From positions 30,563 to 94,562 of the forward strand of contig NZ_JAPEHW010000006.1 of assembly GCF_028875915.1 (NCBI RefSeq): a DNA stretch of 64,000 nt. The letters run 5' to 3'. The stretch comes from Pseudoalteromonas sp. G4. GTDB taxonomy: Bacteria > Pseudomonadota > Gammaproteobacteria > Enterobacterales > Alteromonadaceae. This document shows positions 1 through 64,000 of this stretch, in pieces. Position 1 is the first letter of the stretch. Each line of letters opens with the position of its first letter. The position numbers were made by a program, and so were the translations under genes. The notes beneath the pieces are model-generated. The model saw only the letters and a program-made list of their open reading frames with translations, was not told the origin of the DNA and made no database searches.

Positions 1-770
1 GAGAGCTCGCTGAGTTAAAAACGCTTGGCATTGATCGCGTATTTATCGCGTTGCACGGTCGTGGTGGTGAAGATGGCACAATTCAAGGTGCGCTTGAATT
101 TATGGGCCTACCTTATACCGGCAGTGGTGTACTTGGTAGTGCCTTAGCAATGGATAAAGTGCGTTGTAAGCAACTATTTATTGCCAATAACCTACCAACT
201 GCGAAATTTACCACAGTCAAAAAAGGCGAGAATTATAATACGCAAGAAATCATTGCTGAATTTGGTGCGGTGATGGTCAAGCCAAGTCATGAAGGTTCGA
301 GTATTGGCATGGCGAAAGCAAGTTCTGCTGAAGAGTTAAATAGCGCGCTTGAAAATGCCTTCTCATTTGATGATGAGGTATTGTTAGAGCAGTGGATTAC
401 TGGCTCTGAATACACCGTAAGCATGCTGAATAACCAAGCGTTATCTGTGATCGAAATGCGTACGCCGCGTGGTTTTTATGATTACGAGGCAAAATATAAA
501 GCTTCGACCACAAGCTATCATTGCCCTGCGGACTTAGTGTCAACTGAAACGGAGTACTTACAACGTATTGCAACGCAGGCGTTTGCGCTTGTTGGTGCTA
601 AAGATTGGGGGCGTGTTGATGCAATGCGTGATGAAAATGGTCAATTTTACCTTTTAGAAGTGAATACGGTACCAGGCATGACAGAAAAATCGTTAGTGCC
701 AATGGCTGCGAAAGATTCCGGCAGAAGTTTTGCCGAGCTGGTATTAGAAATTTTGGATTCGACACTATAA
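1..770 (+). CDS. ddlB: D-alanine--D-alanine ligase (5' end outside window)
   Basis: ATP-grasp ligase that joins two D-alanines in the cytoplasm for peptidoglycan precursor synthesis. The frame is open from base 3, so the N-terminus lies upstream of the window. Visible motifs are LHGRGGEDGTIQG near the start, the ATP-grasp stretch VMVKPSHEGSSIGM, and the C-terminal metal/substrate motif FYLLEVNTVPGMTEKSLVP. The stop codon abuts the ftsQ start directly, as expected in the division/cell-wall (dcw) cluster. The TTG at 51 is only an internal leucine codon. Assignment to DdlB rather than DdlA rests on the ftsQ-ftsA neighbours. Confidence 0.96.
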   Translation, partial: ELAELKTLGIDRVFIALHGRGGEDGTIQGALEFMGLPYTGSGVLGSALAMDKVRCKQLFIANNLPTAKFTTVKKGENYNTQEIIAEFGAVMVKPSHEGSSIGMAKASSAEELNSALENAFSFDDEVLLEQWITGSEYTVSMLNNQALSVIEMRTPRGFYDYEAKYKASTTSYHCPADLVSTETEYLQRIATQAFALVGAKDWGRVDAMRDENGQFYLLEVNTVPGMTEKSLVPMAAKDSGRSFAELVLEILDSTL

Positions 771-1559
771 ATGAAAGAAAAACTGCTCACTGCTACAGAT
801 TTAGTAAAACGATTGGTTGCTGCAACCAATTGGTCTTTGCTATTTGGTGTGAGCTTTTTTGTTTTAACTTTATTTGTTACTTGGCAAGGAGTAAACGCAT
901 TAACCGATTACTTAGCAACTGAAAAAAATAGTAAGTTGAGCAAAGTGTTGGTACATGGCGATCCTGTCTATACAAGTGAGCGAGCTATTGTTGCTAAAAT
1001 TAAGTCACTAAAAGTTAAAACGTTTTTTGATGTTGATGTAAACCAAGTACAAGAGAAACTATTAGAGCTTCCTTGGGTTGCCAGTGTTTCTGTACGCAAA
1101 CAATGGCCTGATACGTTGCGTGTGTATGTTACTGAGCACCAAGCTGTGGCAATTTGGAACCAAGATTTATTGTTAAATACGCAGGGTGATATCTTCCAAG
1201 CACCAGCTGAGCAGTTTTTTAATAAGCTACCTATGTTGTATGGCCCTGAAGGTAGTGAAAATGAAGCATGGAAGACATTTAAAACCTTCAAAGAATTGCT
1301 AGCGCTAAATGAAATTAAGCTCAGCAGTTTGGCTTTATCTGAACGCTTTTCGTGGCAGTTATGGCTCGAAAGTGGTGTGAAATTGAATTTAGGGCGTAAA
1401 GATATTGCTCTCAGAGTACAGCGTTTTATCGATTTATATCCGGAGATAAAAAACTCATCGGATAAAGAGGTAGAGTCGATAGATTTAAGGTATGATACGG
1501 GATTGGCTGTAAGTTGGCTGCAGCCCACTGAACAGCAAACTAAAAATAATAAGGTATAA
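771..1559 (+). CDS. ftsQ: Cell division protein FtsQ
   Basis: Bitopic inner-membrane divisome protein that links early and late division proteins through FtsB and FtsL. The 262-residue product has a short cytoplasmic N-terminus, one membrane segment at about residues 22-42 (SLLFGVSFFVLTLFVTWQGV), then a POTRA domain (about 55-125, containing VHGDPVYTSERAIVAKI) and the FtsQ beta domain with LPWVASVSVRKQWPDTLRVYV. The ATG follows the ddlB stop with no gap, so translational coupling is likely. Length and order match the family. The GTATAACAAGGGT after its end overlaps the ftsA ribosome-binding region. Confidence 0.95.
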   Translation: MKEKLLTATDLVKRLVAATNWSLLFGVSFFVLTLFVTWQGVNALTDYLATEKNSKLSKVLVHGDPVYTSERAIVAKIKSLKVKTFFDVDVNQVQEKLLELPWVASVSVRKQWPDTLRVYVTEHQAVAIWNQDLLLNTQGDIFQAPAEQFFNKLPMLYGPEGSENEAWKTFKTFKELLALNEIKLSSLALSERFSWQLWLESGVKLNLGRKDIALRVQRFIDLYPEIKNSSDKEVESIDLRYDTGLAVSWLQPTEQQTKNNKV

Positions 1560-1566
1560 CAAGGGT

Positions 1567-2799
1567 ATGACCAAGGCAGTTGAACGTAATCTCATAATCG
1601 GCTTAGATGTTGGTACATCTAAAGTGGTTGCTGTTGTTGGGGAAGTAACGCCTGATAATCAGTTGAGTATTGTTGGTGTTGGCAGTCAGAACGCACAAGG
1701 TATGGATAAAGGTGGTGTAAACGATCTTAATCTTGTCTCAGAATCAATTCAGCGTGCGTTAGATGAAGCGGAATTGATGGCGGATTGTCGTATTAGCTCT
1801 GTTTACCTTGGTATTTCTGGTAAGCATATCCAATGCCAAAATGAAAATGGTGTAGTGGCTATTAATAATGCTGAGATTACCCATGATGATATTGATAATG
1901 TTATTCATATTGCTAAGTCAGTACCTATTTCAGCTGAACGTAAAATGCTGCACGCGTTGCCGCAAGAATACACCGTAGATATGCAAGAAGGTATTCGTAA
2001 CCCGCTAGGTATGAGTGGTGTACGAATGGAAGCTCGCGCCCATATTATTACGTGCTCAAACGACATGGCAAAAAACATTGAAAAATGTGTTGAGCGCTGT
2101 GGTTTACATGTTGACCAGTTTATTTTCTCTGCGCTTGCATCGGGCGATTCAGTATTAACTGAAGATGAGCGAGAACTCGGAGTTGCAGTTGTTGATATTG
2201 GTGGTGGTACAATGGATATCACTATCTATACACAAGGCTCATTACGGCACTCAGCAGTACTACCTGTTGCGGGAAATCAAGTCACAGGCGATATTGCGAA
2301 AATATTTCGTACTCCTATCTCGCATGCTGAGGCAATTAAAGTACAATATGCCAGCGCGCTAAGTCGTTTAGCGAGTCAGGAAGACAGTATTGAAGTACCA
2401 AGTGTGGGTGGTAGACCTGCACGAATTATGTCGCGTCATACGTTATCGGAAGTCGTAGAACCGCGCATGAGAGAGATTTTTGAGTTGGCGATGAATGAAA
2501 TCCGCCGCTCGGGATTAGAAGAACAAATAGCTGCAGGCATCGTGTTAACTGGTGGTACAGCCAAAATGCAAGGTGTTGTTGAAGTAGCAGAAGAGATTTT
2601 CCAAATGCCAGTGCGCGTTGGTCAACCGGTAGGGATCGCTGGGCTTACTGATTATGTGAATGATCCGTCATTCGCAACTTCAGTTGGATTGTTGCAGTAT
2701 GGGCGAACTATGCAACATAGCCAGAGCAACCGCACCACAGAATCTGGTAATGGAAATTGGTGGAGCCGTTTAACAAAATGGTTTCAAGGGGAGTTTTAA
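1567..2799 (+). CDS. ftsA: Cell division protein FtsA
   Basis: Actin-like ATPase that tethers FtsZ filaments to the inner membrane. The 410-residue product shows the phosphate-1 motif (IIGLDVGTSKVVAVVGEV, about residues 9-26), the SHS2/1C region, the phosphate-2 motif VVDIGGGTMDITIY near residue 213, and the adenosine motif GIVLTGGTAKMQG near 324. The C-terminus ends in an amphipathic helix, WWSRLTKWFQGEF, the expected membrane anchor. It lies 7 bp after ftsQ. The gene is full length and shows no lesion, unlike the adjacent ftsZ. Confidence 0.96.
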   Translation: MTKAVERNLIIGLDVGTSKVVAVVGEVTPDNQLSIVGVGSQNAQGMDKGGVNDLNLVSESIQRALDEAELMADCRISSVYLGISGKHIQCQNENGVVAINNAEITHDDIDNVIHIAKSVPISAERKMLHALPQEYTVDMQEGIRNPLGMSGVRMEARAHIITCSNDMAKNIEKCVERCGLHVDQFIFSALASGDSVLTEDERELGVAVVDIGGGTMDITIYTQGSLRHSAVLPVAGNQVTGDIAKIFRTPISHAEAIKVQYASALSRLASQEDSIEVPSVGGRPARIMSRHTLSEVVEPRMREIFELAMNEIRRSGLEEQIAAGIVLTGGTAKMQGVVEVAEEIFQMPVRVGQPVGIAGLTDYVNDPSFATSVGLLQYGRTMQHSQSNRTTESGNGNWWSRLTKWFQGEF

Positions 2800-2847
2800 G
2801 CTTTTACCTTTTGAGTTTTCAATTGGTAGTTAGTCGGAGAGTTAAAC

Positions 2848-4022
2848 ATGTTTGATTTAATGGAACAACACGGCGAAGAAGCCGTAATTAAAGTAATCGG
2901 TGTTGGCGGTGTAAATTTATTGCGGCCAATACAGATGCACAAGCATTACGTAAGTCATCTGCAGATGTAACGGTGCAATTAGGTACGCAAATTACGCAAG
3001 GTTTAGGTGCTGGGGCAAACCCAGAAGTGGGTCGTGATTCAGCCGAGGAAGATGCTGATACGATTCGCAATAGCCTAGAAGGTGCGGATATGATTTTTAT
3101 CGCTGCTGGTATGGGCGGTGGTACAGGTACTGGCGCTGCACCTGTAGTTGCACGTATCGCAAAAGAAATGGGAATTTTAACTGTTGCAGTTGTAACACGC
3201 CCTTTTGAATTTGAAGGTAAGAAACGTGCAGCTTCAGCTGAAGAGGGTATTAATGAGCTTTCTCAGCATGTGGATTCATTAATTACAATTCCTAACAATA
3301 AACTGCTAAAAGTTTTAGGTAAAGGTACGACATTATTAGACGCATTCGCAAAAGCAAATGATGTGCTATTTGGTGCGGTACAAGGTATTGCAGAATTAAT
3401 TACACGCTCTGGTCTAATCAATGTGGATTTCGCCGACGTACGTACAGTTATGTCAGCAATGGGCACTGCAATGATGGGAACTGCGTCAGCAAAAGGCCCT
3501 GATCGTGCTCAAGAGGCTGCAGAAGCAGCAATCTCAAGTCCACTACTTGAAGATGTCGATTTAACAGGTGCTAAAGGTATTCTTGTTAATATCACCGCAG
3601 GTATGGACATTGCGATTGAAGAATTTGAGACAGTGGGTAACCACGTTAAAGCGCTTGCTTCTGAAAACGCAACAGTTGTAGTGGGTGCAGTTATTGATCC
3701 AGATATGTCTGAAGAGTTACGTGTAACGGTAGTTGCAACTGGTTTAGGTGGTGAGCGTAAACCACAATTTGGTATCGTAGGTACTGATTTCCAGAAGGTA
3801 TCAGGCTCAGATACAAACCAAGTTAGCAACATTAAAACAAACAGTACAGCTACACCGGGTGTGTTTGTACCAAGTTTTGCACAATCAGGCAGTGTTGATT
3901 CACCTGAGACAGTTGAACCAAGTGTTCAATCTGAAGTCAAAGAAAACGCATCGCTTGATACAAAACAAGAGAAAGCAGATTACTTTGATGTACCTACTTT
4001 CTTGCGTAATCAAGCAGATTAA
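2848..4022 (+). pseudogene. ftsZ: Cell division GTPase FtsZ, frame broken by a deletion of about 49 bp
   Basis: Tubulin-like GTPase that forms the division ring. The natural ATG at 2848 encodes [21 protein letters not shown], the family N-terminus. At about 2910/2911 the sequence jumps to codons for [24 protein letters not shown] in another frame, and the first frame stops at 2968-2970. Comparison with E. coli FtsZ indicates loss of roughly 18 residues (remainder of the GGGGGNAVEHM nucleotide-binding loop and following helix), about 49 bp, which agrees with the observed frame change. The rest is well conserved: [12 protein letters not shown] signature, T7 loop [12 protein letters not shown], and the C-terminal FtsA/ZipA tail [15 protein letters not shown] start at GTG 2973 would lack GTP binding. 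A working copy is expected, so assembly error is likely. Confidence 0.9.
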
Positions 4023-4114
4023 TTGCTCGATTGTTTAAATATTATGCATAATTTGGCAGCTGGTCTTATCTGTGGTAAGATCGCCGCCCAATTTAACGAA
4101 TAAGTGGATAGCCT

Positions 4115-5026
4115 ATGATAAAGCAGCGTACCATAACTGAAAAAGTCAGTGCCGTAGGTGTTGGATTACATAAGGGTGAAAAGGTATCTATCACTCTCCG
4201 ACCTGCTAGTGCGAATACGGGGATCGTATTTCGCCGAGTAGACCTTGATCCTGTTGTTGATTTTGAAACAACACCTGAAGCCGTGGGCGATACTCAATTA
4301 TGTACATGCTTAATCAATAAAGACGGCGTTCGCTTATCGACAACTGAGCATTTAATTGCGGCAATTGCTGCATTAGGCTTAGATAATCTAATTGTTGAAT
4401 TAGATAGCCCTGAAGTACCAATTATGGATGGTAGTTCATTGCCATTTATCTACCTTATTCAAAAAGCGGGTATTGAAGAACAAAATGCCGCGAAGCGTTT
4501 TGTTCGTATTACCGAAAAAGTGCGTGTAGAAGACGGTGATAAATGGGCTGAAATTGAACCTTACGATGGCTTTCATATCGATTTTGAAATTGCGTTTAAC
4601 CACCCAGCAATTAATGAGAGCCGTCAACGTATTGGTTTAGACATTACAGCAAAAAACTTCATTGAGCAGATAAGCCGTGCGCGTACATTTGGATTTATGC
4701 GTGATATTGAATACATGCACGCTAATAACCTTGCATTAGGTGGCAGCATGGATAACGCAGTAGTACTTGATGATTTTAAAGTGCTTAACCCTGATGGTTT
4801 ACGTTACCCTGATGAGTTTGTTAAACACAAAATCTTAGATTGTGTTGGTGATCTGTTTATGACAGGTCATAACTTGTTAGGTAAGGTAACTGCATACAAA
4901 TCTGGTCATGACCTTAACAATAAGCTACTGCGCAAGTTAATGGCGACTGAAACAGCATGGGAATGGGCGACATTCGAAGAGTCAGTTACCATGGCTGCGC
5001 CAGGTTTAGAAACTGCAAAAGCATAA
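4115..5026 (+). CDS. lpxC: UDP-3-O-acyl-N-acetylglucosamine deacetylase
   Basis: Zinc amidase for the first committed step of lipid A synthesis, in the cytoplasm. The 303-residue length matches the family (about 305). Zinc ligands are visible at H79 (TTEHLIAA), H238 and D242 ([11 protein letters not shown]), and the general-acid histidine at H265 (KSGHDLNN). It follows ftsZ by 92 bp, the usual order at the end of the dcw cluster. That gap holds a 12-bp palindrome at 4041-4052 and a possible hairpin around TCTTA/TAAGA. A strong terminator follows the gene. SecA and MutT, which often come next, are absent. Confidence 0.97.
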
Positions 5027-5050
5027 TAGTTTAAAAAATAAACATGAAAG

Positions 5051-5073
5051 CGCGACTTAGGTCGCGTTTTTTT
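5051..5073 (+). terminator. Rho-independent terminator after lpxC
   Basis: Six-base stem CGCGAC / GTCGCG with a TTAG loop, followed by seven T residues. It sits 25 bp after the lpxC stop and closes the ddlB-ftsQAZ-lpxC block. Confidence 0.9.
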
Positions 5074-5327
5074 ATGGATAAAATTAAGAAGAGACTTATT
5101 TAACCCTTTTGATTTCATAAAGAGCGCTATCGTGAAATAATTTAAAAAGATCACAATGCGTGACTTTTAATGTAGTTTCACTAAATTAATAAACTCAAAT
5201 ACAGATGACATGATGATTAAATTGCAAGTATGGAGATTAATATTTAAGTGCGCTTGAATTAAATTCAGAGCGAAAGAATTGTATTAAAACTAGTTTTTTA
5301 AAAGTAAATTGATTTTGGAACTAGAAA

Positions 5328-5364
5328 GAAGTGGGGCGACTGAAGAGGCTTGAGTTCGCGATAA
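5328..5364 (-). pseudogene. Remnant of the 3' part of a tRNA-His gene
   Basis: On the plus strand this 37-base stretch starts GAAGTGGGGCGACTGA and matches 5431-5467, the 3' end (T arm, acceptor strand and CCA region) of the adjacent tRNA-His, with only about five substitutions. Similarity fades beyond it. It cannot fold into a full tRNA because the anticodon and D arms are missing or decayed. The simplest reading is a decayed tandem tRNA copy or a leftover attachment-site-like duplication. The rest of 5074-5434 shows no gene. Confidence 0.65.
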
Positions 5365-5434
5365 TTTTATATTGTCGGAATTACTTGTGATTCGAAAGTA
5401 TTAAAGAAGATAAATTGAAGCATCAAATAAGAAG

Positions 5435-5511
5435 TGGGGCGACTGACGAGACTTGAACTCGCGACAACCGGAATCACAATCCAGGGCTCTACCAACTGAG
5501 CTACAGCCGCC
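5435..5511 (-). tRNA. tRNA-His (anticodon GTG)
   Basis: Read on the minus strand, the gene has a 7-bp acceptor stem GCGGCTG / CAGTCGC (one G-T pair), an extra 5' G at 5511 that pairs with the discriminator C (the tRNA-His hallmark), D-arm sequence AGCTCAGTTGGTAGAGC, anticodon loop TTGTGAT with GTG, T loop TTCAAGT, and an encoded CCA at 5435-5437. A partial copy of its 3' end lies at 5328-5364. Confidence 0.96.
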
Positions 5512-5620
5512 ACAAAAAGAGATACACCTTGTTTGGTGTGGCGCGCATAATACATAAAAAATCTTACTATGGGAAGAGTTATGTTATGCTTTTGGTAAAT
5601 AATTTATTTTAAATGGCTTG

Positions 5621-6013
5621 ATGGTGATAAAAGCAACTGTAATTCGTTCAATGTGGTTAGCTATTGGTTTGTTGAGTTTATCGTTAGGAATTCTTGGTGT
5701 ATTTTTGCCTTTGTTACCGACTACTCCGTTTGTTTTACTTTCAGCTTTTTGCTTTTCGAAGTCTTCCTCTCGGTTACATCTATGGCTGTTAAATCACAAG
5801 TTGTTTGGGCATTTAATAAATGATTGGGAAAAGCATGGTGTCATACGCACTAAGGTAAAAATCATCGCAACGACCTCGATGTTGTTACTGGTTTCTTACC
5901 CGTTGATTTTTATGCCCTTTGCTAATTGGTTAAAAGCAATTGTAATTATAAGTATTGTATCAGTACTTGTATTTATTTGGACGCGACCAACAAAACCAGA
6001 GATAAAAAGCTGA
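5621..6013 (+). CDS. DUF454 (YbaN-type) inner-membrane protein
   Basis: A 130-residue membrane protein of the DUF454/YbaN family, whose function is not established. The N-terminal hydrophobic segment (WLAIGLLSLSLGILGVFLPLLPTTPFVLLSAFCF) carries the family's G-x-FLPLLPTTPF motif, followed by a polar loop with LHLWLLNHKLFGHLINDWEKHG, then two more membrane segments (about 86-125). TTG (5618), ATG (5621) and GTG (5624) are consecutive possible starts; ATG is chosen. It is a single gene between the tRNA and mscS. Confidence 0.85.
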   Translation: MVIKATVIRSMWLAIGLLSLSLGILGVFLPLLPTTPFVLLSAFCFSKSSSRLHLWLLNHKLFGHLINDWEKHGVIRTKVKIIATTSMLLLVSYPLIFMPFANWLKAIVIISIVSVLVFIWTRPTKPEIKS

Positions 6014-6108
6014 TAACTTGATGTAAAATAATAAAAGTGAATGACGCTGATAATAAAAGACTTTATACTTTGTGAGTACCTATTTCACCTCCAAAAAAGG
6101 AATTAAAC

Positions 6109-6930
6109 ATGGACAATGCTACAAAATGGTTAAACGATAACTCAGATCTAATTTTGCATTATGGTTTGCAGGTTATCTTTGCGATAATAATCTTTTTGAT
6201 TGGTATTCGCGTTGCTAAAGTGTGCGAAAAACTGACAAAAAAAGCGATTGAGAAAAAGAAAGTTGATAAAGCTGTAGGCTCATTTTTAGCCAGTATAGTG
6301 TATGCGTTAGTTTTTGCTGCAACAGTACTGATGGCGCTTTCTCAAGTAGGTGTTGAAACGACATCATTTATTGCTATTTTGGGTGCTGCGGGCTTAGCGG
6401 TTGGTTTAGCATTGCAAGGTTCATTATCAAACTTTGCATCTGGCGTATTGATTATTATTTTACGCCCATTTAAATCGGGTGAATTTATCGAGGCGGCAGG
6501 GCATTCGGGTAGTGTGTCTAAAATTGAAATCTTCTCAACAGAATTACTTACACCGGATAATAAAACAATAGTAGTACCTAATTCTGCTATTATGGGTGGT
6601 GCAATCGTAAATTACAGTCGTCAAGCAACACGTCGTGTCGATATTACTGTTGGTGTAAGTTATGATGCTTGTCTTAAACAAACACGCGAAGTACTTGAAA
6701 ATGTAATTAAGTCAAATGATAAAGTGCTAAAAGATCCTGAGTTTTTCATCGGTGTACACTCTTTAGGTGATTCAAGCGTTAACTTTGTAACACGCTCATG
6801 GGCTAAAACTGAAGATTATTGGGCGGTGTACTTCTACCTACAAGAAAACTTTAAACTGGCTCTGGACGAAGCTGGTATTTCAATTCCTTTCCCGCAAATG
6901 GATGTGCATTTAAATAAAATTAGCGAGTAA
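6109..6930 (+). CDS. mscS: Small-conductance mechanosensitive channel MscS
   Basis: Inner-membrane channel that releases solutes during hypo-osmotic shock. The 273-residue product aligns throughout with E. coli MscS (286): three membrane helices (about 17-38, 61-83, 90-125), the pore-lining TM3 glycine/alanine pattern AILGAAGLAVGLALQGSLSNFASG, the beta domain ILRPFKSGEFIEAAGHSGSV and NKTIVVPNSAIMGGAIVNYS, and the C-terminal FPQMDVHLNK. A good ribosome-binding site (AAAAAAGGAA) precedes the ATG. The DUF481 gene follows 12 bp later and is probably co-transcribed. Confidence 0.95.
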   Translation: MDNATKWLNDNSDLILHYGLQVIFAIIIFLIGIRVAKVCEKLTKKAIEKKKVDKAVGSFLASIVYALVFAATVLMALSQVGVETTSFIAILGAAGLAVGLALQGSLSNFASGVLIIILRPFKSGEFIEAAGHSGSVSKIEIFSTELLTPDNKTIVVPNSAIMGGAIVNYSRQATRRVDITVGVSYDACLKQTREVLENVIKSNDKVLKDPEFFIGVHSLGDSSVNFVTRSWAKTEDYWAVYFYLQENFKLALDEAGISIPFPQMDVHLNKISE

Positions 6931-6942
6931 TAGGCTCTTATA

Positions 6943-7716
6943 ATGAAATTAAAATATTTAGCGTCTCTAATGGCATTTACACTTACTAATGTAGCTATTG
7001 CTGAAGAAAAAGCATGGGAAGCGAGTAGTGAATTAGGTGCTATTATCACCAGTGGTAACACAGAAACGACAACGTTTAAGTTTGGTGCAAATGCTAAACA
7101 TGATATTGGTCAGTGGACTAACGAATATAAACTGAATGCACTTTATAAAGAAGATGAAGTAACTTTAGAAAGTGGTTTAAAAGAAACGCAGCGCACGAAT
7201 GAAAAATACGGCGCTGCAATTCAAGCAAACTACAATCTAGGGGAAAAACATTCGCATTTATTCGTTGGTTTAACGCATGATAGTGATTACTTTGGTGCAT
7301 ATCGACACGAAACAGTGCTTTCAGGCGGTTATGGTTTCCGTTTAATTGATGAATCGAATATGACCTTGGGCTTTGATTTTGGTCCGGGTTATAAGTATTT
7401 TCAGTACTCTGAAAAAAATAATGATTTTTTCAAAGATGGTCGCCCAAAAGCGGGTGAGCGTGATGATGAGTGGATTGCATTAGCGAAAGCTGATTTCAGC
7501 TGGACCATTAATGATAATGCTAAATTTACTCAGGGAATCAAAGTTGAATCAGGTAGCACTAACACCAAAAGTATTTCTGAAACAGCCCTATTAACAAAAA
7601 TTAATGGTTCACTGCAAATGAAAGTTGGTTTTAATGTTACTCACAACTCAGATGTCGATACTGATAAAGTAAATACAGATACAGAAACTGTGCTGACTTT
7701 AGTATATAGCTTTTAA
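6943..7716 (+). CDS. DUF481 outer-membrane beta-barrel protein (YdiY-like)
   Basis: A 257-residue exported protein with signal peptide MKLKYLASLMAFTLTNVAIA and predicted cleavage before EEKAWE. The mature part has the DUF481 pattern of alternating beta strands (ELGAIITSGNTETTTFKFGANAKHD, NEKYGAAIQANYNLGEKHSHLFVG, FDFGPGYKYFQY) and ends VLTLVYSF with a C-terminal aromatic typical of outer-membrane barrels. Family members are described as salt-induced outer-membrane proteins. Its place 12 bp after mscS suggests a shared osmotic-stress context, which is an inference. Confidence 0.85.
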   Translation: MKLKYLASLMAFTLTNVAIAEEKAWEASSELGAIITSGNTETTTFKFGANAKHDIGQWTNEYKLNALYKEDEVTLESGLKETQRTNEKYGAAIQANYNLGEKHSHLFVGLTHDSDYFGAYRHETVLSGGYGFRLIDESNMTLGFDFGPGYKYFQYSEKNNDFFKDGRPKAGERDDEWIALAKADFSWTINDNAKFTQGIKVESGSTNTKSISETALLTKINGSLQMKVGFNVTHNSDVDTDKVNTDTETVLTLVYSF

Positions 7717-7740
7717 TTTCTAGCTTAACAAAATTGTAAA

Positions 7741-7765
7741 AGAGCGTTTAACGCTCTTTTTTTTT
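7741..7765 (+). terminator. Rho-independent terminator after the DUF481 gene
   Basis: Stem AGAGCG / CGCTCT with loop TTTAA, followed by an uninterrupted T run. It separates the mscS pair from the envelope cluster. Confidence 0.9.
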
Positions 7766-7824
7766 ACCTACTAACTCAGGTACAATTATTGGTTGAATTT
7801 GAACTTAAATTTTAAAGGGATCCT

Positions 7825-10459
7825 GTGCGTTATCTTAAGCTTTTTCTTTGCTTGTTAGTCGTATCATTCAGTCAGCCGTCTTTTTCTATGACGCCTACCT
7901 CGCAACAAATCGAGCAATTTAAAAAATTGCCAAAATCGCAACAAAAGGCCCTCGCTAAACAGTACGGCATTAACCTTAATCAACTAGATAAGTCAAACAA
8001 GCAAGTTAACGAAGCATTGCAAGACGAAACCCTCTTAGTACAGCCACGTTTTGAAGAAGAGAAAACTGAAGAAGAAAAGTTCAAACCGCAAATGGAAGAA
8101 TTAAAACCATTTGGCTATGAATTGTTTGCTGGCGAACCTATGACGTTTATGCCAAGTGAAAATGCAGCTATTCCTGATTCTTACATTGTAGGTCCTGGTG
8201 ATGAGTTTCAAATCAATTTTTACGGTAAAGAAAGTGATAGCTTTGAAGTTGAAGTTGACCGCGAAGGTCGCTTGACTATACCTAAATTAAGCCCTGTGAA
8301 TGTTGCAGGCCTAAAGTTTTCAGAAGTTAAAGCGCTTGTAAAAGCCAAAATTGAACAAGAAGTTATTGGTGTTCAAGCGTCGTCTTCGCTCAATGCGTAT
8401 TTTGGTTTTAGGTGAAGCATATAAGCCAGGTGCTTACAGTGTAACGTCACTTGCTTCTATAACCCATGCACTATTTGTTAGTGGCGGCATTACTGAGATT
8501 GGCTCATTACGTAATATTCAGGTAAAGCGTCAAGGCAAGGTTGTTGCAACTTTAGATTTGTATGACTTGCTTACAAAAGGCGATAGCTCAAACGATATCG
8601 TATTGCAATCTGGTGATGTTGTTTTTATTCCGCCAGTTGGTAAGCAGGTAACAGTTTCTGGTTTAGTAAAGCGCCCAGCTATTTTTGAGTTAACGCAAAA
8701 TGAAACAGCGCAAGATTTAATTCGCTTAGCCGGTGGTTTTAAAGCGGAGGCTTTTCCTCAAAAAACAGTGATAGAACGCTATGCAGGCAATAGTTTTAAA
8801 ACGGTTCTAACAAGAGACTTTTCGCAAAAAGAAATCAGCTACAAACCTTATGATGGTGATGTAATAAAGGTACAGGGTTCTAGTGAAGAACTGGAAAATG
8901 CTGTGACTATTATGGGCGCTGTATCGCATCCTGGTAATTACCAGTGGCAAAAAGGCGATCGTATTTCAGATTTAATAACATCATTAAAATCAGATGTGTT
9001 ACCTATTGCTGATTTTGACTATTCACTAATTGTACGTGAGAAAAGTATCCGTGGAGATATTGAATTACTACAATTCTCGTTAGTTGATGCATTAGAGAGT
9101 CAAGTGACTAATTATGAATTAATGCCGCGAGATACAGTTATTATTTTTAGTCGCTTTGAAGAAAAAGCAGAAGAAAAGCGTTTGTTAAGCGATTTGGCTT
9201 TAAGTGAGAAAGAAATTTCGCATCAAGCAAAAGTGGAGCAATGGCAAAAATTTGAAAATCGTAAATTCTTAGAGTTTATTGGTGAAAGCGTAGAAGAAGC
9301 AAGGGAAGTCGATTCCAAGCAATTAGATAGCTTAACTAAGCTGTTGACGGGTCAAAAAGATGAACTGGATGAAGACGAATACTCTGTATTTAGCCGAAAA
9401 AAATTACTTGCACCAATTATTTTAAAATTACAAAAACAAGCTTCAATCTTTGAGGATGTTGCTCTTTTTGCTGTTAATGGACGAGTGCGTTACCCAGGTG
9501 TTTACCCTCTAGTTTCAAAAGCTTCAATTAAGCATGCAATTAATGCTGCAGGTGGGTTATTAGAATCTGCTTACTTGCAAAGTGCTGAGGTAACACGTAT
9601 CACTAAAGGTGATAATGTGAGTATTGAGCATATCGCGGTTAATTTAACCGAGACAATGGGACAGACCGACTCTTTTATTTTACAAAGCAAAGATTCATTA
9701 AATGTTTTCCCTACTCCTAATTGGTCGGAAGAATATAAAGTTAATTTATACGGTGAAGTGCGCTTCCCTGGGACGTATTCTATTAAGCGAGGTGAAACCT
9801 TAGAAAATGTGCTGGAGCGAGCTGGTGGTTTAACTGATTTTGCTGCAGAAAATGGAGCCATATTTACACGCGCTTCAATCAGAACAAAAGAGCGTGCTCA
9901 GCTACAAAAATTATCAGATGATTTACGCCGTGAAATCGCTTCTAAGAGTTTTTCTAACTCAGTTACAGATGCGTCTTTAAGCTACGATGATATGGATAAA
10001 CTACTTAAAGACTTAGGACAAGTTCAAGCTTTAGGAAGATTAGTTATTGATTTACCAAAAATCCAATCTGGGTCTGTATCATTAGAGTTAGAAAATGGTG
10101 ATGCGTTATATATTCCAGCAAAACAGAACACAGTAAGTGTTATTGGTGAAGTAAATGTTTCGACTTCTCATTTATACAACGATAACCTCTCTGTTGACGA
10201 TTATCTTGAATATAGTGGTGGCTTGAAACAACGTGCAGATGAAGAGCGTATCTATGTTATTAAGGCAAATGGTTCTGTTTACATTCCCAATGATTCTAGC
10301 TGGTTTGCAGTTAATGAATCAAAAAATCGTTTAGAACCAGGTGATACTATTGTTGTGCCATTAGATGCTGAATATATGAACCAATTAACACTTTGGAGCA
10401 CAGCTACTCAGATTGTTTATCAGTTAGGCTTAGCTGCTGCAGCTATATCCGCTCTATAA
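7825..10459 (+). pseudogene. SLBB-domain polysaccharide export protein (Wza-like), frame broken by a deletion of about 14 bp
   Basis: Periplasmic/outer-membrane exporter of capsule or exopolysaccharide. It starts at GTG 7825 after AAGGGA, with signal peptide MRYLKLFLCLLVVSFSQPSFS and no lipobox cysteine. The Poly_export domain (IVGPGDEFQINFYGKESDSFEVEVDREGRL) reads in one frame until IGVQA near 8386. The next conserved block LRSMRILVLGEAYKPGAYSV reads in a second frame to 10459, and the first frame stops at 8413-8415. Several SLBB repeats follow (for example VTVSGLVKRPAIFEL, NLYGEVRFPGTYSIKRGETL, VSVIGEVNVS), plus a charged, probably coiled-coil, stretch around 9140-9400. About 14 bp seem to be missing. 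The two parts total about 880 residues, a normal size for the multi-SLBB type. No Wzc or Wzb partner is in the window. Confidence 0.85.
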
Positions 10460-10467
10460 ACATGTTT

Positions 10468-10490
10468 GGCCCTATATTTTAGGGCCTCTA
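10468..10490 (+). other. Hairpin between the SLBB gene and the nitroreductase-like gene
   Basis: Perfect 7-bp stem GGCCCTA / TAGGGCC with a 5-base loop, followed by TCTATTTA. The T tract is poor, so this may be an attenuator or mRNA-stability element rather than a true terminator. Confidence 0.5.
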
Positions 10491-10511
10491 TTTAAATCTG
10501 TGGAGTGGCTT

Positions 10512-11549
10512 TTGATACAGCTTAAAAAGTTCGTAAAACATTTCATTATTGAAGGTCAAAAATTAATTTGGCCACTTGCCGCAAAGTCTCGTTTTTTTTG
10601 TAGAGTATATTATTGTTTTTTTGATCGGAGCTTTGGTTACGAGCAACAGGCATTAATAAAAGCTAAACTTGCTTATTTTGCCAAAGAAGGCATTCAAAAT
10701 GGTACAAGTTCTCTATTGCGTAGGAATATACATCGCTTAGAAAAAGGCTTGATAATGGAGCCAAGACGAGATTTTTTTGCCTTGGACTACATTCTCGAAA
10801 CAGTAGATGTTTATTTGCTTGCGAGTGAATCAGCGGATTTTTCAAAAACAGAATTAGATTGGGCTTACTCTGTTTTAATTGAATACTTTGAGGCGGTTAA
10901 AACAACTCATAAAGAGGTGCTTCAGGCTAAGCAACGTTTTGATTCTATTTCGCCACGAGTTGATATTTCATCAAAGCCTTACTCAAGTGAAAGTCGTAAA
11001 ACACATAATATCGATTTTGAATCATTTTCTAATTTAACCCAGGCTCGAAGGTCAACTCGTTGGTTTTTAAATAAACCTGTTGAATCAGAAAAACTTGAGA
11101 AAATAGTCTCTGTTGCATCACAAGCACCAAGTGCATGTAATCGCCAACCGTTTGAATTTATGGTTGTCGAAGGTGACAGCTTTAGAAAGAAAGTTGCAAA
11201 ATTGCCAGGCGGCACAGTTGGTTTTTCAGACAATATCCCTTGCTTAATCGCTGTTGTTGGTGATCAATCTTATTATCCAACGGATCGAGATAGGCATGTT
11301 ATTTATATCGATTCAGGCTTGGCGAGTATGCAATTAATGCTTGCTGCTGAAACACTTGGCTTGTCTACATGTGCAATTAATTGGCCAGAGCTTGAAAAAC
11401 TAGATGAAAAAGTTAGCAAGTTACTAAAGCTACCTCAATATAAACGGGTTGTGATGTTTATTGCTATTGGTTATGCAAAACCTTCCGGTGGAATTCCATT
11501 TTCAGAAAAAAAATCAGCACAGCAGTTGATGAATTTTATAAAGGAGTAA
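10512..11549 (+). CDS. Nitroreductase-family protein with an N-terminal extension
   Basis: The C-terminal half (about residues 170-345) carries the FMN-dependent nitroreductase fold: QARRSTRWFLNKPVESEKLEKIV, ASQAPSACNRQPFEFMVVEG, and GLASMQLMLAAETLGLSTCAINW. The N-terminal 165 residues are an extension not typical of simple nitroreductases and contain a charged NIHRLEKGLIMEPRRDFFALDYI stretch. A GTG at 10500 is possible, but GGAG at 10502-10505 lies 6 bp before TTG 10512, which is preferred. It is tightly linked to the pyruvyl-transferase-like gene, suggesting a redox or modification step in polysaccharide synthesis. The substrate is unknown. Confidence 0.75.
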   Translation: MIQLKKFVKHFIIEGQKLIWPLAAKSRFFCRVYYCFFDRSFGYEQQALIKAKLAYFAKEGIQNGTSSLLRRNIHRLEKGLIMEPRRDFFALDYILETVDVYLLASESADFSKTELDWAYSVLIEYFEAVKTTHKEVLQAKQRFDSISPRVDISSKPYSSESRKTHNIDFESFSNLTQARRSTRWFLNKPVESEKLEKIVSVASQAPSACNRQPFEFMVVEGDSFRKKVAKLPGGTVGFSDNIPCLIAVVGDQSYYPTDRDRHVIYIDSGLASMQLMLAAETLGLSTCAINWPELEKLDEKVSKLLKLPQYKRVVMFIAIGYAKPSGGIPFSEKKSAQQLMNFIKE

Positions 11550-11550
11550 G

Positions 11551-12705
11551 TTGTTGCTAAATATTGAAATTAAAGGTGTTCAGTTCTCGAATAAAGGGGC
11601 TGAGTTAATGTTAGAAGCAATATTGCAGCAGCTGGACCTACATTTAGATGAGTATCAGCTTACACTTTCTCCTGGCCGTAATTTACCCTATGTAAAAAGA
11701 GCCAAACTAGGGGCATGGCAAAAGCTTAGCTTTCGCCGTGGCAATTTAGATTTGACAGGTATCTTTGCTAAGTTACCAAAGAAAATGCGTAACTTTCTTA
11801 AGCGTTATGGCATCGTAACTGAGGCTGATGTGGATGTTATTCTTAATGCCAGTGGTTTTGCCTATGGCGACCAGTGGCCTTTGGCTGATCTGCGAAATAC
11901 AGCTAAAGAAATTAAACGATTTAAAGCATTAGGTAAGCCATACATTTTATTGCCTCAAGCATTAGGACCGTTTCAGCGTGAAGAATTAAAAGAATTTGCA
12001 GAGTCGTTAATCAACGATACCGCGCTTACTTTTGCAAGAGACGATACGTCGTTTGCTGAATGTGAAAAATTGAATAAAAGCAATAAATTGTTTCAAAGTC
12101 CTGACTTTACAGCATTGCTTGAAGTGGAACGATTTAACACAACAGAGCAGCAAACCGTTTGTTTAATTCCTAATAATAAAATGGTGTCTAAATTTAATCA
12201 TGCGAATGCAGAGCAGCAAAAGAAAGCGTATTATGATTTTTGGATAGACACTGCAAGGTTTTTTATCGATAAAGGCTTTTTTGTAAAACTATTAAACCAT
12301 GAAGGCAAAGAAGATAGAGATATTTGCAACGCAATTTTTGACGCTATTTGCAGTGAGCAAATAGCTTTGATAGATGGTTTAAGCTCAACCGAAATTAAAG
12401 CCCTTATTGGCAGCTGTGATGCCGTTGTAAGCAGCCGCTTTCATGGTTGCGTAAGTGCACTTTGTCAGGGAGTTCCTTGCTTAGCCACAAGTTGGAGTCA
12501 TAAATACGAAATGCTCTACGGAGAATATGGTTTATCTGAAAATGTGATTGATTTTCAACTTGAAGCCGATGAATTAAAAAATAAATTGAACCAGTTTTTG
12601 AATGACTTGACTAATCAGGCAAGTGTCAGTCTAGAACACGCTGAAAAAGTTAAATTACAGAACAAAAAGATGTGGCAACAAGTTGTTGCAATCATCAAAT
12701 CGTGA
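11551..12705 (+). CDS. Polysaccharide pyruvyl transferase family protein
   Basis: A 384-residue protein of the PS_pyruv_trans family, members of which transfer pyruvate from PEP to sugars. Visible features are the N-terminal IKGVQFSNKGAELMLEAIL, the central DVDVILNASGFAYGDQWP and PYILLPQALGPFQ, and the C-terminal family signature CDAVVSSRFHGCVSALCQGVPCLATSWSHKYEML. TTG 11551 (or TTG 11554) follows AAGGAG closely, and the gene begins one base after the nitroreductase-like stop. It probably decorates the exported polysaccharide with a pyruvyl ketal, although some family members have other roles. Confidence 0.8.
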   Translation: MLLNIEIKGVQFSNKGAELMLEAILQQLDLHLDEYQLTLSPGRNLPYVKRAKLGAWQKLSFRRGNLDLTGIFAKLPKKMRNFLKRYGIVTEADVDVILNASGFAYGDQWPLADLRNTAKEIKRFKALGKPYILLPQALGPFQREELKEFAESLINDTALTFARDDTSFAECEKLNKSNKLFQSPDFTALLEVERFNTTEQQTVCLIPNNKMVSKFNHANAEQQKKAYYDFWIDTARFFIDKGFFVKLLNHEGKEDRDICNAIFDAICSEQIALIDGLSSTEIKALIGSCDAVVSSRFHGCVSALCQGVPCLATSWSHKYEMLYGEYGLSENVIDFQLEADELKNKLNQFLNDLTNQASVSLEHAEKVKLQNKKMWQQVVAIIKS

Positions 12706-12767
12706 CTTATCGACATAGGCAATCGCCCTTGATAAACTGCCAAGTCGAATTTATGGGAGTTGTAAAA

Positions 12768-13163
12768 ATGAAAAAGATGCGCGGCTTTAGCTTGATGGAG
12801 CTATTAATCGTACTAATTATTTTAGGTCTCTTAGGTTCTTTAGTAGCGCCTAAACTTTTTTCTAAAGTAAGTTCATCAAAAAAGAAAACAGCAGTTGCTC
12901 AAATGCAAATGTTTGAAACGGCTATTGATACATATCGCTTAGATGTGGGTACAGTACCAACTAAATTAGAAGAATTACGTACTGGTGATGCTCCAGGATG
13001 GGATGGTCCATATCTACCAAAAGCAATCCCTATGGATCCATGGGGTAAGCCTTATGTTTATACTGTTCCTGGTCAAAATGGTAATCCTTATGGATTAATG
13101 ACCTATGGTCTAGATGGACAGCCTGGCGGAGAAGGCGAAAGTGAGGATGTTGTTCATCAATGA
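12768..13163 (+). CDS. gspG: Type II secretion major pseudopilin GspG-like
   Basis: Major pseudopilin of a type II secretion-like machine. The prepilin motif RG|FSLMELLIVLIILGLL is followed by a hydrophobic helix. The C-terminal domain has the GspG pattern (TVPTKLEELRTG, GWDGPYLPKAIPMDPWGKPY, and YGLDGQPGGEGESEDVV with calcium-binding acidic residues). The frame is open further upstream, but GGGAG at 12755-12759 supports ATG 12768, giving 131 residues with the short leader MKKMRG. It is the first gene of an 11-gene operon, whereas classical gsp operons begin with gspC-gspD. Confidence 0.9.
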   Translation: MKKMRGFSLMELLIVLIILGLLGSLVAPKLFSKVSSSKKKTAVAQMQMFETAIDTYRLDVGTVPTKLEELRTGDAPGWDGPYLPKAIPMDPWGKPYVYTVPGQNGNPYGLMTYGLDGQPGGEGESEDVVHQ

Positions 13164-14821
13164 TGGATATTAAAAAGCTACTTACTGAGCAGTTTGCAGT
13201 AAGCCAATCCGATTTAGAAAAAGCGACTACCTATCAAGAAAGGTACAGTGGTCGTTTAGAGAATATATTGGTTAATATGGGGTGTTTAACCGAGGATGAC
13301 TTGGCACCTTTATATCATCAACTGCTTGGTTACTCGCTTTTTGATCCAGAGGATTACCCAAACTGGCAATTAAATGAACAGATAACTATTTCAGTATATG
13401 AGCAGTTAAAACAATATGATGCTTTGCTGGTAGAAGCTAGCGCAGATTGTTGGACACTTGCATGTAAAGATCCCTTAAGTATTGAGCTGTCACAATATTT
13501 GTTATCTCATAATGTTGAATTAAACGTTTTAGTTGCGACTGAATCTCAACTACAAGCTTTTTTCTTTGAAATTCAAAGTCAAACAGAAGCGAATGTTGAA
13601 ATAGAAGAATTAACAGGTGATGAAGAAGCACGTTTAAGGGAACTCGCATCTGAAGCGCCAACGGTTAACTTACTAAATTCACTTATCACTAAAGCGTTAG
13701 CACGTGGTGCATCCGATATGCACTTAGAACCCTATCAAGGTCGCTTTAGAGTGCGATATCGCATAGACGGTGTACTGCATGAAGTAGACTCACTTGCACC
13801 TAAAATGCAATTGCCAATTACAACACGTTTAAAAATACTATCTGGTATGGATATCGCCGAAAAGCGTCGTCCTCAAGATGGTAAAATTGAAATGCGAATT
13901 GCCAATCAAGAACTAGATATTCGTGTGTCGGCACTGCCTTTAAACGAGGGCGAAAGTATTGTTTTGCGTTTCTTGCGTAAAGACTCAATTCGCTATGATA
14001 TGTCGGTGCTCGGATTGTCAGGTGATACGCAAACGCTCATTGGTGAAGACCTTAAAAAAACCACCGGTGTAGTTTTACTAACAGGCCCAACAGGTTCAGG
14101 TAAAACAACTACGCTTTACACCTTCTTAAATGAGCTTAACAACCCAGATGTAAAAATTATTACACTTGAAGACCCTGTGGAATATCAGCTTGAAGGTATT
14201 AACCAAGTTCAAGTAAACAGTGAAATTGGTTTTGATTTTGCGGCAGGGTTGCGCTCAATTGTTCGTCAAGATCCTGATATCATCATGGTTGGTGAAATTC
14301 GTGATAAAGAGACCGCGCAAATTGCCCTTCAATCAGCGCTGACAGGTCACCTTGTATTCAGTACTGTGCACACTAATGATGCCGCAAGTGCTTATACTCG
14401 ATTACTTGATTTAGGCGTTGAAGAGTTTTTACTAAATGCGGCACTTGTATCTGTAGTCGCACAGCGACTCGCTAGACGCTTATGTCAGCACTGTGCAGCA
14501 CCAGACGAAAATGCCAACGAATTATTAGCAAAATACCCACTGCAACGAGTTGCTGAGAATGCAGGCATTCAACATTTAACTATCCAAAAAGCAGTAGGAT
14601 GTGAGCATTGCAATAATGCAGGTTATAAAGGGCGAATTGCAATAAACGAATATTTGCGCTGTGATGATGAAATAAAGGCGACGCCTAAAAACGACCAGTT
14701 TATTCCAAAAGCGCAAGCACATAACGCAAGTTTAAAACGTCGTAACCTTATGGAAGATGGCTTTTATAAAGTGATTACAGGTGTAACCACCATTGATGAA
14801 GTGCTAAGGGTTGCGGGCTAA
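13160..14821 (+). CDS. gspE: Type II secretion ATPase GspE-like
   Basis: Cytoplasmic hexameric ATPase that drives pseudopilus assembly. The 553-residue product has an N-terminal MshEN/T2SSE_N-type region, then the catalytic core with Walker A GPTGSGKTTTLY (about 309-320), Asp box ITLEDPVEYQ, Walker B PDIIMVGEIRD (about 371-381) and His box STVHTND. The zinc-binding pair CQHC...CEHC near residues 448 and 479 is typical of GspE. It overlaps gspG by ATGA. An ATG at 13163 is an equally possible start. Confidence 0.93.
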   Translation: MMDIKKLLTEQFAVSQSDLEKATTYQERYSGRLENILVNMGCLTEDDLAPLYHQLLGYSLFDPEDYPNWQLNEQITISVYEQLKQYDALLVEASADCWTLACKDPLSIELSQYLLSHNVELNVLVATESQLQAFFFEIQSQTEANVEIEELTGDEEARLRELASEAPTVNLLNSLITKALARGASDMHLEPYQGRFRVRYRIDGVLHEVDSLAPKMQLPITTRLKILSGMDIAEKRRPQDGKIEMRIANQELDIRVSALPLNEGESIVLRFLRKDSIRYDMSVLGLSGDTQTLIGEDLKKTTGVVLLTGPTGSGKTTTLYTFLNELNNPDVKIITLEDPVEYQLEGINQVQVNSEIGFDFAAGLRSIVRQDPDIIMVGEIRDKETAQIALQSALTGHLVFSTVHTNDAASAYTRLLDLGVEEFLLNAALVSVVAQRLARRLCQHCAAPDENANELLAKYPLQRVAENAGIQHLTIQKAVGCEHCNNAGYKGRIAINEYLRCDDEIKATPKNDQFIPKAQAHNASLKRRNLMEDGFYKVITGVTTIDEVLRVAG

Positions 14822-16020
14822 TGGAGTTTGAGTATAAGGCGATTGATAACTCTGGCGCGCGTCATCAAGGCACTATTGAAGCCAATGATAAACCGCAGGC
14901 TCAGCAAAAACTCGTCGCTGATGGGTTGCACCCAATAGAGCTTAAAGCGATTACGTCAGGTACAACGCTAGCTGATCTATTTGGTCAAAAAGTAACGCTT
15001 GATCAGCTAGAGTTTTTCACTAGCGAATTATCATTGCTACTTGAAAGCGGTGTGCGTGTTGATAAGGGTATTGATATTATTCGTCAATCGAATGCTCATC
15101 CTGCCCTTAGTCGCTTACTTAATCAAATTGCCAGCTCTATTAAAAAGGGAGAATCATTAAGTGATGCATTTGCAAAGCATGAAACCTTGTTTGGCCCTCT
15201 TTACATTAGTTTATTAAAAATTGGTGAAACATCGGGTAATTTACCTGAAGTACTTAATCGCCTTGCCGCAGATCTAAAATTCCAAAAAGATCTTCGCTCT
15301 CAAATAAGTACTGCGCTTACTTATCCATCAGTGATCTTTTTTGTGTGTATTATGGCGGTATATTTTGTTCTTACCTTCATTGTGCCAAAAATGGCGGGCA
15401 TTTTTACCGACCTAGAACAGGCACCTTGGTATACGCAAATGATCATTAACACCAGTAACTTTTTCATCGACTATCAAGTACTCATTGTTGGTGGTGTTAT
15501 TGGTGGTATTGGTTTACTGGCTTATGCCTTACAAAAGTCAGAAGTGAAAAATTGGTTTTATGTAACAGGCTCTAAGTTACCTTTGGTTGGTAATGTAATT
15601 ACAACTGCTGAACGTATTCGTTTTGCGCAAAGTATGTCGATGATGTTAGAGGCAGGTTTACAATTAGATACAACCCTTGAGCTAACATCAGAAACCTTAA
15701 AACACCCAGACTTTAAACGTGATGCTAAACAGGCACTTAAACAGTTAAAATCAGGCAAGCAACTCAGTTTTGTATTAAGTAAAACGCGTATTTTCCCTGA
15801 TTTCTTTTTATCGATTATTAAAGTAGGTGAAGAAACAGGGCGTTTACCCCGTGTTTTTAGTGAAGTTGCAAATCGTTCACGCACTGATTTAGAACAAGTT
15901 ATTAAAAAACTAACCACTATGTTAGAGCCGTTAATGCTCTTGTTTATGGGTGGCTTTGTTGGTGGAATTGTAATCACAATGTTGATGAGTATGGTATCAA
16001 TCAATGATGTTCCACTCTAA
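14821..16020 (+). CDS. gspF: Type II secretion inner-membrane platform protein GspF-like
   Basis: Polytopic inner-membrane platform protein. The 399-residue product has two tandem T2SSF domains (about 70-190 and 272-394), each with the pattern FxxxLSLLLESGVxxDKG / FAQSMSMMLEAGLQLDTT and IKKGESLSDAF / LKSGKQLSFVL, three membrane segments (about 172-194, 220-240, 372-394), and a C-terminal MLSMVSINDVPL. Its start overlaps the final base of gspE, so coupling is expected. Confidence 0.93.
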   Translation: MEFEYKAIDNSGARHQGTIEANDKPQAQQKLVADGLHPIELKAITSGTTLADLFGQKVTLDQLEFFTSELSLLLESGVRVDKGIDIIRQSNAHPALSRLLNQIASSIKKGESLSDAFAKHETLFGPLYISLLKIGETSGNLPEVLNRLAADLKFQKDLRSQISTALTYPSVIFFVCIMAVYFVLTFIVPKMAGIFTDLEQAPWYTQMIINTSNFFIDYQVLIVGGVIGGIGLLAYALQKSEVKNWFYVTGSKLPLVGNVITTAERIRFAQSMSMMLEAGLQLDTTLELTSETLKHPDFKRDAKQALKQLKSGKQLSFVLSKTRIFPDFFLSIIKVGEETGRLPRVFSEVANRSRTDLEQVIKKLTTMLEPLMLLFMGGFVGGIVITMLMSMVSINDVPL

Positions 16021-16414
16021 AAAACAACTTGGCTTTTCGCTCATTGAATTAATGGTAGTGCTTGCGATTATGGCTGTTTCAATGAGCCTAACTGGTGGTT
16101 TGATTACTAATGTTGTATCAAAACAAGAGCGATTCGTTGAAATAGAAAAAGTAAAACAACTTGTTTTATCTCTTAAATACAAGGCGTTTTACACTGGTAG
16201 TGATTTTAAAGTCGATTTTATTGAAAATAGAATTTTAATAACAGGAATATATGAAAAAAAAGAATTTGTATTTAATCAGCTGATTTTTTCTTCTCAAAAG
16301 TTAGAAATATATTCTAACGGTACTTCAAATAACAAATACTTTGAAACCCTCATAGGTGAAGAAGTGATTACAATCAACTTACCAAGCCCATATAAAGAAA
16401 ATGAAAAAGTCTAG
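16004..16414 (+). CDS. gspH: Minor pseudopilin GspH-like
   Basis: A 136-residue protein with a type IV prepilin leader MMFHSKKQLG|FSLIELMVVLAIMAVSMSLTGG, including Glu5 of the mature helix. The remainder resembles a GspH globular domain (IEKVKQLVLSLKYKAFYTGSDFKVDF, NLPSPYKENEKV). It overlaps the gspF end by 17 bp. Assignment to GspH rests on size and order (after F, before I). ATG 16007 is an alternative start. Confidence 0.8.
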   Translation: MMFHSKKQLGFSLIELMVVLAIMAVSMSLTGGLITNVVSKQERFVEIEKVKQLVLSLKYKAFYTGSDFKVDFIENRILITGIYEKKEFVFNQLIFSSQKLEIYSNGTSNNKYFETLIGEEVITINLPSPYKENEKV

Positions 16415-16811
16415 CTCTTCAGGTTTTACGTTAATCGAGGTGCTAATTGCTGCTATCATTTTATTTTCGTCAATAGCAGTTGTGGCTGATATATTCTCAG
16501 CTGCTTCTTTAAGCTCAAGAAAAGCAACAAATGTCACAAGTTTATATCAAATGGCACCTATAGCTATAGAGCAAATCAAGGAAAAACTCAGAACAAGCAG
16601 TACACAGGATGGCATTCAACTTAATGGAAAAGTTCAACTAGCCGAAGGTGTTTTCTATTGGAGTGCAACTAGAATTAATAGCTTCAGACCTCCAATGCAG
16701 TTTGATGATACCAGTCCATACCCTATTAAATTTCATACTTATAATGTAAATGTATTAGCTGAACAGGGTAGCTTACGTCAGAGTTTTAACTTTGAGGTCT
16801 TTGTGTGGTGA
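16401..16811 (+). CDS. gspI: Minor pseudopilin GspI-like
   Basis: A 136-residue pseudopilin with leader MKKSSSSG|FTLIEVLIAAIILFSSIAVVADIFS. GspI is a minor pseudopilin of the pseudopilus tip complex with GspJ and GspK. The gene overlaps gspH by 14 bp and gspJ by 7 bp, in the standard H-I-J-K order. The C-terminal part (YNVNVLAEQGSLRQSFNFEVFVW) is divergent, so the call leans on the leader and position. Confidence 0.82.
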   Translation: MKKSSSSGFTLIEVLIAAIILFSSIAVVADIFSAASLSSRKATNVTSLYQMAPIAIEQIKEKLRTSSTQDGIQLNGKVQLAEGVFYWSATRINSFRPPMQFDDTSPYPIKFHTYNVNVLAEQGSLRQSFNFEVFVW

Positions 16812-17497
16812 AGAACGTCAAAGGATTTACTTTAGTTGAGCTGCTTATAGCGTCAAGTATTCTTGTAGCGGTTATGCTTTCAGGGTACAGTGCTTATAGT
16901 TTGTATTCATCTTCTTGGCAGAAAAGATCTCAACACTACTGGCAACAAGCTCAAGCAGGACTAACTCTCCAATCAGTGTATCGTTCAATTAATGCCATCT
17001 CAGACTATATCGTTATTAACAATAATGATAAGCCATCAGCTTATTTTTATTTGACATCATCCAGTGTTCGCTTTATTACAACTTCGCCGATTTTTTCTAA
17101 TGCAATTGCTGTTGCTGAGTTAGAAATTATCAAAGAAGATAAGTTTTATTTGGTCTATAAAGAAAAGTCACTTGCTAAAGAGCCTATTTACTCAGCAGCA
17201 AGTATAATAAACTGGCAACATGAAATTGTTGTTATGGAGCTTGAAGAACAGAGTTATTTTAACGCGTATGGCTGGCCTTCTTGGCAGGCGGTAAGTGAAT
17301 ATGAAAGTTCTAATTTAGAAATGAAACAACTCCAGCAGGATATGCAACCTAAAGTGTTTCAAGTGTATGACTTTAACGAAAATGAAATCTTACCTTTGAA
17401 AATAAACATGTTTGTTGGAAGTCAGCATCTATTAGAAATAAGTTTAAAAAGTGATTCACATAAAAAACTATTTTTGTATGCTGAGTCGGGGGCTTAA
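16805..17497 (+). CDS. gspJ: Minor pseudopilin GspJ-like
   Basis: A 230-residue pseudopilin with leader KNVKG|FTLVELLIASSILVAVMLSGYSAYS. Its length agrees with GspJ, the larger minor pseudopilin of the tip complex. GTG 16805 and GTG 16808 are both possible; the second forms a GTGA overlap with the gspI stop. The globular part is divergent and rich in aromatic and acidic residues. Confidence 0.82.
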   Translation: MVKNVKGFTLVELLIASSILVAVMLSGYSAYSLYSSSWQKRSQHYWQQAQAGLTLQSVYRSINAISDYIVINNNDKPSAYFYLTSSSVRFITTSPIFSNAIAVAELEIIKEDKFYLVYKEKSLAKEPIYSAASIINWQHEIVVMELEEQSYFNAYGWPSWQAVSEYESSNLEMKQLQQDMQPKVFQVYDFNENEILPLKINMFVGSQHLLEISLKSDSHKKLFLYAESGA

Positions 17498-17500
17498 ATT

Positions 17501-18394
17501 TTGAAAAAACAAAATGGAATAGCTCTTATTCAAGTACTTATTATCTCTATTGTACTGACACTATTAGCTATGTTTATTTCTAAAAATACGCAAAGGCAAG
17601 TTGGTATTACTGAGCAGGTTAAGCATTCCTTTCAGCTAAGAGTACGACTTGAAAATGCAGAAAGCTTAATTCTTTCTGAACTTCTTTCAAAAAATCTCTA
17701 CAGAAATAACTTAGACTCAGGTCTTGCAAGCAAATGGAATTTTCATAATGCACCTTTTGTTTTGAGTAATGGTGTAAAAGTGCAGTTACAAGATTTAAAA
17801 GGTTTAATAAATCTTAATTATGTAAACGATACTCTCATTAATAGCTTTTTAACACAGTACGAATTATCCGATTCACAAAAACGTGAGTTTGTTGATTCCT
17901 TAAAAGACTGGATTGATCGTGATGATTTAAATAGATTAAATGGAGCCGAAAAGCCTTATTATGAGAGTCGAGGATTGATTGTACCAAGGAATGGTCATTT
18001 ACAATATTTAGATGAAATCTATTTGGTTAAGGGCGGCGATATAATTCGACCAGAAGATCTAAGAAATTTTTTTACTGTAATATTAACCGAAGGGCTAAAC
18101 CCTTTTAATGCACCAGACGAATTATTAAAAGTTATGATTTTAAATCAAGATGCAGTAGAAAATGTAATTAATAAAAGAAGAGCAGGTAACTTAACAGAAT
18201 TAGACTTTTATCAGCTTACAGGGATTGAACAAGATATTTATGTAAACTTTGCAACAGGTCGTAAAATAAGGGTAATATTAGAGGTCTCAGAAGGAAGTAC
18301 AAAACTTAAAAAAGAGTTTATTGCTAATATCAATCCTTTGAGTAATACATCTCCTTTAGTGCTCAGTAATCATATTTGGAACAAATCGTGGTAA
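17501..18394 (+). CDS. gspK: Pseudopilus tip protein GspK-like
   Basis: A 297-residue tip pseudopilin. The leader MKKQNG|IALIQVLIISIVLTLLAMFIS lacks Glu5, as is typical of GspK. The body has GspK features: VQLQDLKGLINLNYVNDTL, DSLKDWIDRDDLNRLNGAEKPYYESRG, and an NAPDELLKVMILNQDAVENVINKR helix-hairpin-like segment. The start is TTG 17501, supported by GGGGG about 9 bp upstream and by the leader. The gene is separated from gspJ by 3 bp. Confidence 0.85.
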   Translation: MKKQNGIALIQVLIISIVLTLLAMFISKNTQRQVGITEQVKHSFQLRVRLENAESLILSELLSKNLYRNNLDSGLASKWNFHNAPFVLSNGVKVQLQDLKGLINLNYVNDTLINSFLTQYELSDSQKREFVDSLKDWIDRDDLNRLNGAEKPYYESRGLIVPRNGHLQYLDEIYLVKGGDIIRPEDLRNFFTVILTEGLNPFNAPDELLKVMILNQDAVENVINKRRAGNLTELDFYQLTGIEQDIYVNFATGRKIRVILEVSEGSTKLKKEFIANINPLSNTSPLVLSNHIWNKSW

Positions 18395-19491
18395 TTAATT
18401 TAAGCTTATTGGAACGTCTCTCTTTTTTACAAAAATTTATAAAAAATAAAGTAGGGTATTTTAATCAGCAATTACAAACACTAGATAGATTTAGTAGCAC
18501 TGCTGAGAATTTTCAACCTAGATTGATAATAGTTTCAAAGAAGCATTATAAAGAAGTTCGTAAATCATATTCAGCTGTTAGCAAAAAAGATCTAGATGCA
18601 ATACTTGCTCTTAATTCCATAGCAAGTAATAACTTGTCTATTTCAAAAGTATCAGTGAACTCTCAAATAGATGGCTTCGATGTTAAAACGATTACGTATG
18701 ATGTTAATCTAATTGATAAAATACCTTCATCAGCCATGCTTTTACCTGAGACGGAATTACTAAGTTTTTATTGCTCAGATAAACAGTGTTTATCAATAGA
18801 TACTCCTGGTGGAGAACTCTATTTTGCTAAACCATTAAAATATGGAGTAAGTGATTATAAAGGCGGGTTATTAAACTCTGTTGATACCTTTATCAAAAGT
18901 GTTGGTCTTTCTGATAAAGCTCAGGCTGTGTATATTTCTCGTTTAGAGTATTCTAATTTGCTTCAAAAGCTTCTCAAGCAAATTTCCATTGTTGACTTAG
19001 TTCGATCTTCAAGGGTATTTTTTACCAAATCTCTAAATCTAAGCAAAATACATGTTTTATATTTGGCGCCATTAACTTTCGCAACACTATTTCTGGTAGC
19101 CGTTTATGGAATGAATTATTTACATATCGAAACGATAAACTCTGAATCTAAAACGTTAAACTCCGAAGCCACAAATGTGCTTCAAAAACGTCAAAACTTT
19201 ATTTCATTAAATGAGAAGTTAGAAGTTCTTAATGATGAATTTAACAAAATAAATCGAAAACATACTGATTGGGATATTATATCAATAGCGATCGCTTCAG
19301 GAATGGAAATTCAGAACCTAGTTGGTAATGATGAGTTTATTGAAATGAGAGGCGTAGCCCCCAAAGCTTCAGAAGTGTTGGAAAAACTGAATGAATCAGA
19401 AATGGTAAATAGTGCTATTTTCACCACTCCTATTCGAAAGTCTCGAAGAAAAGATGCTTTTACCTTAAAAGTAGTGAGAGTAATTAAATGA
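18376..19491 (+). CDS. gspL: Type II secretion assembly protein GspL-like
   Basis: A 371-residue bitopic protein. About 225 cytoplasmic residues precede one membrane segment (about 230-252, HVLYLAPLTFATLFLVAVYGM), followed by a coiled-coil-like stretch and a small ferredoxin-like periplasmic domain (about 310-371). This is the GspL/PilN plan, and GspL couples GspE to the platform. Sequence divergence is high, so the call rests on topology and position between K and M. The start is uncertain: TTG 18376 or GTG 18388, both inside gspK. Confidence 0.68.
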   Translation: MEQIVVINLSLLERLSFLQKFIKNKVGYFNQQLQTLDRFSSTAENFQPRLIIVSKKHYKEVRKSYSAVSKKDLDAILALNSIASNNLSISKVSVNSQIDGFDVKTITYDVNLIDKIPSSAMLLPETELLSFYCSDKQCLSIDTPGGELYFAKPLKYGVSDYKGGLLNSVDTFIKSVGLSDKAQAVYISRLEYSNLLQKLLKQISIVDLVRSSRVFFTKSLNLSKIHVLYLAPLTFATLFLVAVYGMNYLHIETINSESKTLNSEATNVLQKRQNFISLNEKLEVLNDEFNKINRKHTDWDIISIAIASGMEIQNLVGNDEFIEMRGVAPKASEVLEKLNESEMVNSAIFTTPIRKSRRKDAFTLKVVRVIK

Positions 19492-20036
19492 AGAAAGACT
19501 TGTTAAAATATAAGCATTATTTTATTGCTCTTGGTGCTTTACTCGTTTATTTGTACATAACTGAACCTCTTTTTATTTCAATATTAGAACAACAAAACAG
19601 AATAGATTTAAATGAAAAAAAGCTATCTAAAATCAACGGAATGATTGAAAGTGAAGCTCAGATTATAAGTTTGTTAAATGATAATGAACTAAAACTGAAA
19701 AATGCAGAATCGTTTTTTTATAAATCAGAAAGTGAATCTGAGTTTAAGTTAGAGCTACAAAAGCAGATTGAAGAAATTTTACAAGAGGCTAACTGTGAAA
19801 TAGAAACGCTTGACTGGAATGGTAAAGTTGATCTGGAAAATTTATATAGGTGGAATTTGAACTTAAGATATCAAGGTAATCCAGCGTGTATTATTCAGGC
19901 TAGTAGAAAAATAGAATCTCTACTCCCAATTGTTAATATAAATAACTACAGATACACGGCTAGAAGAATTAACGGAGCCGTTAGAACTAAGATCACAGCT
20001 ATCCTTGAGTTAACAATTCTTCAAGATAAGGCATAA
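19488..20036 (+). CDS. gspM: Type II secretion assembly protein GspM-like
   Basis: A 182-residue protein with a short cytoplasmic tail, one membrane segment (about 10-30, HYFIALGALLVYLYITEPLFI), a coiled coil (about 35-95, charged heptads) and a C-terminal ferredoxin-like domain. This is the GspM/PilO architecture, the partner of GspL. It overlaps the gspL stop by ATGA, which supports the pairing. Sequence identity alone would not establish it. Confidence 0.68.
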   Translation: MKKDLLKYKHYFIALGALLVYLYITEPLFISILEQQNRIDLNEKKLSKINGMIESEAQIISLLNDNELKLKNAESFFYKSESESEFKLELQKQIEEILQEANCEIETLDWNGKVDLENLYRWNLNLRYQGNPACIIQASRKIESLLPIVNINNYRYTARRINGAVRTKITAILELTILQDKA

Positions 20037-20037
20037 C

Positions 20038-20523
20038 ATGATAAATAAATTAGCAATATTATTTTCAGTTATTGCAATTGTATTTACTTGGTTTCAGTTA
20101 CAAAGCGATAACCAAGAACAATTAAACTCAGAAACTAGTTTGGCTAGCAAAGCCTTGGATGTTCCATTAAGTCTTAAAGAAGAGTTGTTAAATGTAGAGT
20201 CTGAATGGTTAAAAATACAAAAAGATCATGATCTTTCCCTTACGCAGGCGACATCTAATACGCAAAAAAAACAACCAAAAAGTGAGTTCGCTTTTGAGTT
20301 AAATGGAAAAGGTTTTTCACTTGTTGGTATTTTTCAACAACCAGAAAAATCCTTTGCCATCTTTAAAACTGAAAACTCCGAGTTTAAAAAAGTATATATA
20401 GGTGAACAAATTGTTGATGGTTTTCACTTAAAGGAAATGGACAATAGGTACATCATTTTTATTAATGATGGGAAAGAAATAGAATTTGAATTATTCAAAA
20501 GTACGTACAATGATAAAAGCTAA
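20038..20523 (+). CDS. gspC: Type II secretion GspC-like inner-membrane protein
   Basis: A 161-residue bitopic protein with an N-terminal anchor (LAILFSVIAIVFTWFQL), a polar linker and a small C-terminal domain (about 90-157; FELNGKGFSLVGIFQQPEKSFAIFKTEN, VYIGEQIVDGFHLKEM) resembling the HR domain of GspC or the PilP fold. These domains contact the secretin N0 domain. It has no PDZ domain, so it is shorter than classical GspC. It lies just before the secretin, which supports the role. Confidence 0.7.
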   Translation: MINKLAILFSVIAIVFTWFQLQSDNQEQLNSETSLASKALDVPLSLKEELLNVESEWLKIQKDHDLSLTQATSNTQKKQPKSEFAFELNGKGFSLVGIFQQPEKSFAIFKTENSEFKKVYIGEQIVDGFHLKEMDNRYIIFINDGKEIEFELFKSTYNDKS

Positions 20524-22579
20524 TACAAAAAGTGTTATTTTCTGTGGATTGATTTTGAGCCTTAACGGTTGCGCTTTAATCAATCCTGGGAATTCGAATA
20601 AAACTGAACCTCTAGAGGTGTCGCCTTCGTTTATCAAGAACGATAACAAAGACGAGTACATCCAAGACCAGATAGAAGGTAAATCGGAGTCAGAGGTTGA
20701 ATCATCGTTTGAAGTTTTAGCTAAATCAAACCAAGAAACAGCTAAATTAGGTTTAGAATTAGCTAAAGAGTTTGACCAAAAAGCAAAGTATAAGTTAGCT
20801 ATCAATGCAATGCCATTAAATGAGTTTGTTCACTATGCTTTTGGAGAGCTTTTAGGTGTATCTTATGTTGTGGATTCTGCAGTCAAGAGCAATAAAACTT
20901 CTGTTACTCTTGAGATTAAAAATGATGTATCTGCACAAGAAGTATTTAAGCTTAGCAGTCAAGTTCTAGCAAATAATGGCGTTAGTATTCAGCGTAGTGA
21001 AGGGGTTTATTTTATTTCTCCTTTGCCCAAAAAAGGGATGAAATCTGACAAAGCATTTGGATTTGGCAGAACAGAGCAAAGTGTGCCTTTATCATCAGGT
21101 GCTATTAGCCATACAGTTCCTTTGAAGTACAAAGCTACCAATAATATAAGAGCGGCAGTATCATCGCTTGTCGAAGCCAAAGTATATTTAAATGAAGAGG
21201 ATGGCCTACTAACAATAGATGGTAATAGAGAGCAAGTATTAAGGGCGCTTTCTTTAGTTGAGATTTTTGATAGTAAGTTGCTGTATAACAAAAGTGTTGC
21301 AATTGTAGGTTTTAAATACATTGACTCAAACACATTTATTAATAAATCTACTGAATTATTAAGGCAGGATGGTATTAGTACAAATTATGATAATTTAAAA
21401 AGTGCTAATGTTAACTTTATTCCAATAGAGCATCTTGGTCAGGTTGTTGTATTTGCAAATAGTGAAGAAATACTAGAAAGGGTTCGCTACTGGAGTATTG
21501 TTATTGATAAACCTGCAACAGGAAGTGAGCAAAGTTTTTATATTTATCACCCTCAGTTTGCTAGAGCCTCTGATTTAGGAGCTTCGCTGACACCTTTAAT
21601 AAATGCTAAGCAAAGAGTTAATTCAGTACAAACTCAAAGCACTGGTGGGACATCAGCTCCTTTAGCTTCGCAAAACCAAAATACTACACCAAGTACTTCA
21701 AGCCAATCATCACTTATCACAGGTGATAAAATGAATATGGTAGTAGATGAACGAGCCAATGCATTAATATTTCACTCAACGGGTAAGCATTATCAAGAGC
21801 TGTTACCCATAATCAGAAAACTTGATGTAATGCCAAAGCAAGTGATGATGGAAGTGGTTATTGCAGAGGTTAACTTGACAGGCTCTTTTTCTAAAGGGGT
21901 TGAATATGCAATACGAAATGGCTCCGCAGGCAATAAAACAAATACCTTTAGTTTCGATGGCGAAGGTGGCTTTAGTTATTCGATTGTTGGCTTAAATGGT
22001 AATTTTAATATCAACCTTAATCAAACTGACGGCATGATTAATGTATTATCACGTCCAACATTAGTTGTTAGGGATGGTGTTTCAGCAACTATAAATGTTG
22101 GTAATGATATTCCAACAGTTGGTGCAACAACATCAGACCCGATTAGCGGTGATAGAGAAACCACAACAATTCAATATAGAAAAACCGGTGTTGACTTATC
22201 TGTAACCCCAACTATTAATGCACAAGGAACAGTGATAATGACGATTTCACAAAATATATCTAACGTATCTACATCAGGTCCAAGTTTGAGTGGTTCGCCA
22301 TCTGTTTTTGAACGAAGAATAAGTACTGAAGTGGTTGCTGGCGATGGTGAAACTGTTATGCTAGGAGGCTTAATTAGCGATAATTATAATACGTCATCAA
22401 ACTCAATCCCTTTACTGGGGGATATTCCAGTTTTAGGGCATATGTTTAGAACAGATGGTTCAGAGCAAGATAAAACTGAGTTGGTTGTACTTGTAACGCC
22501 AAAAATCGTAAAAAGTTCTGAAGATTGGAAAATGATCACTGAAAGTTTTAAAAAAGGCTTACAAAACCTAAAGTTTTAA
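20510..22579 (+). CDS. gspD: Type II secretion secretin GspD-like lipoprotein
   Basis: Outer-membrane secretin pore. The start is taken at ATG 20510 because it gives a lipoprotein signal with lipobox LSLNGC (Cys21). An upstream TTG at 20486 would bury it. Domains in order are N0 (about 85-155, INAMPLNEFVHYAFGELLGVSY), N1-N3 modules (170-430) with a Ser/Thr/Gln-rich linker near 365-395, and the secretin core (about 430-680) with VMMEVVIAEVNLTGSFSKGVEY, ISTEVVAGDGETVMLGGLISDN and IPLLGDIPVLGHMFRTDG. It ends VVLVTPKIVKS... and is the last gene of the operon. Confidence 0.93.
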   Translation: MIKANTKSVIFCGLILSLNGCALINPGNSNKTEPLEVSPSFIKNDNKDEYIQDQIEGKSESEVESSFEVLAKSNQETAKLGLELAKEFDQKAKYKLAINAMPLNEFVHYAFGELLGVSYVVDSAVKSNKTSVTLEIKNDVSAQEVFKLSSQVLANNGVSIQRSEGVYFISPLPKKGMKSDKAFGFGRTEQSVPLSSGAISHTVPLKYKATNNIRAAVSSLVEAKVYLNEEDGLLTIDGNREQVLRALSLVEIFDSKLLYNKSVAIVGFKYIDSNTFINKSTELLRQDGISTNYDNLKSANVNFIPIEHLGQVVVFANSEEILERVRYWSIVIDKPATGSEQSFYIYHPQFARASDLGASLTPLINAKQRVNSVQTQSTGGTSAPLASQNQNTTPSTSSQSSLITGDKMNMVVDERANALIFHSTGKHYQELLPIIRKLDVMPKQVMMEVVIAEVNLTGSFSKGVEYAIRNGSAGNKTNTFSFDGEGGFSYSIVGLNGNFNINLNQTDGMINVLSRPTLVVRDGVSATINVGNDIPTVGATTSDPISGDRETTTIQYRKTGVDLSVTPTINAQGTVIMTISQNISNVSTSGPSLSGSPSVFERRISTEVVAGDGETVMLGGLISDNYNTSSNSIPLLGDIPVLGHMFRTDGSEQDKTELVVLVTPKIVKSSEDWKMITESFKKGLQNLKF

Positions 22580-22733
22580 CTTGATAAATTGCTAATAAAT
22601 CGTTAATTTATTCGTGGGTTTTTACCCAATAAATTATTTGTATAAGTATAATAAGTTGCAAATGTGTGTTTAAGAAAGCCCAATGTAAATAAAAATAAAT
22701 ATTGGTTGCTTCTAAAGCAAAAAACAAAGAGTT
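22580..22733. other. Spacer between the secretin and the Slr4-like gene
   Basis: No gene is seen. It has AT-rich inverted motifs (AATAAAT/ATTTATT near 22594-22612 and TGGGT/ACCCA near 22615-22627) that could form a weak 3' hairpin for the secretion operon, but no strong T-run terminator. Confidence 0.4.
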
Positions 22734-22856
22734 AACACTTGACATGTTTAAGTGTTACACTTAAATTTGCAATGATTCGACACTACTCCTGTCGAAATAA
22801 TAAAATCTTGGTGCATTGAAACTCCAATCAGTGCATCAGTTTCATGAAACTAGGAG
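22734..22856 (+). promoter_or_regulatory. Putative promoter, operator and structured leader of the Slr4-like gene
   Basis: A consensus -35 TTGACA (22739-22744) is 17 bp from TAAATT (22762-22767, 4/6 to TATAAT). A perfect inverted repeat AACACTT / AAGTGTT (22734-22740 and 22750-22756) overlaps the -35, with a further ACACTT at 22757-22762, which could be an operator. The transcript would carry hairpin TTCGAC/GTCGAA (22776-22796) and palindrome GTTTCATGAAAC (22839-22850) just before AGGAG (22852-22856). Structured leaders of this kind are known to stabilise abundant mRNAs; that role is an inference here. Confidence 0.6.
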
Positions 22857-22866
22857 AATGGAAAAA

Positions 22867-24270
22867 ATGAAACTATTCAATAAAGCGCTAGTAGCTTCTG
22901 CTGTTCTTGGTGCGTTTTCTGCTCACGCAGTAGACGTTTCAAGTGCTAAAATTAAACTATCTGAAGAAGGTGTTGCTGCGGGTAACTCTGGTGCAGTTGG
23001 TAATGCAACAAATAACCTTGTTCTTGATTTTGTAGTAGGCGCGCTTACTCCAGCATCTTCTTTCATTGAACTTGAGTTCAGTGAAGGTGTTGACTGGTCA
23101 AACGTAACTATTCAAGAGTCATCAATCGACAATGATGTAACTAACGGTGAAGGTAATGTTAACCTAGCTGACGGTAACATGACATTTGATTACGGTACAG
23201 GTTCTTTCACCTTTGATAACGTTGCACTAGATACTTCAGAAAAGAAAGATGTTCTTTCTTTCAAAGTAAACCTAGGTAACCCATTAGTTGCTAACTCAGC
23301 ATTCCGTCTAACTGTTGCTGATTTAACTGCTGGTACAAATGACATCGAGATTACTGGTTCAGAAGAAGTTTGTTATACTTCTTTCCAAAATAATTCAGGT
23401 GAGAAAGGTGACGTAATCGAAACTGGTTGTGTTGCAATCTCTGAATTAGAGTCTCAGTACTCTTTCACTGTTTCTACAGAGTGGGATGGTATTATCGAGC
23501 GTGTTGAGCAAATCACTTTCGTTAAAGACGGTGACACTGATAATGCAAACAACGATACATTAACTTACAAAATTTCTTCTAACGAATCTCTACCAGCAGC
23601 TATTGAAGATGCTGATGCTGAAATTAAGTTTGCAGGTAACTTCGAAGATTTAGATGGTACTAACTTCACTGTTAACCACAATGCAGGTGGTGCAACACCA
23701 ACTGCTACTGTAAACGGTGATGAAGATGCTGTTAACTTTACTTTAGCTGATGGCGATTTCGCAGTAGACGGTACTGTTGAAAGTGGTACTGTTACATTTA
23801 GCTCTTCTAACGCAACAGTAATCCCTGTAACTGGTGAAATTGTTGCAACTGCAACTTTCACAGATGGCACAGATAACTTTAAAGTTATCACTGATGATGC
23901 TGGTCAGTGGGCACTAGATGCAGTAGTTATCAATGTTCCTTACTTCCCAGTTAACTTCTCAGGTGTTGTATCACAAGTACACATTGCTAACGAAGCAAAC
24001 ACAACTGCTGATGTTATCGTTTCTGCAATCGATGACCAAGGTGTTGAGTACGGTCCATTAGACCTAGGTTCAGACCTTGCTGCTAACACTGTAAACCGTG
24101 TTAAAGCTGCTGACCTTGCTGCTTTATTCTCAATTACTGATAGCCGTAAACTAAGCGTAACATTCAACATCGATGCTGATGCTGATGACGTTGCTGCTAA
24201 CGCTACAGTACAAAGTTCAACTGGTCGTTCTGAAGTTTCTAACTCTCAGTACAAAGTTGACGGTAAGTAA
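22867..24270 (+). CDS. Secreted acidic surface protein, probable Slr4-family S-layer protein
   Basis: A 467-residue product with signal peptide MKLFNKALVASAVLGAFSAHA and mature start near VDVSSAKIKL. The mature protein is acidic, rich in Asp, Thr, Val, Ala and Asn, with many short beta-strand-like repeats (for example GNATNNLVLDFVVGALTPASSFIELEF), and only two cysteines (about residues 176 and 188). Codon choice is strongly biased (GCT, GTT, AAC) unlike its neighbours, suggesting very high expression. ATG 22867 is chosen over 22858 from the signal peptide and spacing to AGGAG. Features fit Slr4, the S-layer family known from Pseudoalteromonas tunicata, and the adjacent type II-like operon could export it. 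Alternative: another secreted adhesin or matrix protein. Confidence 0.65.
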   Translation: MKLFNKALVASAVLGAFSAHAVDVSSAKIKLSEEGVAAGNSGAVGNATNNLVLDFVVGALTPASSFIELEFSEGVDWSNVTIQESSIDNDVTNGEGNVNLADGNMTFDYGTGSFTFDNVALDTSEKKDVLSFKVNLGNPLVANSAFRLTVADLTAGTNDIEITGSEEVCYTSFQNNSGEKGDVIETGCVAISELESQYSFTVSTEWDGIIERVEQITFVKDGDTDNANNDTLTYKISSNESLPAAIEDADAEIKFAGNFEDLDGTNFTVNHNAGGATPTATVNGDEDAVNFTLADGDFAVDGTVESGTVTFSSSNATVIPVTGEIVATATFTDGTDNFKVITDDAGQWALDAVVINVPYFPVNFSGVVSQVHIANEANTTADVIVSAIDDQGVEYGPLDLGSDLAANTVNRVKAADLAALFSITDSRKLSVTFNIDADADDVAANATVQSSTGRSEVSNSQYKVDGK

Positions 24271-24285
24271 TAGTTATATTACATT

Positions 24286-24315
24286 AAAGCCCGGTTTATA
24301 CCGGGCTTTTTTTTT
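24286..24315 (+). terminator. Strong rho-independent terminator after the Slr4-like gene
   Basis: Nine-base stem AAAGCCCGG / CCGGGCTTT with loop TTTATA, then a long T run. It fits a highly transcribed single gene and partly insulates the downstream cluster. Confidence 0.93.
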
Positions 24316-24325
24316 GCAGGAAATA

Positions 24326-24880
24326 ATGAAATATAAATTTTTAATACTTACCCCTATTCTATTTTCAAGTTTTTATACTTCAGCTAAAGATCTGTGTGGT
24401 GTTGGTGTTGAGTTTAAAAATTCCCCCAGAGTAGCGCGCAATACACACTCCTTGTCAGAATCGATTAGTTTATTTACAAAACAGTATAAGGCTAGAGCTG
24501 TTATTAAGGGTGAGACGGTTGTTTATAGCGTTAATTGTCAAACGCTAAATGGTGCTGATTACACTGGAAATGCAGAGGAAGTTGCAGGCTATGTACAAAG
24601 CTCCCTCTCACAGTTGAAGCAAAAAGGATTTAAAGACTTTAGCGTAGAAAAGTTAGAAGCAACCAATTTATCTTACCAAGGTAAACTGCCATTTCACTTT
24701 TATAAAATTAAGGCGCTAAATCAAGATTTACAACCATTTGAGTATCTAAACTTATACTTGTTTGATAAACAATTAAATACGATCTACATAACCAGCGTGG
24801 CTGGATTACAAAGTACTTCAGATTTAAATTTAAAAGAGTTTGAATTCACCATTAATTCACTCAAAATACAAAATAATTAG
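24326..24880 (+). CDS. Hypothetical exported protein
   Basis: A 184-residue protein with signal peptide [20 protein letters not shown] and mature start near [10 protein letters not shown]. The mature part has two cysteines (CGVGV and NCQTLNG) that could form a disulfide and a mixed alpha/beta pattern. I recognise no domain. ATG 24326 is chosen from the signal peptide and the GCAGG just upstream; the open frame extends earlier, into the terminator and the Slr4-like gene. It lies 8 bp before rfbA, so it may be expressed with the sugar genes or by read-through from the surface-protein promoter. Confidence 0.75.
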
Positions 24881-24888
24881 GTTTTAAG

Positions 24889-25764
24889 ATGAAAGGGATT
24901 ATTTTAGCCGGGGGAACAGGTAGCCGGTTATATCCACTCACCGCAGTGCTCAGTAAACAATTAATGCCTGTTTATGATAAACCAATGATTTATTACCCGC
25001 TTGCTACCTTAATGCAGGCGGGAATTAAAGATATATTAATAATTTCAACTGAGCAGGATTTACCCTCATTCAAGAAGCTACTTAATGATGGCAGTCAGCT
25101 GGGTATAAAATTATCCTATCAAGTTCAACATGAACCTAAAGGGCTTGCTCATGCACTCATTATTGCAGAAAATTTCATAAAAAATGATAATTTTGCAATG
25201 ATTCTTGGTGACAATCTATTTTATGGACAAACTCTACCAACAAATTTACTAAAAGCAGCAAATAGAACATCGGGTTGTACTATTTTTGGTTATCATGTCG
25301 CGCACCCTGAAAATTATGGCGTTGTGGAATTTGACAGAGCAGGGATTGTTAAATCTATCGTGGAAAAACCACAACAGCCAAAATCGCATTTTGCTATACC
25401 AGGAATTTACTTTTTTGACTCGCAAGCTGTTGGTTTTGCCAAAAACGTAGTCTTGAGTGAGCGTGGCGAGCTAGAAATTGTAGATGTGCTCAAACAGTAT
25501 TTAACAAAGCAAGAGCTAAACGTTGAGATTATGGGGCGAGGTATTGCATGGTTAGATACAGGTACTCATGCTGATTTACTAGCCGCAAGCCAATTTATTG
25601 AAACTATTGATAATCGTCAAGGCTTAAAAATAAACTGCCCTGAAGAGCAAGCTTTTAGAAATGGTTGGATTGATGCAGCACAGCTAAAAGCAATAGCTGA
25701 ACCTTTAATGAAAAGTGGTTACGGCGCATATTTACTAAATATTTTACAAGAGACAGATGTCTAA
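24889..25764 (+). CDS. rfbA: Glucose-1-phosphate thymidylyltransferase
   Basis: Makes dTDP-glucose from glucose-1-phosphate and dTTP. The 291-residue product carries the nucleotidyltransferase signature [51 protein letters not shown] and [12 protein letters not shown], and follows E. coli RmlA throughout. It overlaps rfbB by 8 bp. The rfbC and rfbD genes for dTDP-rhamnose are missing, so the intermediate probably feeds an amino sugar (see the DegT gene). Confidence 0.96.
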
Positions 25765-26836
25765 ATTAATAATAAAAAACATTTTAGTAACAGGTGGAGC
25801 TGGTTTTATTGGCTCTAACTTTGTTGATTATTGGCTTAAGAACAATCAAGGTAATGTGATAGTTTTAGACCTGCTAACCTACGCAGGTAATTTAAGCAGC
25901 CTTTCAAAGTTCAAATCAAACGAGCGTTTTTCTTTTTATCAAGGTGATATTGCCGATAAAGAATTAGTTGGTGAACTGCTCGCAAAGCATGAGATTAACT
26001 GTATTGTAAACTTTGCTGCCGAATCACATGTAGATCGTTCGATTTCTGGAGCTACACCTTTTATTTTTACAAATATTGTTGGTACATTTGAATTATTAGA
26101 ATGCGCAAAACAGTTTTGGTTAACGCACCCAAATTTTAAAGAAAATCATCGTTTTCATCACATTTCAACCGATGAGGTCTATGGCAGTTTAACAAGTGAT
26201 GATGCACCATTTAAAGAGTCAAACCAATATCAACCTAATTCGCCTTATTCTGCTTCTAAAGCCTCATCAGACCATCTTGTAAGGGCTTACCACCACACAT
26301 ATGGTTTAAATGTTACTACGTCTAATTGTTCAAATAACTATGGTCCACTGCATTTTCCAGAAAAACTAATACCGTTAGCGATACTTAATATTTTGCATGA
26401 TAAGCCAATTCCAGTTTATGGAAATGGCCAGCAAATAAGAGATTGGTTATTTGTTGATGATCATTGTTTAGGCATTGATTTGATTTTGCAAAAAGGCATC
26501 GTTGGGGAAACGTATAATATCGGTGGTAACAATGAGTTGAAGAATATCGACTTAATACACCGATTATGTGAATTGATGAACTATAAGTTTGCCAATAATG
26601 CATCTTTAGAAGCACAGTATCCAAATGCTTTAAGTGCAATTAATGGGCAAAGTGAGAAACTAATAACATTTGTTCAAGATAGACCGGGCCATGATGTACG
26701 CTATGCCATCGATGCATCAAAAGCAATGGATGAACTTGGTTATTGCCCAAATTATAACTTTTCAAATGCTTTGGAAACTACAGTTAATTGGTATTTAAAT
26801 AATAATAATTGGTGGCTACCACTTTACCATCAATAA
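25757..26836 (+). CDS. rfbB: dTDP-glucose 4,6-dehydratase
   Basis: Short-chain dehydrogenase/reductase that converts dTDP-glucose to dTDP-4-keto-6-deoxyglucose. The 359-residue product has NAD motif [14 protein letters not shown], the DLLTYAGNL and ESHVDRSI stretches, the STDEVYGSL substrate motif, and catalytic [20 protein letters not shown] (Tyr-x3-Lys). It overlaps the rfbA end. It would supply substrate for the VioA-like DegT aminotransferase on the opposite strand. Confidence 0.95.
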
Positions 26837-26845
26837 GGAAATAAA

Positions 26846-28675
26846 ATGTCTCAAACACCTATTTCATTGTCAGAATTAGACTATTTAATAAACTTAAAGA
26901 AATATGACGCGGCAGAGAAGTTATTGATAGAACTTTTTAATGGCCAAATGTTATATAAACTGAACTTTAACCAAGCACCAGCCGGAAGAGAGCTTAATAA
27001 AGAGCAGCTTGATTTGGAGTCATACCAATTAGTAGAGCGTTTGGCAGTATTATTAACGCAATTACTTTCTGATGAAAAGTATGTCTATTCTAGTAAAATG
27101 CTTACTTATTTTTTGCAAAATAAGCGATTAATAAATTTTACATTTGCAGCAAGCTCTTATCAAAATACAGATCATATTATCCGCAACTTAGGCTTGGATA
27201 AAAAAACACAACATACCAAACAAGATATTTTACGACTGATGGTGCTTTATATTCCAAGCTCTAATATTGAAATGCCTTGGGATTTGTTAATCAAGCATTT
27301 ACCCTCTGAAGCTGCACAAACATACTTAGGCGTAATGAGTTGTACTACTGTTCTGTTAAGTCAAAAGGTACTAAGTACATTAAATAAGTTGAGTGCAATG
27401 GCTAAAAAGCTACCTCCGCTGACAGTTTCATCACCTAAGTCTCTCGAGGCAATGATGGGAGCTTATTTTCATGTGAGTAATTTTACAGGAGAAGAAAAGT
27501 ACAATTACAAAAAATGGGCTGCAAAAACGCTCGAAAAGTCAATGGCGAACTTCTTATCGAATGACTTGAAAAAGCAGATCAGTACTTTAAGTGGAGATGG
27601 AGTTATTGATGGAAAACCTGTCGTAGTCGTTTTCAATGAGGTTTATAGACCACAACATGCAATGTATCGTTGCTGGCATGCGATGATATCTCAATTAAAA
27701 AATAGATTTTTTGTAATCGGTGTATCTGCAGAAAAGCAATTGACTGAAACCTCTGAGCTTGATTTTGATAAGGTTATTAAATTCGATGAGCCGTATGACT
27801 TTGAATCGTATTTACCTGAGATTATTGCTCACAACCCTCAAATCGTGTTATACCCTTCAATAGGTATGTCGACTTGGGTGCCTTTACTAGCAACGCAGAG
27901 ATTAGCGCCAAAACAAATTATGTGTGGTGGTCACCCATCGAGTAGTTATATAGAAAACGTAGACTACTTCTTTATGGACAATTTAGGTCGAACTGCAGAG
28001 CATTGGAACTCAATACTCTCTGAAGAAGTGCTTGAAATGCCAGAAGGTGTCACCAAAATGCACATCCGAGAGTTTGAAAAAGTTAATAAAGAATATGACG
28101 ACTCAGAGTGTAATATTCTTATTAATGGTGTTGTGCAAAAAATTACGAGCGATTTAGTTGATGTTTGTCAGAAGATAACTGAGCAAAGCCAGAAAAAAGT
28201 TAAATTCCATATGTTTATGGCAACGTCAAAACAAGACTTAGAATATTTTGCAATGACATCAATGATTAGGCGCCTAATCCCAAATAGTGTTGTTCATAAC
28301 TATGCTCCTTATAGTGAGTATATGGGAATTATTTCGCAGTGTGATTTTGCGATTCCAACACTTCCGTTTGGTGGTGCAAACAGTAATATAGATTTACTGC
28401 TGCTAAATATGCCTAAGCTATTTATTTTAGATGACTCTGATATTTCTGGTGCAACTGATTATCAAATTTGGAGTGGTTTAGGGTATCTTGGTGGGCTGTG
28501 TAACTCAGTTGAAGAGTTAACAAATAAAGCGATAGAGCTTGTGAATAATTATAATGCTTTAAATAAAATGCGTGATGAAATACGTAATGTTGACTTAAGT
28601 AAGGTAACATCTTCAGAAGGCTCTGAAGGAGATGTAAGAATGTTAGCTGCGATCACGAAACTGTTGGAGTCATAA
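26846..28675 (+). CDS. HMW1C-like (GT41-type) glycosyltransferase, putative
   Basis: A 609-residue cytoplasmic protein. The N-terminal half (1-245) is helical; the C-terminal half looks like a GT-B fold. The segment GGHPSSSYIENVDYFFMDN (from residue 361) resembles the HMW1C family motif GHPATTHSDxIDY, followed by LSEEVLEMPEGV and by FGGANSNIDLLLLNMPKLFILDD near the expected nucleotide-sugar site. HMW1C enzymes N-glycosylate adhesins in the cytoplasm. Here the neighbours are a likely S-layer gene and an FkbM methyltransferase. It could alternatively act on a lipid-linked glycan. The similarity is by eye. Confidence 0.58.
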   Translation: MSQTPISLSELDYLINLKKYDAAEKLLIELFNGQMLYKLNFNQAPAGRELNKEQLDLESYQLVERLAVLLTQLLSDEKYVYSSKMLTYFLQNKRLINFTFAASSYQNTDHIIRNLGLDKKTQHTKQDILRLMVLYIPSSNIEMPWDLLIKHLPSEAAQTYLGVMSCTTVLLSQKVLSTLNKLSAMAKKLPPLTVSSPKSLEAMMGAYFHVSNFTGEEKYNYKKWAAKTLEKSMANFLSNDLKKQISTLSGDGVIDGKPVVVVFNEVYRPQHAMYRCWHAMISQLKNRFFVIGVSAEKQLTETSELDFDKVIKFDEPYDFESYLPEIIAHNPQIVLYPSIGMSTWVPLLATQRLAPKQIMCGGHPSSSYIENVDYFFMDNLGRTAEHWNSILSEEVLEMPEGVTKMHIREFEKVNKEYDDSECNILINGVVQKITSDLVDVCQKITEQSQKKVKFHMFMATSKQDLEYFAMTSMIRRLIPNSVVHNYAPYSEYMGIISQCDFAIPTLPFGGANSNIDLLLLNMPKLFILDDSDISGATDYQIWSGLGYLGGLCNSVEELTNKAIELVNNYNALNKMRDEIRNVDLSKVTSSEGSEGDVRMLAAITKLLES

Positions 28676-28677
28676 GA

Positions 28678-29769
28678 GTGTTAATTAATACAGTAAAAGA
28701 ATTTTTAGAAGATTGGAATAATGGCGCTTCTAAACTACCTAAAAAATTTGAAGACTTTTTGGATTTAGATATCTATGCGTTTGGAATTAATGAGCAATCC
28801 CAAAGTTTAGCTGAGGCTGTATCTCTTAAAGGGTATATAGATGATTTTACTTCAGAAGAAGAACATAATGGCCAACCAATTATTAAGCTTGAAAATTTAG
28901 CTACTAATAAAAATGATTTTATAGTTATTAATTGTGTGTTAAATGCTAAGCCTCGCACTGCTATTAAGCGTCTAGAGAGTGTTGGAATCAAAAACTTTTT
29001 TAATTATTCAGAGCTAAATAAAGCCTATAAAGAGATTTCGCTCCCCGAGTTTGTTGAGCAAACGAGGTCTAGTTTACTAAATAGGGGGAGTGAGTGGGTG
29101 GAATTATATGATAGGTTGAATGATAATGCTTCTCGAAAAGTATTGAAAGATGTTCTCAGGTACCGTGTATCAGGCGACCCAAGCTTATTATCTGAATATG
29201 ACTTTAGACCAAAAGATCAATATTTTGAAGATTTTATGGAATATTCTGAAGAAGTCTTTGTTGATGCTGGCGGGTTTACTGGGGATACAACTGAAGAGTT
29301 TTGCTTGCGTTACCCTGATTATAAAAAGGTTTACTTGTTTGAACCTAACCCTAATAATTTAAAACTTGCCAAAGAGCGCTTAACTAATTTTTCAGATATT
29401 GAGTTTATAGAAAAAGGTGTTTCAGATACTGAAACTGTTTTACGTTTTTTTGAGGATGGCTCTGCATCGATTGTTAGTGATAATGGCGATATTTCGATTC
29501 CTGTAGTCCCTATTGATTCAGCAATTAAGAGCGAAATATCCTTAATTAAAATGGATTTAGAGGGTTGGGAATCTCATGCGTTAAAAGGTGCCGAGAAGCA
29601 CATTTTAGAAGATCACCCAAAACTTGCTATTGCTGTATATCATCATCCAAATGACTTTCTTGATTTATCAAAGCAAATTTTAAATATTCGTGACGATTAC
29701 GATATTTATTTAAGGCATTATACAGAAAGTTGGATAGAAACAATTATGTACTTCAAACCGAAAAGCTGA
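28678..29769 (+). CDS. FkbM family methyltransferase
   Basis: SAM-dependent O-methyltransferase, probably sugar-directed. The 363-residue product has an N-terminal region of about 185 residues resembling a sugar-nucleotide-binding Rossmann part (INCVLNAKPRTAIKRLESVGIKNFFNYSEL), then the FkbM domain with VFVDAGGFTGDTTEEF, VYLFEPNPNNLKLAKERL, SLIKMDLEGWESHALKGAEKHI and AIAVYHHPNDF. GTG 28678 starts 2 bp after the HMW1C-like gene, so the pair is probably co-translated. Confidence 0.85.
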   Translation: MLINTVKEFLEDWNNGASKLPKKFEDFLDLDIYAFGINEQSQSLAEAVSLKGYIDDFTSEEEHNGQPIIKLENLATNKNDFIVINCVLNAKPRTAIKRLESVGIKNFFNYSELNKAYKEISLPEFVEQTRSSLLNRGSEWVELYDRLNDNASRKVLKDVLRYRVSGDPSLLSEYDFRPKDQYFEDFMEYSEEVFVDAGGFTGDTTEEFCLRYPDYKKVYLFEPNPNNLKLAKERLTNFSDIEFIEKGVSDTETVLRFFEDGSASIVSDNGDISIPVVPIDSAIKSEISLIKMDLEGWESHALKGAEKHILEDHPKLAIAVYHHPNDFLDLSKQILNIRDDYDIYLRHYTESWIETIMYFKPKS

Positions 29770-29789
29770 CTATTTAGTCAGCTTTTTTT
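29761..29789. terminator. Bidirectional terminator between convergent genes
   Basis: Stem AGCTGAC / GTCAGCT with loop TATTTA, A-rich on the left and seven T on the right, so it can act on both strands. It overlaps the 3' ends of the FkbM gene (+) and the acyl carrier protein gene (-). Confidence 0.88.
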
Positions 29790-30006
29790 CAATCATGTTT
29801 GTTAATCCTTGAAGGGTCTTAAAGTCACTACTTCCCAGCTCAGCTTCATCAAAATCAATTTCAAACTCATCCTCTAGTTCCATTACAAATCGCATGATAG
29901 TCATGGAGTCAAAAATGCCACTTTCTATGTAATTTTCGATTAGTTCAGATGGTGATAGTTTATTTGCTACCGCTTTTATTTTGGTTAGTACGTCATTATT
30001 CGTCAT
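29770..30006 (-). CDS. Acyl carrier protein
   Basis: A 78-residue phosphopantetheine-binding carrier. The helix-II motif ESGIFDSMTIMRFVMELEDEF has Ser34 as the attachment site. The protein is acidic, and the start at 30006 (MTNNDVL) fits typical ACP length. Its 5' end overlaps the preceding oxidoreductase by 11 bp. Being inside a polysaccharide cluster next to an acyl-activating ligase, it is probably dedicated to loading an acyl or aminoacyl group for sugar decoration rather than to fatty-acid synthesis. Confidence 0.85.
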   Translation of the reverse strand: MTNNDVLTKIKAVANKLSPSELIENYIESGIFDSMTIMRFVMELEDEFEIDFDEAELGSSDFKTLQGLTNMIEKKLTK

Positions 30007-31138
30007 AAGAAATTTGCTCGCAGTATTTTGATTTTGCTGATTTAACCATTGCATCAAGCATTAGAAAGCTTTGCTTCGTTGGCTCTAAACCATACTCTTT
30101 ACTTACATGGTCCTTAGTGCCTTGTTTGAAATTAACAATAGATGCAGCGAAGTCAGTATAAATGTTTGCAAAGGCTTCAATAAAACCAGAAGGATGACCA
30201 GGCTTAAAACGATTGTATGTCGGTTCATTCCCTACAGTACAAATTCCTCCTCGCTCAATGATTTCTTGTTTCCCGTCGACGTAGCTTAACTTCAAATATT
30301 CTGAATCTGCTTGATACCAAAATGCGGAACCTTTATCGCCATATAAGCTTATCTTTAAACCATTCTTATGGCCTAAAGAAGACTTACTTACCCAGTATCT
30401 GCATTTCAAATTATCCTGATACTCAGCCGTAGCTGAGGCATCGTCAATTATTCCTTCAAACCAACCAAAGGAGTTGTGCTCAGCACTTACATTTAAAGGT
30501 CTTTTCCCTGTTAAATAATAAACTAGATGTTGCAAGTGAACGGTAAGGTCAAGGTGGATAGTGGGGATTTCACCGTCTTCAAGTCGCCACTTCTGCGGAC
30601 ATGGCTTAGAGCCATTATCTAGTAAGCGAGAAAAGCCCTCTTGTGGCATTTCAATCTGAATATGGTGAATCTTACCTAATTCATCTTTCTCAATGCGGTT
30701 CTTTAACTCTCTAACCATTGGGTAACCTGAGTAGTTATAGGTTACAGCTAGGTAGCCATTGTTCTCTTTTACAGCATTTTCGATACTTTTAAAGGCAGCT
30801 AGAGAGTTTGTAAGCGCTTTTTCACATATTACAGGTATGTTATTTTCAATGGCATAAATTACCATTTTTTCATGTAAAGGTGTGGGTGTAAGTATAACAA
30901 TCGCGTCAATATGACCTTTCTCACTTAAAATTAAGTTTTGCCAACAATCATATGTGTGCTGGGGCTTTACACCGTACTTTTGTGCAGTTTTCTTGTTAAT
31001 ATCTTCTTGTTGGCTAAAAGCTCCAGCAACTAATTCAAAGTTGCCATCAAGGTGAGATGCGCAATAGTGTGCATAACCTACAGCTGAGTTAAGACCTCCA
31101 CCGATGAATGCAATTTTTAATGGTTCGGAATAGTCCAT
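29996..31138 (-). CDS. Gfo/Idh/MocA family oxidoreductase
   Basis: NAD(P)-dependent sugar oxidoreductase of 380 residues. The N-terminal Rossmann motif is IAFIGGGLNSAVGYAHY; then AIVILTPTPLHEKMVIYAIENNIPVICEKALTN carries the family EK-x motif, with a C-terminal alpha/beta domain (EMPQEGFSRLL, PTIHLDLTVHLQHLVYYLTG). This enzyme class oxidises nucleotide-sugar or free-sugar hydroxyls. It belongs to the minus-strand block ending with the acyl carrier protein. The exact substrate is unknown. Confidence 0.85.
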   Translation of the reverse strand: MDYSEPLKIAFIGGGLNSAVGYAHYCASHLDGNFELVAGAFSQQEDINKKTAQKYGVKPQHTYDCWQNLILSEKGHIDAIVILTPTPLHEKMVIYAIENNIPVICEKALTNSLAAFKSIENAVKENNGYLAVTYNYSGYPMVRELKNRIEKDELGKIHHIQIEMPQEGFSRLLDNGSKPCPQKWRLEDGEIPTIHLDLTVHLQHLVYYLTGKRPLNVSAEHNSFGWFEGIIDDASATAEYQDNLKCRYWVSKSSLGHKNGLKISLYGDKGSAFWYQADSEYLKLSYVDGKQEIIERGGICTVGNEPTYNRFKPGHPSGFIEAFANIYTDFAASIVNFKQGTKDHVSKEYGLEPTKQSFLMLDAMVKSAKSKYCEQISYDE

Positions 31139-31139
31139 T

Positions 31140-32681
31140 CTAATTTACCTGATAATTAAATGATGTATGCTTGCTAGGGTCTTGTTCTATTATCTTATTA
31201 GCAAGTTCTTCTAACTTATATCTTTCTATTTTACCCAGAGCAGTTTTGGGAAACTCATCAAATATAACATAATGCCTAGGTTGTTGTGCATCAGATAAGT
31301 TTTTCATGCAATATCGGCTGATTTTTTTTAAGTTAATATCTTTAAGCTTTGGTTTTAATGCTACTGCAACGACCTCTCCTAATCGTTCATCCTGCATTGG
31401 AAATGCATAGCATTCATTTATTTCATCTAGCTCATTTAGTAGTGCATCAATGTCATTTGGGTAGACATTTATACCACCCGTTATTATGACATCCTTGCTT
31501 CTACCCAAATAGAATAGGTTTCCCTTTTCGTCTAAGTAACCTAGATCTCCCGTTTTAAAATAACCATCATGAAATGCTTCACGCGTCTTCTCAGGTAAAT
31601 TAAAGTAGCCACTAAACATCATCGGGGTTTTACATATAATTTCACCCTGGCTATTCTCATTGGCAAAACCGCCATTCGGAGCTAAAATTTTCACATCAAC
31701 TCCCTCAATTGCGGTACCAACAGTTGGTAAGCTTTTTTCAGGTGAAAACTTCACATTGGTCGCAATTGCAATTTCAGAAGTTCCATAGCACTCATGAAAT
31801 TCACAGGATAATAGTTCTATCAATTGAAGCTTTGTGTGTGTGTCAAGCAACGCTGAAGATGACACTAAACATCGTAATGTTGAAAAGTCAGCATCATAGT
31901 TACGCTGATAATTTATAATCTGTTTTAGCTGCGACGAGACGGCAATTGTAAATGTCACTCGTAGAGTCGAGATTCGTTCCACCCACTTTGCAATATCAAA
32001 CTTACTCATAATCACAGCTGTACCACCACTTAATAAAGAGACAAATAAAAGCCGTTCAGCTAATGAGTGGTAGAGCGGTGTAGCGATTAATGTAATATCT
32101 GACGCAGTAACATTGTAAAGCTTGATTGCTGCTTTGGCTCGTTCAATTTTTACACCTTGTGTTAATACTATAGGTTTAGGATTGCCCGTTGAGCCAGATG
32201 TCATTGTAAGAATTAGGGCTTTGTTATGAGAATCAGAAAAATCATCTCCTAAAGCTGTTCTCTTCTGTGTTAGCTCATCGCTGTTAATACTAGAGATAGA
32301 AATGTTGTTTAAGTGGTCTGGGTAATTATTGAAATTTTTCGTAAATGGTTCCGTAATGACATGCTTTATAGGTAAGCTTTTAAGAGTGTTACTCAAGGTG
32401 TTCACAGGTGTATTTGTCATCAATGGAACAAGTGTTAAGTTCATATCTGCAGCTACAAGGGTTAGTAACACAAACTCCAAATTATTTGGTAAAACGATAC
32501 CAATAAAGTCATCACTTTGTACTTGAAGTTCAGTTGTTAGGTAGTATTTTACTTGTTCTGCACGTTCATATAATTCAGCATAGCTATAACGTTTGTCATC
32601 AATAATGACTGCTATTTTGTTTTCTTGCCCTAAATAGGCTTGCTGTATTTGGTGAATAAGGCGAGACATATTATAACTCAC
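31140..32681 (-). CDS. Acyl-activating (AMP-forming) ligase
   Basis: Class I adenylate-forming enzyme of 513 residues. The P-loop is TMTSGSTGNPKP (about 159-170), A5 is ECYGTSEIAIATN, A7 is YFKTGDLGYLDEKGNLFYLGRSKDVI, and the A10 catalytic lysine lies in FPKTALGKIERYKLEEL. It activates a carboxylate, presumably for transfer to the acyl carrier protein encoded two genes downstream. It overlaps the NeuD-type gene by 11 bp. The substrate (fatty, hydroxy or amino acid) cannot be read from the sequence. Confidence 0.88.
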   Translation of the reverse strand: MSYNMSRLIHQIQQAYLGQENKIAVIIDDKRYSYAELYERAEQVKYYLTTELQVQSDDFIGIVLPNNLEFVLLTLVAADMNLTLVPLMTNTPVNTLSNTLKSLPIKHVITEPFTKNFNNYPDHLNNISISSINSDELTQKRTALGDDFSDSHNKALILTMTSGSTGNPKPIVLTQGVKIERAKAAIKLYNVTASDITLIATPLYHSLAERLLFVSLLSGGTAVIMSKFDIAKWVERISTLRVTFTIAVSSQLKQIINYQRNYDADFSTLRCLVSSSALLDTHTKLQLIELLSCEFHECYGTSEIAIATNVKFSPEKSLPTVGTAIEGVDVKILAPNGGFANENSQGEIICKTPMMFSGYFNLPEKTREAFHDGYFKTGDLGYLDEKGNLFYLGRSKDVIITGGINVYPNDIDALLNELDEINECYAFPMQDERLGEVVAVALKPKLKDINLKKISRYCMKNLSDAQQPRHYVIFDEFPKTALGKIERYKLEELANKIIEQDPSKHTSFNYQVN

Positions 32682-33336
32682 TTATTTTTAAGAATTTTTT
32701 ACTTTTAAATGGAAACACTTCTCCAGCTTCGGAGATTGTTACGCTGTGAGGGAGGGTATTTTTGTTTACTAGGGTATTAGCACCGATGTAGCTGTATGGC
32801 ATTACTTGAATGTTGTGTGCTACGCATGAGTTAATACCCATGAAGGTATTTTCAGATAGTGTAACTGAACCAGCTAACGTTACTCCCGAATTGAGCCATG
32901 AGTTATCGCCAATTTTACAATCGTGCCCAATATTTACCCCTGATGAAATAAAAACATTATTGCCGATCTGGGTATCACAATGGATGGAAGTATTTTCAAA
33001 AATAACAGTGTTTAAACCAAAGGATAGGTTTTCATGTATCTCAATTGAAGGATGAATAAATGAGGTTAGCTCATACCCAAGTTCTATGGCTTTATTGAAA
33101 ATTCGAGCTCGAATATCGTTCATTTCACTATAACCCACAGCAATAATCATTTTGAATGGTAGGTTGATAACTGAATGAAGAGTTTCAAATTCATAGATGG
33201 GTTTATCGTAAAGAAACTGTTCTTGAGTAAATAAACTATTTTCGATTGCAAAACCTAAAATATTATAGTGTTTTTTCAAATACGAGTAGTAAGTTCTAGC
33301 CATACTAGAATTACCATAAATAATTAAGTTTTCCAT
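32671..33336 (-). CDS. NeuD/PglD-type sugar acyltransferase
   Basis: A 221-residue left-handed beta-helix transferase. The N-terminal Rossmann-like part (LIIYGNSSMARTYYSYLKKHYNILGFAIE) and hexapeptide repeats (VIFENTSIHCDTQIGNNVFISSGVNIGHDCKIGDNSW) are characteristic; the catalytic histidine is probably in NIGHDC. NeuD/PglD enzymes N- or O-acylate nucleotide amino sugars. It is sandwiched between the DegT aminotransferase (overlap 1 bp) and the acyl ligase, so it may take its acyl group from the neighbouring ACP rather than acetyl-CoA. Confidence 0.85.
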   Translation of the reverse strand: MENLIIYGNSSMARTYYSYLKKHYNILGFAIENSLFTQEQFLYDKPIYEFETLHSVINLPFKMIIAVGYSEMNDIRARIFNKAIELGYELTSFIHPSIEIHENLSFGLNTVIFENTSIHCDTQIGNNVFISSGVNIGHDCKIGDNSWLNSGVTLAGSVTLSENTFMGINSCVAHNIQVMPYSYIGANTLVNKNTLPHSVTISEAGEVFPFKSKKFLKISEL

Positions 33337-34421
33337 TAGCTTTCTTTTATTATTTTACAAATAGTATTTACTTGAACGTTTGACAATTGTGAACTTAGAG
33401 GTAAGCACAATACCGATGATGCTATTTTATTACATGTTGATGGAATTGAAAGTGATGACAAAAATTTTAAATTGCTAGGGTCAAAATAGTGACGGGCATA
33501 AATATTATTAGCTGCTAATTTAGATTTGATATTTAAAAGTTGCTTCTTAGATTCACATTTTATTGGAAAATACATGGGGGTAACAGTGTTATCGTAGCTT
33601 GCGTGTTGAAATAAGAAAAAGTCTTCTAAATTTTGCTTATATAGTGCTATTAATTTCTTTCTAATATTGATTAGCTCTTCTATCTCTTTACTAACACATA
33701 ATCCCATAGCAGCATGAAACTCAGATAGCTTTGCATTTATCCCTGGTTCATTAACTATGCCATTATCATCTTGTCCAAAGTTGATAAGCTTTTTAGCTCT
33801 CTCAAAATCTTCTTTGTATTTAAAGGTGATAACACCCCCTTCAACACTGTGAAGTAGTTTTGTTGCATGTAAACTTACACAGTGAATATCACCAAATTCA
33901 AAGATGGAGCGTTCTTTATAGGTTGAGAAAGGCGCATGGGCAGAATCGTAAATAACAGGTACACCATATTTTCTTGACAAGAAATCAAACGCTTCCATAT
34001 CGCAAGGCATACCAAAGATATTGACAGGAACAATTGCATCAATAGCGCCTTGTTTTAATCTGTCTTCAGTTTTGTTTGGGCAAAGGTTCCAAGTGTGTTT
34101 GTCTATATCACAAAACTCAAATTCAATATTCTCCCAAGCGAGAGCGGTCGTTGTTGCTGCAAATGTAAAAGGGGTTGTTATTACTTTTTTGTTTGTAAGG
34201 TTTTTTAGTTTATAGGCAACTTGTAGAGCAAGGGTACCATTACTAACTAAGAGTAAATGTTCACTCTTAAAGAGTTTCTTTAGCTCCGTAGTGAACTCTT
34301 GATAAAGAGGGCCATTGTTAGTAAGCCACTTATTCTGATAAATACTTTCAAGACACTGATTAAAAGTTTGTTTATTTGGTAAATAAGGCTCTGTTACTAA
34401 AATTTTTTTGTTCATGTGCAT
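33336..34421 (-). CDS. DegT/DnrJ/EryC1 sugar aminotransferase (VioA-like)
   Basis: PLP-dependent sugar aminotransferase of 361 residues. The N-terminal EPYLPNKQTFNQCLESIYQNKWLTNNGPLYQEF resembles VioA, which makes dTDP-4-amino-4,6-dideoxyglucose. VSNGTLALQVAY, TTPFTFAATTTALAW and VIYDSAHAPF (PLP Asp) follow, and Lys188 in SLHATKLLHSVEGG is the Schiff-base lysine. The nearby rfbA and rfbB would supply its 4-keto substrate. Two ATGs (34421 and 34415) are possible starts. Confidence 0.88.
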   Translation of the reverse strand: MHMNKKILVTEPYLPNKQTFNQCLESIYQNKWLTNNGPLYQEFTTELKKLFKSEHLLLVSNGTLALQVAYKLKNLTNKKVITTPFTFAATTTALAWENIEFEFCDIDKHTWNLCPNKTEDRLKQGAIDAIVPVNIFGMPCDMEAFDFLSRKYGVPVIYDSAHAPFSTYKERSIFEFGDIHCVSLHATKLLHSVEGGVITFKYKEDFERAKKLINFGQDDNGIVNEPGINAKLSEFHAAMGLCVSKEIEELINIRKKLIALYKQNLEDFFLFQHASYDNTVTPMYFPIKCESKKQLLNIKSKLAANNIYARHYFDPSNLKFLSSLSIPSTCNKIASSVLCLPLSSQLSNVQVNTICKIIKES

Positions 34422-34469
34422 TTTCTTTTAGCGTAGAGGATAAGGTATTATATTTCTTTTTACCGTATT

Positions 34470-35171
34470 GTGACTATAAAAATGCCGAATTTAACAATTA
34501 TTCACAAAGAATTGCATGAAAGCATGACAGAGAGTGCTGGTTTTTATCATATTAATTATAAAGATGGGAGAAAAAGCTCGCTACCTAAAGATGCGTTTAT
34601 TAACTGGCAAGGAGTAACTCCAGACTATGGTAATATTCATATTGGTATTCAGTCAGGGCTAGGCTTTGGCTCAAAAATTAAGTTTGACAATAATATCCAA
34701 AAAATTGTGTTAGGGAATTATTTTGCTTGCGGCAGTGAGTGTAGATTTGTATTGAATGGAATGCATAACACAAACACACCTTCTTTAGCAGTTTTGGGTA
34801 CTATTCCAGGTTTTGAAAGTCAACCAGTAGAAATCCTAGGAGATACTATACTTGGTAATGATATCTGGTTTGGGGATCAGGTTTTTGTGATGGGTGGTGT
34901 AACTATTGGAAATGGTTGCGTCGTTGGTGCGAGAACAGTTATACCGCCTAGAAAAAAGTTAGAACCTTATGGTGTGTATGTTGGTAACTCGGCAAAACTA
35001 ATAAAACATAGATTCCCTGTAAGTATTATTGAAAGATTAGAAAAATTAAAGTGGTATGATAAACCTCTTAGTTGGCTTAATAGTCATAAAGACTTTATGC
35101 ACACTGATTTGAATGAAGATATAGGTAAAAGTATTGAAATGCTTGATGAGTTATTAAAAGAAGATAGCTAG
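34470..35171 (+). CDS. CatB-like (xenobiotic-type) acetyltransferase
   Basis: Hexapeptide-repeat acetyltransferase of 233 residues. IHIGIQSGLGFGSKIKFDNN, IVLGNYFACGSECRFVLNGMHNTNTPSLAVLG (with the catalytic His in GMHNTN) and ILGDTILGNDIWFGDQVFVMGGVTIGNGCVVGARTVI are typical of the XAT/CatB group, here probably O-acetylating a sugar. It is the only plus-strand gene within a 10-kb minus-strand block. GTG 34470 or ATG 34482 may be the start; neither has a clear ribosome-binding site. Its last codons overlap the convergent gene's stop by 4 bp. Confidence 0.82.
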   Translation: MTIKMPNLTIIHKELHESMTESAGFYHINYKDGRKSSLPKDAFINWQGVTPDYGNIHIGIQSGLGFGSKIKFDNNIQKIVLGNYFACGSECRFVLNGMHNTNTPSLAVLGTIPGFESQPVEILGDTILGNDIWFGDQVFVMGGVTIGNGCVVGARTVIPPRKKLEPYGVYVGNSAKLIKHRFPVSIIERLEKLKWYDKPLSWLNSHKDFMHTDLNEDIGKSIEMLDELLKEDS

Positions 35172-35662
35172 CTATCCTCTTTTAATAAGGCCTTTTCTTT
35201 TGATAATTGCTCAAAATAGGCCATGCTTCTTTTTGATAGTAATAAGATAATGATTAAAATTACTTGTAAAAAGATTACTTTAACTTGTGGCGAATTAAAA
35301 AAATGTTTTACTGCAAAAAGCTGTGAAACTGAAAATGATATTTCAGCCACAAGTTGCATTGAGCATGCAATAAAAAGAGCTTTTTTGACTTTTAAGTAGT
35401 CTTCAACCTCGCCAATAGTGAGCATTACCAAAGTCACTAAAGGAATAACTGATAATGCAATGGCAATATAAAGCTGAGATTGTTCAGGATATATTAAATT
35501 TAAAACCTTCGCTCCACCTTCTCTAGAGGCAATTGATGCAATAAATAGTAAAAGCCCTTTCGCCATAAATATAAGATTGGCAAATATGATTAGCGAAGGT
35601 TTTAACCAACTTGTTTCGTTAAACGCTGTTAGTGGAAGTTTTTTTAATTCTTCTTTATTCAT
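35168..35662 (-). CDS. Small inner-membrane protein, possibly DUF2919
   Basis: A 164-residue protein with about four membrane segments (24-44, 67-85, 97-115, 128-146). The pattern LPLTAFNETSWLKPSLIIFANL followed by LIYPEQSQLYIAIALSVIPLVTL resembles the DUF2919/YfeZ family, whose function is unknown. It lies 19 bp downstream of the OafA-like gene in the same direction. The match is from memory and not certain. Confidence 0.6.
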   Translation of the reverse strand: MNKEELKKLPLTAFNETSWLKPSLIIFANLIFMAKGLLLFIASIASREGGAKVLNLIYPEQSQLYIAIALSVIPLVTLVMLTIGEVEDYLKVKKALFIACSMQLVAEISFSVSQLFAVKHFFNSPQVKVIFLQVILIIILLLSKRSMAYFEQLSKEKALLKEDS

Positions 35663-35681
35663 AAATTAATTCTTTAAAGTA

Positions 35682-37547
35682 CTACATGTCGGCAATATAC
35701 GATTTTATGGCACTTTCAGCAATGGCGATTGCCCCTTCTTTTGTTAAATGCCCATAATCAAAAACTAGCGGATATTTATTCTCTTGATTAAATATAATCG
35801 CTTTACAGGATACCTTTTTATCTTGCACACAAAGAAATTCAACTGTTGAGATATAAGTTAAATTAGGGCTATCTATGTATTTTATATGTAGCTTTTTATC
35901 GATATCCAATATTGCTTCATCTAATGATGCATCTACAATATAGCCATTTTTATTGTGCCAATGCCTGTTAGCAATCGTTGATACTAGATTAGGCTGCCAC
36001 TGAGGCGTTGGTCCAATTAACAATACTTGTTGCACTCCGTTTTCTATAATCGCTTTAGCAAGTTTATCCCAATCATAGTTTAAGGCATCCTTTGCTTGAG
36101 TGAGGATGACAGTATGGGGGGGAGTCCTAATAATATACTCGAGTGCTTTGCTATTACTCATTTTACAAGCTTCAGCGCCATTGCCTTTTAAATGGTTTTG
36201 TTTAAATTCAGGAAAGTAAGGGTGGCAACCCGGTGATGCAAGCTGGGAAAAACTTTGCTCATTAGCTATAAATTCTCGAACTCCCAAAGATATGCCGCCT
36301 TTGTTAGACTTTAGACAGCTATTATCTACTTCAAATATTCCTGAACTTTCATGATTGTTTTTGGTGCTACACTTAAGCCAATAACCATCAGGATCAATTT
36401 TATATCCTTTATATTTCTCAACAAAATTAGCCTGTTCACTTATGCTAACTGGGCGAATTTCAAGTTTAGCTCCATGTGTTAAATAGATAAATAATGCGAA
36501 TATTATTGTGATTAAGTACGTAATTAGAGATTTTATAAACGTACTTTTGACTTTGCGACAGGGCGTTTCGATATACTTGTAAGATATATATGCGAGGCAA
36601 ATAGAGATCCCTATAGCTGTAAGAATACTCGGTAAGTTATTTTGTTGCCCTAAATAGACAAGTAGAACAGTTAAGGGCCAATGCCATAAATACAACGAGT
36701 ATGAAATATTACCGAAAAAATTCAGAATGTTTGAACGTAGCATAACCCATGAAAGGTTCAATGCGAGCAAAATAACTGTCGCTATAACTGGCACTGATGT
36801 AACTAGTGAAGGCCAAGCTAAGTTGTCTGAAATGAAAATGAGACTAAGAAAAATAGTTAGTATTGAAACACATCCCCATATGTTCTTTTGCTTTTCTTCT
36901 ATGTTAATAGGGTAAAAGAACGAAAGGCTACCAGCGAGCAATTCCCAAGAACGTGTCGGTAAGCTATAAAAACCAAGCGAAGGTTTCATATCAGTTAAGA
37001 TTAAACTGACAATAAGACAGGCTAATGTTGTTATTAAAAGCGTTAGTTTTACAAAGCGTAAAGGTAAATATCGCAATAAAGCGTATAAAAAAATAGGAAA
37101 GGCTATGTAGAACTGCCATTCTAAAGAGAGAGACCAGGTATGCAATAGCCACTTTTCTTTCGCTGCTAAATCGAAATATCCAGACTCTGTCCAATACACA
37201 ATATTGGATAGAAATGTGAGGCTGCTGACTATATGTTTTGCTAGTAACTGAAAGTCTGTAGGAAGTAGAAAGAACCAACCATAAAGCAATAATAAACAAC
37301 ATAGCACAGCAAGTGCAGGGATGATTCGTTTTGCTCTGGCAGTATAAAATTGATAAATTGAAAAAGATTTATTTCTGTACTTTTCATAAACTATCTTAGT
37401 CATTAAAAAACCAGAAATAACAAAAAATATATCTACACCAATAAAACCACCGGGTAAGAGATTTTCACCAAAATGATAGGTTACAACGGCAATAACAGCG
37501 AGAGCTCGCAAGCTATTAATATCATATCGAAAGGTTTTGTTAGTCAC
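35682..37547 (-). CDS. OafA/YrhL-type O-acetylase with C-terminal SGNH domain
   Basis: A 621-residue membrane acyltransferase. The acyltransferase-3 domain (1-345, about ten membrane helices) begins FRYDINSLRALAVIAVVTYHFGENLLPGGFIGVDIFFVISGFLM, with the catalytic His in TYHFG. The periplasmic C-terminal SGNH-like domain (about 390-621) ends with VFDYGHLTKEGAIAIAES, which supplies the D-x-x-H pair. Such fusions O-acetylate surface polysaccharides. It overlaps the flippase gene by 8 bp. Confidence 0.9.
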   Translation of the reverse strand: MTNKTFRYDINSLRALAVIAVVTYHFGENLLPGGFIGVDIFFVISGFLMTKIVYEKYRNKSFSIYQFYTARAKRIIPALAVLCCLLLLYGWFFLLPTDFQLLAKHIVSSLTFLSNIVYWTESGYFDLAAKEKWLLHTWSLSLEWQFYIAFPIFLYALLRYLPLRFVKLTLLITTLACLIVSLILTDMKPSLGFYSLPTRSWELLAGSLSFFYPINIEEKQKNIWGCVSILTIFLSLIFISDNLAWPSLVTSVPVIATVILLALNLSWVMLRSNILNFFGNISYSLYLWHWPLTVLLVYLGQQNNLPSILTAIGISICLAYISYKYIETPCRKVKSTFIKSLITYLITIIFALFIYLTHGAKLEIRPVSISEQANFVEKYKGYKIDPDGYWLKCSTKNNHESSGIFEVDNSCLKSNKGGISLGVREFIANEQSFSQLASPGCHPYFPEFKQNHLKGNGAEACKMSNSKALEYIIRTPPHTVILTQAKDALNYDWDKLAKAIIENGVQQVLLIGPTPQWQPNLVSTIANRHWHNKNGYIVDASLDEAILDIDKKLHIKYIDSPNLTYISTVEFLCVQDKKVSCKAIIFNQENKYPLVFDYGHLTKEGAIAIAESAIKSYIADM

Positions 37548-38850
37548 CCTTAATCTCTTTATTTTTTAAAATAGTTAACACACCGCTTGGTTTTATTTTC
37601 ACCCAAGCTAAGTATGATTTTACAGTAGTGTATGCAAACACACGTGTTTTTTTATTGATAAACAAGATCAGTAGTCCACTAGTACCATAAGCGAACACAC
37701 TGGCCCAAGCCGCGCCCTGTATTCCATATAATGGTATGAGTAACATATTTAGAGTGATGTTAACCAAAGCGCCAGAAACATGACTAACCAAGCTGAATTT
37801 ATACAGTTTTTCATTAATCAGCCATTTACTAAAAATGGCACGATGAAAAACAAATAATGTGGCAAATACATGAATAGACAATACAGAGCCTGCACTGCTG
37901 TAATCCATACCAAAAATTAATGATAATACTGTATCGCCCAAAATTAAGGTTAAGCAAATAATAATAAGGCTTATCAATGTAAATAAGCTCATTATTTTTA
38001 ATAATACTTGTTGATAGTGCTTTTTATCATTGGATATTTTTACTAAAAGAGGTTGGCAGGCATTAGCAATAAGGACTGGGAAAATAAACCATAATTCGCT
38101 TATTTTTGTGGCTGCTGAATAAAGGGCTAGTTGTTGTGCACCAAGCAGTTGATGAATCATTAATTGGTCGATTTTTAAGTATAGAACAGCGGCAGCCGCA
38201 GATAAAAATAACCAGCCTCCTTTTTTAGCTAGTGGGATCGCGAAGGACTTATGATTTACACTTTTTGCCATTTTTATTTTACTGGATGCAAAAAAATATA
38301 AAAGACACCCTATGAAAACGTGTTCTAGACAATGTAATAGTAAGATATATTGAATATCATTTTGCTTTACAACAAAGGCTATTTTAATTAGTAAAAAAAT
38401 TAACTGGGTTACTACTTTAATTTTTATTGCTAATAGGATTTGGTTATTTGCCAAAAAATAAAACTCGCAGACATTAAAAACGACAAAACTGCTGAAAACT
38501 AAACATGTCAGCACTAATAGTAAATGTTCAGATTGAGATAGGTAAAGGTATAAAGTGCAGGCTGTTAAACCTATCATTGCACCCACTATTCTTATTTTTA
38601 AAGCGTTGGTTAAAATATTAGATGTATTAAAAGGGTATTTAGTAAAAAGCCTTGCAACGATGTTGCTCAACCCCATTCTTGAGAATGGTAAAAATATGGT
38701 AATACTCGCTAAAGCAAATGAAAAAAGCCCGAATTCGGGCTGGCTATAATATCGTGTTATAGCAATAGTCAGAATGAGCCCTGAGAGTAAGGAGAGTGCT
38801 TTTTCTAGAATTAATATTGCTGAATTAAAAGCGCCTTGTCGCCAATTCAT
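37540..38850 (-). CDS. Wzx-type oligosaccharide flippase
   Basis: A 436-residue integral membrane protein with about 12 hydrophobic helices, starting FNSAILILEKALSLLSGLILTIAITRYYSQPEFGLFSFALAS, the usual MOP-superfamily N-terminus with YxxxxFGxFS. It has LYSAATKISELWFIFPVLIANACQPLLVK at mid-protein. It would flip undecaprenyl-linked repeat units across the inner membrane. It overlaps neighbours on both sides (8 bp and 4 bp). The fusion protein at 43020 holds another flippase-like region. Confidence 0.85.
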   Translation of the reverse strand: MNWRQGAFNSAILILEKALSLLSGLILTIAITRYYSQPEFGLFSFALASITIFLPFSRMGLSNIVARLFTKYPFNTSNILTNALKIRIVGAMIGLTACTLYLYLSQSEHLLLVLTCLVFSSFVVFNVCEFYFLANNQILLAIKIKVVTQLIFLLIKIAFVVKQNDIQYILLLHCLEHVFIGCLLYFFASSKIKMAKSVNHKSFAIPLAKKGGWLFLSAAAAVLYLKIDQLMIHQLLGAQQLALYSAATKISELWFIFPVLIANACQPLLVKISNDKKHYQQVLLKIMSLFTLISLIIICLTLILGDTVLSLIFGMDYSSAGSVLSIHVFATLFVFHRAIFSKWLINEKLYKFSLVSHVSGALVNITLNMLLIPLYGIQGAAWASVFAYGTSGLLILFINKKTRVFAYTTVKSYLAWVKIKPSGVLTILKNKEIKGD

Positions 38851-39854
38851 TTACCAACCTCAAAATCTACGTACTCAACTTTGATTTGCTTTAAATAAAC
38901 CGCGATACGATTAGGTGATTCATGTATAAAACCAGCATGGTAACCTTGCATTGTACTGATAAAATCATTTAATTCTTTTGGTGAAACCTTAATACTGCAC
39001 AGTTCTTTTTGTTGACGCACTAAGCCAAAGTCCCCAGGGGTAACGGGTTTAGAGTGTGATAGAGTTTTTTTAATGTGTGTTTTTATAACATCATCGAATT
39101 CGAGATGATATTTATCAAAGAGTATCGAAAACTCGGATAAAGGGTTCTCCACTAGCGATTCGTAAACTATAGGGTCTAAACTTTCCGAACGACACTTAGC
39201 TTCTATGAACCCTTGTAAAAAGCCAATTTGGTAAAAGTAATCTTTTTTCAGTAAAGCGGGGTATTTCTCTAATAGCAATTGAATTTCTTGATTGGAGAAG
39301 CGAGTTGCAAATTGATTTGCTTTATTCCAGCCAAGCGCTTTATAACTTTTGGCAACTGAAAATGGGTGCCGAATTAAGTAGGCTAAATTAATATCATGCT
39401 GAACAAGCTCTTTAATAATTAGAGGATTGACCTCTTTTATTACTGTAGTTTTACTTTCTTTTGGTTGTTGCCATTGTGTTGGAAAAGGAATGACTTTGTC
39501 GATTAAAAATAATTGAGCATTAAGTGCTTTGGTGATTAGGTTTGAGTAACGGGCCCAGTTTTCACATTGTGCTTCACTAAAAACACTGGCGCTTTGTTTC
39601 TTATGGTAAAAAAAAGCGGTTGTAATAGGTTCCCTTAGATATCTTACATTTTTAGCCATACCAAGGACTGAACCTACCCAGCTTGATCCCCCTCGAGGGA
39701 ATGAAAGTAAATAAATAGGCTTACTAGTTTGCTTATACTGCTTGTTGGCGTGTGCTATCAGCCTTGGTTTTCGAATAATTAGTTTAATCGCAGACAAAAA
39801 TAATTTTACTTTTTTTGGCAGTATGTTGATTGTTTTTTGTCTAATTGATTTCAA
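38847..39854 (-). CDS. Sulfotransferase-like protein
   Basis: A 335-residue protein with the PAPS 5'-phosphosulfate loop at residues 50-62 (LSFPRGGSSWVGS), followed by YLREPIT, and a likely 3'-phosphate motif NLAYLIRHPFSVAKSYKALGW. This is the family fold of carbohydrate sulfotransferases. It is the first gene of the minus-strand block and overlaps wzx by 4 bp. It suggests a sulfated surface glycan, a trait more often noted in marine organisms. The sulfate-donor synthesis genes are not in this window. Confidence 0.78.
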   Translation of the reverse strand: MKSIRQKTINILPKKVKLFLSAIKLIIRKPRLIAHANKQYKQTSKPIYLLSFPRGGSSWVGSVLGMAKNVRYLREPITTAFFYHKKQSASVFSEAQCENWARYSNLITKALNAQLFLIDKVIPFPTQWQQPKESKTTVIKEVNPLIIKELVQHDINLAYLIRHPFSVAKSYKALGWNKANQFATRFSNQEIQLLLEKYPALLKKDYFYQIGFLQGFIEAKCRSESLDPIVYESLVENPLSEFSILFDKYHLEFDDVIKTHIKKTLSHSKPVTPGDFGLVRQQKELCSIKVSPKELNDFISTMQGYHAGFIHESPNRIAVYLKQIKVEYVDFEVGK

Positions 39855-40121
39855 TCTGAATACCTAAATAATTATCAAGCTAATATAATACCTTGTGTTT
39901 TAGGTATAACAAAATAACTTAATAACAGAAGAAATACTCTTTAATACATATTTTTCTATGGCGATCTGAGCTATTTCAGCTAAAATAGCCGCTAACTTAT
40001 TTGTCATTAATATATGTTAACTATAACATTGACGATAATTTTCGTATTTTAACTTGTTTTCTTTAAATTTGCGTGTTTTCTTAGTAATGAAACTCGCATA
40101 GTGTAATAGGTATTTTTCATT
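39855..40121. other. Divergent promoter region between the sulfotransferase gene and wecA
   Basis: A very AT-rich gap of 267 bp between divergently transcribed genes, so it must hold promoters for both blocks. I find no JUMPstart/ops element (GGCGGTAG), no riboswitch and no convincing small gene. GAGCTATTTCAGCTAAAATAGC near 39968-39989 contains the inverted pair GCTATTT / AAATAGC. Confidence 0.5.
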
Positions 40122-41210
40122 GTGATAGCGAGTAGCATAGGGATTTTCTTTGGCTCCTTTTTGAGTTTGTTTTTCTTTCGAAAAGTAGCGCATGCTATTA
40201 ATTTGGTTGACTCACCTAATGAAAGAAAACATCACAAAGGCAGAATTCCTCTAATCGGCGGTTTAGCCATTTTTGTTGTAGTATTTAGTTACTTATACAC
40301 ATTCCCAGAAACAATTTCTTCATCATATATCTATTTAGGTTGTGCAGGTGTATTACTTGCTGTTGGCGTGCTAGATGACCTACTCGATATTAGCTTTAAG
40401 CTTCGGTTATTATTGCAAGTAGGTATTTCTGCAATCATGATGATCTTTGCAGAACTGATCCTTTTTGATGTTGGGCAGTTGGTAGGACCTTTTCAATTAA
40501 ACTTATCCTATTTAGGTTATGTGATTACCGTTGTTGCTGTCGTTGGTGCTATTAATGCGTTTAATATGGTCGATGGCATTGATGGTTTGTTAGGTGGTCT
40601 CGCGACAGTGACATTTGCTGCTATGTCGGTGCTATTTTATTTTTCGGGAAATACTGAGTTACTGGCATTTTCACTGACAATCGTGATTGCCACCATTCCT
40701 TACATTTTAATGAATCTTGGTATTCCGCTAGGGCAGCGCTTTAAAATATTTATGGGTGATGCAGGTAGTACGGTTATTGGTTTTACTGTTGTCTGGCTTT
40801 TATTAGAAGGCTCACAAGGCGATGTGAAAGCGTTAAGCCCTGTTACTGCCCTTTGGATTGCCGCAATCCCAATTATGGATGCTGTGTCTACGATTTCTCG
40901 CCGCGTTAAAAAAGGGCAATCTCCGTTTAAGCCTGACCGAGAGCATTTACACCATATTATGCTGCGCCTCGGAGTAGGACCTAAAAAAACATTGTTTGTA
41001 ATTTGTCTAATGGCAAGTGTGCTCGCTTCGCTTGGTATTATTGCTGAAATACTGGCTGTTCCTGAGTATGTTATGTTCTTTTCTTTCCTTGTGATGCAAT
41101 ATCTATACTATCGCGTTATGAGCCGAATTTGGCGTGTCACTGTGAAAGTGAGACGCTTTTTAGGGATTAATAAAAAACCTCGCCATCAGTCAGTTTTAAC
41201 AAGCAAATAG
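40122..41210 (+). CDS. wecA: Undecaprenyl-phosphate GlcNAc-1-phosphate transferase (WecA-type)
   Basis: Polyprenyl-phosphate sugar-1-phosphate transferase that starts lipid-linked glycan synthesis at the inner membrane. The 362-residue product has about 11 membrane helices. Motifs are LVDSPNERKHHKGRIPLIGGLAIF, LLAVGVLDDLLDISFKLRL (DDLxD), NAFNMVDGIDGLLGG, FMGDAGSTVIGF and the HIHH-like loop DREHLHHIMLRLG. GTG 40122 is the start. It heads the plus-strand common-antigen-like cluster with wecG, wzz, wzy, wecC and wecB. Confidence 0.93.
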   Translation: MIASSIGIFFGSFLSLFFFRKVAHAINLVDSPNERKHHKGRIPLIGGLAIFVVVFSYLYTFPETISSSYIYLGCAGVLLAVGVLDDLLDISFKLRLLLQVGISAIMMIFAELILFDVGQLVGPFQLNLSYLGYVITVVAVVGAINAFNMVDGIDGLLGGLATVTFAAMSVLFYFSGNTELLAFSLTIVIATIPYILMNLGIPLGQRFKIFMGDAGSTVIGFTVVWLLLEGSQGDVKALSPVTALWIAAIPIMDAVSTISRRVKKGQSPFKPDREHLHHIMLRLGVGPKKTLFVICLMASVLASLGIIAEILAVPEYVMFFSFLVMQYLYYRVMSRIWRVTVKVRRFLGINKKPRHQSVLTSK

Positions 41211-41226
41211 CAAATACAATTCATTT

Positions 41227-42243
41227 ATGAATATTCTAATAGTCACAAACATGTGTGCGACGAAAGAAAACCCGTCGCAAGGCATGTTTGTACGTCGTCA
41301 AACTGAAGCCTTAAAAGCGAAAGCTACAATAGAAAATATCGAATATTACCAAATGCCTTTAAAAGCAAGAGAGGCTGGCTCTTTTGCGAAACGGTATGGC
41401 TATTTTCTATTTGATTTCATAAAGCAATTTGTCTTCAGTCGAAAAACACTGAATATCATCCATGTTCATTTCTTTTTTCCGACGATAATACTGGCAATGG
41501 CATATAAGCTGTTACGAAATCCAAAGGTTAAAATTGTTGTCACTTTTCACGGTAATGATGTGTATTATTACCATCCTGTGAAGTGGTGGTATAAATGTGC
41601 GGCTAACTTTATTGATCACGGTATTTTCGTTAGCAAACAACTAAAAGCACGTTTTTTTAAACCAAACTTGCCGTCGAGTGTGTTGTGTGCGGGTATATTA
41701 CCCACGTTTAAATTGACGGAACATACAAAACACTATGACTTTATTTTTGTCGGTGCACTGGATGAAAATAAAGGGGCAAAGCGATTACAGAAAATTTGTG
41801 ATGCTTTATTGCCTGATTATAAAATTGTGGTTGTTGGCTCTGGTCCTGAACAGTCATATTTTTCAGAACAAAGCCATGACAACTTTACTTATTTTTCATT
41901 TTTAGAAGCGGAAAAATTAGCTGAACTATATTCTCAGTGCAAATGGCTTCTGAATTTGAGTTATAATGAATCGTTTGGTCTTGTCATGTCTGAGGCAATG
42001 GCGTGTGGCACCCCTGTCATTGCAACGCAAACAGATGGTGCCTTAGCGCAAGTGAACGATAAGGTTAATGGTTATATATTAGCGCAAGACGCTAATCTAA
42101 CTGAGCAGATTAAATCAATAGTAAATGGTGTGTCGCAAGGTGAATACCAAATGCTAGTTGATAGTGCCCTTAAAAGCTCAAAAGCTGCAAATATTGGGTT
42201 TGTTGCTCAATCTGTTTTAGAAATATATAGAAAGTATAAATAG
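41227..42243 (+). CDS. Family GT4 glycosyltransferase
   Basis: A 338-residue GT-B glycosyltransferase. N-terminal VTNMCATKENPSQGMFVRRQTEAL and VTFHGNDVYYYHP are typical acceptor-side features. The C-terminal donor domain has FIFVGALDENKGAKRL and the E-x7-E motif ESFGLVMSEAMACGTPVIATQTDGA. It adds a sugar to the lipid-linked intermediate made after WecA; donor and linkage are unknown. It lies 16 bp after wecA. Confidence 0.88.
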   Translation: MNILIVTNMCATKENPSQGMFVRRQTEALKAKATIENIEYYQMPLKAREAGSFAKRYGYFLFDFIKQFVFSRKTLNIIHVHFFFPTIILAMAYKLLRNPKVKIVVTFHGNDVYYYHPVKWWYKCAANFIDHGIFVSKQLKARFFKPNLPSSVLCAGILPTFKLTEHTKHYDFIFVGALDENKGAKRLQKICDALLPDYKIVVVGSGPEQSYFSEQSHDNFTYFSFLEAEKLAELYSQCKWLLNLSYNESFGLVMSEAMACGTPVIATQTDGALAQVNDKVNGYILAQDANLTEQIKSIVNGVSQGEYQMLVDSALKSSKAANIGFVAQSVLEIYRKYK

Positions 42244-42254
42244 TTGGAAGTATT

Positions 42255-42974
42255 TTGGTCGAGCCTATAAAAATAGCTGATATTCCTGTAATGCCGTTTG
42301 AATCTGTTGAACATGTTTTAAGTCATGTTTTTTCAGAAGCTGATTCAATAAAACCAGGTGTTGCAATCGCTATCAATCCTGAAAAGATTTTAAAAAGCTT
42401 AGAGTGCGAACAGGTTAAACATATTTTGCTTAACGCTACGGTGCAATACGCTGATGGCATTGGTGTTGTCAAAGCGATGGAAAAAAAATCAGGCAAAAAA
42501 TTGCAACGTATTCCGGGTGTAGAGCTTTGGTTAGAAGTTGTAAAGAAAGCGTCTGAGAATAATGGTTCGGTATATTTAGTTGGCGCGAAACCTGAGGTTT
42601 CTGAGAAAGCAGAACAAAAGTTGATTGATCAATTTAATATTAATATAGCTGGGCGCAGCGATGGTTATTTTAAAGATCGATCAGAGCTTATCGGTAATAT
42701 CATACAATCAAAAGCGGATGTCGTAATAGTAGCGCTCGGTTCGCCAAAACAAGAAGCCTTCATTGATGAGTGTAAAAAGCAACACCCTAATGCGTTTTAT
42801 ATGGGGGTGGGTGGTAGTTTGGATGTTTTAGTTGGTAATGTCGAACGTGCGCCTGAAGCTTGGTGTAAATATAACTTAGAATGGTTGTATCGCTTATTAA
42901 AAGAGCCAACACGATTGAAAAGACAAATCAAACTACTTAAGTTTGTTTATTTGTATTTAAGAGGTCGCTTGTAA
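42255..42974 (+). CDS. wecG: WecG/TagA/CpsF family glycosyltransferase (GT26)
   Basis: A 239-residue GT26 enzyme; WecG transfers ManNAcA from its UDP donor to lipid I. Visible motifs are AINPEKILKSL, YADGIGVVKAM (catalytic-region Asp), RIPGVELW, VYLVGAKPEVSEKAEQKL, VIVALGSPKQEAFI and GVGGSLDVLVGNVERAPEAWCKYNLEWLYRLLKEPTR. The presence of wecB and wecC, which make UDP-ManNAcA, in the same cluster supports the WecG role. TTG 42255 is the apparent start. Confidence 0.88.
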   Translation: MVEPIKIADIPVMPFESVEHVLSHVFSEADSIKPGVAIAINPEKILKSLECEQVKHILLNATVQYADGIGVVKAMEKKSGKKLQRIPGVELWLEVVKKASENNGSVYLVGAKPEVSEKAEQKLIDQFNINIAGRSDGYFKDRSELIGNIIQSKADVVIVALGSPKQEAFIDECKKQHPNAFYMGVGGSLDVLVGNVERAPEAWCKYNLEWLYRLLKEPTRLKRQIKLLKFVYLYLRGRL

Positions 42975-43019
42975 TTCATGTTTGAGAACTTCGAAATTAT
43001 CAGCGGACATTAAGCTTAT

Positions 43020-45071
43020 ATGAGTGCTTCTAAAAACTGTCAGTTAACTGTTGGTGTTTATATACCAACAAAGAATCGTTTAGAGCTATTGAAAAAAGCA
43101 CTTGATTCGGTTTTACAGCAAACTTATCAACATTTTAAAGTGTGTATTGTTGATGATGGTTCAACTGATGGGACTTTTGAGTATTTATCAAGTTTATCTC
43201 ATCCTAGCATTACGTTTATACGAAATGAGCAATCGATAGGTGCCTGTGCAGCCCGGAATAAGGCAATTGAAAGTTTAGATACGGATCTTGTTACTGGTCT
43301 TGATGATGATGATGTATTTTTGCCAACGCGACTTGAAGATTTGATTCAAATTTATGATGAAAAATTCGCTTTTGTTTGTAGTGGCTACTTTTGGGATTAT
43401 GGCGCTCATAAAAAATCTCTTTTTGCTAAAAATAAAGTAATCTCATTATCAAATGCGCTTGATTTGAATCAATGCTCGAATCAAATTTTAGTCAACCGTG
43501 AACGAGTGTTATCAGTAAATGGCTTTGACCCTAAGCTGCCAGCATTGCAAGATCATGATTTATGGGTACGTCTTATTGCAAAATATGGTGATGCGTACCG
43601 ACTAGGTAAAGAACTTTATATAGTTAATGATGATCGCGAGTTAGAGCGAATATCCTCTGTTCAGAATAAATTAAATGCAATTGATTTATTCGAGCGTAAA
43701 CATCATGCAATCATGTCTAAACGGAATATGGAAAACTTCTCCTTTTATCGCAAAAAAATAAAAGGCGATAAAATTTCGTTTTTAGAGCTGCTGACATCAA
43801 GTAAATATGGCTTGTCTAACTTAAAAATGCGCCATGCATTTTCACAGTCGCTAGAGTCTTTGTCTAAATTACGTTTGGATTATATGGCGCACGGCAAAGT
43901 GGAGCATATGAAGATGAATTGGTTGCTAACAGTGTTTGCTCCATTGTTAGCTACTGGGGGGCCTGGGGCCTCTCGTGTGATTTTACTTTCATCCTGTATT
44001 TTCTTCTTAGGGGCAAGCAATACAGCCTCATTTGGCAGTGACTTTTTCATTTTGATGTTGCTCAATACAGCATTCAGTCAAAGTTACGGTTTTTTTGTTC
44101 TCAAACAGGCTTACTTAAATAGCTTTAAAGGTATATTAAAGCAGTCCTTGGTTGGCTTGCTGGCATCCTCCCTAATTTTAATCGGGCTATTTCTCGCAGG
44201 TATAATAAGTAACCTTTACTTTACCCTAATGTTGTTAGGCGTTTTACATTTTTACTATGTTTACCGCTTTAAGCGCATAGCGAACCATGGCTTTGTGATC
44301 CTAGCGATTGCTGAATGTATGGTTTCTTTATCTTGCCTTTTGCTGCCTGCATTTATGGCATTTAATGAAGTAGAGCATCCCAACGCGCCTTACATTGTTT
44401 ATGTAATAGCGTGTTTTATCGGTTTAGTAGTTGTAGTAGCGTTGGACGACAAACCAAGTAATTCTGAATCTACTCGGATCCCAATTAAAAAGGTTGGAAA
44501 TATTGCTGTATCAACAACAGCAAGCATTTTCGCTGTATTTTGCTTCCCATTTATATCAAAAGAGATATTTGCACCAGAGACAGCTTCATACGTAGCGCTG
44601 GCTATTTCTTGCTTCTCAATTGCGATGTTAATACCAAGAACCTATGCAAATAAATCAATGAAAACAATGGCAGATGAGGCGCTAGATTGGGGGCAGTTGA
44701 GTAAAATCAATGCCCTTTATAGCAAAATTATATGGTTTAGTTGCTTTGGCGGTTTATTTTTTACGGCCCTCTATTTGACCGTGCTAAATGTTGAGTGGGA
44801 AATGGCGGTGGCGATCCCAAGTATGATCATGCTTATCTTTGTTTGTTCTCAATATGGTTTTGCTAACTTAACGTCCCTAAGTTTACACGGAGAGGAAGCG
44901 TCAGTTGCTAAGCTGAATTTATTTGTGTTATTGATTACCCTAACAGTTTTGTGCTTACTTTCAGTTGGGATTATCAATCAATCTAACTTGTATTTAATTA
45001 TGCCAATTTTATGCGGCAGCTTTGTTTTTAGAAACTATAAAGCAAAGAACCTAGCTTTAGGCAAATTTTAA
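43020..45071 (+). CDS. GT2 glycosyltransferase fused to a flippase-like membrane domain
   Basis: A 683-residue two-part protein. Residues 8-220 form a GT2 domain: GVYIPTKNRLELLKKALDSVLQQTYQHFKVCIVDDGSTDGTFEYL, VTGLDDDDVFLPTRLE (D-x-D) and LPALQDHDLWVRLIAKYGDA. From about residue 297 there are some ten or more membrane helices in a Wzx/MATE-like arrangement (LLTVFAPLLATGGPGASRVILL onward) through to the C-terminus. At 43903-43919 a GGAG lies 3 and 9 bp before in-frame ATG codons, so the membrane part could also start separately. The fusion may be natural or may join two formerly separate genes. Confidence 0.75.
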   Translation: MSASKNCQLTVGVYIPTKNRLELLKKALDSVLQQTYQHFKVCIVDDGSTDGTFEYLSSLSHPSITFIRNEQSIGACAARNKAIESLDTDLVTGLDDDDVFLPTRLEDLIQIYDEKFAFVCSGYFWDYGAHKKSLFAKNKVISLSNALDLNQCSNQILVNRERVLSVNGFDPKLPALQDHDLWVRLIAKYGDAYRLGKELYIVNDDRELERISSVQNKLNAIDLFERKHHAIMSKRNMENFSFYRKKIKGDKISFLELLTSSKYGLSNLKMRHAFSQSLESLSKLRLDYMAHGKVEHMKMNWLLTVFAPLLATGGPGASRVILLSSCIFFLGASNTASFGSDFFILMLLNTAFSQSYGFFVLKQAYLNSFKGILKQSLVGLLASSLILIGLFLAGIISNLYFTLMLLGVLHFYYVYRFKRIANHGFVILAIAECMVSLSCLLLPAFMAFNEVEHPNAPYIVYVIACFIGLVVVVALDDKPSNSESTRIPIKKVGNIAVSTTASIFAVFCFPFISKEIFAPETASYVALAISCFSIAMLIPRTYANKSMKTMADEALDWGQLSKINALYSKIIWFSCFGGLFFTALYLTVLNVEWEMAVAIPSMIMLIFVCSQYGFANLTSLSLHGEEASVAKLNLFVLLITLTVLCLLSVGIINQSNLYLIMPILCGSFVFRNYKAKNLALGKF

Positions 45072-45322
45072 GAATATTGCAAAACTTGATATATCAAAGC
45101 AATGTAATCTAAGTATTATGGCAATATTACAGTTATCGAACTTAACTTCTAGGTATTTATAGTAAAAGTACACAATATTGAATTCAGCCAATAAAAATAC
45201 TTATGACACTAAATATTAGAGATATTCAATGGTAACATAAGGCCTTGTTTGAGATGCTCAGCTTCAAATTAGTTAAAGCTGGATGCATAAAGAGTTTTAT
45301 TCGGTAAAAGAGCAAATCCTGT
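45072..45322. other. Spacer before wzz
   Basis: A 251-bp AT-rich gap with no open frame I would support. AGCTTCAAATTAGTTAAAGCT near 45259-45279 can form a small hairpin. It probably carries a promoter for wzz-wzy, but no clear -35/-10 pair stands out. Confidence 0.4.
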
Positions 45323-46225
45323 ATGAACCAAGGTAGTGTAACCCCAGAAATAATTTTGTCGTGGCTATTAAAAGATAAGTGGAAAATCCTGATTGCAGCT
45401 ATTGTTTTTGGGGGGATATCTATATGGGTCGCTTTATCAATCCCAAATCAATATACAAGTTCAACAGTTGTATCTTCTAATTTCAATGAGCAAGGTGGAA
45501 AAGGTGCCTTGAGCAAGTTGGGCGGCCTCGCTAGTTTAGCTGGAATCTCCGTAGGTAAGTCGAATTATTCTCCTGAAGTCTTAAAGGAGATCATTAGCTC
45601 TAATTCATTTTTGGCTTTTTTTATAAGGCAAAATAAATTAGAAAAAATTGTTATGGCTGCAGAGGGGTTTAATGCTGAAAATAATAGCTTTATATATAAC
45701 GATAAAATTTATAATGTTGAGCTAAATAAATGGGTTAGGAAGTTTAAGTATCCTCAAAAACTTGAGCCTGCAGATATTGAACTAGTAAAGAAATTTAAGG
45801 AGAGTTTTTCTATTAGTTATGATAGGAAAACGGAGTTGGTAAAAATCAACTTCAAGTCTTATTCACCAACTTTTGCTAAATCAACTTTAGAAGCTATTAT
45901 TGTTACTTTTAATGAGTTTATGCGAAAGCAGGAACTAGAGTCCAATACTCAGTCTCTTGAGTATTTGAAAACTCAATTAGCAAGCGCTAAATATTCTGAA
46001 GTAAAACTTTCTCTTCAGCAAATCATGGAAGAACAATATAAAAACTTGGCTTTAGCAAATACGCGTAAAGAGTTTGCATTTAAAACGATAGAAGCACCGT
46101 TGTTACCTGTTTTAAAAAGTGAGCCTAAAAGAGCTATTGTGTGTATTGCGATCACTTTTGCAGGTGTGTTTTTAGTGTCACTTTCCTTACTAACAATTAG
46201 AATATTGAGAAGTAATAATAAATGA
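45323..46225 (+). CDS. wzz: Wzz-type polysaccharide chain-length regulator
   Basis: A 300-residue polysaccharide co-polymerase. It has an N-terminal membrane helix (about 18-38) followed by PNQYTSSTVVSSN, a large periplasmic region with coiled coils (about 195-245, QELESNTQSLEYLKTQLASAKYSEVKLSLQQIMEEQYKNLALA), and a second helix (about 272-294) preceded by the proline-rich APLLPVLKSEPKRA. No kinase domain is present, so it is a Wzz rather than a Wzc. It overlaps wzy by ATGA, consistent with joint control of chain length. Confidence 0.88.
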   Translation: MNQGSVTPEIILSWLLKDKWKILIAAIVFGGISIWVALSIPNQYTSSTVVSSNFNEQGGKGALSKLGGLASLAGISVGKSNYSPEVLKEIISSNSFLAFFIRQNKLEKIVMAAEGFNAENNSFIYNDKIYNVELNKWVRKFKYPQKLEPADIELVKKFKESFSISYDRKTELVKINFKSYSPTFAKSTLEAIIVTFNEFMRKQELESNTQSLEYLKTQLASAKYSEVKLSLQQIMEEQYKNLALANTRKEFAFKTIEAPLLPVLKSEPKRAIVCIAITFAGVFLVSLSLLTIRILRSNNK

Positions 46226-47472
46226 GTGTACTGAGTAAAGTAGCTAATTTTTATTGGCTACTTTTATTGGTAGGTATTTCGATATTTTTACCTCTACAAA
46301 ATGCTTTGACGCACTTGCTGGGCCTTTCAACATATATTGATGAATTTATTCAGCTATTTATGTTGGCGATTTTGATTTGGAAGTCGTTTACTCTAAAATC
46401 CGCAAAATTTATAGTTATGTCCTATGCTTTTCTTGTGCTATGGATGTCCATTTTGAGTATTAAAGCCGTACCAGAGCGAGGTTTGTCCAATGTCGCACAG
46501 CAAATATTTGTACATTCTAAGTATATTGTTTTCATTGGTTTTTTTTATTTGGTAGTTAAAAGTCAAATATCGAAAAAAGTCTTAAATGTTATTATTTGCT
46601 TATCTGTATTCTTTTTATTTTTTGACTTGTTGTTTCAAGGGACTCTAAACGCTCTGCTGGATCAAAAGGTTCAAATGAGAGGGGGAAGTGTGAGGCCTAT
46701 TGGAATTCAAGGTCATACAGCAAATCTTGGTTTCTTTATGTCGATGTTGGCTGCTTACTTTATATGTTCTGATAATAAAATATCACAGAAAGCCAAATTC
46801 ATTTTCATTTTTATGTCTCTGATTTTGGTATTTCTGACTTCAGTTAGAACCGCATTAGTAGTTTTTCCGATAATCCTTGCTTGGGGGTTTAGAGCATCAT
46901 TTAGGGTGACAGCTACTGTGATAGGAACATTAAGTCTGATTTTTGTTGCTATAGGTCCAAATAAATACTTTAATGAATTGGTTGAAATCACTCAGCAAAA
47001 TATCATCAATACCATTGAAAACCCGACAAAAGCAGCTTATATAAGGGGGATGATGATATATTTTTCTTTTGAATTGGCAAATGAAAGATTTCCTGTTGGA
47101 ACTGGTGCTGCAACGTTTGGTACCGTTAAATCTGATGATAGCGCTATATATGCAGAGTTGGGGGTTAGGAATAGTCGCTTTTTTATTGAAAAAGATGGTA
47201 TTTACGACAGTAATTTTGCAAGTGTTTTAGGTGAGTTTGGGTATCTAGGTTTTGCTTTATACTACTACTTTTTTATTTCTTTCATTCTTAGGTTATGTAG
47301 TTTTGATAAGAAAACTAAGGTGAATAGTGAGTTTTTATTTGTCAGCATTAGCTTAATGTTAGTATATAGCTTTACGAATCCTGTCTTTATGAATACAAAT
47401 CAAATCGTAATATTTGCTTTATTTTTAGCTGCTGCATCAAAGCCTGTAAATGAAGCCACGCATAAAATATGA
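46222..47472 (+). CDS. wzy: O-antigen polymerase/ligase family protein (Wzy-like)
   Basis: A 416-residue integral membrane protein with about ten helices and a large periplasmic loop (about 255-345) that includes TGAATFGTVKSDDSAIYAELGVRNSRFF. SVRPIGIQGHTANLGFFMSMLAAYF and LTSVRTALVVFPIILAW match the Wzy_C/WaaL pattern. Its place between wzz and wecC supports the polymerase role for a common-antigen-like repeat. The gene name is by position and topology. Confidence 0.78.
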   Translation: MSVLSKVANFYWLLLLVGISIFLPLQNALTHLLGLSTYIDEFIQLFMLAILIWKSFTLKSAKFIVMSYAFLVLWMSILSIKAVPERGLSNVAQQIFVHSKYIVFIGFFYLVVKSQISKKVLNVIICLSVFFLFFDLLFQGTLNALLDQKVQMRGGSVRPIGIQGHTANLGFFMSMLAAYFICSDNKISQKAKFIFIFMSLILVFLTSVRTALVVFPIILAWGFRASFRVTATVIGTLSLIFVAIGPNKYFNELVEITQQNIINTIENPTKAAYIRGMMIYFSFELANERFPVGTGAATFGTVKSDDSAIYAELGVRNSRFFIEKDGIYDSNFASVLGEFGYLGFALYYYFFISFILRLCSFDKKTKVNSEFLFVSISLMLVYSFTNPVFMNTNQIVIFALFLAAASKPVNEATHKI

Positions 47473-47542
47473 TTTTCTTTAGTTTTAATCACTAAGAATA
47501 ATCGTGTAAACTCTCCCCATCGTTTTTTCAGGATTTAAAATA

Positions 47543-48743
47543 GTGGAATTTAAAACAGTATCCGTAGTTGGTTTAGGTTATATCGGTTTGCCAACGGCAG
47601 CCGTTATTGCGTCTCGTGGTTTAAATGTAATCGGATTAGATGTCAGTGAGCATGCTGTTAAGACGATTAACGAAGGCAATGTGCATATTGTTGAACCGGA
47701 TCTAGATATTGTTGTGCGTTCAGTTGTTAATAGTGGCAACCTTAAAGCGACACTTACCGCTGAGAAGGCTGATGCCTTTATGGTTGCTGTTCCTACACCA
47801 TTTCAGGATGACTATAAAGCGGATTTGTCTTACATTGAGTCTGCAGCAAAAACTATTGCGCCAGTATTAGAGAAGGGTAACTTAGTAATTCTTGAGTCAA
47901 CGTCTCCAGTTGGTGCAACGGAAGAAATGGCTAAATGGCTTGCAGAAGCACGCCCTGATTTATCATTCCCACAGCAAGATTCGACTACCCCAGATATTAA
48001 TATCGCTCATTGCCCTGAACGTGTTTTACCAGGTCATGTGCTTCGCGAGCTCGTTGAGAATGATCGTGTAATTGGTGGTATGTCGCCTGCGTGTTCTGAA
48101 AGAGCGGTTGCTCTTTATAAAACATTTGTTAAAGGTGAGTGTTTAATCACTAATGCGCGCACCGCAGAAATGGCAAAACTAACTGAAAATTCATTCCGTG
48201 ATGTCAATATTGCATTCGCAAACGAGCTTTCGCTTATTTGCGATAAATTAGATATCAATGTATGGGAATTGATTAAACTTGCTAACCGCCATCCACGTGT
48301 AAATATTTTAAACCCAGGCCCTGGTGTTGGCGGCCACTGTATTGCTGTTGACCCTTGGTTTATTGTGAGCTCTGCACCAGATGAAGCAAAACTTATCAAG
48401 CAGGCGCGTTTAGTAAACGATGCAAAACCTGAATATGTCTTTAACCAAATCATCAAAGAAGCGGATGAATTTAAGCGCCCTGTAGTAGCTTGTTTTGGTT
48501 TGGCATTTAAAGCTGATATTGATGATTTACGTGAAAGCCCTGCACTTGATATTGCCGTTAAGTTGGCTAATCAAGATGGCCTTGAAATGCTTGTAGTAGA
48601 GCCAAATATTGAATCTTTACCAAAAGCGTTTGTTTGAAGAGGCTAAAGTAATGGCTATCTTAGTTGACCATTCAGAGTTTAAAAACGTTGATGCTGAAAA
48701 GTGGGCCGCAAAAGTGGTTATTGATAGCCGTGGTATTGTGTAA
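47543..48743 (+). pseudogene. wecC: UDP-N-acetyl-D-mannosamine dehydrogenase WecC, frame broken near the 3' end
   Basis: Oxidises UDP-ManNAc to UDP-ManNAcA. Residues 1-364 are well conserved: SVVGLGYIGLPTAAVIA, VAVPTPFQ, ESTSPVGATEEM, TENSFRDVNIAFANEL, catalytic Cys in GPGVGGHCIAVDPWF, and FGLAFKADIDDLRESPA. The frame runs VEPNIESLPKAFV and stops at about 48637, while codons for EEAKVMAILVDHSEFKNVDAEKW continue in another frame to a stop at 48741-48743. Alignment by eye with E. coli WecC places the missing part at roughly 11-12 residues; about 35 bp would fit the frame change. The UDP-binding C-terminal domain is therefore cut short. With wecB immediately after, a functional gene is expected. 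Confidence 0.88.
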
Positions 48744-48752
48744 GTAATTATT

Positions 48753-49865
48753 ATGAAAGTATTAACCGTATTTGGTACGCGCCCTGAAGCGATAAAAATG
48801 GCGCCATTAGTTAAAGCGCTTGAAAATGAGCCGAAAATTGAAAGCAAGGTATGTGTAACTGCACAGCACCGCGAAATGCTGGATCAAGTACTCGAGCTCT
48901 TTAAAATTAAACCTGATTATGATTTAAATATCATGAAGCCGGGGCAAGATCTCACTGATATTACGAGTAAAATTTTACTGGGTTTAAAACCTGTTATTGC
49001 TGACTTTAAACCTGATTGGGTATTAGTTCATGGTGATACGACGACTACGTTAGCGACATCGTTAGCTGCGTTTTATCAACAAACAAAGGTCGGTCACGTA
49101 GAAGCGGGTTTGCGCACAGGTAACTTGTATAGCCCTTGGCCAGAAGAAGCAAACCGCACAATTACAGGCGTTATTGCAGAAAAGCATTTTGCGCCAACAC
49201 AAGGGTCTGCAAATAATTTACTTCGTGAGCATGTTAAGCCTCAAAGTATTGTTGTAACAGGTAATACTGTTATTGATGCGTTATTACAGGTTAAAAACGA
49301 TGTCCTAACAAACGCTGAAACTAAGGCCGAGTTTGACGCTAAGTTCGCTGATTTTAATACTAAGCCGTATGTGTTAATCACCGGGCACCGCCGTGAAAGC
49401 TTTGGTGGTGGTTTTGAGCGTATTTGCCAAGCGATAGCAACACTTGCTGAGAAATACCCTGAGCATAATTTTGTTTACCCTGTGCACCTAAATCCAAATG
49501 TTCAAGAGCCTGTTAACCGTTTGCTCGCGGAGCATTCAAACGTCAAGCTCATAGAACCACAAGATTATTTGCCATTTGTTTACCTAATGGATAATGCGCA
49601 TATTATCTTAACCGATTCAGGCGGTATCCAAGAGGAAGCGCCATCGTTAGGTAAGCCAGTGCTTGTAATGCGTGAAACCACAGAACGCCCAGAAGCAGTT
49701 GAAGCAGGCACTGTTAAGCTTGTTGGCACAGATGTAGAACTAATCGTGAATTCAGTTTCAGAGTTGATTGACTCTAAAGATGCATACAACAAAATGAGCT
49801 TTGCCCATAATCCGTATGGCGATGGGAAAGGGTGTGAACGTATCATTGATGCGCTATTAAGCTAA
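48753..49865 (+). CDS. wecB: UDP-N-acetylglucosamine 2-epimerase (non-hydrolysing)
   Basis: Makes UDP-ManNAc, the substrate of the preceding wecC. The 370-residue product carries [85 protein letters not shown] and [28 protein letters not shown], matching WecB throughout. It starts 9 bp after the wecC stop and ends at a strong hairpin terminator. Confidence 0.96.
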
Positions 49866-49870
49866 GACTC

Positions 49871-49907
49871 AGAAGCTTGTAACTCAATTGCGTTACAAGC
49901 TTCTTTT
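49871..49907 (+). terminator. Hairpin terminator after wecB
   Basis: Thirteen-base perfect stem AGAAGCTTGTAAC / GTTACAAGCTTCT with an 8-base loop and a short T run. It closes the wecA-wecB block. The remaining gap to 50025 shows no gene. Confidence 0.85.
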
Positions 49908-50025
49908 AGCATTAATTCTTTAATCTGATCTATTTTCATTTATATCTTCAAATAAATCGTTATTTGCTTTCTCACAGCAATTGGTAAATGATCGTAATAA
50001 TTAATGATTTATTTGAGATTCATCT

Positions 50026-50982
50026 TTGAACTACGACGTTTTTAACGGTGACGCTGATGGCATCATCGCTCTTCTTCAATTGCAACTTGCAAACCCAACT
50101 CCAAGTAAGAAAATTACCGGTGTAAAACGCGATATTCAATTGCTTAAGCAGGTAGATGCAAAAGCAGGTGATAATATTCGCGTGCTCGATATCTCAATGG
50201 AAAAAAATATAGAAGCATTGAAAAGGTGTTTAGATGCTGGTGCAGAGGTATTTTATGCTGACCACCATCGTGCAGGTGATATTCCAAGCAGTGATAAACT
50301 AACCGCTCATATTGATTTAGACGCAAATACCTGTACAAGCTTAATTGTAAGTGAATTGCTTGATAAACAATTTCATTTATGGGCAATTACTGCAGCCTAC
50401 GGTGATAATATGATAGCTGCGGCCAATGCTGAGGCCGATAAGTTAGGCTTATCTCAAGAACAAAAAGATAAATTAAAAGCGTTAGGTATTTATATTAATT
50501 ACAACGGTTATGGAAGCGAGATAGAAGATTTACACTTTCATCCTGCAGCGCTGTTCGAGTTATTGTTAGCGTATTCATCACCTCTTCAACTGATAGAACA
50601 AAAAGACTCTATTTTTTATCAGCTTGAAGGGTTATACATTGCTGATATGGATAAAGCGCAAGCCGCTGAAGTGATGTTTGAAAACAATGCTGTAAAAGTT
50701 ATTTTGCTTGAAGATGCTCCATGGGCAAGGCGTGTAAGCGGGGTTTTAGGCAATGAGCTTGCAAACCAATCGCCAGAGAAAGCGCACGCAGTACTCACTC
50801 ATCATAAAGACTCAGGCTATACTGTTAGCATAAGAGCACCGTTAAATAACAAACAAGGTGCAGATCAGGTAGTAACGCAATTTGCAACGGGCGGTGGACG
50901 AGCTGCGGCAGCGGGCATTAACCAATTAGCTGAAGTTGAGCTTGAACGCTTTTATCAAGTGTTTGGCGATTACTATTCATAA
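50026..50982 (+). CDS. DHH-family phosphoesterase
   Basis: A 318-residue DHH/DHHA1 phosphoesterase. The N-terminal FNGDADGIIALLQLQ (residues 6-20) and DHH at 79-81 (YADHHRAGD) supply metal ligands, and LIVSELLD and AAYGDNMIA follow. The C-terminal DHHA1-like stretch is TQFATGGGRAAAAGIN. Family members hydrolyse linear (oligo)nucleotides, cyclic-di-AMP products or related phosphodiesters; the substrate here is unknown. The start is TTG 50026 with no strong ribosome-binding site. galE follows 18 bp later. Confidence 0.85.
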   Translation: MNYDVFNGDADGIIALLQLQLANPTPSKKITGVKRDIQLLKQVDAKAGDNIRVLDISMEKNIEALKRCLDAGAEVFYADHHRAGDIPSSDKLTAHIDLDANTCTSLIVSELLDKQFHLWAITAAYGDNMIAAANAEADKLGLSQEQKDKLKALGIYINYNGYGSEIEDLHFHPAALFELLLAYSSPLQLIEQKDSIFYQLEGLYIADMDKAQAAEVMFENNAVKVILLEDAPWARRVSGVLGNELANQSPEKAHAVLTHHKDSGYTVSIRAPLNNKQGADQVVTQFATGGGRAAAAGINQLAEVELERFYQVFGDYYS

Positions 50983-51000
50983 GTTTTAAGGATTTAACAC

Positions 51001-52020
51001 ATGACGGTATTAGTTACTGGTGGTGCTGGTTATATTGGCTCGCATACTGTTGTAGAGCTTTTAAATGCGGGCGATGACGTGGTTGTGATTGATAACCTAT
51101 CAAATTCATCAGAAGAAGCCCTTAAGCGCGTAGAGGAAATAACAGGTAAGTCAGCAATCTTTTATCAAGGTGATATTTTAGATACTGCTCTTTTAGATCA
51201 AATTTTCACGAATCATGCTATCGAAAGTGTTGTGCATTTTGCAGGGCTTAAGTCTGTAAATGAGTCTATCTCTCAGCCCCATAAGTATTACGAGAATAAC
51301 GTTCAAGGAACACTTAACCTGCTAGCGGCAATGGATAAAGCAGGAGTTAGCAAATTAGTGTTTAGCTCATCTGCAAATGTTTATGGCACGCCAGCAGAGT
51401 TACCTGTAGTTGAAACTGCTCCGGTTGGAGCTACAAGTAACCCATATGGTACCTCTAAATATATGGTTGAGCGTATCTTACAAGATTTAGCCGTTTCAAA
51501 TGAAAAATGGCGTTTTGCGATTTTACGTTATTTTAATCCTGTTGGGGCACACAAATCAGGTCTGATTGGTGAAGATCCTAACGATATTCCAAACAACTTA
51601 CTGCCTTACATTTCGCAAGTGGCTATTGGTAAATTAGCATGTTTAGGCGTGTTTGGTGATGACTATGACACGCCTGATGGCACTGGCGTACGAGATTACA
51701 TTCATGTGGTTGACCTTGCTCTTGGACATTTGAAAGCGCTTAACAAATTAGCATCAACTAATGGGGCGTTAGTGTATAACCTCGGTACAGGAAATGGTTT
51801 TTCTGTACTTGAGATGATTAAAGCGTTTGAACAAGCATCCGAAAGAGCCGTAAAGTTTGAAATAAAACCGCGCCGCCCTGGTGATATAGCTATGTGCTAT
51901 GCAAACCCAGAAAAAGCGAAAAACGATTTAGACTGGGTAGCTGAGCGCGGATTAAACGACATGATGGTTGATGCATGGCGTTGGCAAAGCCAAAACCCTA
52001 ATGGCTACTCTGAAAGCTAA
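51001..52020 (+). CDS. galE: UDP-glucose 4-epimerase
   Basis: Interconverts UDP-glucose and UDP-galactose for glycan synthesis. The 339-residue SDR enzyme has [51 protein letters not shown], the catalytic Ser-Tyr-Lys set [10 protein letters not shown] and [11 protein letters not shown], and [25 protein letters not shown] near the C-terminus. It is in tandem with the DHH gene and ends at a bidirectional terminator. Confidence 0.96.
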
Positions 52021-52040
52021 AATTTATGTAGCTTTACACT

Positions 52041-52068
52041 AAAAAGGATGCACTTGAGCATCCTTTTT
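52041..52068. terminator. Bidirectional terminator between galE and the thioesterase gene
   Basis: Stem AAAAAGGATGC / GCATCCTTTTT with loop ACTTGA. The A run on one side and T run on the other suit both convergent genes. Confidence 0.9.
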
Positions 52069-52089
52069 AATTTTTAACGTTTTACTAAA

Positions 52090-52497
52090 TTATTCAACGG
52101 GAAAAAGAGCATCAATTTCAGTTGGTAAAAATGGTCTGCCTTTTTCATTTACCGATGTGCCAATAACAAGGGCATCCACAGCAACTTTTTCATCACTTTT
52201 ACGAATAACACGTTGGCTAAAGCCAAATTTTAGTTTTGAAAGGCGAACTGGCTCTACCTCTACGTAAAAAACATCTCCCGGTTTTAGCGATGTTTTAAAA
52301 TCAAGCTCACTTCGAACGACCACTAAGTTGATCTTCTCTGCTGCCAGTTTTGCAAAATCAATATTGTTAGCATGCAAAAACTCATGGCGAGCATGCTCAA
52401 GGTAATTAAAGTATACGCCGTTATTGACTATGCCTTGTAAATCGCACTCGTAGTCTCTTACCTTTAGTTCTATGCGAAATGTCATTTTGTTATCCAT
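52090..52497 (-). CDS. Acyl-CoA thioesterase of the 4HBT (YbgC-like) hotdog family
   Basis: A 135-residue single hotdog domain. VRDYECDLQGIVNNGVYFNYLEHARHEFL carries the 4HBT pattern, D-x2-G-I-V-x4-Y-x4-E-x-AR, with the catalytic Asp. VVRSELDFKTSLKPGDVFYVEVEP and FGFSQRVIR are the expected beta strands. Substrates of close relatives are short or branched acyl-CoAs; the role here is not clear. It is transcribed alone, opposite to galE. Confidence 0.88.
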   Translation of the reverse strand: MDNKMTFRIELKVRDYECDLQGIVNNGVYFNYLEHARHEFLHANNIDFAKLAAEKINLVVVRSELDFKTSLKPGDVFYVEVEPVRLSKLKFGFSQRVIRKSDEKVAVDALVIGTSVNEKGRPFLPTEIDALFPVE

Positions 52498-52648
52498 TTT
52501 AAAAAATTTTATGCAGTTTACCGAATTCTTTTTAAAAAAGAGGTACGACTTATGTCTTCAAATGCGAACTTCTCTCGCTTACCTTTTTAACTTCTTATAA
52601 ACTATGCGGTAATTTTATGTTCAATAACTTTAAAAACTGGATACCAAA

Positions 52649-54760
52649 GTGAAAACCAGCCTCAAACTTGTCTCTGCTGCAATTCTTGCTTCACTCTCAG
52701 CAACCTCTTTAGCAAACCAAAATACAGACAATCTTGAAGTGATTACCGTTACAGGTGATTTTAAACAAGAAAGTGTTCAAACGTTAAGCGCAAGTGTGCA
52801 TGTTTTGGGCGAAGAAGATATTGCATTACGAAATGCGGTGCATTTGGATGAGCTACTGAATACTGCTGCCAATATTAACTATACATCGGGCGCGTCTCGT
52901 GGCCGTTTTATTCAAATTCGCGGTATTGGTTTGCGTTCACAATTTGTTGATCCTGTTAATCCATCAGTTGGTTTATTGATTGATGGAATTAATTACTCAG
53001 GTTTAGGTGGTTCAGCACTGCTATTTGATACTGAGCAAGCTGAAATTTATCGTGGTCCGCAAGGCACACGCTTTGGTGCTGATGCAATGGCAGGGATGAT
53101 CCATATAAATACTGCAGCGGCTTCTACAAATGCACAGGGTAAGTTACAGCTGGGTGTTGGTAATTATAATTCGTATAATCTAGGTGTTGCTGCTGGTGGT
53201 GGTATTGATGATGTTGTAGGTTTGCGTGCTAGCGTTTATCAAAATGTTTCTGATGGCTATGTTGACAACATTTACTTAAACGACGCTACACAAGATCAAG
53301 ACGAGCTCGTTGCTCGTTTTAAAGCAAAAACTGATTTTAGCGATATCTTTGTAAGCGAACTTAATGTGCATTATATCGACATTGAAAATGGTTATGATGC
53401 ATTTACATTGGATAACTCACGAAATTCAGTTGCAGACGAGCCAGGGCAAGACAATCAAGAAAGTGTTGCTTTTAGCTTGCGTAATAACTTTTCAGGGCTT
53501 GATGCGTTTGATATTAACTTTAATGTGACTGCATTAAACGCAGATTTACTCTATAGCTACGATGAAGACTGGGTGTGTAATGACGCGAGTGAAGCTGAAT
53601 TATGTGAAGCAGGTTTACACCCTTGGGGTTACAGTTCTACAGATGCTTACTCTCGCGAACGTCAAGACCGCTCTCTAGAGTTAAATACTCAAAGCAAAGA
53701 GGGTGATTGGATTGCGGGTATTTACTATCAAACAAAAGATGAAGAGTTAACCCGTGCTTACACGTGGCAAGCACAAGACTTTAGCTCAAATTATCAAGTA
53801 GATAATATCGCCCTATTTGGCCAATTAGAAACGCGCATTGATGATCGCACTGTGCTAATTACGGGTCTCCGCGCTGAAAATTATCAAGGCGATTACAGTG
53901 ACAATAATGGTTTTGTTGAGTCAGTTGATGATTCAATGGTGGGCGGAAAACTTGCTTTTGAGCATCAGGTAAATCAGCAAGCGATGATCTATACAAGCTT
54001 ATCGCGCGGTTATAAGGCGGGCGGTGTAAATGGCGAAGCATTAGCAAAAGCACGTGATGAAGGCACTGACCAAAGTTTCTTTGAAGCGATTAAATATTTT
54101 GACCCAGAGTATTTATGGAGCGGTGAGTTTGGTGTTAAAGGCATGTCAAAAGACAAGCGACTGGTACTTCGTTTAGCAGCGTTTTATATGTATCGCGATA
54201 ACATGCAAGTTAAGGCTTATAAAGAATACAAAGCCGATGAAACATCAGAGCCTGTATTCGTTGGTTACCTTGATAACGCAGCAAGTGGCCGTAACTATGG
54301 TTTAGAAATCGATGGTCGTTATCAATTAACTGACCGCATAAGCTTAAATGGTGCGGTTGGTTATTTACGTACGCGTGTGGACGACTTTGTTAATGCTGAT
54401 GGTGAGAGCAAAGATGGCCGCGAACAAGCTCAGGCGCCGCGTTATAACTACGCTTTTTCTGCTCGTTATGATGCAACGGATAATCTATATGTAAATTTGG
54501 GCATTGAAGGTAAAGATGATTACTACTTCTCAGATAGTCATGACTCTAAGGCTGAAAGCGTAAACTTGGTAAATGCTAAAATTGGTTATAGCCGAAATGC
54601 GTGGGAAGTGAGTGCATGGGTACGCAACATGTTCAATCAAGACTATGCAACACGTGGCTTTGAATTTGGTAATGACCCGCGTGATTTTTACGAAACACAC
54701 ACATATGTGCAGTTTGCAGAGCCACGTATGGCAGGCGTAAGCTTTACCTATCAGTATTAA
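52649..54760 (+). CDS. TonB-dependent outer-membrane receptor, probably for thiamine
   Basis: A 703-residue receptor with signal peptide MKTSLKLVSAAILASLSATSLA, which selects GTG 52649 as start. The TonB box is near LEVITVTGDF. The plug domain (about 40-155) contains HLDELLNTAANINYTSGASRGRFIQIRGIG and AEIYRGPQGTRFGADAMAGMIHI; the 22-strand barrel follows and ends RMAGVSFTYQY. The three genes after it (YkoF-like, PnuC-like, kinase) suggest thiamine or its precursor as the ligand, as with the Omr1-type receptors of this group. No TPP riboswitch precedes it. Confidence 0.85.
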   Translation: MKTSLKLVSAAILASLSATSLANQNTDNLEVITVTGDFKQESVQTLSASVHVLGEEDIALRNAVHLDELLNTAANINYTSGASRGRFIQIRGIGLRSQFVDPVNPSVGLLIDGINYSGLGGSALLFDTEQAEIYRGPQGTRFGADAMAGMIHINTAAASTNAQGKLQLGVGNYNSYNLGVAAGGGIDDVVGLRASVYQNVSDGYVDNIYLNDATQDQDELVARFKAKTDFSDIFVSELNVHYIDIENGYDAFTLDNSRNSVADEPGQDNQESVAFSLRNNFSGLDAFDINFNVTALNADLLYSYDEDWVCNDASEAELCEAGLHPWGYSSTDAYSRERQDRSLELNTQSKEGDWIAGIYYQTKDEELTRAYTWQAQDFSSNYQVDNIALFGQLETRIDDRTVLITGLRAENYQGDYSDNNGFVESVDDSMVGGKLAFEHQVNQQAMIYTSLSRGYKAGGVNGEALAKARDEGTDQSFFEAIKYFDPEYLWSGEFGVKGMSKDKRLVLRLAAFYMYRDNMQVKAYKEYKADETSEPVFVGYLDNAASGRNYGLEIDGRYQLTDRISLNGAVGYLRTRVDDFVNADGESKDGREQAQAPRYNYAFSARYDATDNLYVNLGIEGKDDYYFSDSHDSKAESVNLVNAKIGYSRNAWEVSAWVRNMFNQDYATRGFEFGNDPRDFYETHTYVQFAEPRMAGVSFTYQY

Positions 54761-54773
54761 TTATTGTGTTTTT

Positions 54774-54810
54774 GGATTTCAGAAGGGTGAGTTAGGCTCT
54801 TCTGAAACCT
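54774..54810. other. Hairpin between the receptor and the YkoF-like gene
   Basis: Arms GGATTTCAGAAG and CTTCTGAAACCT pair with one mismatch around a 13-base loop. The 3' arm runs into the TGAAACC tandem repeat, so slippage would change the hairpin or its spacing from the next gene. Confidence 0.7.
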
Positions 54811-54840
54811 GAAACCTGAAACCTGAAACCTGAAACCTGA
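54803..54840 (+). repeat. Tandem heptamer repeat (TGAAACC)x5
   Basis: Five exact copies of TGAAACC (54803-54837) followed by a partial TGA. It ends 12 bp before the ATG of the YkoF-like gene and sits where a ribosome-binding site is expected, although no Shine-Dalgarno is seen. Short tandem repeats can vary in copy number and change expression; this is a candidate only. Confidence 0.9.
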
Positions 54841-54851
54841 AATCAAACACT

Positions 54852-55112
54852 ATGAAACTATCAGTCGAAATTAGTAAATACCCGCTGCATCAAGATTACA
54901 TCCCATTTATTAAAGGGTTTATTGATCGTTTAAATGCGCACCCTAATTTAGAAGTTATCACGAATACTATGTCAACACAGGTATTCGGTGACTATGATGA
55001 AGTGATGCAGGCGGTTACCAGTGAAATTAAGCGTTCACATCAAGAATTTGGCAAGGCGATTTTTGTCTGTAAATTTATTGGTGGTGATTTATCGCCAAAC
55101 AAAGAGGCTTAA
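54852..55112 (+). CDS. YkoF-like thiamine/HMP-binding protein
   Basis: An 86-residue cytoplasmic protein with a compact alpha/beta pattern (KLSVEISKYPLHQDYIPFIKGFIDRLNAHPNLEV, NTMSTQVFGDYDEVMQAVTSEI, AIFVCKFIGGDL) resembling YkoF and the related MTH1187/DUF77 proteins, which bind thiamine or hydroxymethylpyrimidine. It is co-directional with and abuts the transporter gene. Ligand is inferred from the neighbours. Confidence 0.75.
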   Translation: MKLSVEISKYPLHQDYIPFIKGFIDRLNAHPNLEVITNTMSTQVFGDYDEVMQAVTSEIKRSHQEFGKAIFVCKFIGGDLSPNKEA

Positions 55113-55727
55113 ATGGAATTTTTATCACAGGCACTTAGCGGTTTTACTGCAATGAGTTATTGGGAATACATCGCAGTTTTTTTAGGGCTGGCGTACTTAG
55201 TGTTTGTGATGAATGAAAGTCTATGGGCATGGCCGTGCGCATTTATAAGCACCTTTATTTATACGATTTTGTTTTGGAATGGTGCGCTGTTGATGGAGTC
55301 GCTGTTAAATTTTTATTATTTAGCAATGGCGGTGTATGGCTTTTACTGTTGGAAAAACGGCAAAGAAAAAAAAGAATTACCAATTACCAGTTGGGCGCTA
55401 AATACCCATCTAGCAATTATCGTTGTTACAAGCTTAATTGCGGTGGTGCTCGGCTTTGTTATGGATAACTACACCCATGCTGAGTATGCCTATTTAGACT
55501 CATTCACTACCTGCTTTGCCATAATGACAACTTATCTAGTTGCCAAAAAAGTACTTGAAAACTGGCTTTACTGGCTGGTTATAGACGCAGCGTCAATTTA
55601 CTTGTATTTGCAAAAAGGCTATTACCCAACCGTTGTGTTATTTGCCATTTATACCGGAATGGTGATTTGGGGGTATTTGCAATGGCGTCAATATTATGAG
55701 CCTCAAAGCGAGCAAACGTTTGCTTAG
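55113..55727 (+). CDS. pnuT: PnuC-family transporter, probable thiamine transporter PnuT
   Basis: A 204-residue inner-membrane protein with about seven helices. SLWAWPCAFISTFIYTILFWNGALLMESLLNFYYLAMAVYGFYCW and ENWLYWLVIDAASIYLYLQKGYYPTVVLFAIYTGMVIWGYLQW are PnuC-family landmarks (WAWP; NWLYW). PnuC members facilitate nicotinamide riboside, riboflavin or thiamine entry, trapped by a kinase. The neighbouring YkoF-like and kinase genes and the TonB receptor point to thiamine (PnuT) in this case. It overlaps the kinase gene by 32 bp. Confidence 0.82.
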   Translation: MEFLSQALSGFTAMSYWEYIAVFLGLAYLVFVMNESLWAWPCAFISTFIYTILFWNGALLMESLLNFYYLAMAVYGFYCWKNGKEKKELPITSWALNTHLAIIVVTSLIAVVLGFVMDNYTHAEYAYLDSFTTCFAIMTTYLVAKKVLENWLYWLVIDAASIYLYLQKGYYPTVVLFAIYTGMVIWGYLQWRQYYEPQSEQTFA

Positions 55728-56502
55728 TCAATGCCAAGCGTATTTAGTTACGCTTGGTTTAGATTATGTTGTCAAAAACGCGCTTCATTTAACTCAGGGC
55801 GTTAATAATACTTGCTTTCGGGTCGAAACCACCTGTAATCGAAAGCTGCTTATCAAGCATTTTGATAAAGAGAATAACTTTAAAGTAACCGAGGTAGAAA
55901 AAAAACTCGCGATACTTAATGTCGTACCAACAGTTATCGCATTAAATGAAGCTGAGAAACTGATTGCTTATCAATTTATTGAGAGTGAAAAATTTAACAA
56001 AAATGTTCACTTACCAAACCTCGTAACCAAGCTAAAACAACTTCACAATCTTCATGCTTCGTATGAGTTTGAAACGATTAACATTGACGAATTATTAACT
56101 AGCTTCAGTGATGTAAATGAATTTTTAGTATATAAAAAGGCTATTGAAAAATTGCAGAGTAGAATAGCAACTTTTCCGCAATTATTTGGTGTATGCCACA
56201 ATGACTTAGTTCGCGATAATCTGCTCTTTTCAAAAACAGCTAGCTGGATAATTGATTTTGAGTATGTTGGATTAAATGATGTGTATTTTGACTTGGCTGC
56301 GCTAAGTAGTTCACTGAAATTCAGTCAAAACGAAAAGTATGAATTACTTTGTTTTTATTTTGAAAAGCAAACAATAACACCTAATCAACTGGAAAAGCTG
56401 AACCTCTACCAGCAAGCATATAACTTTGTTTGTTACTTTTGGTATCTTAAGCATGGCTTAAAAAGCCATGCAAAAGCGTTAGAACCGTTAATTAAAGCTT
56501 AA
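55696..56502 (+). CDS. Phosphotransferase/thiamine kinase-like protein
   Basis: A 268-residue APH/choline-kinase-fold enzyme. LTQGVNNTCFRVETTCNRKLLIKHF forms the N-lobe, catalytic-loop GVCHNDLVRDNLLF has HND at 168-170, and IIDFEYVGLNDVYFDLA has the metal-binding Asp at 187. It resembles ThiK, which phosphorylates salvaged thiamine. The long overlap with the transporter gene (32 bp) suggests translational coupling, so the imported vitamin is trapped. A choline or aminoglycoside role is less likely here. Confidence 0.78.
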   Translation: MSLKASKRLLSQCQAYLVTLGLDYVVKNALHLTQGVNNTCFRVETTCNRKLLIKHFDKENNFKVTEVEKKLAILNVVPTVIALNEAEKLIAYQFIESEKFNKNVHLPNLVTKLKQLHNLHASYEFETINIDELLTSFSDVNEFLVYKKAIEKLQSRIATFPQLFGVCHNDLVRDNLLFSKTASWIIDFEYVGLNDVYFDLAALSSSLKFSQNEKYELLCFYFEKQTITPNQLEKLNLYQQAYNFVCYFWYLKHGLKSHAKALEPLIKA

Positions 56503-56681
56503 ATACCACCAATGCGTTCAGCAAGCTCTTTATAGCGTTTCACGTCGTCTTCGTTAAATTTTGCGTTACCTGCATCATCTTTTTCAGCCGCAATAAGTAA
56601 GCTTTCACGTTCTAAACGACGGACGCGTTCTTCTTTTACGCCAAGAAATTCTGCAACTTGTTCGGTAGTCATTAATGCCAT
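56499..56681 (-). CDS. Small helix-turn-helix (MerR/excisionase-like) protein
   Basis: A 60-residue protein with a winged-helix-type N-terminus: TTEQVAEFLGVKEERVRRLERESLL is the helix-turn-helix, followed by a basic/acidic tail. A ribosome-binding site GGAG lies 6 bp before ATG on the minus strand. It converges with the kinase gene and overlaps it by 4 bp. No integrase is near, so it is more likely a small DNA-binding regulator than an excisionase. Its target is unknown. Confidence 0.75.
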   Translation of the reverse strand: MALMTTEQVAEFLGVKEERVRRLERESLLIAAEKDDAGNAKFNEDDVKRYKELAERIGGI

Positions 56682-56700
56682 TTTGTTCTCCTAATAATTA

Positions 56701-56872
56701 AGGTCTGTTGATCTTTAAAATTCGTTTTCGCAGTGCTTCTTATGGGCTCTTTTGATCGCACTTTTCTTGTTGTTGTTCGATATTCGCTTAGATGACTAGG
56801 CCACACATCGAACGCCGCGATAAAAGCACGCTCAAAGAGAGCAAAAATAGAACCGCAAAGGTCAACAGACCC
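56701..56872. repeat. Imperfect inverted-repeat element, MITE-like
   Basis: Termini AGGTCTGTTGATCTTT (56701-56716) and AAAGGTCAACAGACC (56857-56871) are inverted repeats with one mismatch over 15 bases. Weaker inverted similarity continues inward. There is no coding potential. A target-site duplication is not clear. Such a 170-bp, non-coding, terminally inverted element resembles a miniature inverted-repeat transposable element; it could also be a long hairpin. The stretch 56873-57027 holds no gene and probably the tRNA-Arg promoter. Confidence 0.55.
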
Positions 56873-57027
56873 TAGGCATGCTTCAAGTGAATCTTTTAAT
56901 TAAAGCGTTTTTTCTTAAAAAATGCGAGTAAATTACTACTAAAATGCAACTATCTTGTTGATATATTAGCCAAGTGAGGTTTCATTTGCTGGTAATTAGG
57001 TAGTTTAGCCATTATTATTGTCGCCGT

Positions 57028-57102
57028 GCTCTCGTGGTGAAATGGATATCACGTGGCCCTCCGGAGGCCGAGTTCTAGGTTCGATCCCTAGCGAGAGCGC
57101 CA
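57028..57102 (+). tRNA. tRNA-Arg (anticodon CCG)
   Basis: 75 bases fold as a tRNA: acceptor stem GCTCTCG / CGAGAGC, D arm GTGAAATGGATATCAC, anticodon stem TGGCC / GGCCG with loop CTCCGGA (anticodon CCG), T arm CTAGGTTCGATCCCTAG, discriminator G and an encoded CCA at 57100-57102. Confidence 0.95.
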
Positions 57103-57198
57103 ATTCTAATTTGGCTACATCTAATACTTCTCCATTGGTCTTATCAGCATAATCTTTTATTGCGTCGCTTTTAATAAACGCATAGAATTCAATCGTTA

Positions 57199-57298
57199 CT
57201 TGTCGGAGTGCCTTTTACTTTTTGAGTAAAACTAAGGCTGAGATCGCATAAGCGGGATCCGTGAACCTGAATAGATTAGTATCTACGTAGGAAACAAG
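57199..57298 (+). promoter_or_regulatory. TPP riboswitch upstream of thiC
   Basis: A thi-box aptamer. P1 pairs CTTGT (57199-57203) with ACAAG (57294-57298). The conserved CTGAGAT (57238-57244) and GTGAACCTGA (57261-57270) cores are in order, with GGATCC just before the latter. The following bases GCTTGGTGGCAAGC and TTTGCCATTTGGCAAA form two small hairpins and are the likely expression platform. TPP binding should repress the thiC operon. No T-run terminator is present, so control may be translational, which is an inference. Confidence 0.93.
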
Positions 57299-57445
57299 CA
57301 GCTTGGTGGCAAGCGTTTGTTTGCCATTTGGCAAAAAACCTTCTCACTGTTGTCTTAATTTATTTTAAGCACTGCCTCCTAGGCGCTTTATGCGCTTCAA
57401 TCATCACGCACTTTGGCAAGACCGTCACTCGATTTAATTATTTAA

Positions 57446-59413
<1,968 letters not shown>

Positions 59414-59488
59414 ATCAGCAAGAAGTAGTCAGAATTCAGTAATTAAATGTGCTGAAATCTGACTCCTATTTAACTGCTTGGGCGTATT

Positions 59489-60490
59489 ATGACAGCAACT
59501 TCACAGCGAAAAAAAATAGCGATTTTAGGCTACGGTTTAACGGGGCGCTTAGTGGCATTGCAGCTTTATAAGCAGCATCAGGTATCGGTATTTGAGTCAG
59601 GTAAAGTTAGCGGTGAACAAAGCGCAGGTTTTGTTGCTGCAGCCATGCTTGCGCCGTTGGCTGAATCGGTTTTATGTGAAGCTGAATTAGCAGAGCTAGG
59701 CTTACAGGCGATACCACTGTGGCAGTCGATCCTTGAATTGCTAGATGAGCCAGTGTTTTTTCAACAACACGGCAGCTTAGTGGTTGCACATCAGCAAGAT
59801 AAAGGTGACTTAGACTCGTTTGCGAATCGCTTAAAGCCGCTGGCAGAGCAAAGTGCTAAGCAGCTTAATGGTGCGCAGCTTGCAGAACTGGAGCCAGCAC
59901 TTGCAGGGCGTTTTCACCAAGGTATTTACTTACCATGTGAAGGGCAGCTTGATAATCGTGCGTTTTATTCGGCAAGTTACCGACAAGTAAAAGACAAGGT
60001 CACTTTCTTTGAGTCGTTTTCAGGCAATATTAACGAAAACCACTTTGATATGATTTTGGATTGCCGTGGCTTAGGCGCTAAACCTGTCCTTAATAACCTT
60101 CGCGGTGTTCGCGGTGAAGTGGTGCGCTTATATGCGCCAGAAGTGACGCTTAATCGCCCTGTGCGCTTAATGCACCCGCGCTATCCAATCTATATTGTGC
60201 CAAAGCCGAATCATGAGTTTGTGATTGGTGCGACAGAAATTGAATCGCAATCAACAAAACCAATGACGCTGCGTTCAGCAATGGAGTTGTTGTCAGCAGC
60301 ATACACAGTGCACAGTGGCTTTGCTGAGGCCGAAATATTGGAAATGCAAGCAGGGCTAAGGCCAAGCCTGCCTGATAACCGTCCACTGGTTGAAAAGCAA
60401 GGCAAGCGCATTGTGATTAATGGCTTGTATAGACATGGTTATTTACTGGCGCCAAAAGTGGTTGAAATGGCGCTTGAGCAGATTAACTAA
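59489..60490 (+). CDS. thiO: Glycine oxidase ThiO
   Basis: FAD-dependent oxidase that makes dehydroglycine for the thiazole moiety. The 333-residue protein has an N-terminal FAD fold (IAILGYGLTGRLVALQLYKQHQVSVFESG), SAGFVAAAMLAPLAESV, VRGEVVRLYAPEV and the C-terminal GLYRHGYLLAPKVVEMALEQI. This is the oxygen-using alternative to ThiH, which is absent. It follows thiC by 75 bp and precedes thiS by 9 bp. Confidence 0.93.
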   Translation: MTATSQRKKIAILGYGLTGRLVALQLYKQHQVSVFESGKVSGEQSAGFVAAAMLAPLAESVLCEAELAELGLQAIPLWQSILELLDEPVFFQQHGSLVVAHQQDKGDLDSFANRLKPLAEQSAKQLNGAQLAELEPALAGRFHQGIYLPCEGQLDNRAFYSASYRQVKDKVTFFESFSGNINENHFDMILDCRGLGAKPVLNNLRGVRGEVVRLYAPEVTLNRPVRLMHPRYPIYIVPKPNHEFVIGATEIESQSTKPMTLRSAMELLSAAYTVHSGFAEAEILEMQAGLRPSLPDNRPLVEKQGKRIVINGLYRHGYLLAPKVVEMALEQIN

Positions 60491-60499
60491 GAGTGCAAA

Positions 60500-60697
60500 A
60501 TGAATTTAATAATTAATGGCGAAAAGCGCGATGTTGAAAGCGATACGACGTTGCTTGTTTTGCTAGCGCAGCTTGGTGCGAGTGAACCCTACGCGGTGGC
60601 TGTAAATCAAAGCTTTGTGCCGCGCGAACAATGCGAAGGCATCGCTTTGGCTGATGGTGATCAGATTGAAATTCTCTCGCCAATACAGGGGGGCTAA
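60500..60697 (+). CDS. thiS: Sulfur carrier protein ThiS
   Basis: A 65-residue ubiquitin-like sulfur carrier ending in Gly-Gly (LSPIQGG), the site adenylated by ThiF and thiocarboxylated for thiazole synthesis. Visible features are [48 protein letters not shown]. Its stop overlaps the first base of thiG. Confidence 0.95.
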
Positions 60698-61482
60698 TGG
60701 ATAAACCGCTAACTATTTATGGCCAAACGCTGTCGACCCGTTTATTTATTGGCTCAGCCTTGTATCCATCTCCTGCAGTAATGCAGCAGTCAATTAAGGC
60801 ATCGGGTGCAGAGGTGGTGACGGTATCGTTGCGCAGGCAAGGTACTCTTGAAGCTGGTAATGACTTTTGGCAATTAATTAAAGATACCGGCCTTAAAGTA
60901 TTACCCAATACTGCAGGATGCCATAGTGTGCAAGAAGCCGTAACGCTTGCCAAAATGTGCCGCGAAGTGTTTCAAACTAATTGGATAAAACTTGAACTTA
61001 TTGGCGATGAGTACAACTTACAGCCCGACCCGATTGGTTTATTGGAAGCAACAAAACAACTAATTGATGACGGTTTTGAAGTATTACCTTATTGCACCGA
61101 CGACTTAGTTATTTGCCAAAAATTAGTCGATTTAGGTTGTGAAGTTCTAATGCCGTGGGGCGCGCCAATTGGTACTGGTAAAGGGTTGTTAAATCCGTAT
61201 GCGTTAAAAACCATTCGTGAGCGCTTACCTAATACCACATTGCTTGTGGATGCAGGTCTTGGCTTGCCTTCACACGCAGCAATCGCAATGGAAATGGGGT
61301 ATGATGCGGTACTATTAAATAGTGCGGTAGCGCAAGCGGGCGACCCAATTGCAATGGCAAAGGCATTTTCACTTGCGGTAGACGCAGGCAGAATTGCTTA
61401 TGAGGCCAAAGCAATGCCTGAAAAAGAGGTTGCTAAACCGTCAACCCCGACAATGGGCATGCCCTTTTGGCATCAGCAGTAA
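60697..61482 (+). CDS. thiG: Thiazole synthase ThiG
   Basis: Condenses dehydroglycine, DXP and ThiS thiocarboxylate to thiazole phosphate. The 261-residue TIM barrel has [35 protein letters not shown], the catalytic lysine in [44 protein letters not shown] and [29 protein letters not shown]. It is coupled to thiS by overlap. Confidence 0.95.
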
Positions 61483-61518
61483 ATCGCACAACATAAATCA
61501 GTTTAAAATTGGGATCTA

Positions 61519-63033
61519 ATGGGTAATTTAATTTGGACTATTGCTGGCTCTGACGCTGGTGGCGGCGCGGGAATTCAAGCTGATATAAAAGCAGCGCAAA
61601 GTTTTGGTGTGCATGCATGCAGTGTTATTATGGCACTAACAGCGCAAAATAGTATGGGTGTTGAAGAGATTAATGGTGTGGCAATCAAGGTGATTGAATC
61701 CCAGCTCGATGCCCTTGAGCAAGATATACAACCTAAAGTGATTAAAATTGGCATGCTTGCCAACGAACAGCAAGTGGAGTTTATTGCTAATACGCTTAAA
61801 CGCTACAAAACCACATGGCAAACGCCGCCAATTGTTGTTTACGACCCAGTAGCGGTAGCTTCAAGCGGTGATAGTTTAACCGAAGAAGATATTCTGCCGG
61901 CAATTAAAACCCATTTATTACCACAAGTAGATGTGATCACGCCTAATACCCAAGAAACGCAAATCCTTACCGGTGTGTATTTAATTGGCCCAAGCGCAGT
62001 GCAAGATGCCGCGAAAGTGTTTAATGAATTAGGTGTACCAAGTGTGCTGATAAAAGGCGGCCATTGGGATTATCCTAAAGGCTATTGCATAGATTATGGT
62101 GCTCATCAAGGTGAAGAGTATTGGTTAGGCAATAAAGCAATTAACACACCGCACAGTCATGGTACAGGGTGCTCTTTTGCGTCCAGTGTTGCAGCCAACC
62201 TTGCTAAAAACTATCCGCTAAAAGATGCCTTTATCCTTGCTAAAGCTTACATTAATCAAGGTTTAAGACATGCAGAGCGGTTTGGGCAAGGTATAGGCCC
62301 TGTGGCCCATTGTGGATTCCCACACAATATAAATGATTATCCAGAAGTGATTGAAGCGGATTCGTGGCTTGGTCAGGAACTTGATTTGGCAGTAGATTCA
62401 GAGCAAGTTAGCGCACGTGATTTTGCCAAAATAGAAACGCGTAATTTGGGTGTTTACCCTGTGGTTGATTCCGTTGATTGGATTGAGCGCTGCTTAAAAG
62501 CGGGCATTAAAACCATTCAGCTGCGTATCAAAGATAGCAGCGATGCTGATCTTGAAGAAAAAATTGCAACTGCGATTACCCTTGGTAAAAAATACGACGC
62601 GCGCTTATTTATCAATGACTACTGGCAATTAGCGATAAAGCATGGTGCTTATGGTATTCACCTTGGCCAAGAAGATATCTCGGTTGCTAATTTGGCTGAA
62701 ATTAAACAAGCAGGTATTCGCTTAGGTGTATCGACTCACGGTTTTTATGAAATGCTGCGTGCTCATAATTATCGCCCAAGCTATTTAGCCTTTGGCGCAA
62801 TTTATCCAACCACCACAAAAGATATGACGGGGCAAATTCAAGGCCTTGAAAAGTTAAAACACTTTGTACCACTAATGCATGATTACCCTGTAGTGGCAAT
62901 TGGCGGAATTGACTTAGCCCGTGCTGAAGAAGTTGCAAAAACTGGCGTTGGCAGTATTGCCGTTGTGCGCGCAATTACAGAAGCTGATGATCCTGAAGCG
63001 GCGATTGTAGAACTTGAGAGTGTGCTGAACTAG
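61519..63033 (+). CDS. thiDE: Bifunctional HMP-P kinase / thiamine-phosphate synthase
   Basis: A ThiD-ThiE fusion of 504 residues. ThiD (about 1-270; WTIAGSDAGGGAGIQADIKAAQSFGVHACSVIMALTAQNS, VYDPVAVASSGDSL, HSHGTGCSFASSVAANLAK) phosphorylates HMP-P. ThiE (about 310-504; GVYPVVDSVDWIERCLKAGIKTIQLRIKDS, ARLFINDYWQLAIKHGAYGIHLGQED, YLAFGAIYPTTTKDM, VVAIGGIDLARAEEV) joins HMP-PP with thiazole phosphate. Both domains retain key motifs. It lies 2 bp before thiF. Confidence 0.95.
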   Translation: MGNLIWTIAGSDAGGGAGIQADIKAAQSFGVHACSVIMALTAQNSMGVEEINGVAIKVIESQLDALEQDIQPKVIKIGMLANEQQVEFIANTLKRYKTTWQTPPIVVYDPVAVASSGDSLTEEDILPAIKTHLLPQVDVITPNTQETQILTGVYLIGPSAVQDAAKVFNELGVPSVLIKGGHWDYPKGYCIDYGAHQGEEYWLGNKAINTPHSHGTGCSFASSVAANLAKNYPLKDAFILAKAYINQGLRHAERFGQGIGPVAHCGFPHNINDYPEVIEADSWLGQELDLAVDSEQVSARDFAKIETRNLGVYPVVDSVDWIERCLKAGIKTIQLRIKDSSDADLEEKIATAITLGKKYDARLFINDYWQLAIKHGAYGIHLGQEDISVANLAEIKQAGIRLGVSTHGFYEMLRAHNYRPSYLAFGAIYPTTTKDMTGQIQGLEKLKHFVPLMHDYPVVAIGGIDLARAEEVAKTGVGSIAVVRAITEADDPEAAIVELESVLN

Positions 63034-63035
63034 TT

Positions 63036-63788
63036 ATGTTATCGTTATCAAACCAAGAATTAATTCGTTATTCTCGCCAGTTACTGTTGCCAGAGATTGA
63101 TGAGAATGCGCAACTTAAATTAAAAGCGGCGCGCGTGTTAATTATTGGTTTGGGTGGCCTTGGTTCACCTGCAGCGTTCTATTTAGCTGCTTCTGGTGTA
63201 GGGCAGTTGACTTTAGTCGACCATGATGAGGTTGAGCTGTCTAACTTGCAGCGGCAGATTCTCTATAAAGTGAGCCATATAGGGCAAAGTAAAAGTAAAG
63301 CCGCGGGCAAAACGCTGCAAGCGCTGAATAATCAAATATCAATATCAACTGTCTCAGAAAAATTGGATGAGCACAATGCCAAGGCGCTTATCGAAGATTG
63401 CGATTTAGTACTCGATTGCAGTGATAACTTTAAAACACGTTACTTAGTTAATCGCCTTACTAAGTTGTTTACTAAACCGCTTGTTTCGGGAGCAGCGATG
63501 GGCTGGCAGGGGCAATTGTGTATTGTCGATAACAGAGATAAAACTGTACCTTGCTATGAATGCTTGTTCCCAAACCAAGGTGTAAGTAGTGTACAAAACT
63601 GCGATACCTTGGGCGTTATCAGTCCGCTGCTAGGAGTAATTGGCGCACAGCAGGCTATTGCCGCAATACTTTTACTGTTGGGGGAGGATAACTTACCGCA
63701 GTTTTTACAATTTGACGCAAGAAGTTTTAAGCAAAGCGCTTTTTCGTTTGCAAAGTCACAAACCTGTACAGTGTGCAACAACCGTTAG
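63036..63788 (+). CDS. thiF: ThiS adenylyltransferase ThiF
   Basis: E1-like enzyme that adenylates the ThiS C-terminus. The 250-residue product has ARVLIIGLGGLGSPAAFYLAASGVGQLTLVDHDEVELSNLQRQILY (ATP site with Arg and Asp), LIEDCDLVLDCSDNFKTRYLVN, and paired cysteine motifs VPCYEC and CTVC for a zinc site. Adenylation of ThiS rather than MoaD is inferred from the operon. It ends the thi operon, and no clear terminator is seen before the window ends. Confidence 0.92.
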   Translation: MLSLSNQELIRYSRQLLLPEIDENAQLKLKAARVLIIGLGGLGSPAAFYLAASGVGQLTLVDHDEVELSNLQRQILYKVSHIGQSKSKAAGKTLQALNNQISISTVSEKLDEHNAKALIEDCDLVLDCSDNFKTRYLVNRLTKLFTKPLVSGAAMGWQGQLCIVDNRDKTVPCYECLFPNQGVSSVQNCDTLGVISPLLGVIGAQQAIAAILLLLGEDNLPQFLQFDARSFKQSAFSFAKSQTCTVCNNR

Positions 63789-64000
63789 GCTAAATTCGTA
63801 TCTAGGTTAAAGCGATATAACTCTACGTAAAACTACCTTTCATTTACATTTTCCAACGTTATGGTGTTTGTGTTTTTACCCAAATTAGGTATTTTGTTTA
63901 TGCCAATTCTGTTAAGTATGAGATCAGGGATAGCGCTAGATAAATGAAATGGTAACAAGGCGGAATTTTTCTTATGTAGTTATTCTACATTGATAAATTC
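63789..64000. other. Non-coding tail of the window
   Basis: About 212 bp after thiF without a supported gene or strong hairpin terminator. Nothing further is identified before the edge. Confidence 0.4.

Follow-up and report, generated by a model that had tools for sequence, protein, structure and literature searches.

An Slr4-family S-layer gene behind a gspG-first type II secretion operon in Pseudoalteromonas sp. G4: a predicted dedicated exporter and a conserved cargo C-terminal domain

S-layer genes next to type II secretion operons

The pairing of Slr4 with a type II secretion system (T2SS), and the idea that the latter is its dedicated exporter, have already been published (PMC7821379, in its available part; PMC11094555). 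In Pseudoalteromonas tunicata D2, a gene for an Slr4 family protein likewise lies directly downstream of a T2SS operon; according to the sections of PMC7821379 that are available, Ali 2020 proposed dedicated export of Slr4, reported a square p4 lattice on the cell, and predicted a beta-helix like that of RsaA. Slr4 abundance is treated in PMC12153261, and secretin particles in PMC8455137 (available excerpts of both). More distant systems share much of the layout. The sps-vapA locus of Aeromonas hydrophila AH-1 has eleven T2SS-type genes up to the secretin and then a 469-aa S-layer gene; its gspC slot encodes a 166-aa protein, and it lies in an O-antigen cluster beside rml genes (PMC4413209, available text). 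In the betaproteobacterium Paracidovorax citrulli, the gene for the S-layer protein NpdA has twelve gsp genes upstream, and the genome carries a second gsp cluster (PMC10765051, available text).

We analyzed a window of 64,000 nucleotides (the whole stretch of DNA considered) from Pseudoalteromonas sp. G4. Eleven ORFs on one strand (12768-22579), with neighbors overlapping or 1 to 3 bp apart, read G-E-F-H-I-J-K-L-M-C-D and end with a secretin gene; slr4 comes next (Table 1). We consider it probable that the gspGEFHIJKLMCD operon encodes a predicted dedicated exporter of the Slr4-family protein, which likely recognizes a conserved C-terminal domain (CTD). New beside the published pairing are the linkage counts in 394 genomes, the ATPase clade, the common CTD, and the conserved leader; the available text of PMC7821379 describes neither the CTD nor the leader nor the clade.

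As for the Aeromonas precedent invoked in the initial annotation, the layout of sps-vapA within its O-antigen cluster is almost identical: the window resembles it in the S-layer gene after the secretin, the short gspC-slot protein, and a polysaccharide cluster with putative rml-like genes, but gspG is third in sps (E-F-G) and first here (G-E-F; PMC4413209, available text). Two other arguments for a specialized machine fall away. The supposedly unusual gene order differs from the Xps/Sps order E-F-G-H-I-J-K-L-M-C-D only in that gspG stands first, and a GspC without a PDZ domain is no sign of specialization, because Xps and Xcp GspC ordinarily lack one too (PMC11981180, available part). As far as that text goes, Xanthomonas Xps resembles the window in its eleven genes, its H-I-J-K-L-M-C-D end, a peptidase encoded outside the cluster, and a GspC with an HR region and no PDZ domain; unlike the window, it has gspG after gspF and exports enzymes.

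Operon components

The claim of eleven T2SS genes up to the secretin stands: all ORFs are present, and E-F-H-I-J-K-L-M-C-D behind G was read automatically in 27 of 29 loci, the window included. The exceptions are a split gspF (L031) and an antisense ORF picked instead of gspC (L042). GspG scores above its NCBIfam equivalog cutoff. For GspE, GspF, and GspD the best equivalogs are those of T2SSs, all below cutoff, while Pfam cutoffs are well exceeded. The best solved-structure matches of GspD are GspD, and its lipobox cysteine is invariant in 22 aligned rows. Which of the three minor pseudopilins is H, I, or J follows from gene order; L, M, and C were named mainly by position and size, since M and C have weak, sub-cutoff matches and L has none that is meaningful. 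Across 27 loci the gspC product measures 116 to 224 aa (median, 165). Start positions of gspG and gspD were chosen manually. As had been proposed, the prepilin peptidase lies outside the window, which contains none: the single PF01478 gene of the assembly is on another contig.

Table 1. Features of the slr4-linked secretion locus (window coordinates)
Feature	Position	Strand	Evidence
gspG, major pseudopilin, operon front	12768..13163	+	PF08334 7.3e-28; TIGR01710 121 bits, cutoff 88.85
gspE, secretion ATPase	13160..14821	+	PF00437 8e-127; TIGR02533 520 bits, cutoff 630 not reached
gspF, inner-membrane platform protein	14821..16020	+	PF00482 8e-56; TIGR02120 305 bits, cutoff 424 not reached
gspH, minor pseudopilin	16004..16414	+	prepilin N-methylation motif PF07963; position
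gspI, minor pseudopilin	16401..16811	+	PF07963; position
gspJ, minor pseudopilin	16805..17497	+	PF07963; position
gspK, minor pseudopilin	17501..18394	+	T2SSK domain PF21687 1.4e-8, over cutoff; NF037980 below cutoff
gspL-position protein	18376..19491	+	position and size, 27 loci aligned; no meaningful family match
gspM-position protein	19488..20036	+	NF040576 GspM/XpsM 3.8e-5, below cutoff
gspC, short, HR region only, no PDZ match	20038..20523	+	PF11356 0.0049, NF041515 6e-5, both below cutoff
gspD, secretin with lipobox	20510..22579	+	PF00263 7e-46; TIGR02517 317 bits, cutoff 351 not reached
Hairpin, slr4 mRNA leader	22808..22839	+	MFE -14.8 kcal/mol, z -2.73; stems compensated between genomes
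Palindrome GTTTCATGAAAC, just before Shine-Dalgarno sequence	22839..22850	+	conserved core TTTCATGAAA
slr4, S-layer protein, 467 aa	22867..24270	+	PF19526 (Slr4) 1.1e-18, 68 bits, cutoff 25; signal peptide judged by eye
CTD, common to cargoes of slr4-linked and related systems	23884..24243	+	profile comparisons; strand and helix order
Terminator-like hairpin after slr4	24286..24309	+	stem of 10 pairs with 6 GC, then a T tail; longest among the region's 7 sites of this type

The cargo protein

The gene directly after the secretin was described as Slr4-like, and its product indeed passes the Pfam Slr4 cutoff. A protein search in which 7994 candidates were scored gave 176 homologues; P. tunicata protein P0116 is among those listed. 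The AF2 model (pLDDT, 87.8) predicts a row of tandem beta-sandwich domains, whereas a beta-helix is predicted in the available text on P. tunicata D2, a different species or strain. An extra signal-peptide gene (24326-24880) adjoins slr4, and similar genes occur at 5 of 19 other slr4 loci.

Outside the CTD, the cargoes diverge strongly: the N-terminal parts of types A, B, and C reach only 0.2 to 1.2% in hhalign. We considered that unrelated proteins with a common tail had been swapped behind the machine, and rejected this as unproven on three grounds. Among the 120 matches listed from a type-B search, five carry a precomputed Slr4 label; when scanned, four passed the Pfam cutoff of 25 bits and one scored 23.9, with some 65 to 77% of the protein covered (the type-B query itself, P0121, had no Slr4 match in the Pfam scan). 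Type A and the E-group can be aligned over their N-terminal parts at 49.6%, and AF2 models of both retrieve the same kinds of beta-sandwich structures. Fast divergence of one cargo family is the better reading.

Linkage of cargo and exporter

Linkage in related genomes had been set as a point on which the exporter idea could fail. Among 119 relatives, all 20 Slr4-positive genomes have a secretin directly upstream (GspD identity of at least 36%), and linkage to a secretin was found in all 23 genomes with a CTD, which favors the idea. These 23 come from a set of 394 genomes of the order. A close GspD (at least 638 bits; the next scores 443) is present in 20 of the 394, and the CTD was detected at E 1e-3 or better in all 20 and in 3 of the other 374; those three have a GspD at 396 to 443 bits. 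The distance from the CTD to a secretin gene of the same or a related kind is at most 9.6 kb in 23/23 genomes and at most 2.1 kb in 18/23, three of the 23 (G000, G049, and G076) having contributed to the CTD profile. It is single copy in 22 of the 23 and always near such a system; G444 has two copies, 3 kb apart. None of the 350 genomes that lack a GspD match at 1e-100 has a CTD.

In a GspE tree of 80 rows, one clade of 39 rows (SH-aLRT, 100) holds all 36 G-first/CTD rows. Four G-first rows had no CTD: in L133 none was found in about 1.9 kb after gspD, and the contigs of L137, L150, and L180 stop with gspD or shortly behind it. A 13-bit CTD match in L190 was taken as noise, whereas in L124 gspD is followed by four CTD genes. 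The G4 genome also encodes a T2SS of canonical order (L026; D-E-F-G-H behind a 309-aa ORF), whose ATPase lies outside this clade; with it present, general secretion would not need the slr4-linked machine.

The CTD and competing explanations

It has long been asked how T2SSs select their substrates, and to our knowledge no general substrate signal has been established. CTDs of very divergent cargoes match within the clade at 58 to 96% (hhalign), and a pooled CTD profile matched five groups beyond it at 61 to 95% (reversed controls, 0.1 to 0.2%). Weak pairs were type A with type C (57.9%) and, in deeper alignments, type A with type B (70.8%); type B with the E-group (6.7%) and the E-group with the F-group (0.2%) failed. 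A narrow literature search found no publication on this domain.

Judging from T2SS biology in general, Slr4 would cross the inner membrane by Sec and fold in the periplasm. Its CTD would then bind GspC/GspD and the tip of the pseudopilus, and Slr4 would be pushed out as GspE drives pseudopilus growth; processing of the pseudopilus subunits would fall to the one prepilin peptidase of the cell, which both systems would share. Once exported, Slr4 likely forms a lattice and may be held by surface polysaccharide, genes for which appear to surround the operon.

The CTD could be such a docking site, but it could also serve anchoring or lattice contacts. A role in fixing Slr4 to surface polysaccharide or in holding the lattice together instead of in export, with the machine recognizing Slr4 elsewhere, is a serious possibility to which we give somewhat less than even weight. 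A Wza-like gene is found in 22 of 28 other loci and in the window (within the stretch examined), and putative rmlA- and rmlB-like genes lie right after the operon in the window; an S-layer/polysaccharide pairing may thus be conserved too. That cargoes from several T2SS branches have the CTD fits a domain recognized by the machine, though anchoring would be compatible with it too. In the latter case, the CTD would be a candidate module for attaching S-layers of the Slr4 family.

More tentatively, the CTD might be a transplantable export signal for a whole T2SS branch, in machine-CTD pairs that are matched, mutually orthogonal, and moving between genera as one cassette. Taken as a whole this extended reading, in which the co-encoded machine reads a folded beta domain at the tail of S-layer proteins whose remaining parts can diverge freely, is doubtful; if true, the CTD would be for T2SSs what C-terminal sorting domains are for other secretion systems.

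It is rather unlikely that the operon encodes an additional general-purpose T2SS for many proteins, with Slr4 as one of them and the two neighbors since they were acquired together. T2SS substrates are often encoded elsewhere, and the extra signal-peptide gene beside slr4 could be read this way, but the CTD counts given above (a single copy in 22 of 23 genomes, invariably close to a system of this type, and none in the 350 genomes without a GspD match) speak against it, while leaving room for substrates without a CTD. Co-inheritance may be compatible with further substrates of the exporter. Export of Slr4 via the canonical T2SS (L026), with the linked operon serving another purpose, seems very improbable: that system is present, but every CTD gene in the 394 genomes has a linked GspD of the same or a related kind. 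Finally, the operon hardly builds a type IV-pilus-like fiber, for although pilins and secretins are homologous and GspE matches PilB strongly (505 bits versus 520 for GspE), the T2SS G domain of GspG is above cutoff, GspF and GspD score higher as T2SS than as pilus parts, and no retraction ATPase or other further gene was found among the ORFs inside the operon.

With the operon read as a dedicated Slr4 exporter, one abundant cargo and a CTD recognizable in divergent proteins make T2SS substrate recognition directly testable. Pseudoalteromonas offers several natural cargo types (Slr4, type B, and type C), so that domain deletion and swapping would be possible in harmless marine strains.

The slr4 leader and flanking signals

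Between gspD and slr4, the leader carries a hairpin and a palindrome whose core, TTTCATGAAA, was located 35 times across 116 loci; 34 of these sites immediately precede a start codon at the slr4 position. The palindrome is absent from type C and type-B loci and from two further loci with CTD genes, L127 and L134. An arm-exchange control of the hairpin was poor in L033, L037, and L044, where 14 to 17 of the 62 variants with exchanged arms are no less well folded. An Rfam search with the leader gave no match.

Genome scans gave no indication that the leader marks a regulon. A search pattern, TTTCATGAAAN{1,4}GGAGA, matches once per genome in 23 of 119 genomes, and 18 of these matches are at slr4; the other five are one common other sequence in genomes without PF19526, and the reversed control matched in 14 of 119. 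Of the 20 PF19526 genomes, the two without the pattern are G033, whose ribosome-binding site is a different one, and G065, which has no palindrome. Neither terminator-like sites (7 versus 7.4 on average) nor promoter-like sites (37 versus 41.7) in the region exceed shuffles. The likely role of the hairpin and palindrome is to increase or stabilize slr4 mRNA, which would yield an excess of cargo over machine from one locus; alternatively, the palindrome could be a DNA operator.

The operon and its probable cargo gene

Eleven adjoining genes on one strand, gspG-E-F-H-I-J-K-L-M-C-D, are separated by gaps of 1 to 3 bp or overlap, and the gene following gspD encodes a signal-peptide protein matching the Pfam Slr4 family (PF19526; 68 bits; cutoff, 25), as the initial annotation had read this order, ending in a secretin and then an Slr4-like gene. 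Pfam and NCBIfam searches supported G, E, F, K, and D and found prepilin motifs in H, I, and J; M and C matched below cutoff only, and L had no match. The neighboring genes, tentatively named from reading of the sequence, would encode polysaccharide functions in part resembling Wza, RmlA, and RmlB. The Wza/SLBB-like gene, a single ORF of about 880 to 920 aa in several relatives, is split in the window, which reflects either an assembly error or a broken gene. Proteins like the one encoded 3′ of slr4, which had no match in Pfam or NCBIfam, occupy the same place in only 5 of 19 loci (L040 to L043 and L045). Residues 7 to 49 of GspE approach the NCBIfam MshE-type c-di-GMP motif (33.7 bits; 38 needed); export via GspE might respond to c-di-GMP.

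Features of the cargo operon locus and of related loci
Feature	Location	Description
Wza/SLBB-like gene (putative)	window 7825-10459	ORFs of 196 and 702 aa that overlap
Pyruvyl-transferase-like gene (putative)	window 11551-12705	
gspG to gspD	window 12768-22579	eleven genes
gspE	window 13160-14821	
slr4 leader	window 22808-22850	hairpin, then palindrome
slr4	window 22867-24270	467 aa
Cargo C-terminal domain (CTD)	window 23884-24243	
Hairpin 3′ of slr4	window 24286-24309	terminator-like
Signal-peptide protein gene	window 24326-24880	184 aa
rmlA- and rmlB-like genes (putative)	window 24889-26836	
DsbA-like lipoprotein gene	L082:3703-4407	type-B locus
DsbA-like lipoprotein gene	L135:636-1460	type-B locus, Colwellia
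CTD gene series, Pseudidiomarina halophila	L124:12279-19374	four genes after gspD

The assembly (4.40 Mb, 179 contigs) contains four secretin matches: the gspD of this operon and three whose gene sizes and order suggest a PilMNOPQ-like system (L025), an MSHA-like cluster (L027), and a canonical type II secretion system (T2SS; L026). Its one prepilin peptidase gene lies away from the operon.

Linkage of cargo and secretin

Among 119 relatives (72 of the same genus, own genome included), PF19526 was present in 20, all of them among the 35 genomes matched by the window GspD at 1e−40, which bears out the proposed co-occurrence of exporter and S-layer gene. Gene maps showed the same operon at the 20 PF19526 loci (type A) and at nine further same-genus loci that carry other acidic signal-peptide proteins: seven of type B (about 600 aa; gene ahead of gspG) and two of type C (735 and 663 aa; genes after gspD). 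Thus, a system is present in at least 28 of the 72 genomes of the genus; every one of these shows a single GspD match and, at the locus, a single cargo type. In one type-A locus, L031 (G014), gspF is in two ORFs, while the remaining operon genes and slr4 are open.

A profile of the CTD (alignment A1, pooled from 29 loci) matched 23 of 394 genomes of the order at an E value of 1e−3, and 22 of the 23 had a single copy. The GspD profile scored ≥638 bits in 20 of the 394, the next value being 443, and all 20 have the CTD; the other three CTD genomes (G161, G254, and G301) had GspD scores of 396 to 443 bits. CTD gene and secretin lie within 9,515 bases of each other in all 23 genomes (<2.1 kb in 18), on opposite strands in G146, G221, G161, and G254; the association gives a Fisher P of about 1e−30, kinship ignored. 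At the class level, the CTD was found in 3 of 369 genomes (own included; the other two are weak matches) and GspD at 1e−100 in 25, all except our own at ≤456 bits. In P. halophila, gspD is followed by four CTD-bearing genes, interspersed with a single small ORF.

The cargo C-terminal domain

When profiles limited to the final 150 to 185 residues of the cargo types were compared, A-B gave 96.4%, B-C 92.5%, and A-C 57.9%, the parts ahead of the CTD giving 0.2 to 1.2%. With deeper alignments, A-B reached 70.8% (E, 3.8e−5), limited to Slr4 residues 352 to 453. Whole-protein homology of types A and B is likely, so we set aside cargo swapping between them and favor fast divergence outside the CTD. 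AlphaFold2 models of Slr4 (pLDDT, 87.8) and type B (85.2) both predict strands, one or two helices, and three strands in the same order within the CTD.

Five cargo groups beyond the clade described below also resembled A1: E-group (95.1%), L228 (90.3%), L086 (70.4%), F-group (65.0%), and L234 (61.3%). The F-group CTD gave 67.7% against L228 and 74.2% against L086; the comparisons that failed were those of type B against E-group (6.7%), of E-group against F-group (0.2%) and against L228, L234, and L086 (0.1 to 1.1%), and of L234 against F-group (0.4%). Reversed controls in this set gave 0.1 to 0.2%. Among 712 sequences searched, 33 of them reversed cargoes, the best reversed sequence had an E value of 0.25 with the type-B and type-C profiles; with the type-A profile, none was reached among the matches listed.

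A lipoprotein of 235 to 240 aa is encoded between cargo and gspG in all seven type-B loci; the two such proteins tested, from L082 and the Colwellia locus L135, are DsbA-like by Pfam. Since it adjoins a cargo with four cysteines (7 of 7; type A has 0 to 4, mostly 0 to 2, n = 20), it is possibly a private, cargo-specific disulfide factor.

Gene order and the GspE clade

The 80 rows of our GspE tree comprise the window locus, 17 of the relatives' 28 system loci, 7 further loci, 2 rows from other systems of our own genome, and 53 named loci (those with a GspE ORF of >450 aa among the best 80 of 574 GspD matches, which were fetched and mapped). By this quick method, all 36 rows with gspG ahead of gspE (G-first) and a CTD gene fall in one 39-row clade (SH-aLRT, 100), which the G-first order marks. 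The clade also holds L126 (CTD present, gspG not in front), L137 (contig ending after gspD, with the leader and next start codon present), and L133 (Desulfobacteraceae; no CTD within the roughly 1.9 kb covered). L150 and L180 (Thermodesulfobacteriota), G-first with contigs stopping at gspD, branch as its sister (support for the combined 41 rows, 98). Our own canonical GspE and MshE sit on long branches outside the clade, their exact place being unsure. Type-B Pseudoalteromonas rows group with Colwellia sp. E2M01 (L135 and L235, type-B cargo) and Rheinheimera baltica, away from type-A Pseudoalteromonas, which is what joint movement of machine and cargo would produce.

None of the 17 tree rows with gspG third, after gspF (E-F-G), had a CTD match. 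Beyond the tree, L228 (G301) is an E-F-G system with a CTD gene (31.7 bits), and five related genomes have another T2SS (L223 to L227), also E-F-G, whose gspD is separated from gspE-K and whose one or two acidic cargoes carry remote CTD-like tails. Singly, only two of their seven proteins reach the CTD profile (0.0013 to 0.0017); for the remainder the resemblance is seen in the pooled group, although the order-wide search also gave weak CTD matches in G161 and G254. From these systems, the CTD seems older and wider than the G-first clade; L223 to L227 possibly form a second S-layer-like branch.

Precedents and a model for Slr4 export

Ali et al. (2020; PMC7821379) placed a T2SS operon directly upstream of slr4 and proposed dedicated export, as PMC11094555 repeats; our results confirm and sharpen that link. 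The Aeromonas precedent invoked earlier also holds: sps-vapA of Aeromonas hydrophila AH-1 (E-F-G-H-I-J-K-L-M-Orf2[166 aa]-D-VapA, within an O-antigen cluster next to rml genes; PMC4413209) is like the window locus except that gspG is at the front in the latter. The locus is a further case of an S-layer protein with its own T2SS, a kind already known. Two other points of the initial annotation, the PDZ-less GspC and the lack of a prepilin peptidase gene in the window, are answered by Xps: its eleven genes run E, F, G through M, C, and D, its GspC has an HR region and no PDZ, and its peptidase gene lies outside the cluster (PMC11981180).

The operon is probably a dedicated exporter of Slr4. Slr4 would cross the inner membrane by Sec export, fold in the periplasm, and dock on the machine through its CTD; the pseudopilus would then drive it out through GspD to form a lattice that polysaccharide may anchor. 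That the CTD is the export signal is a tentative, rather doubtful prediction, and its main rival is a role as anchor or in the lattice. The CTD and the slr4 leader are the features most worth following.

The slr4 leader

TTTCATGAAA occurs at 35 sites in 2.20 Mb (116 loci, picked around gspD, so that the count says little on the rest of the genomes); 34, two of them in second records of genomes already counted, lie directly 5′ of the start codon at the slr4 place. The palindrome, whose outer pair varies (G-C, A-T, or T-A) while its two sides stay matched, follows a compensated hairpin and could still be a DNA operator; an mRNA stability or translation element is likely. When the 47 bases 5′ of the palindrome core were folded, mean energy was −10.6 kcal/mol with matching arms versus −5.2 with arms exchanged between genomes; all 32 leaders fell below their own exchanged-arm mean, 16 of them in the best 5%. 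The palindrome followed by GGAGA occurs once in our whole assembly.
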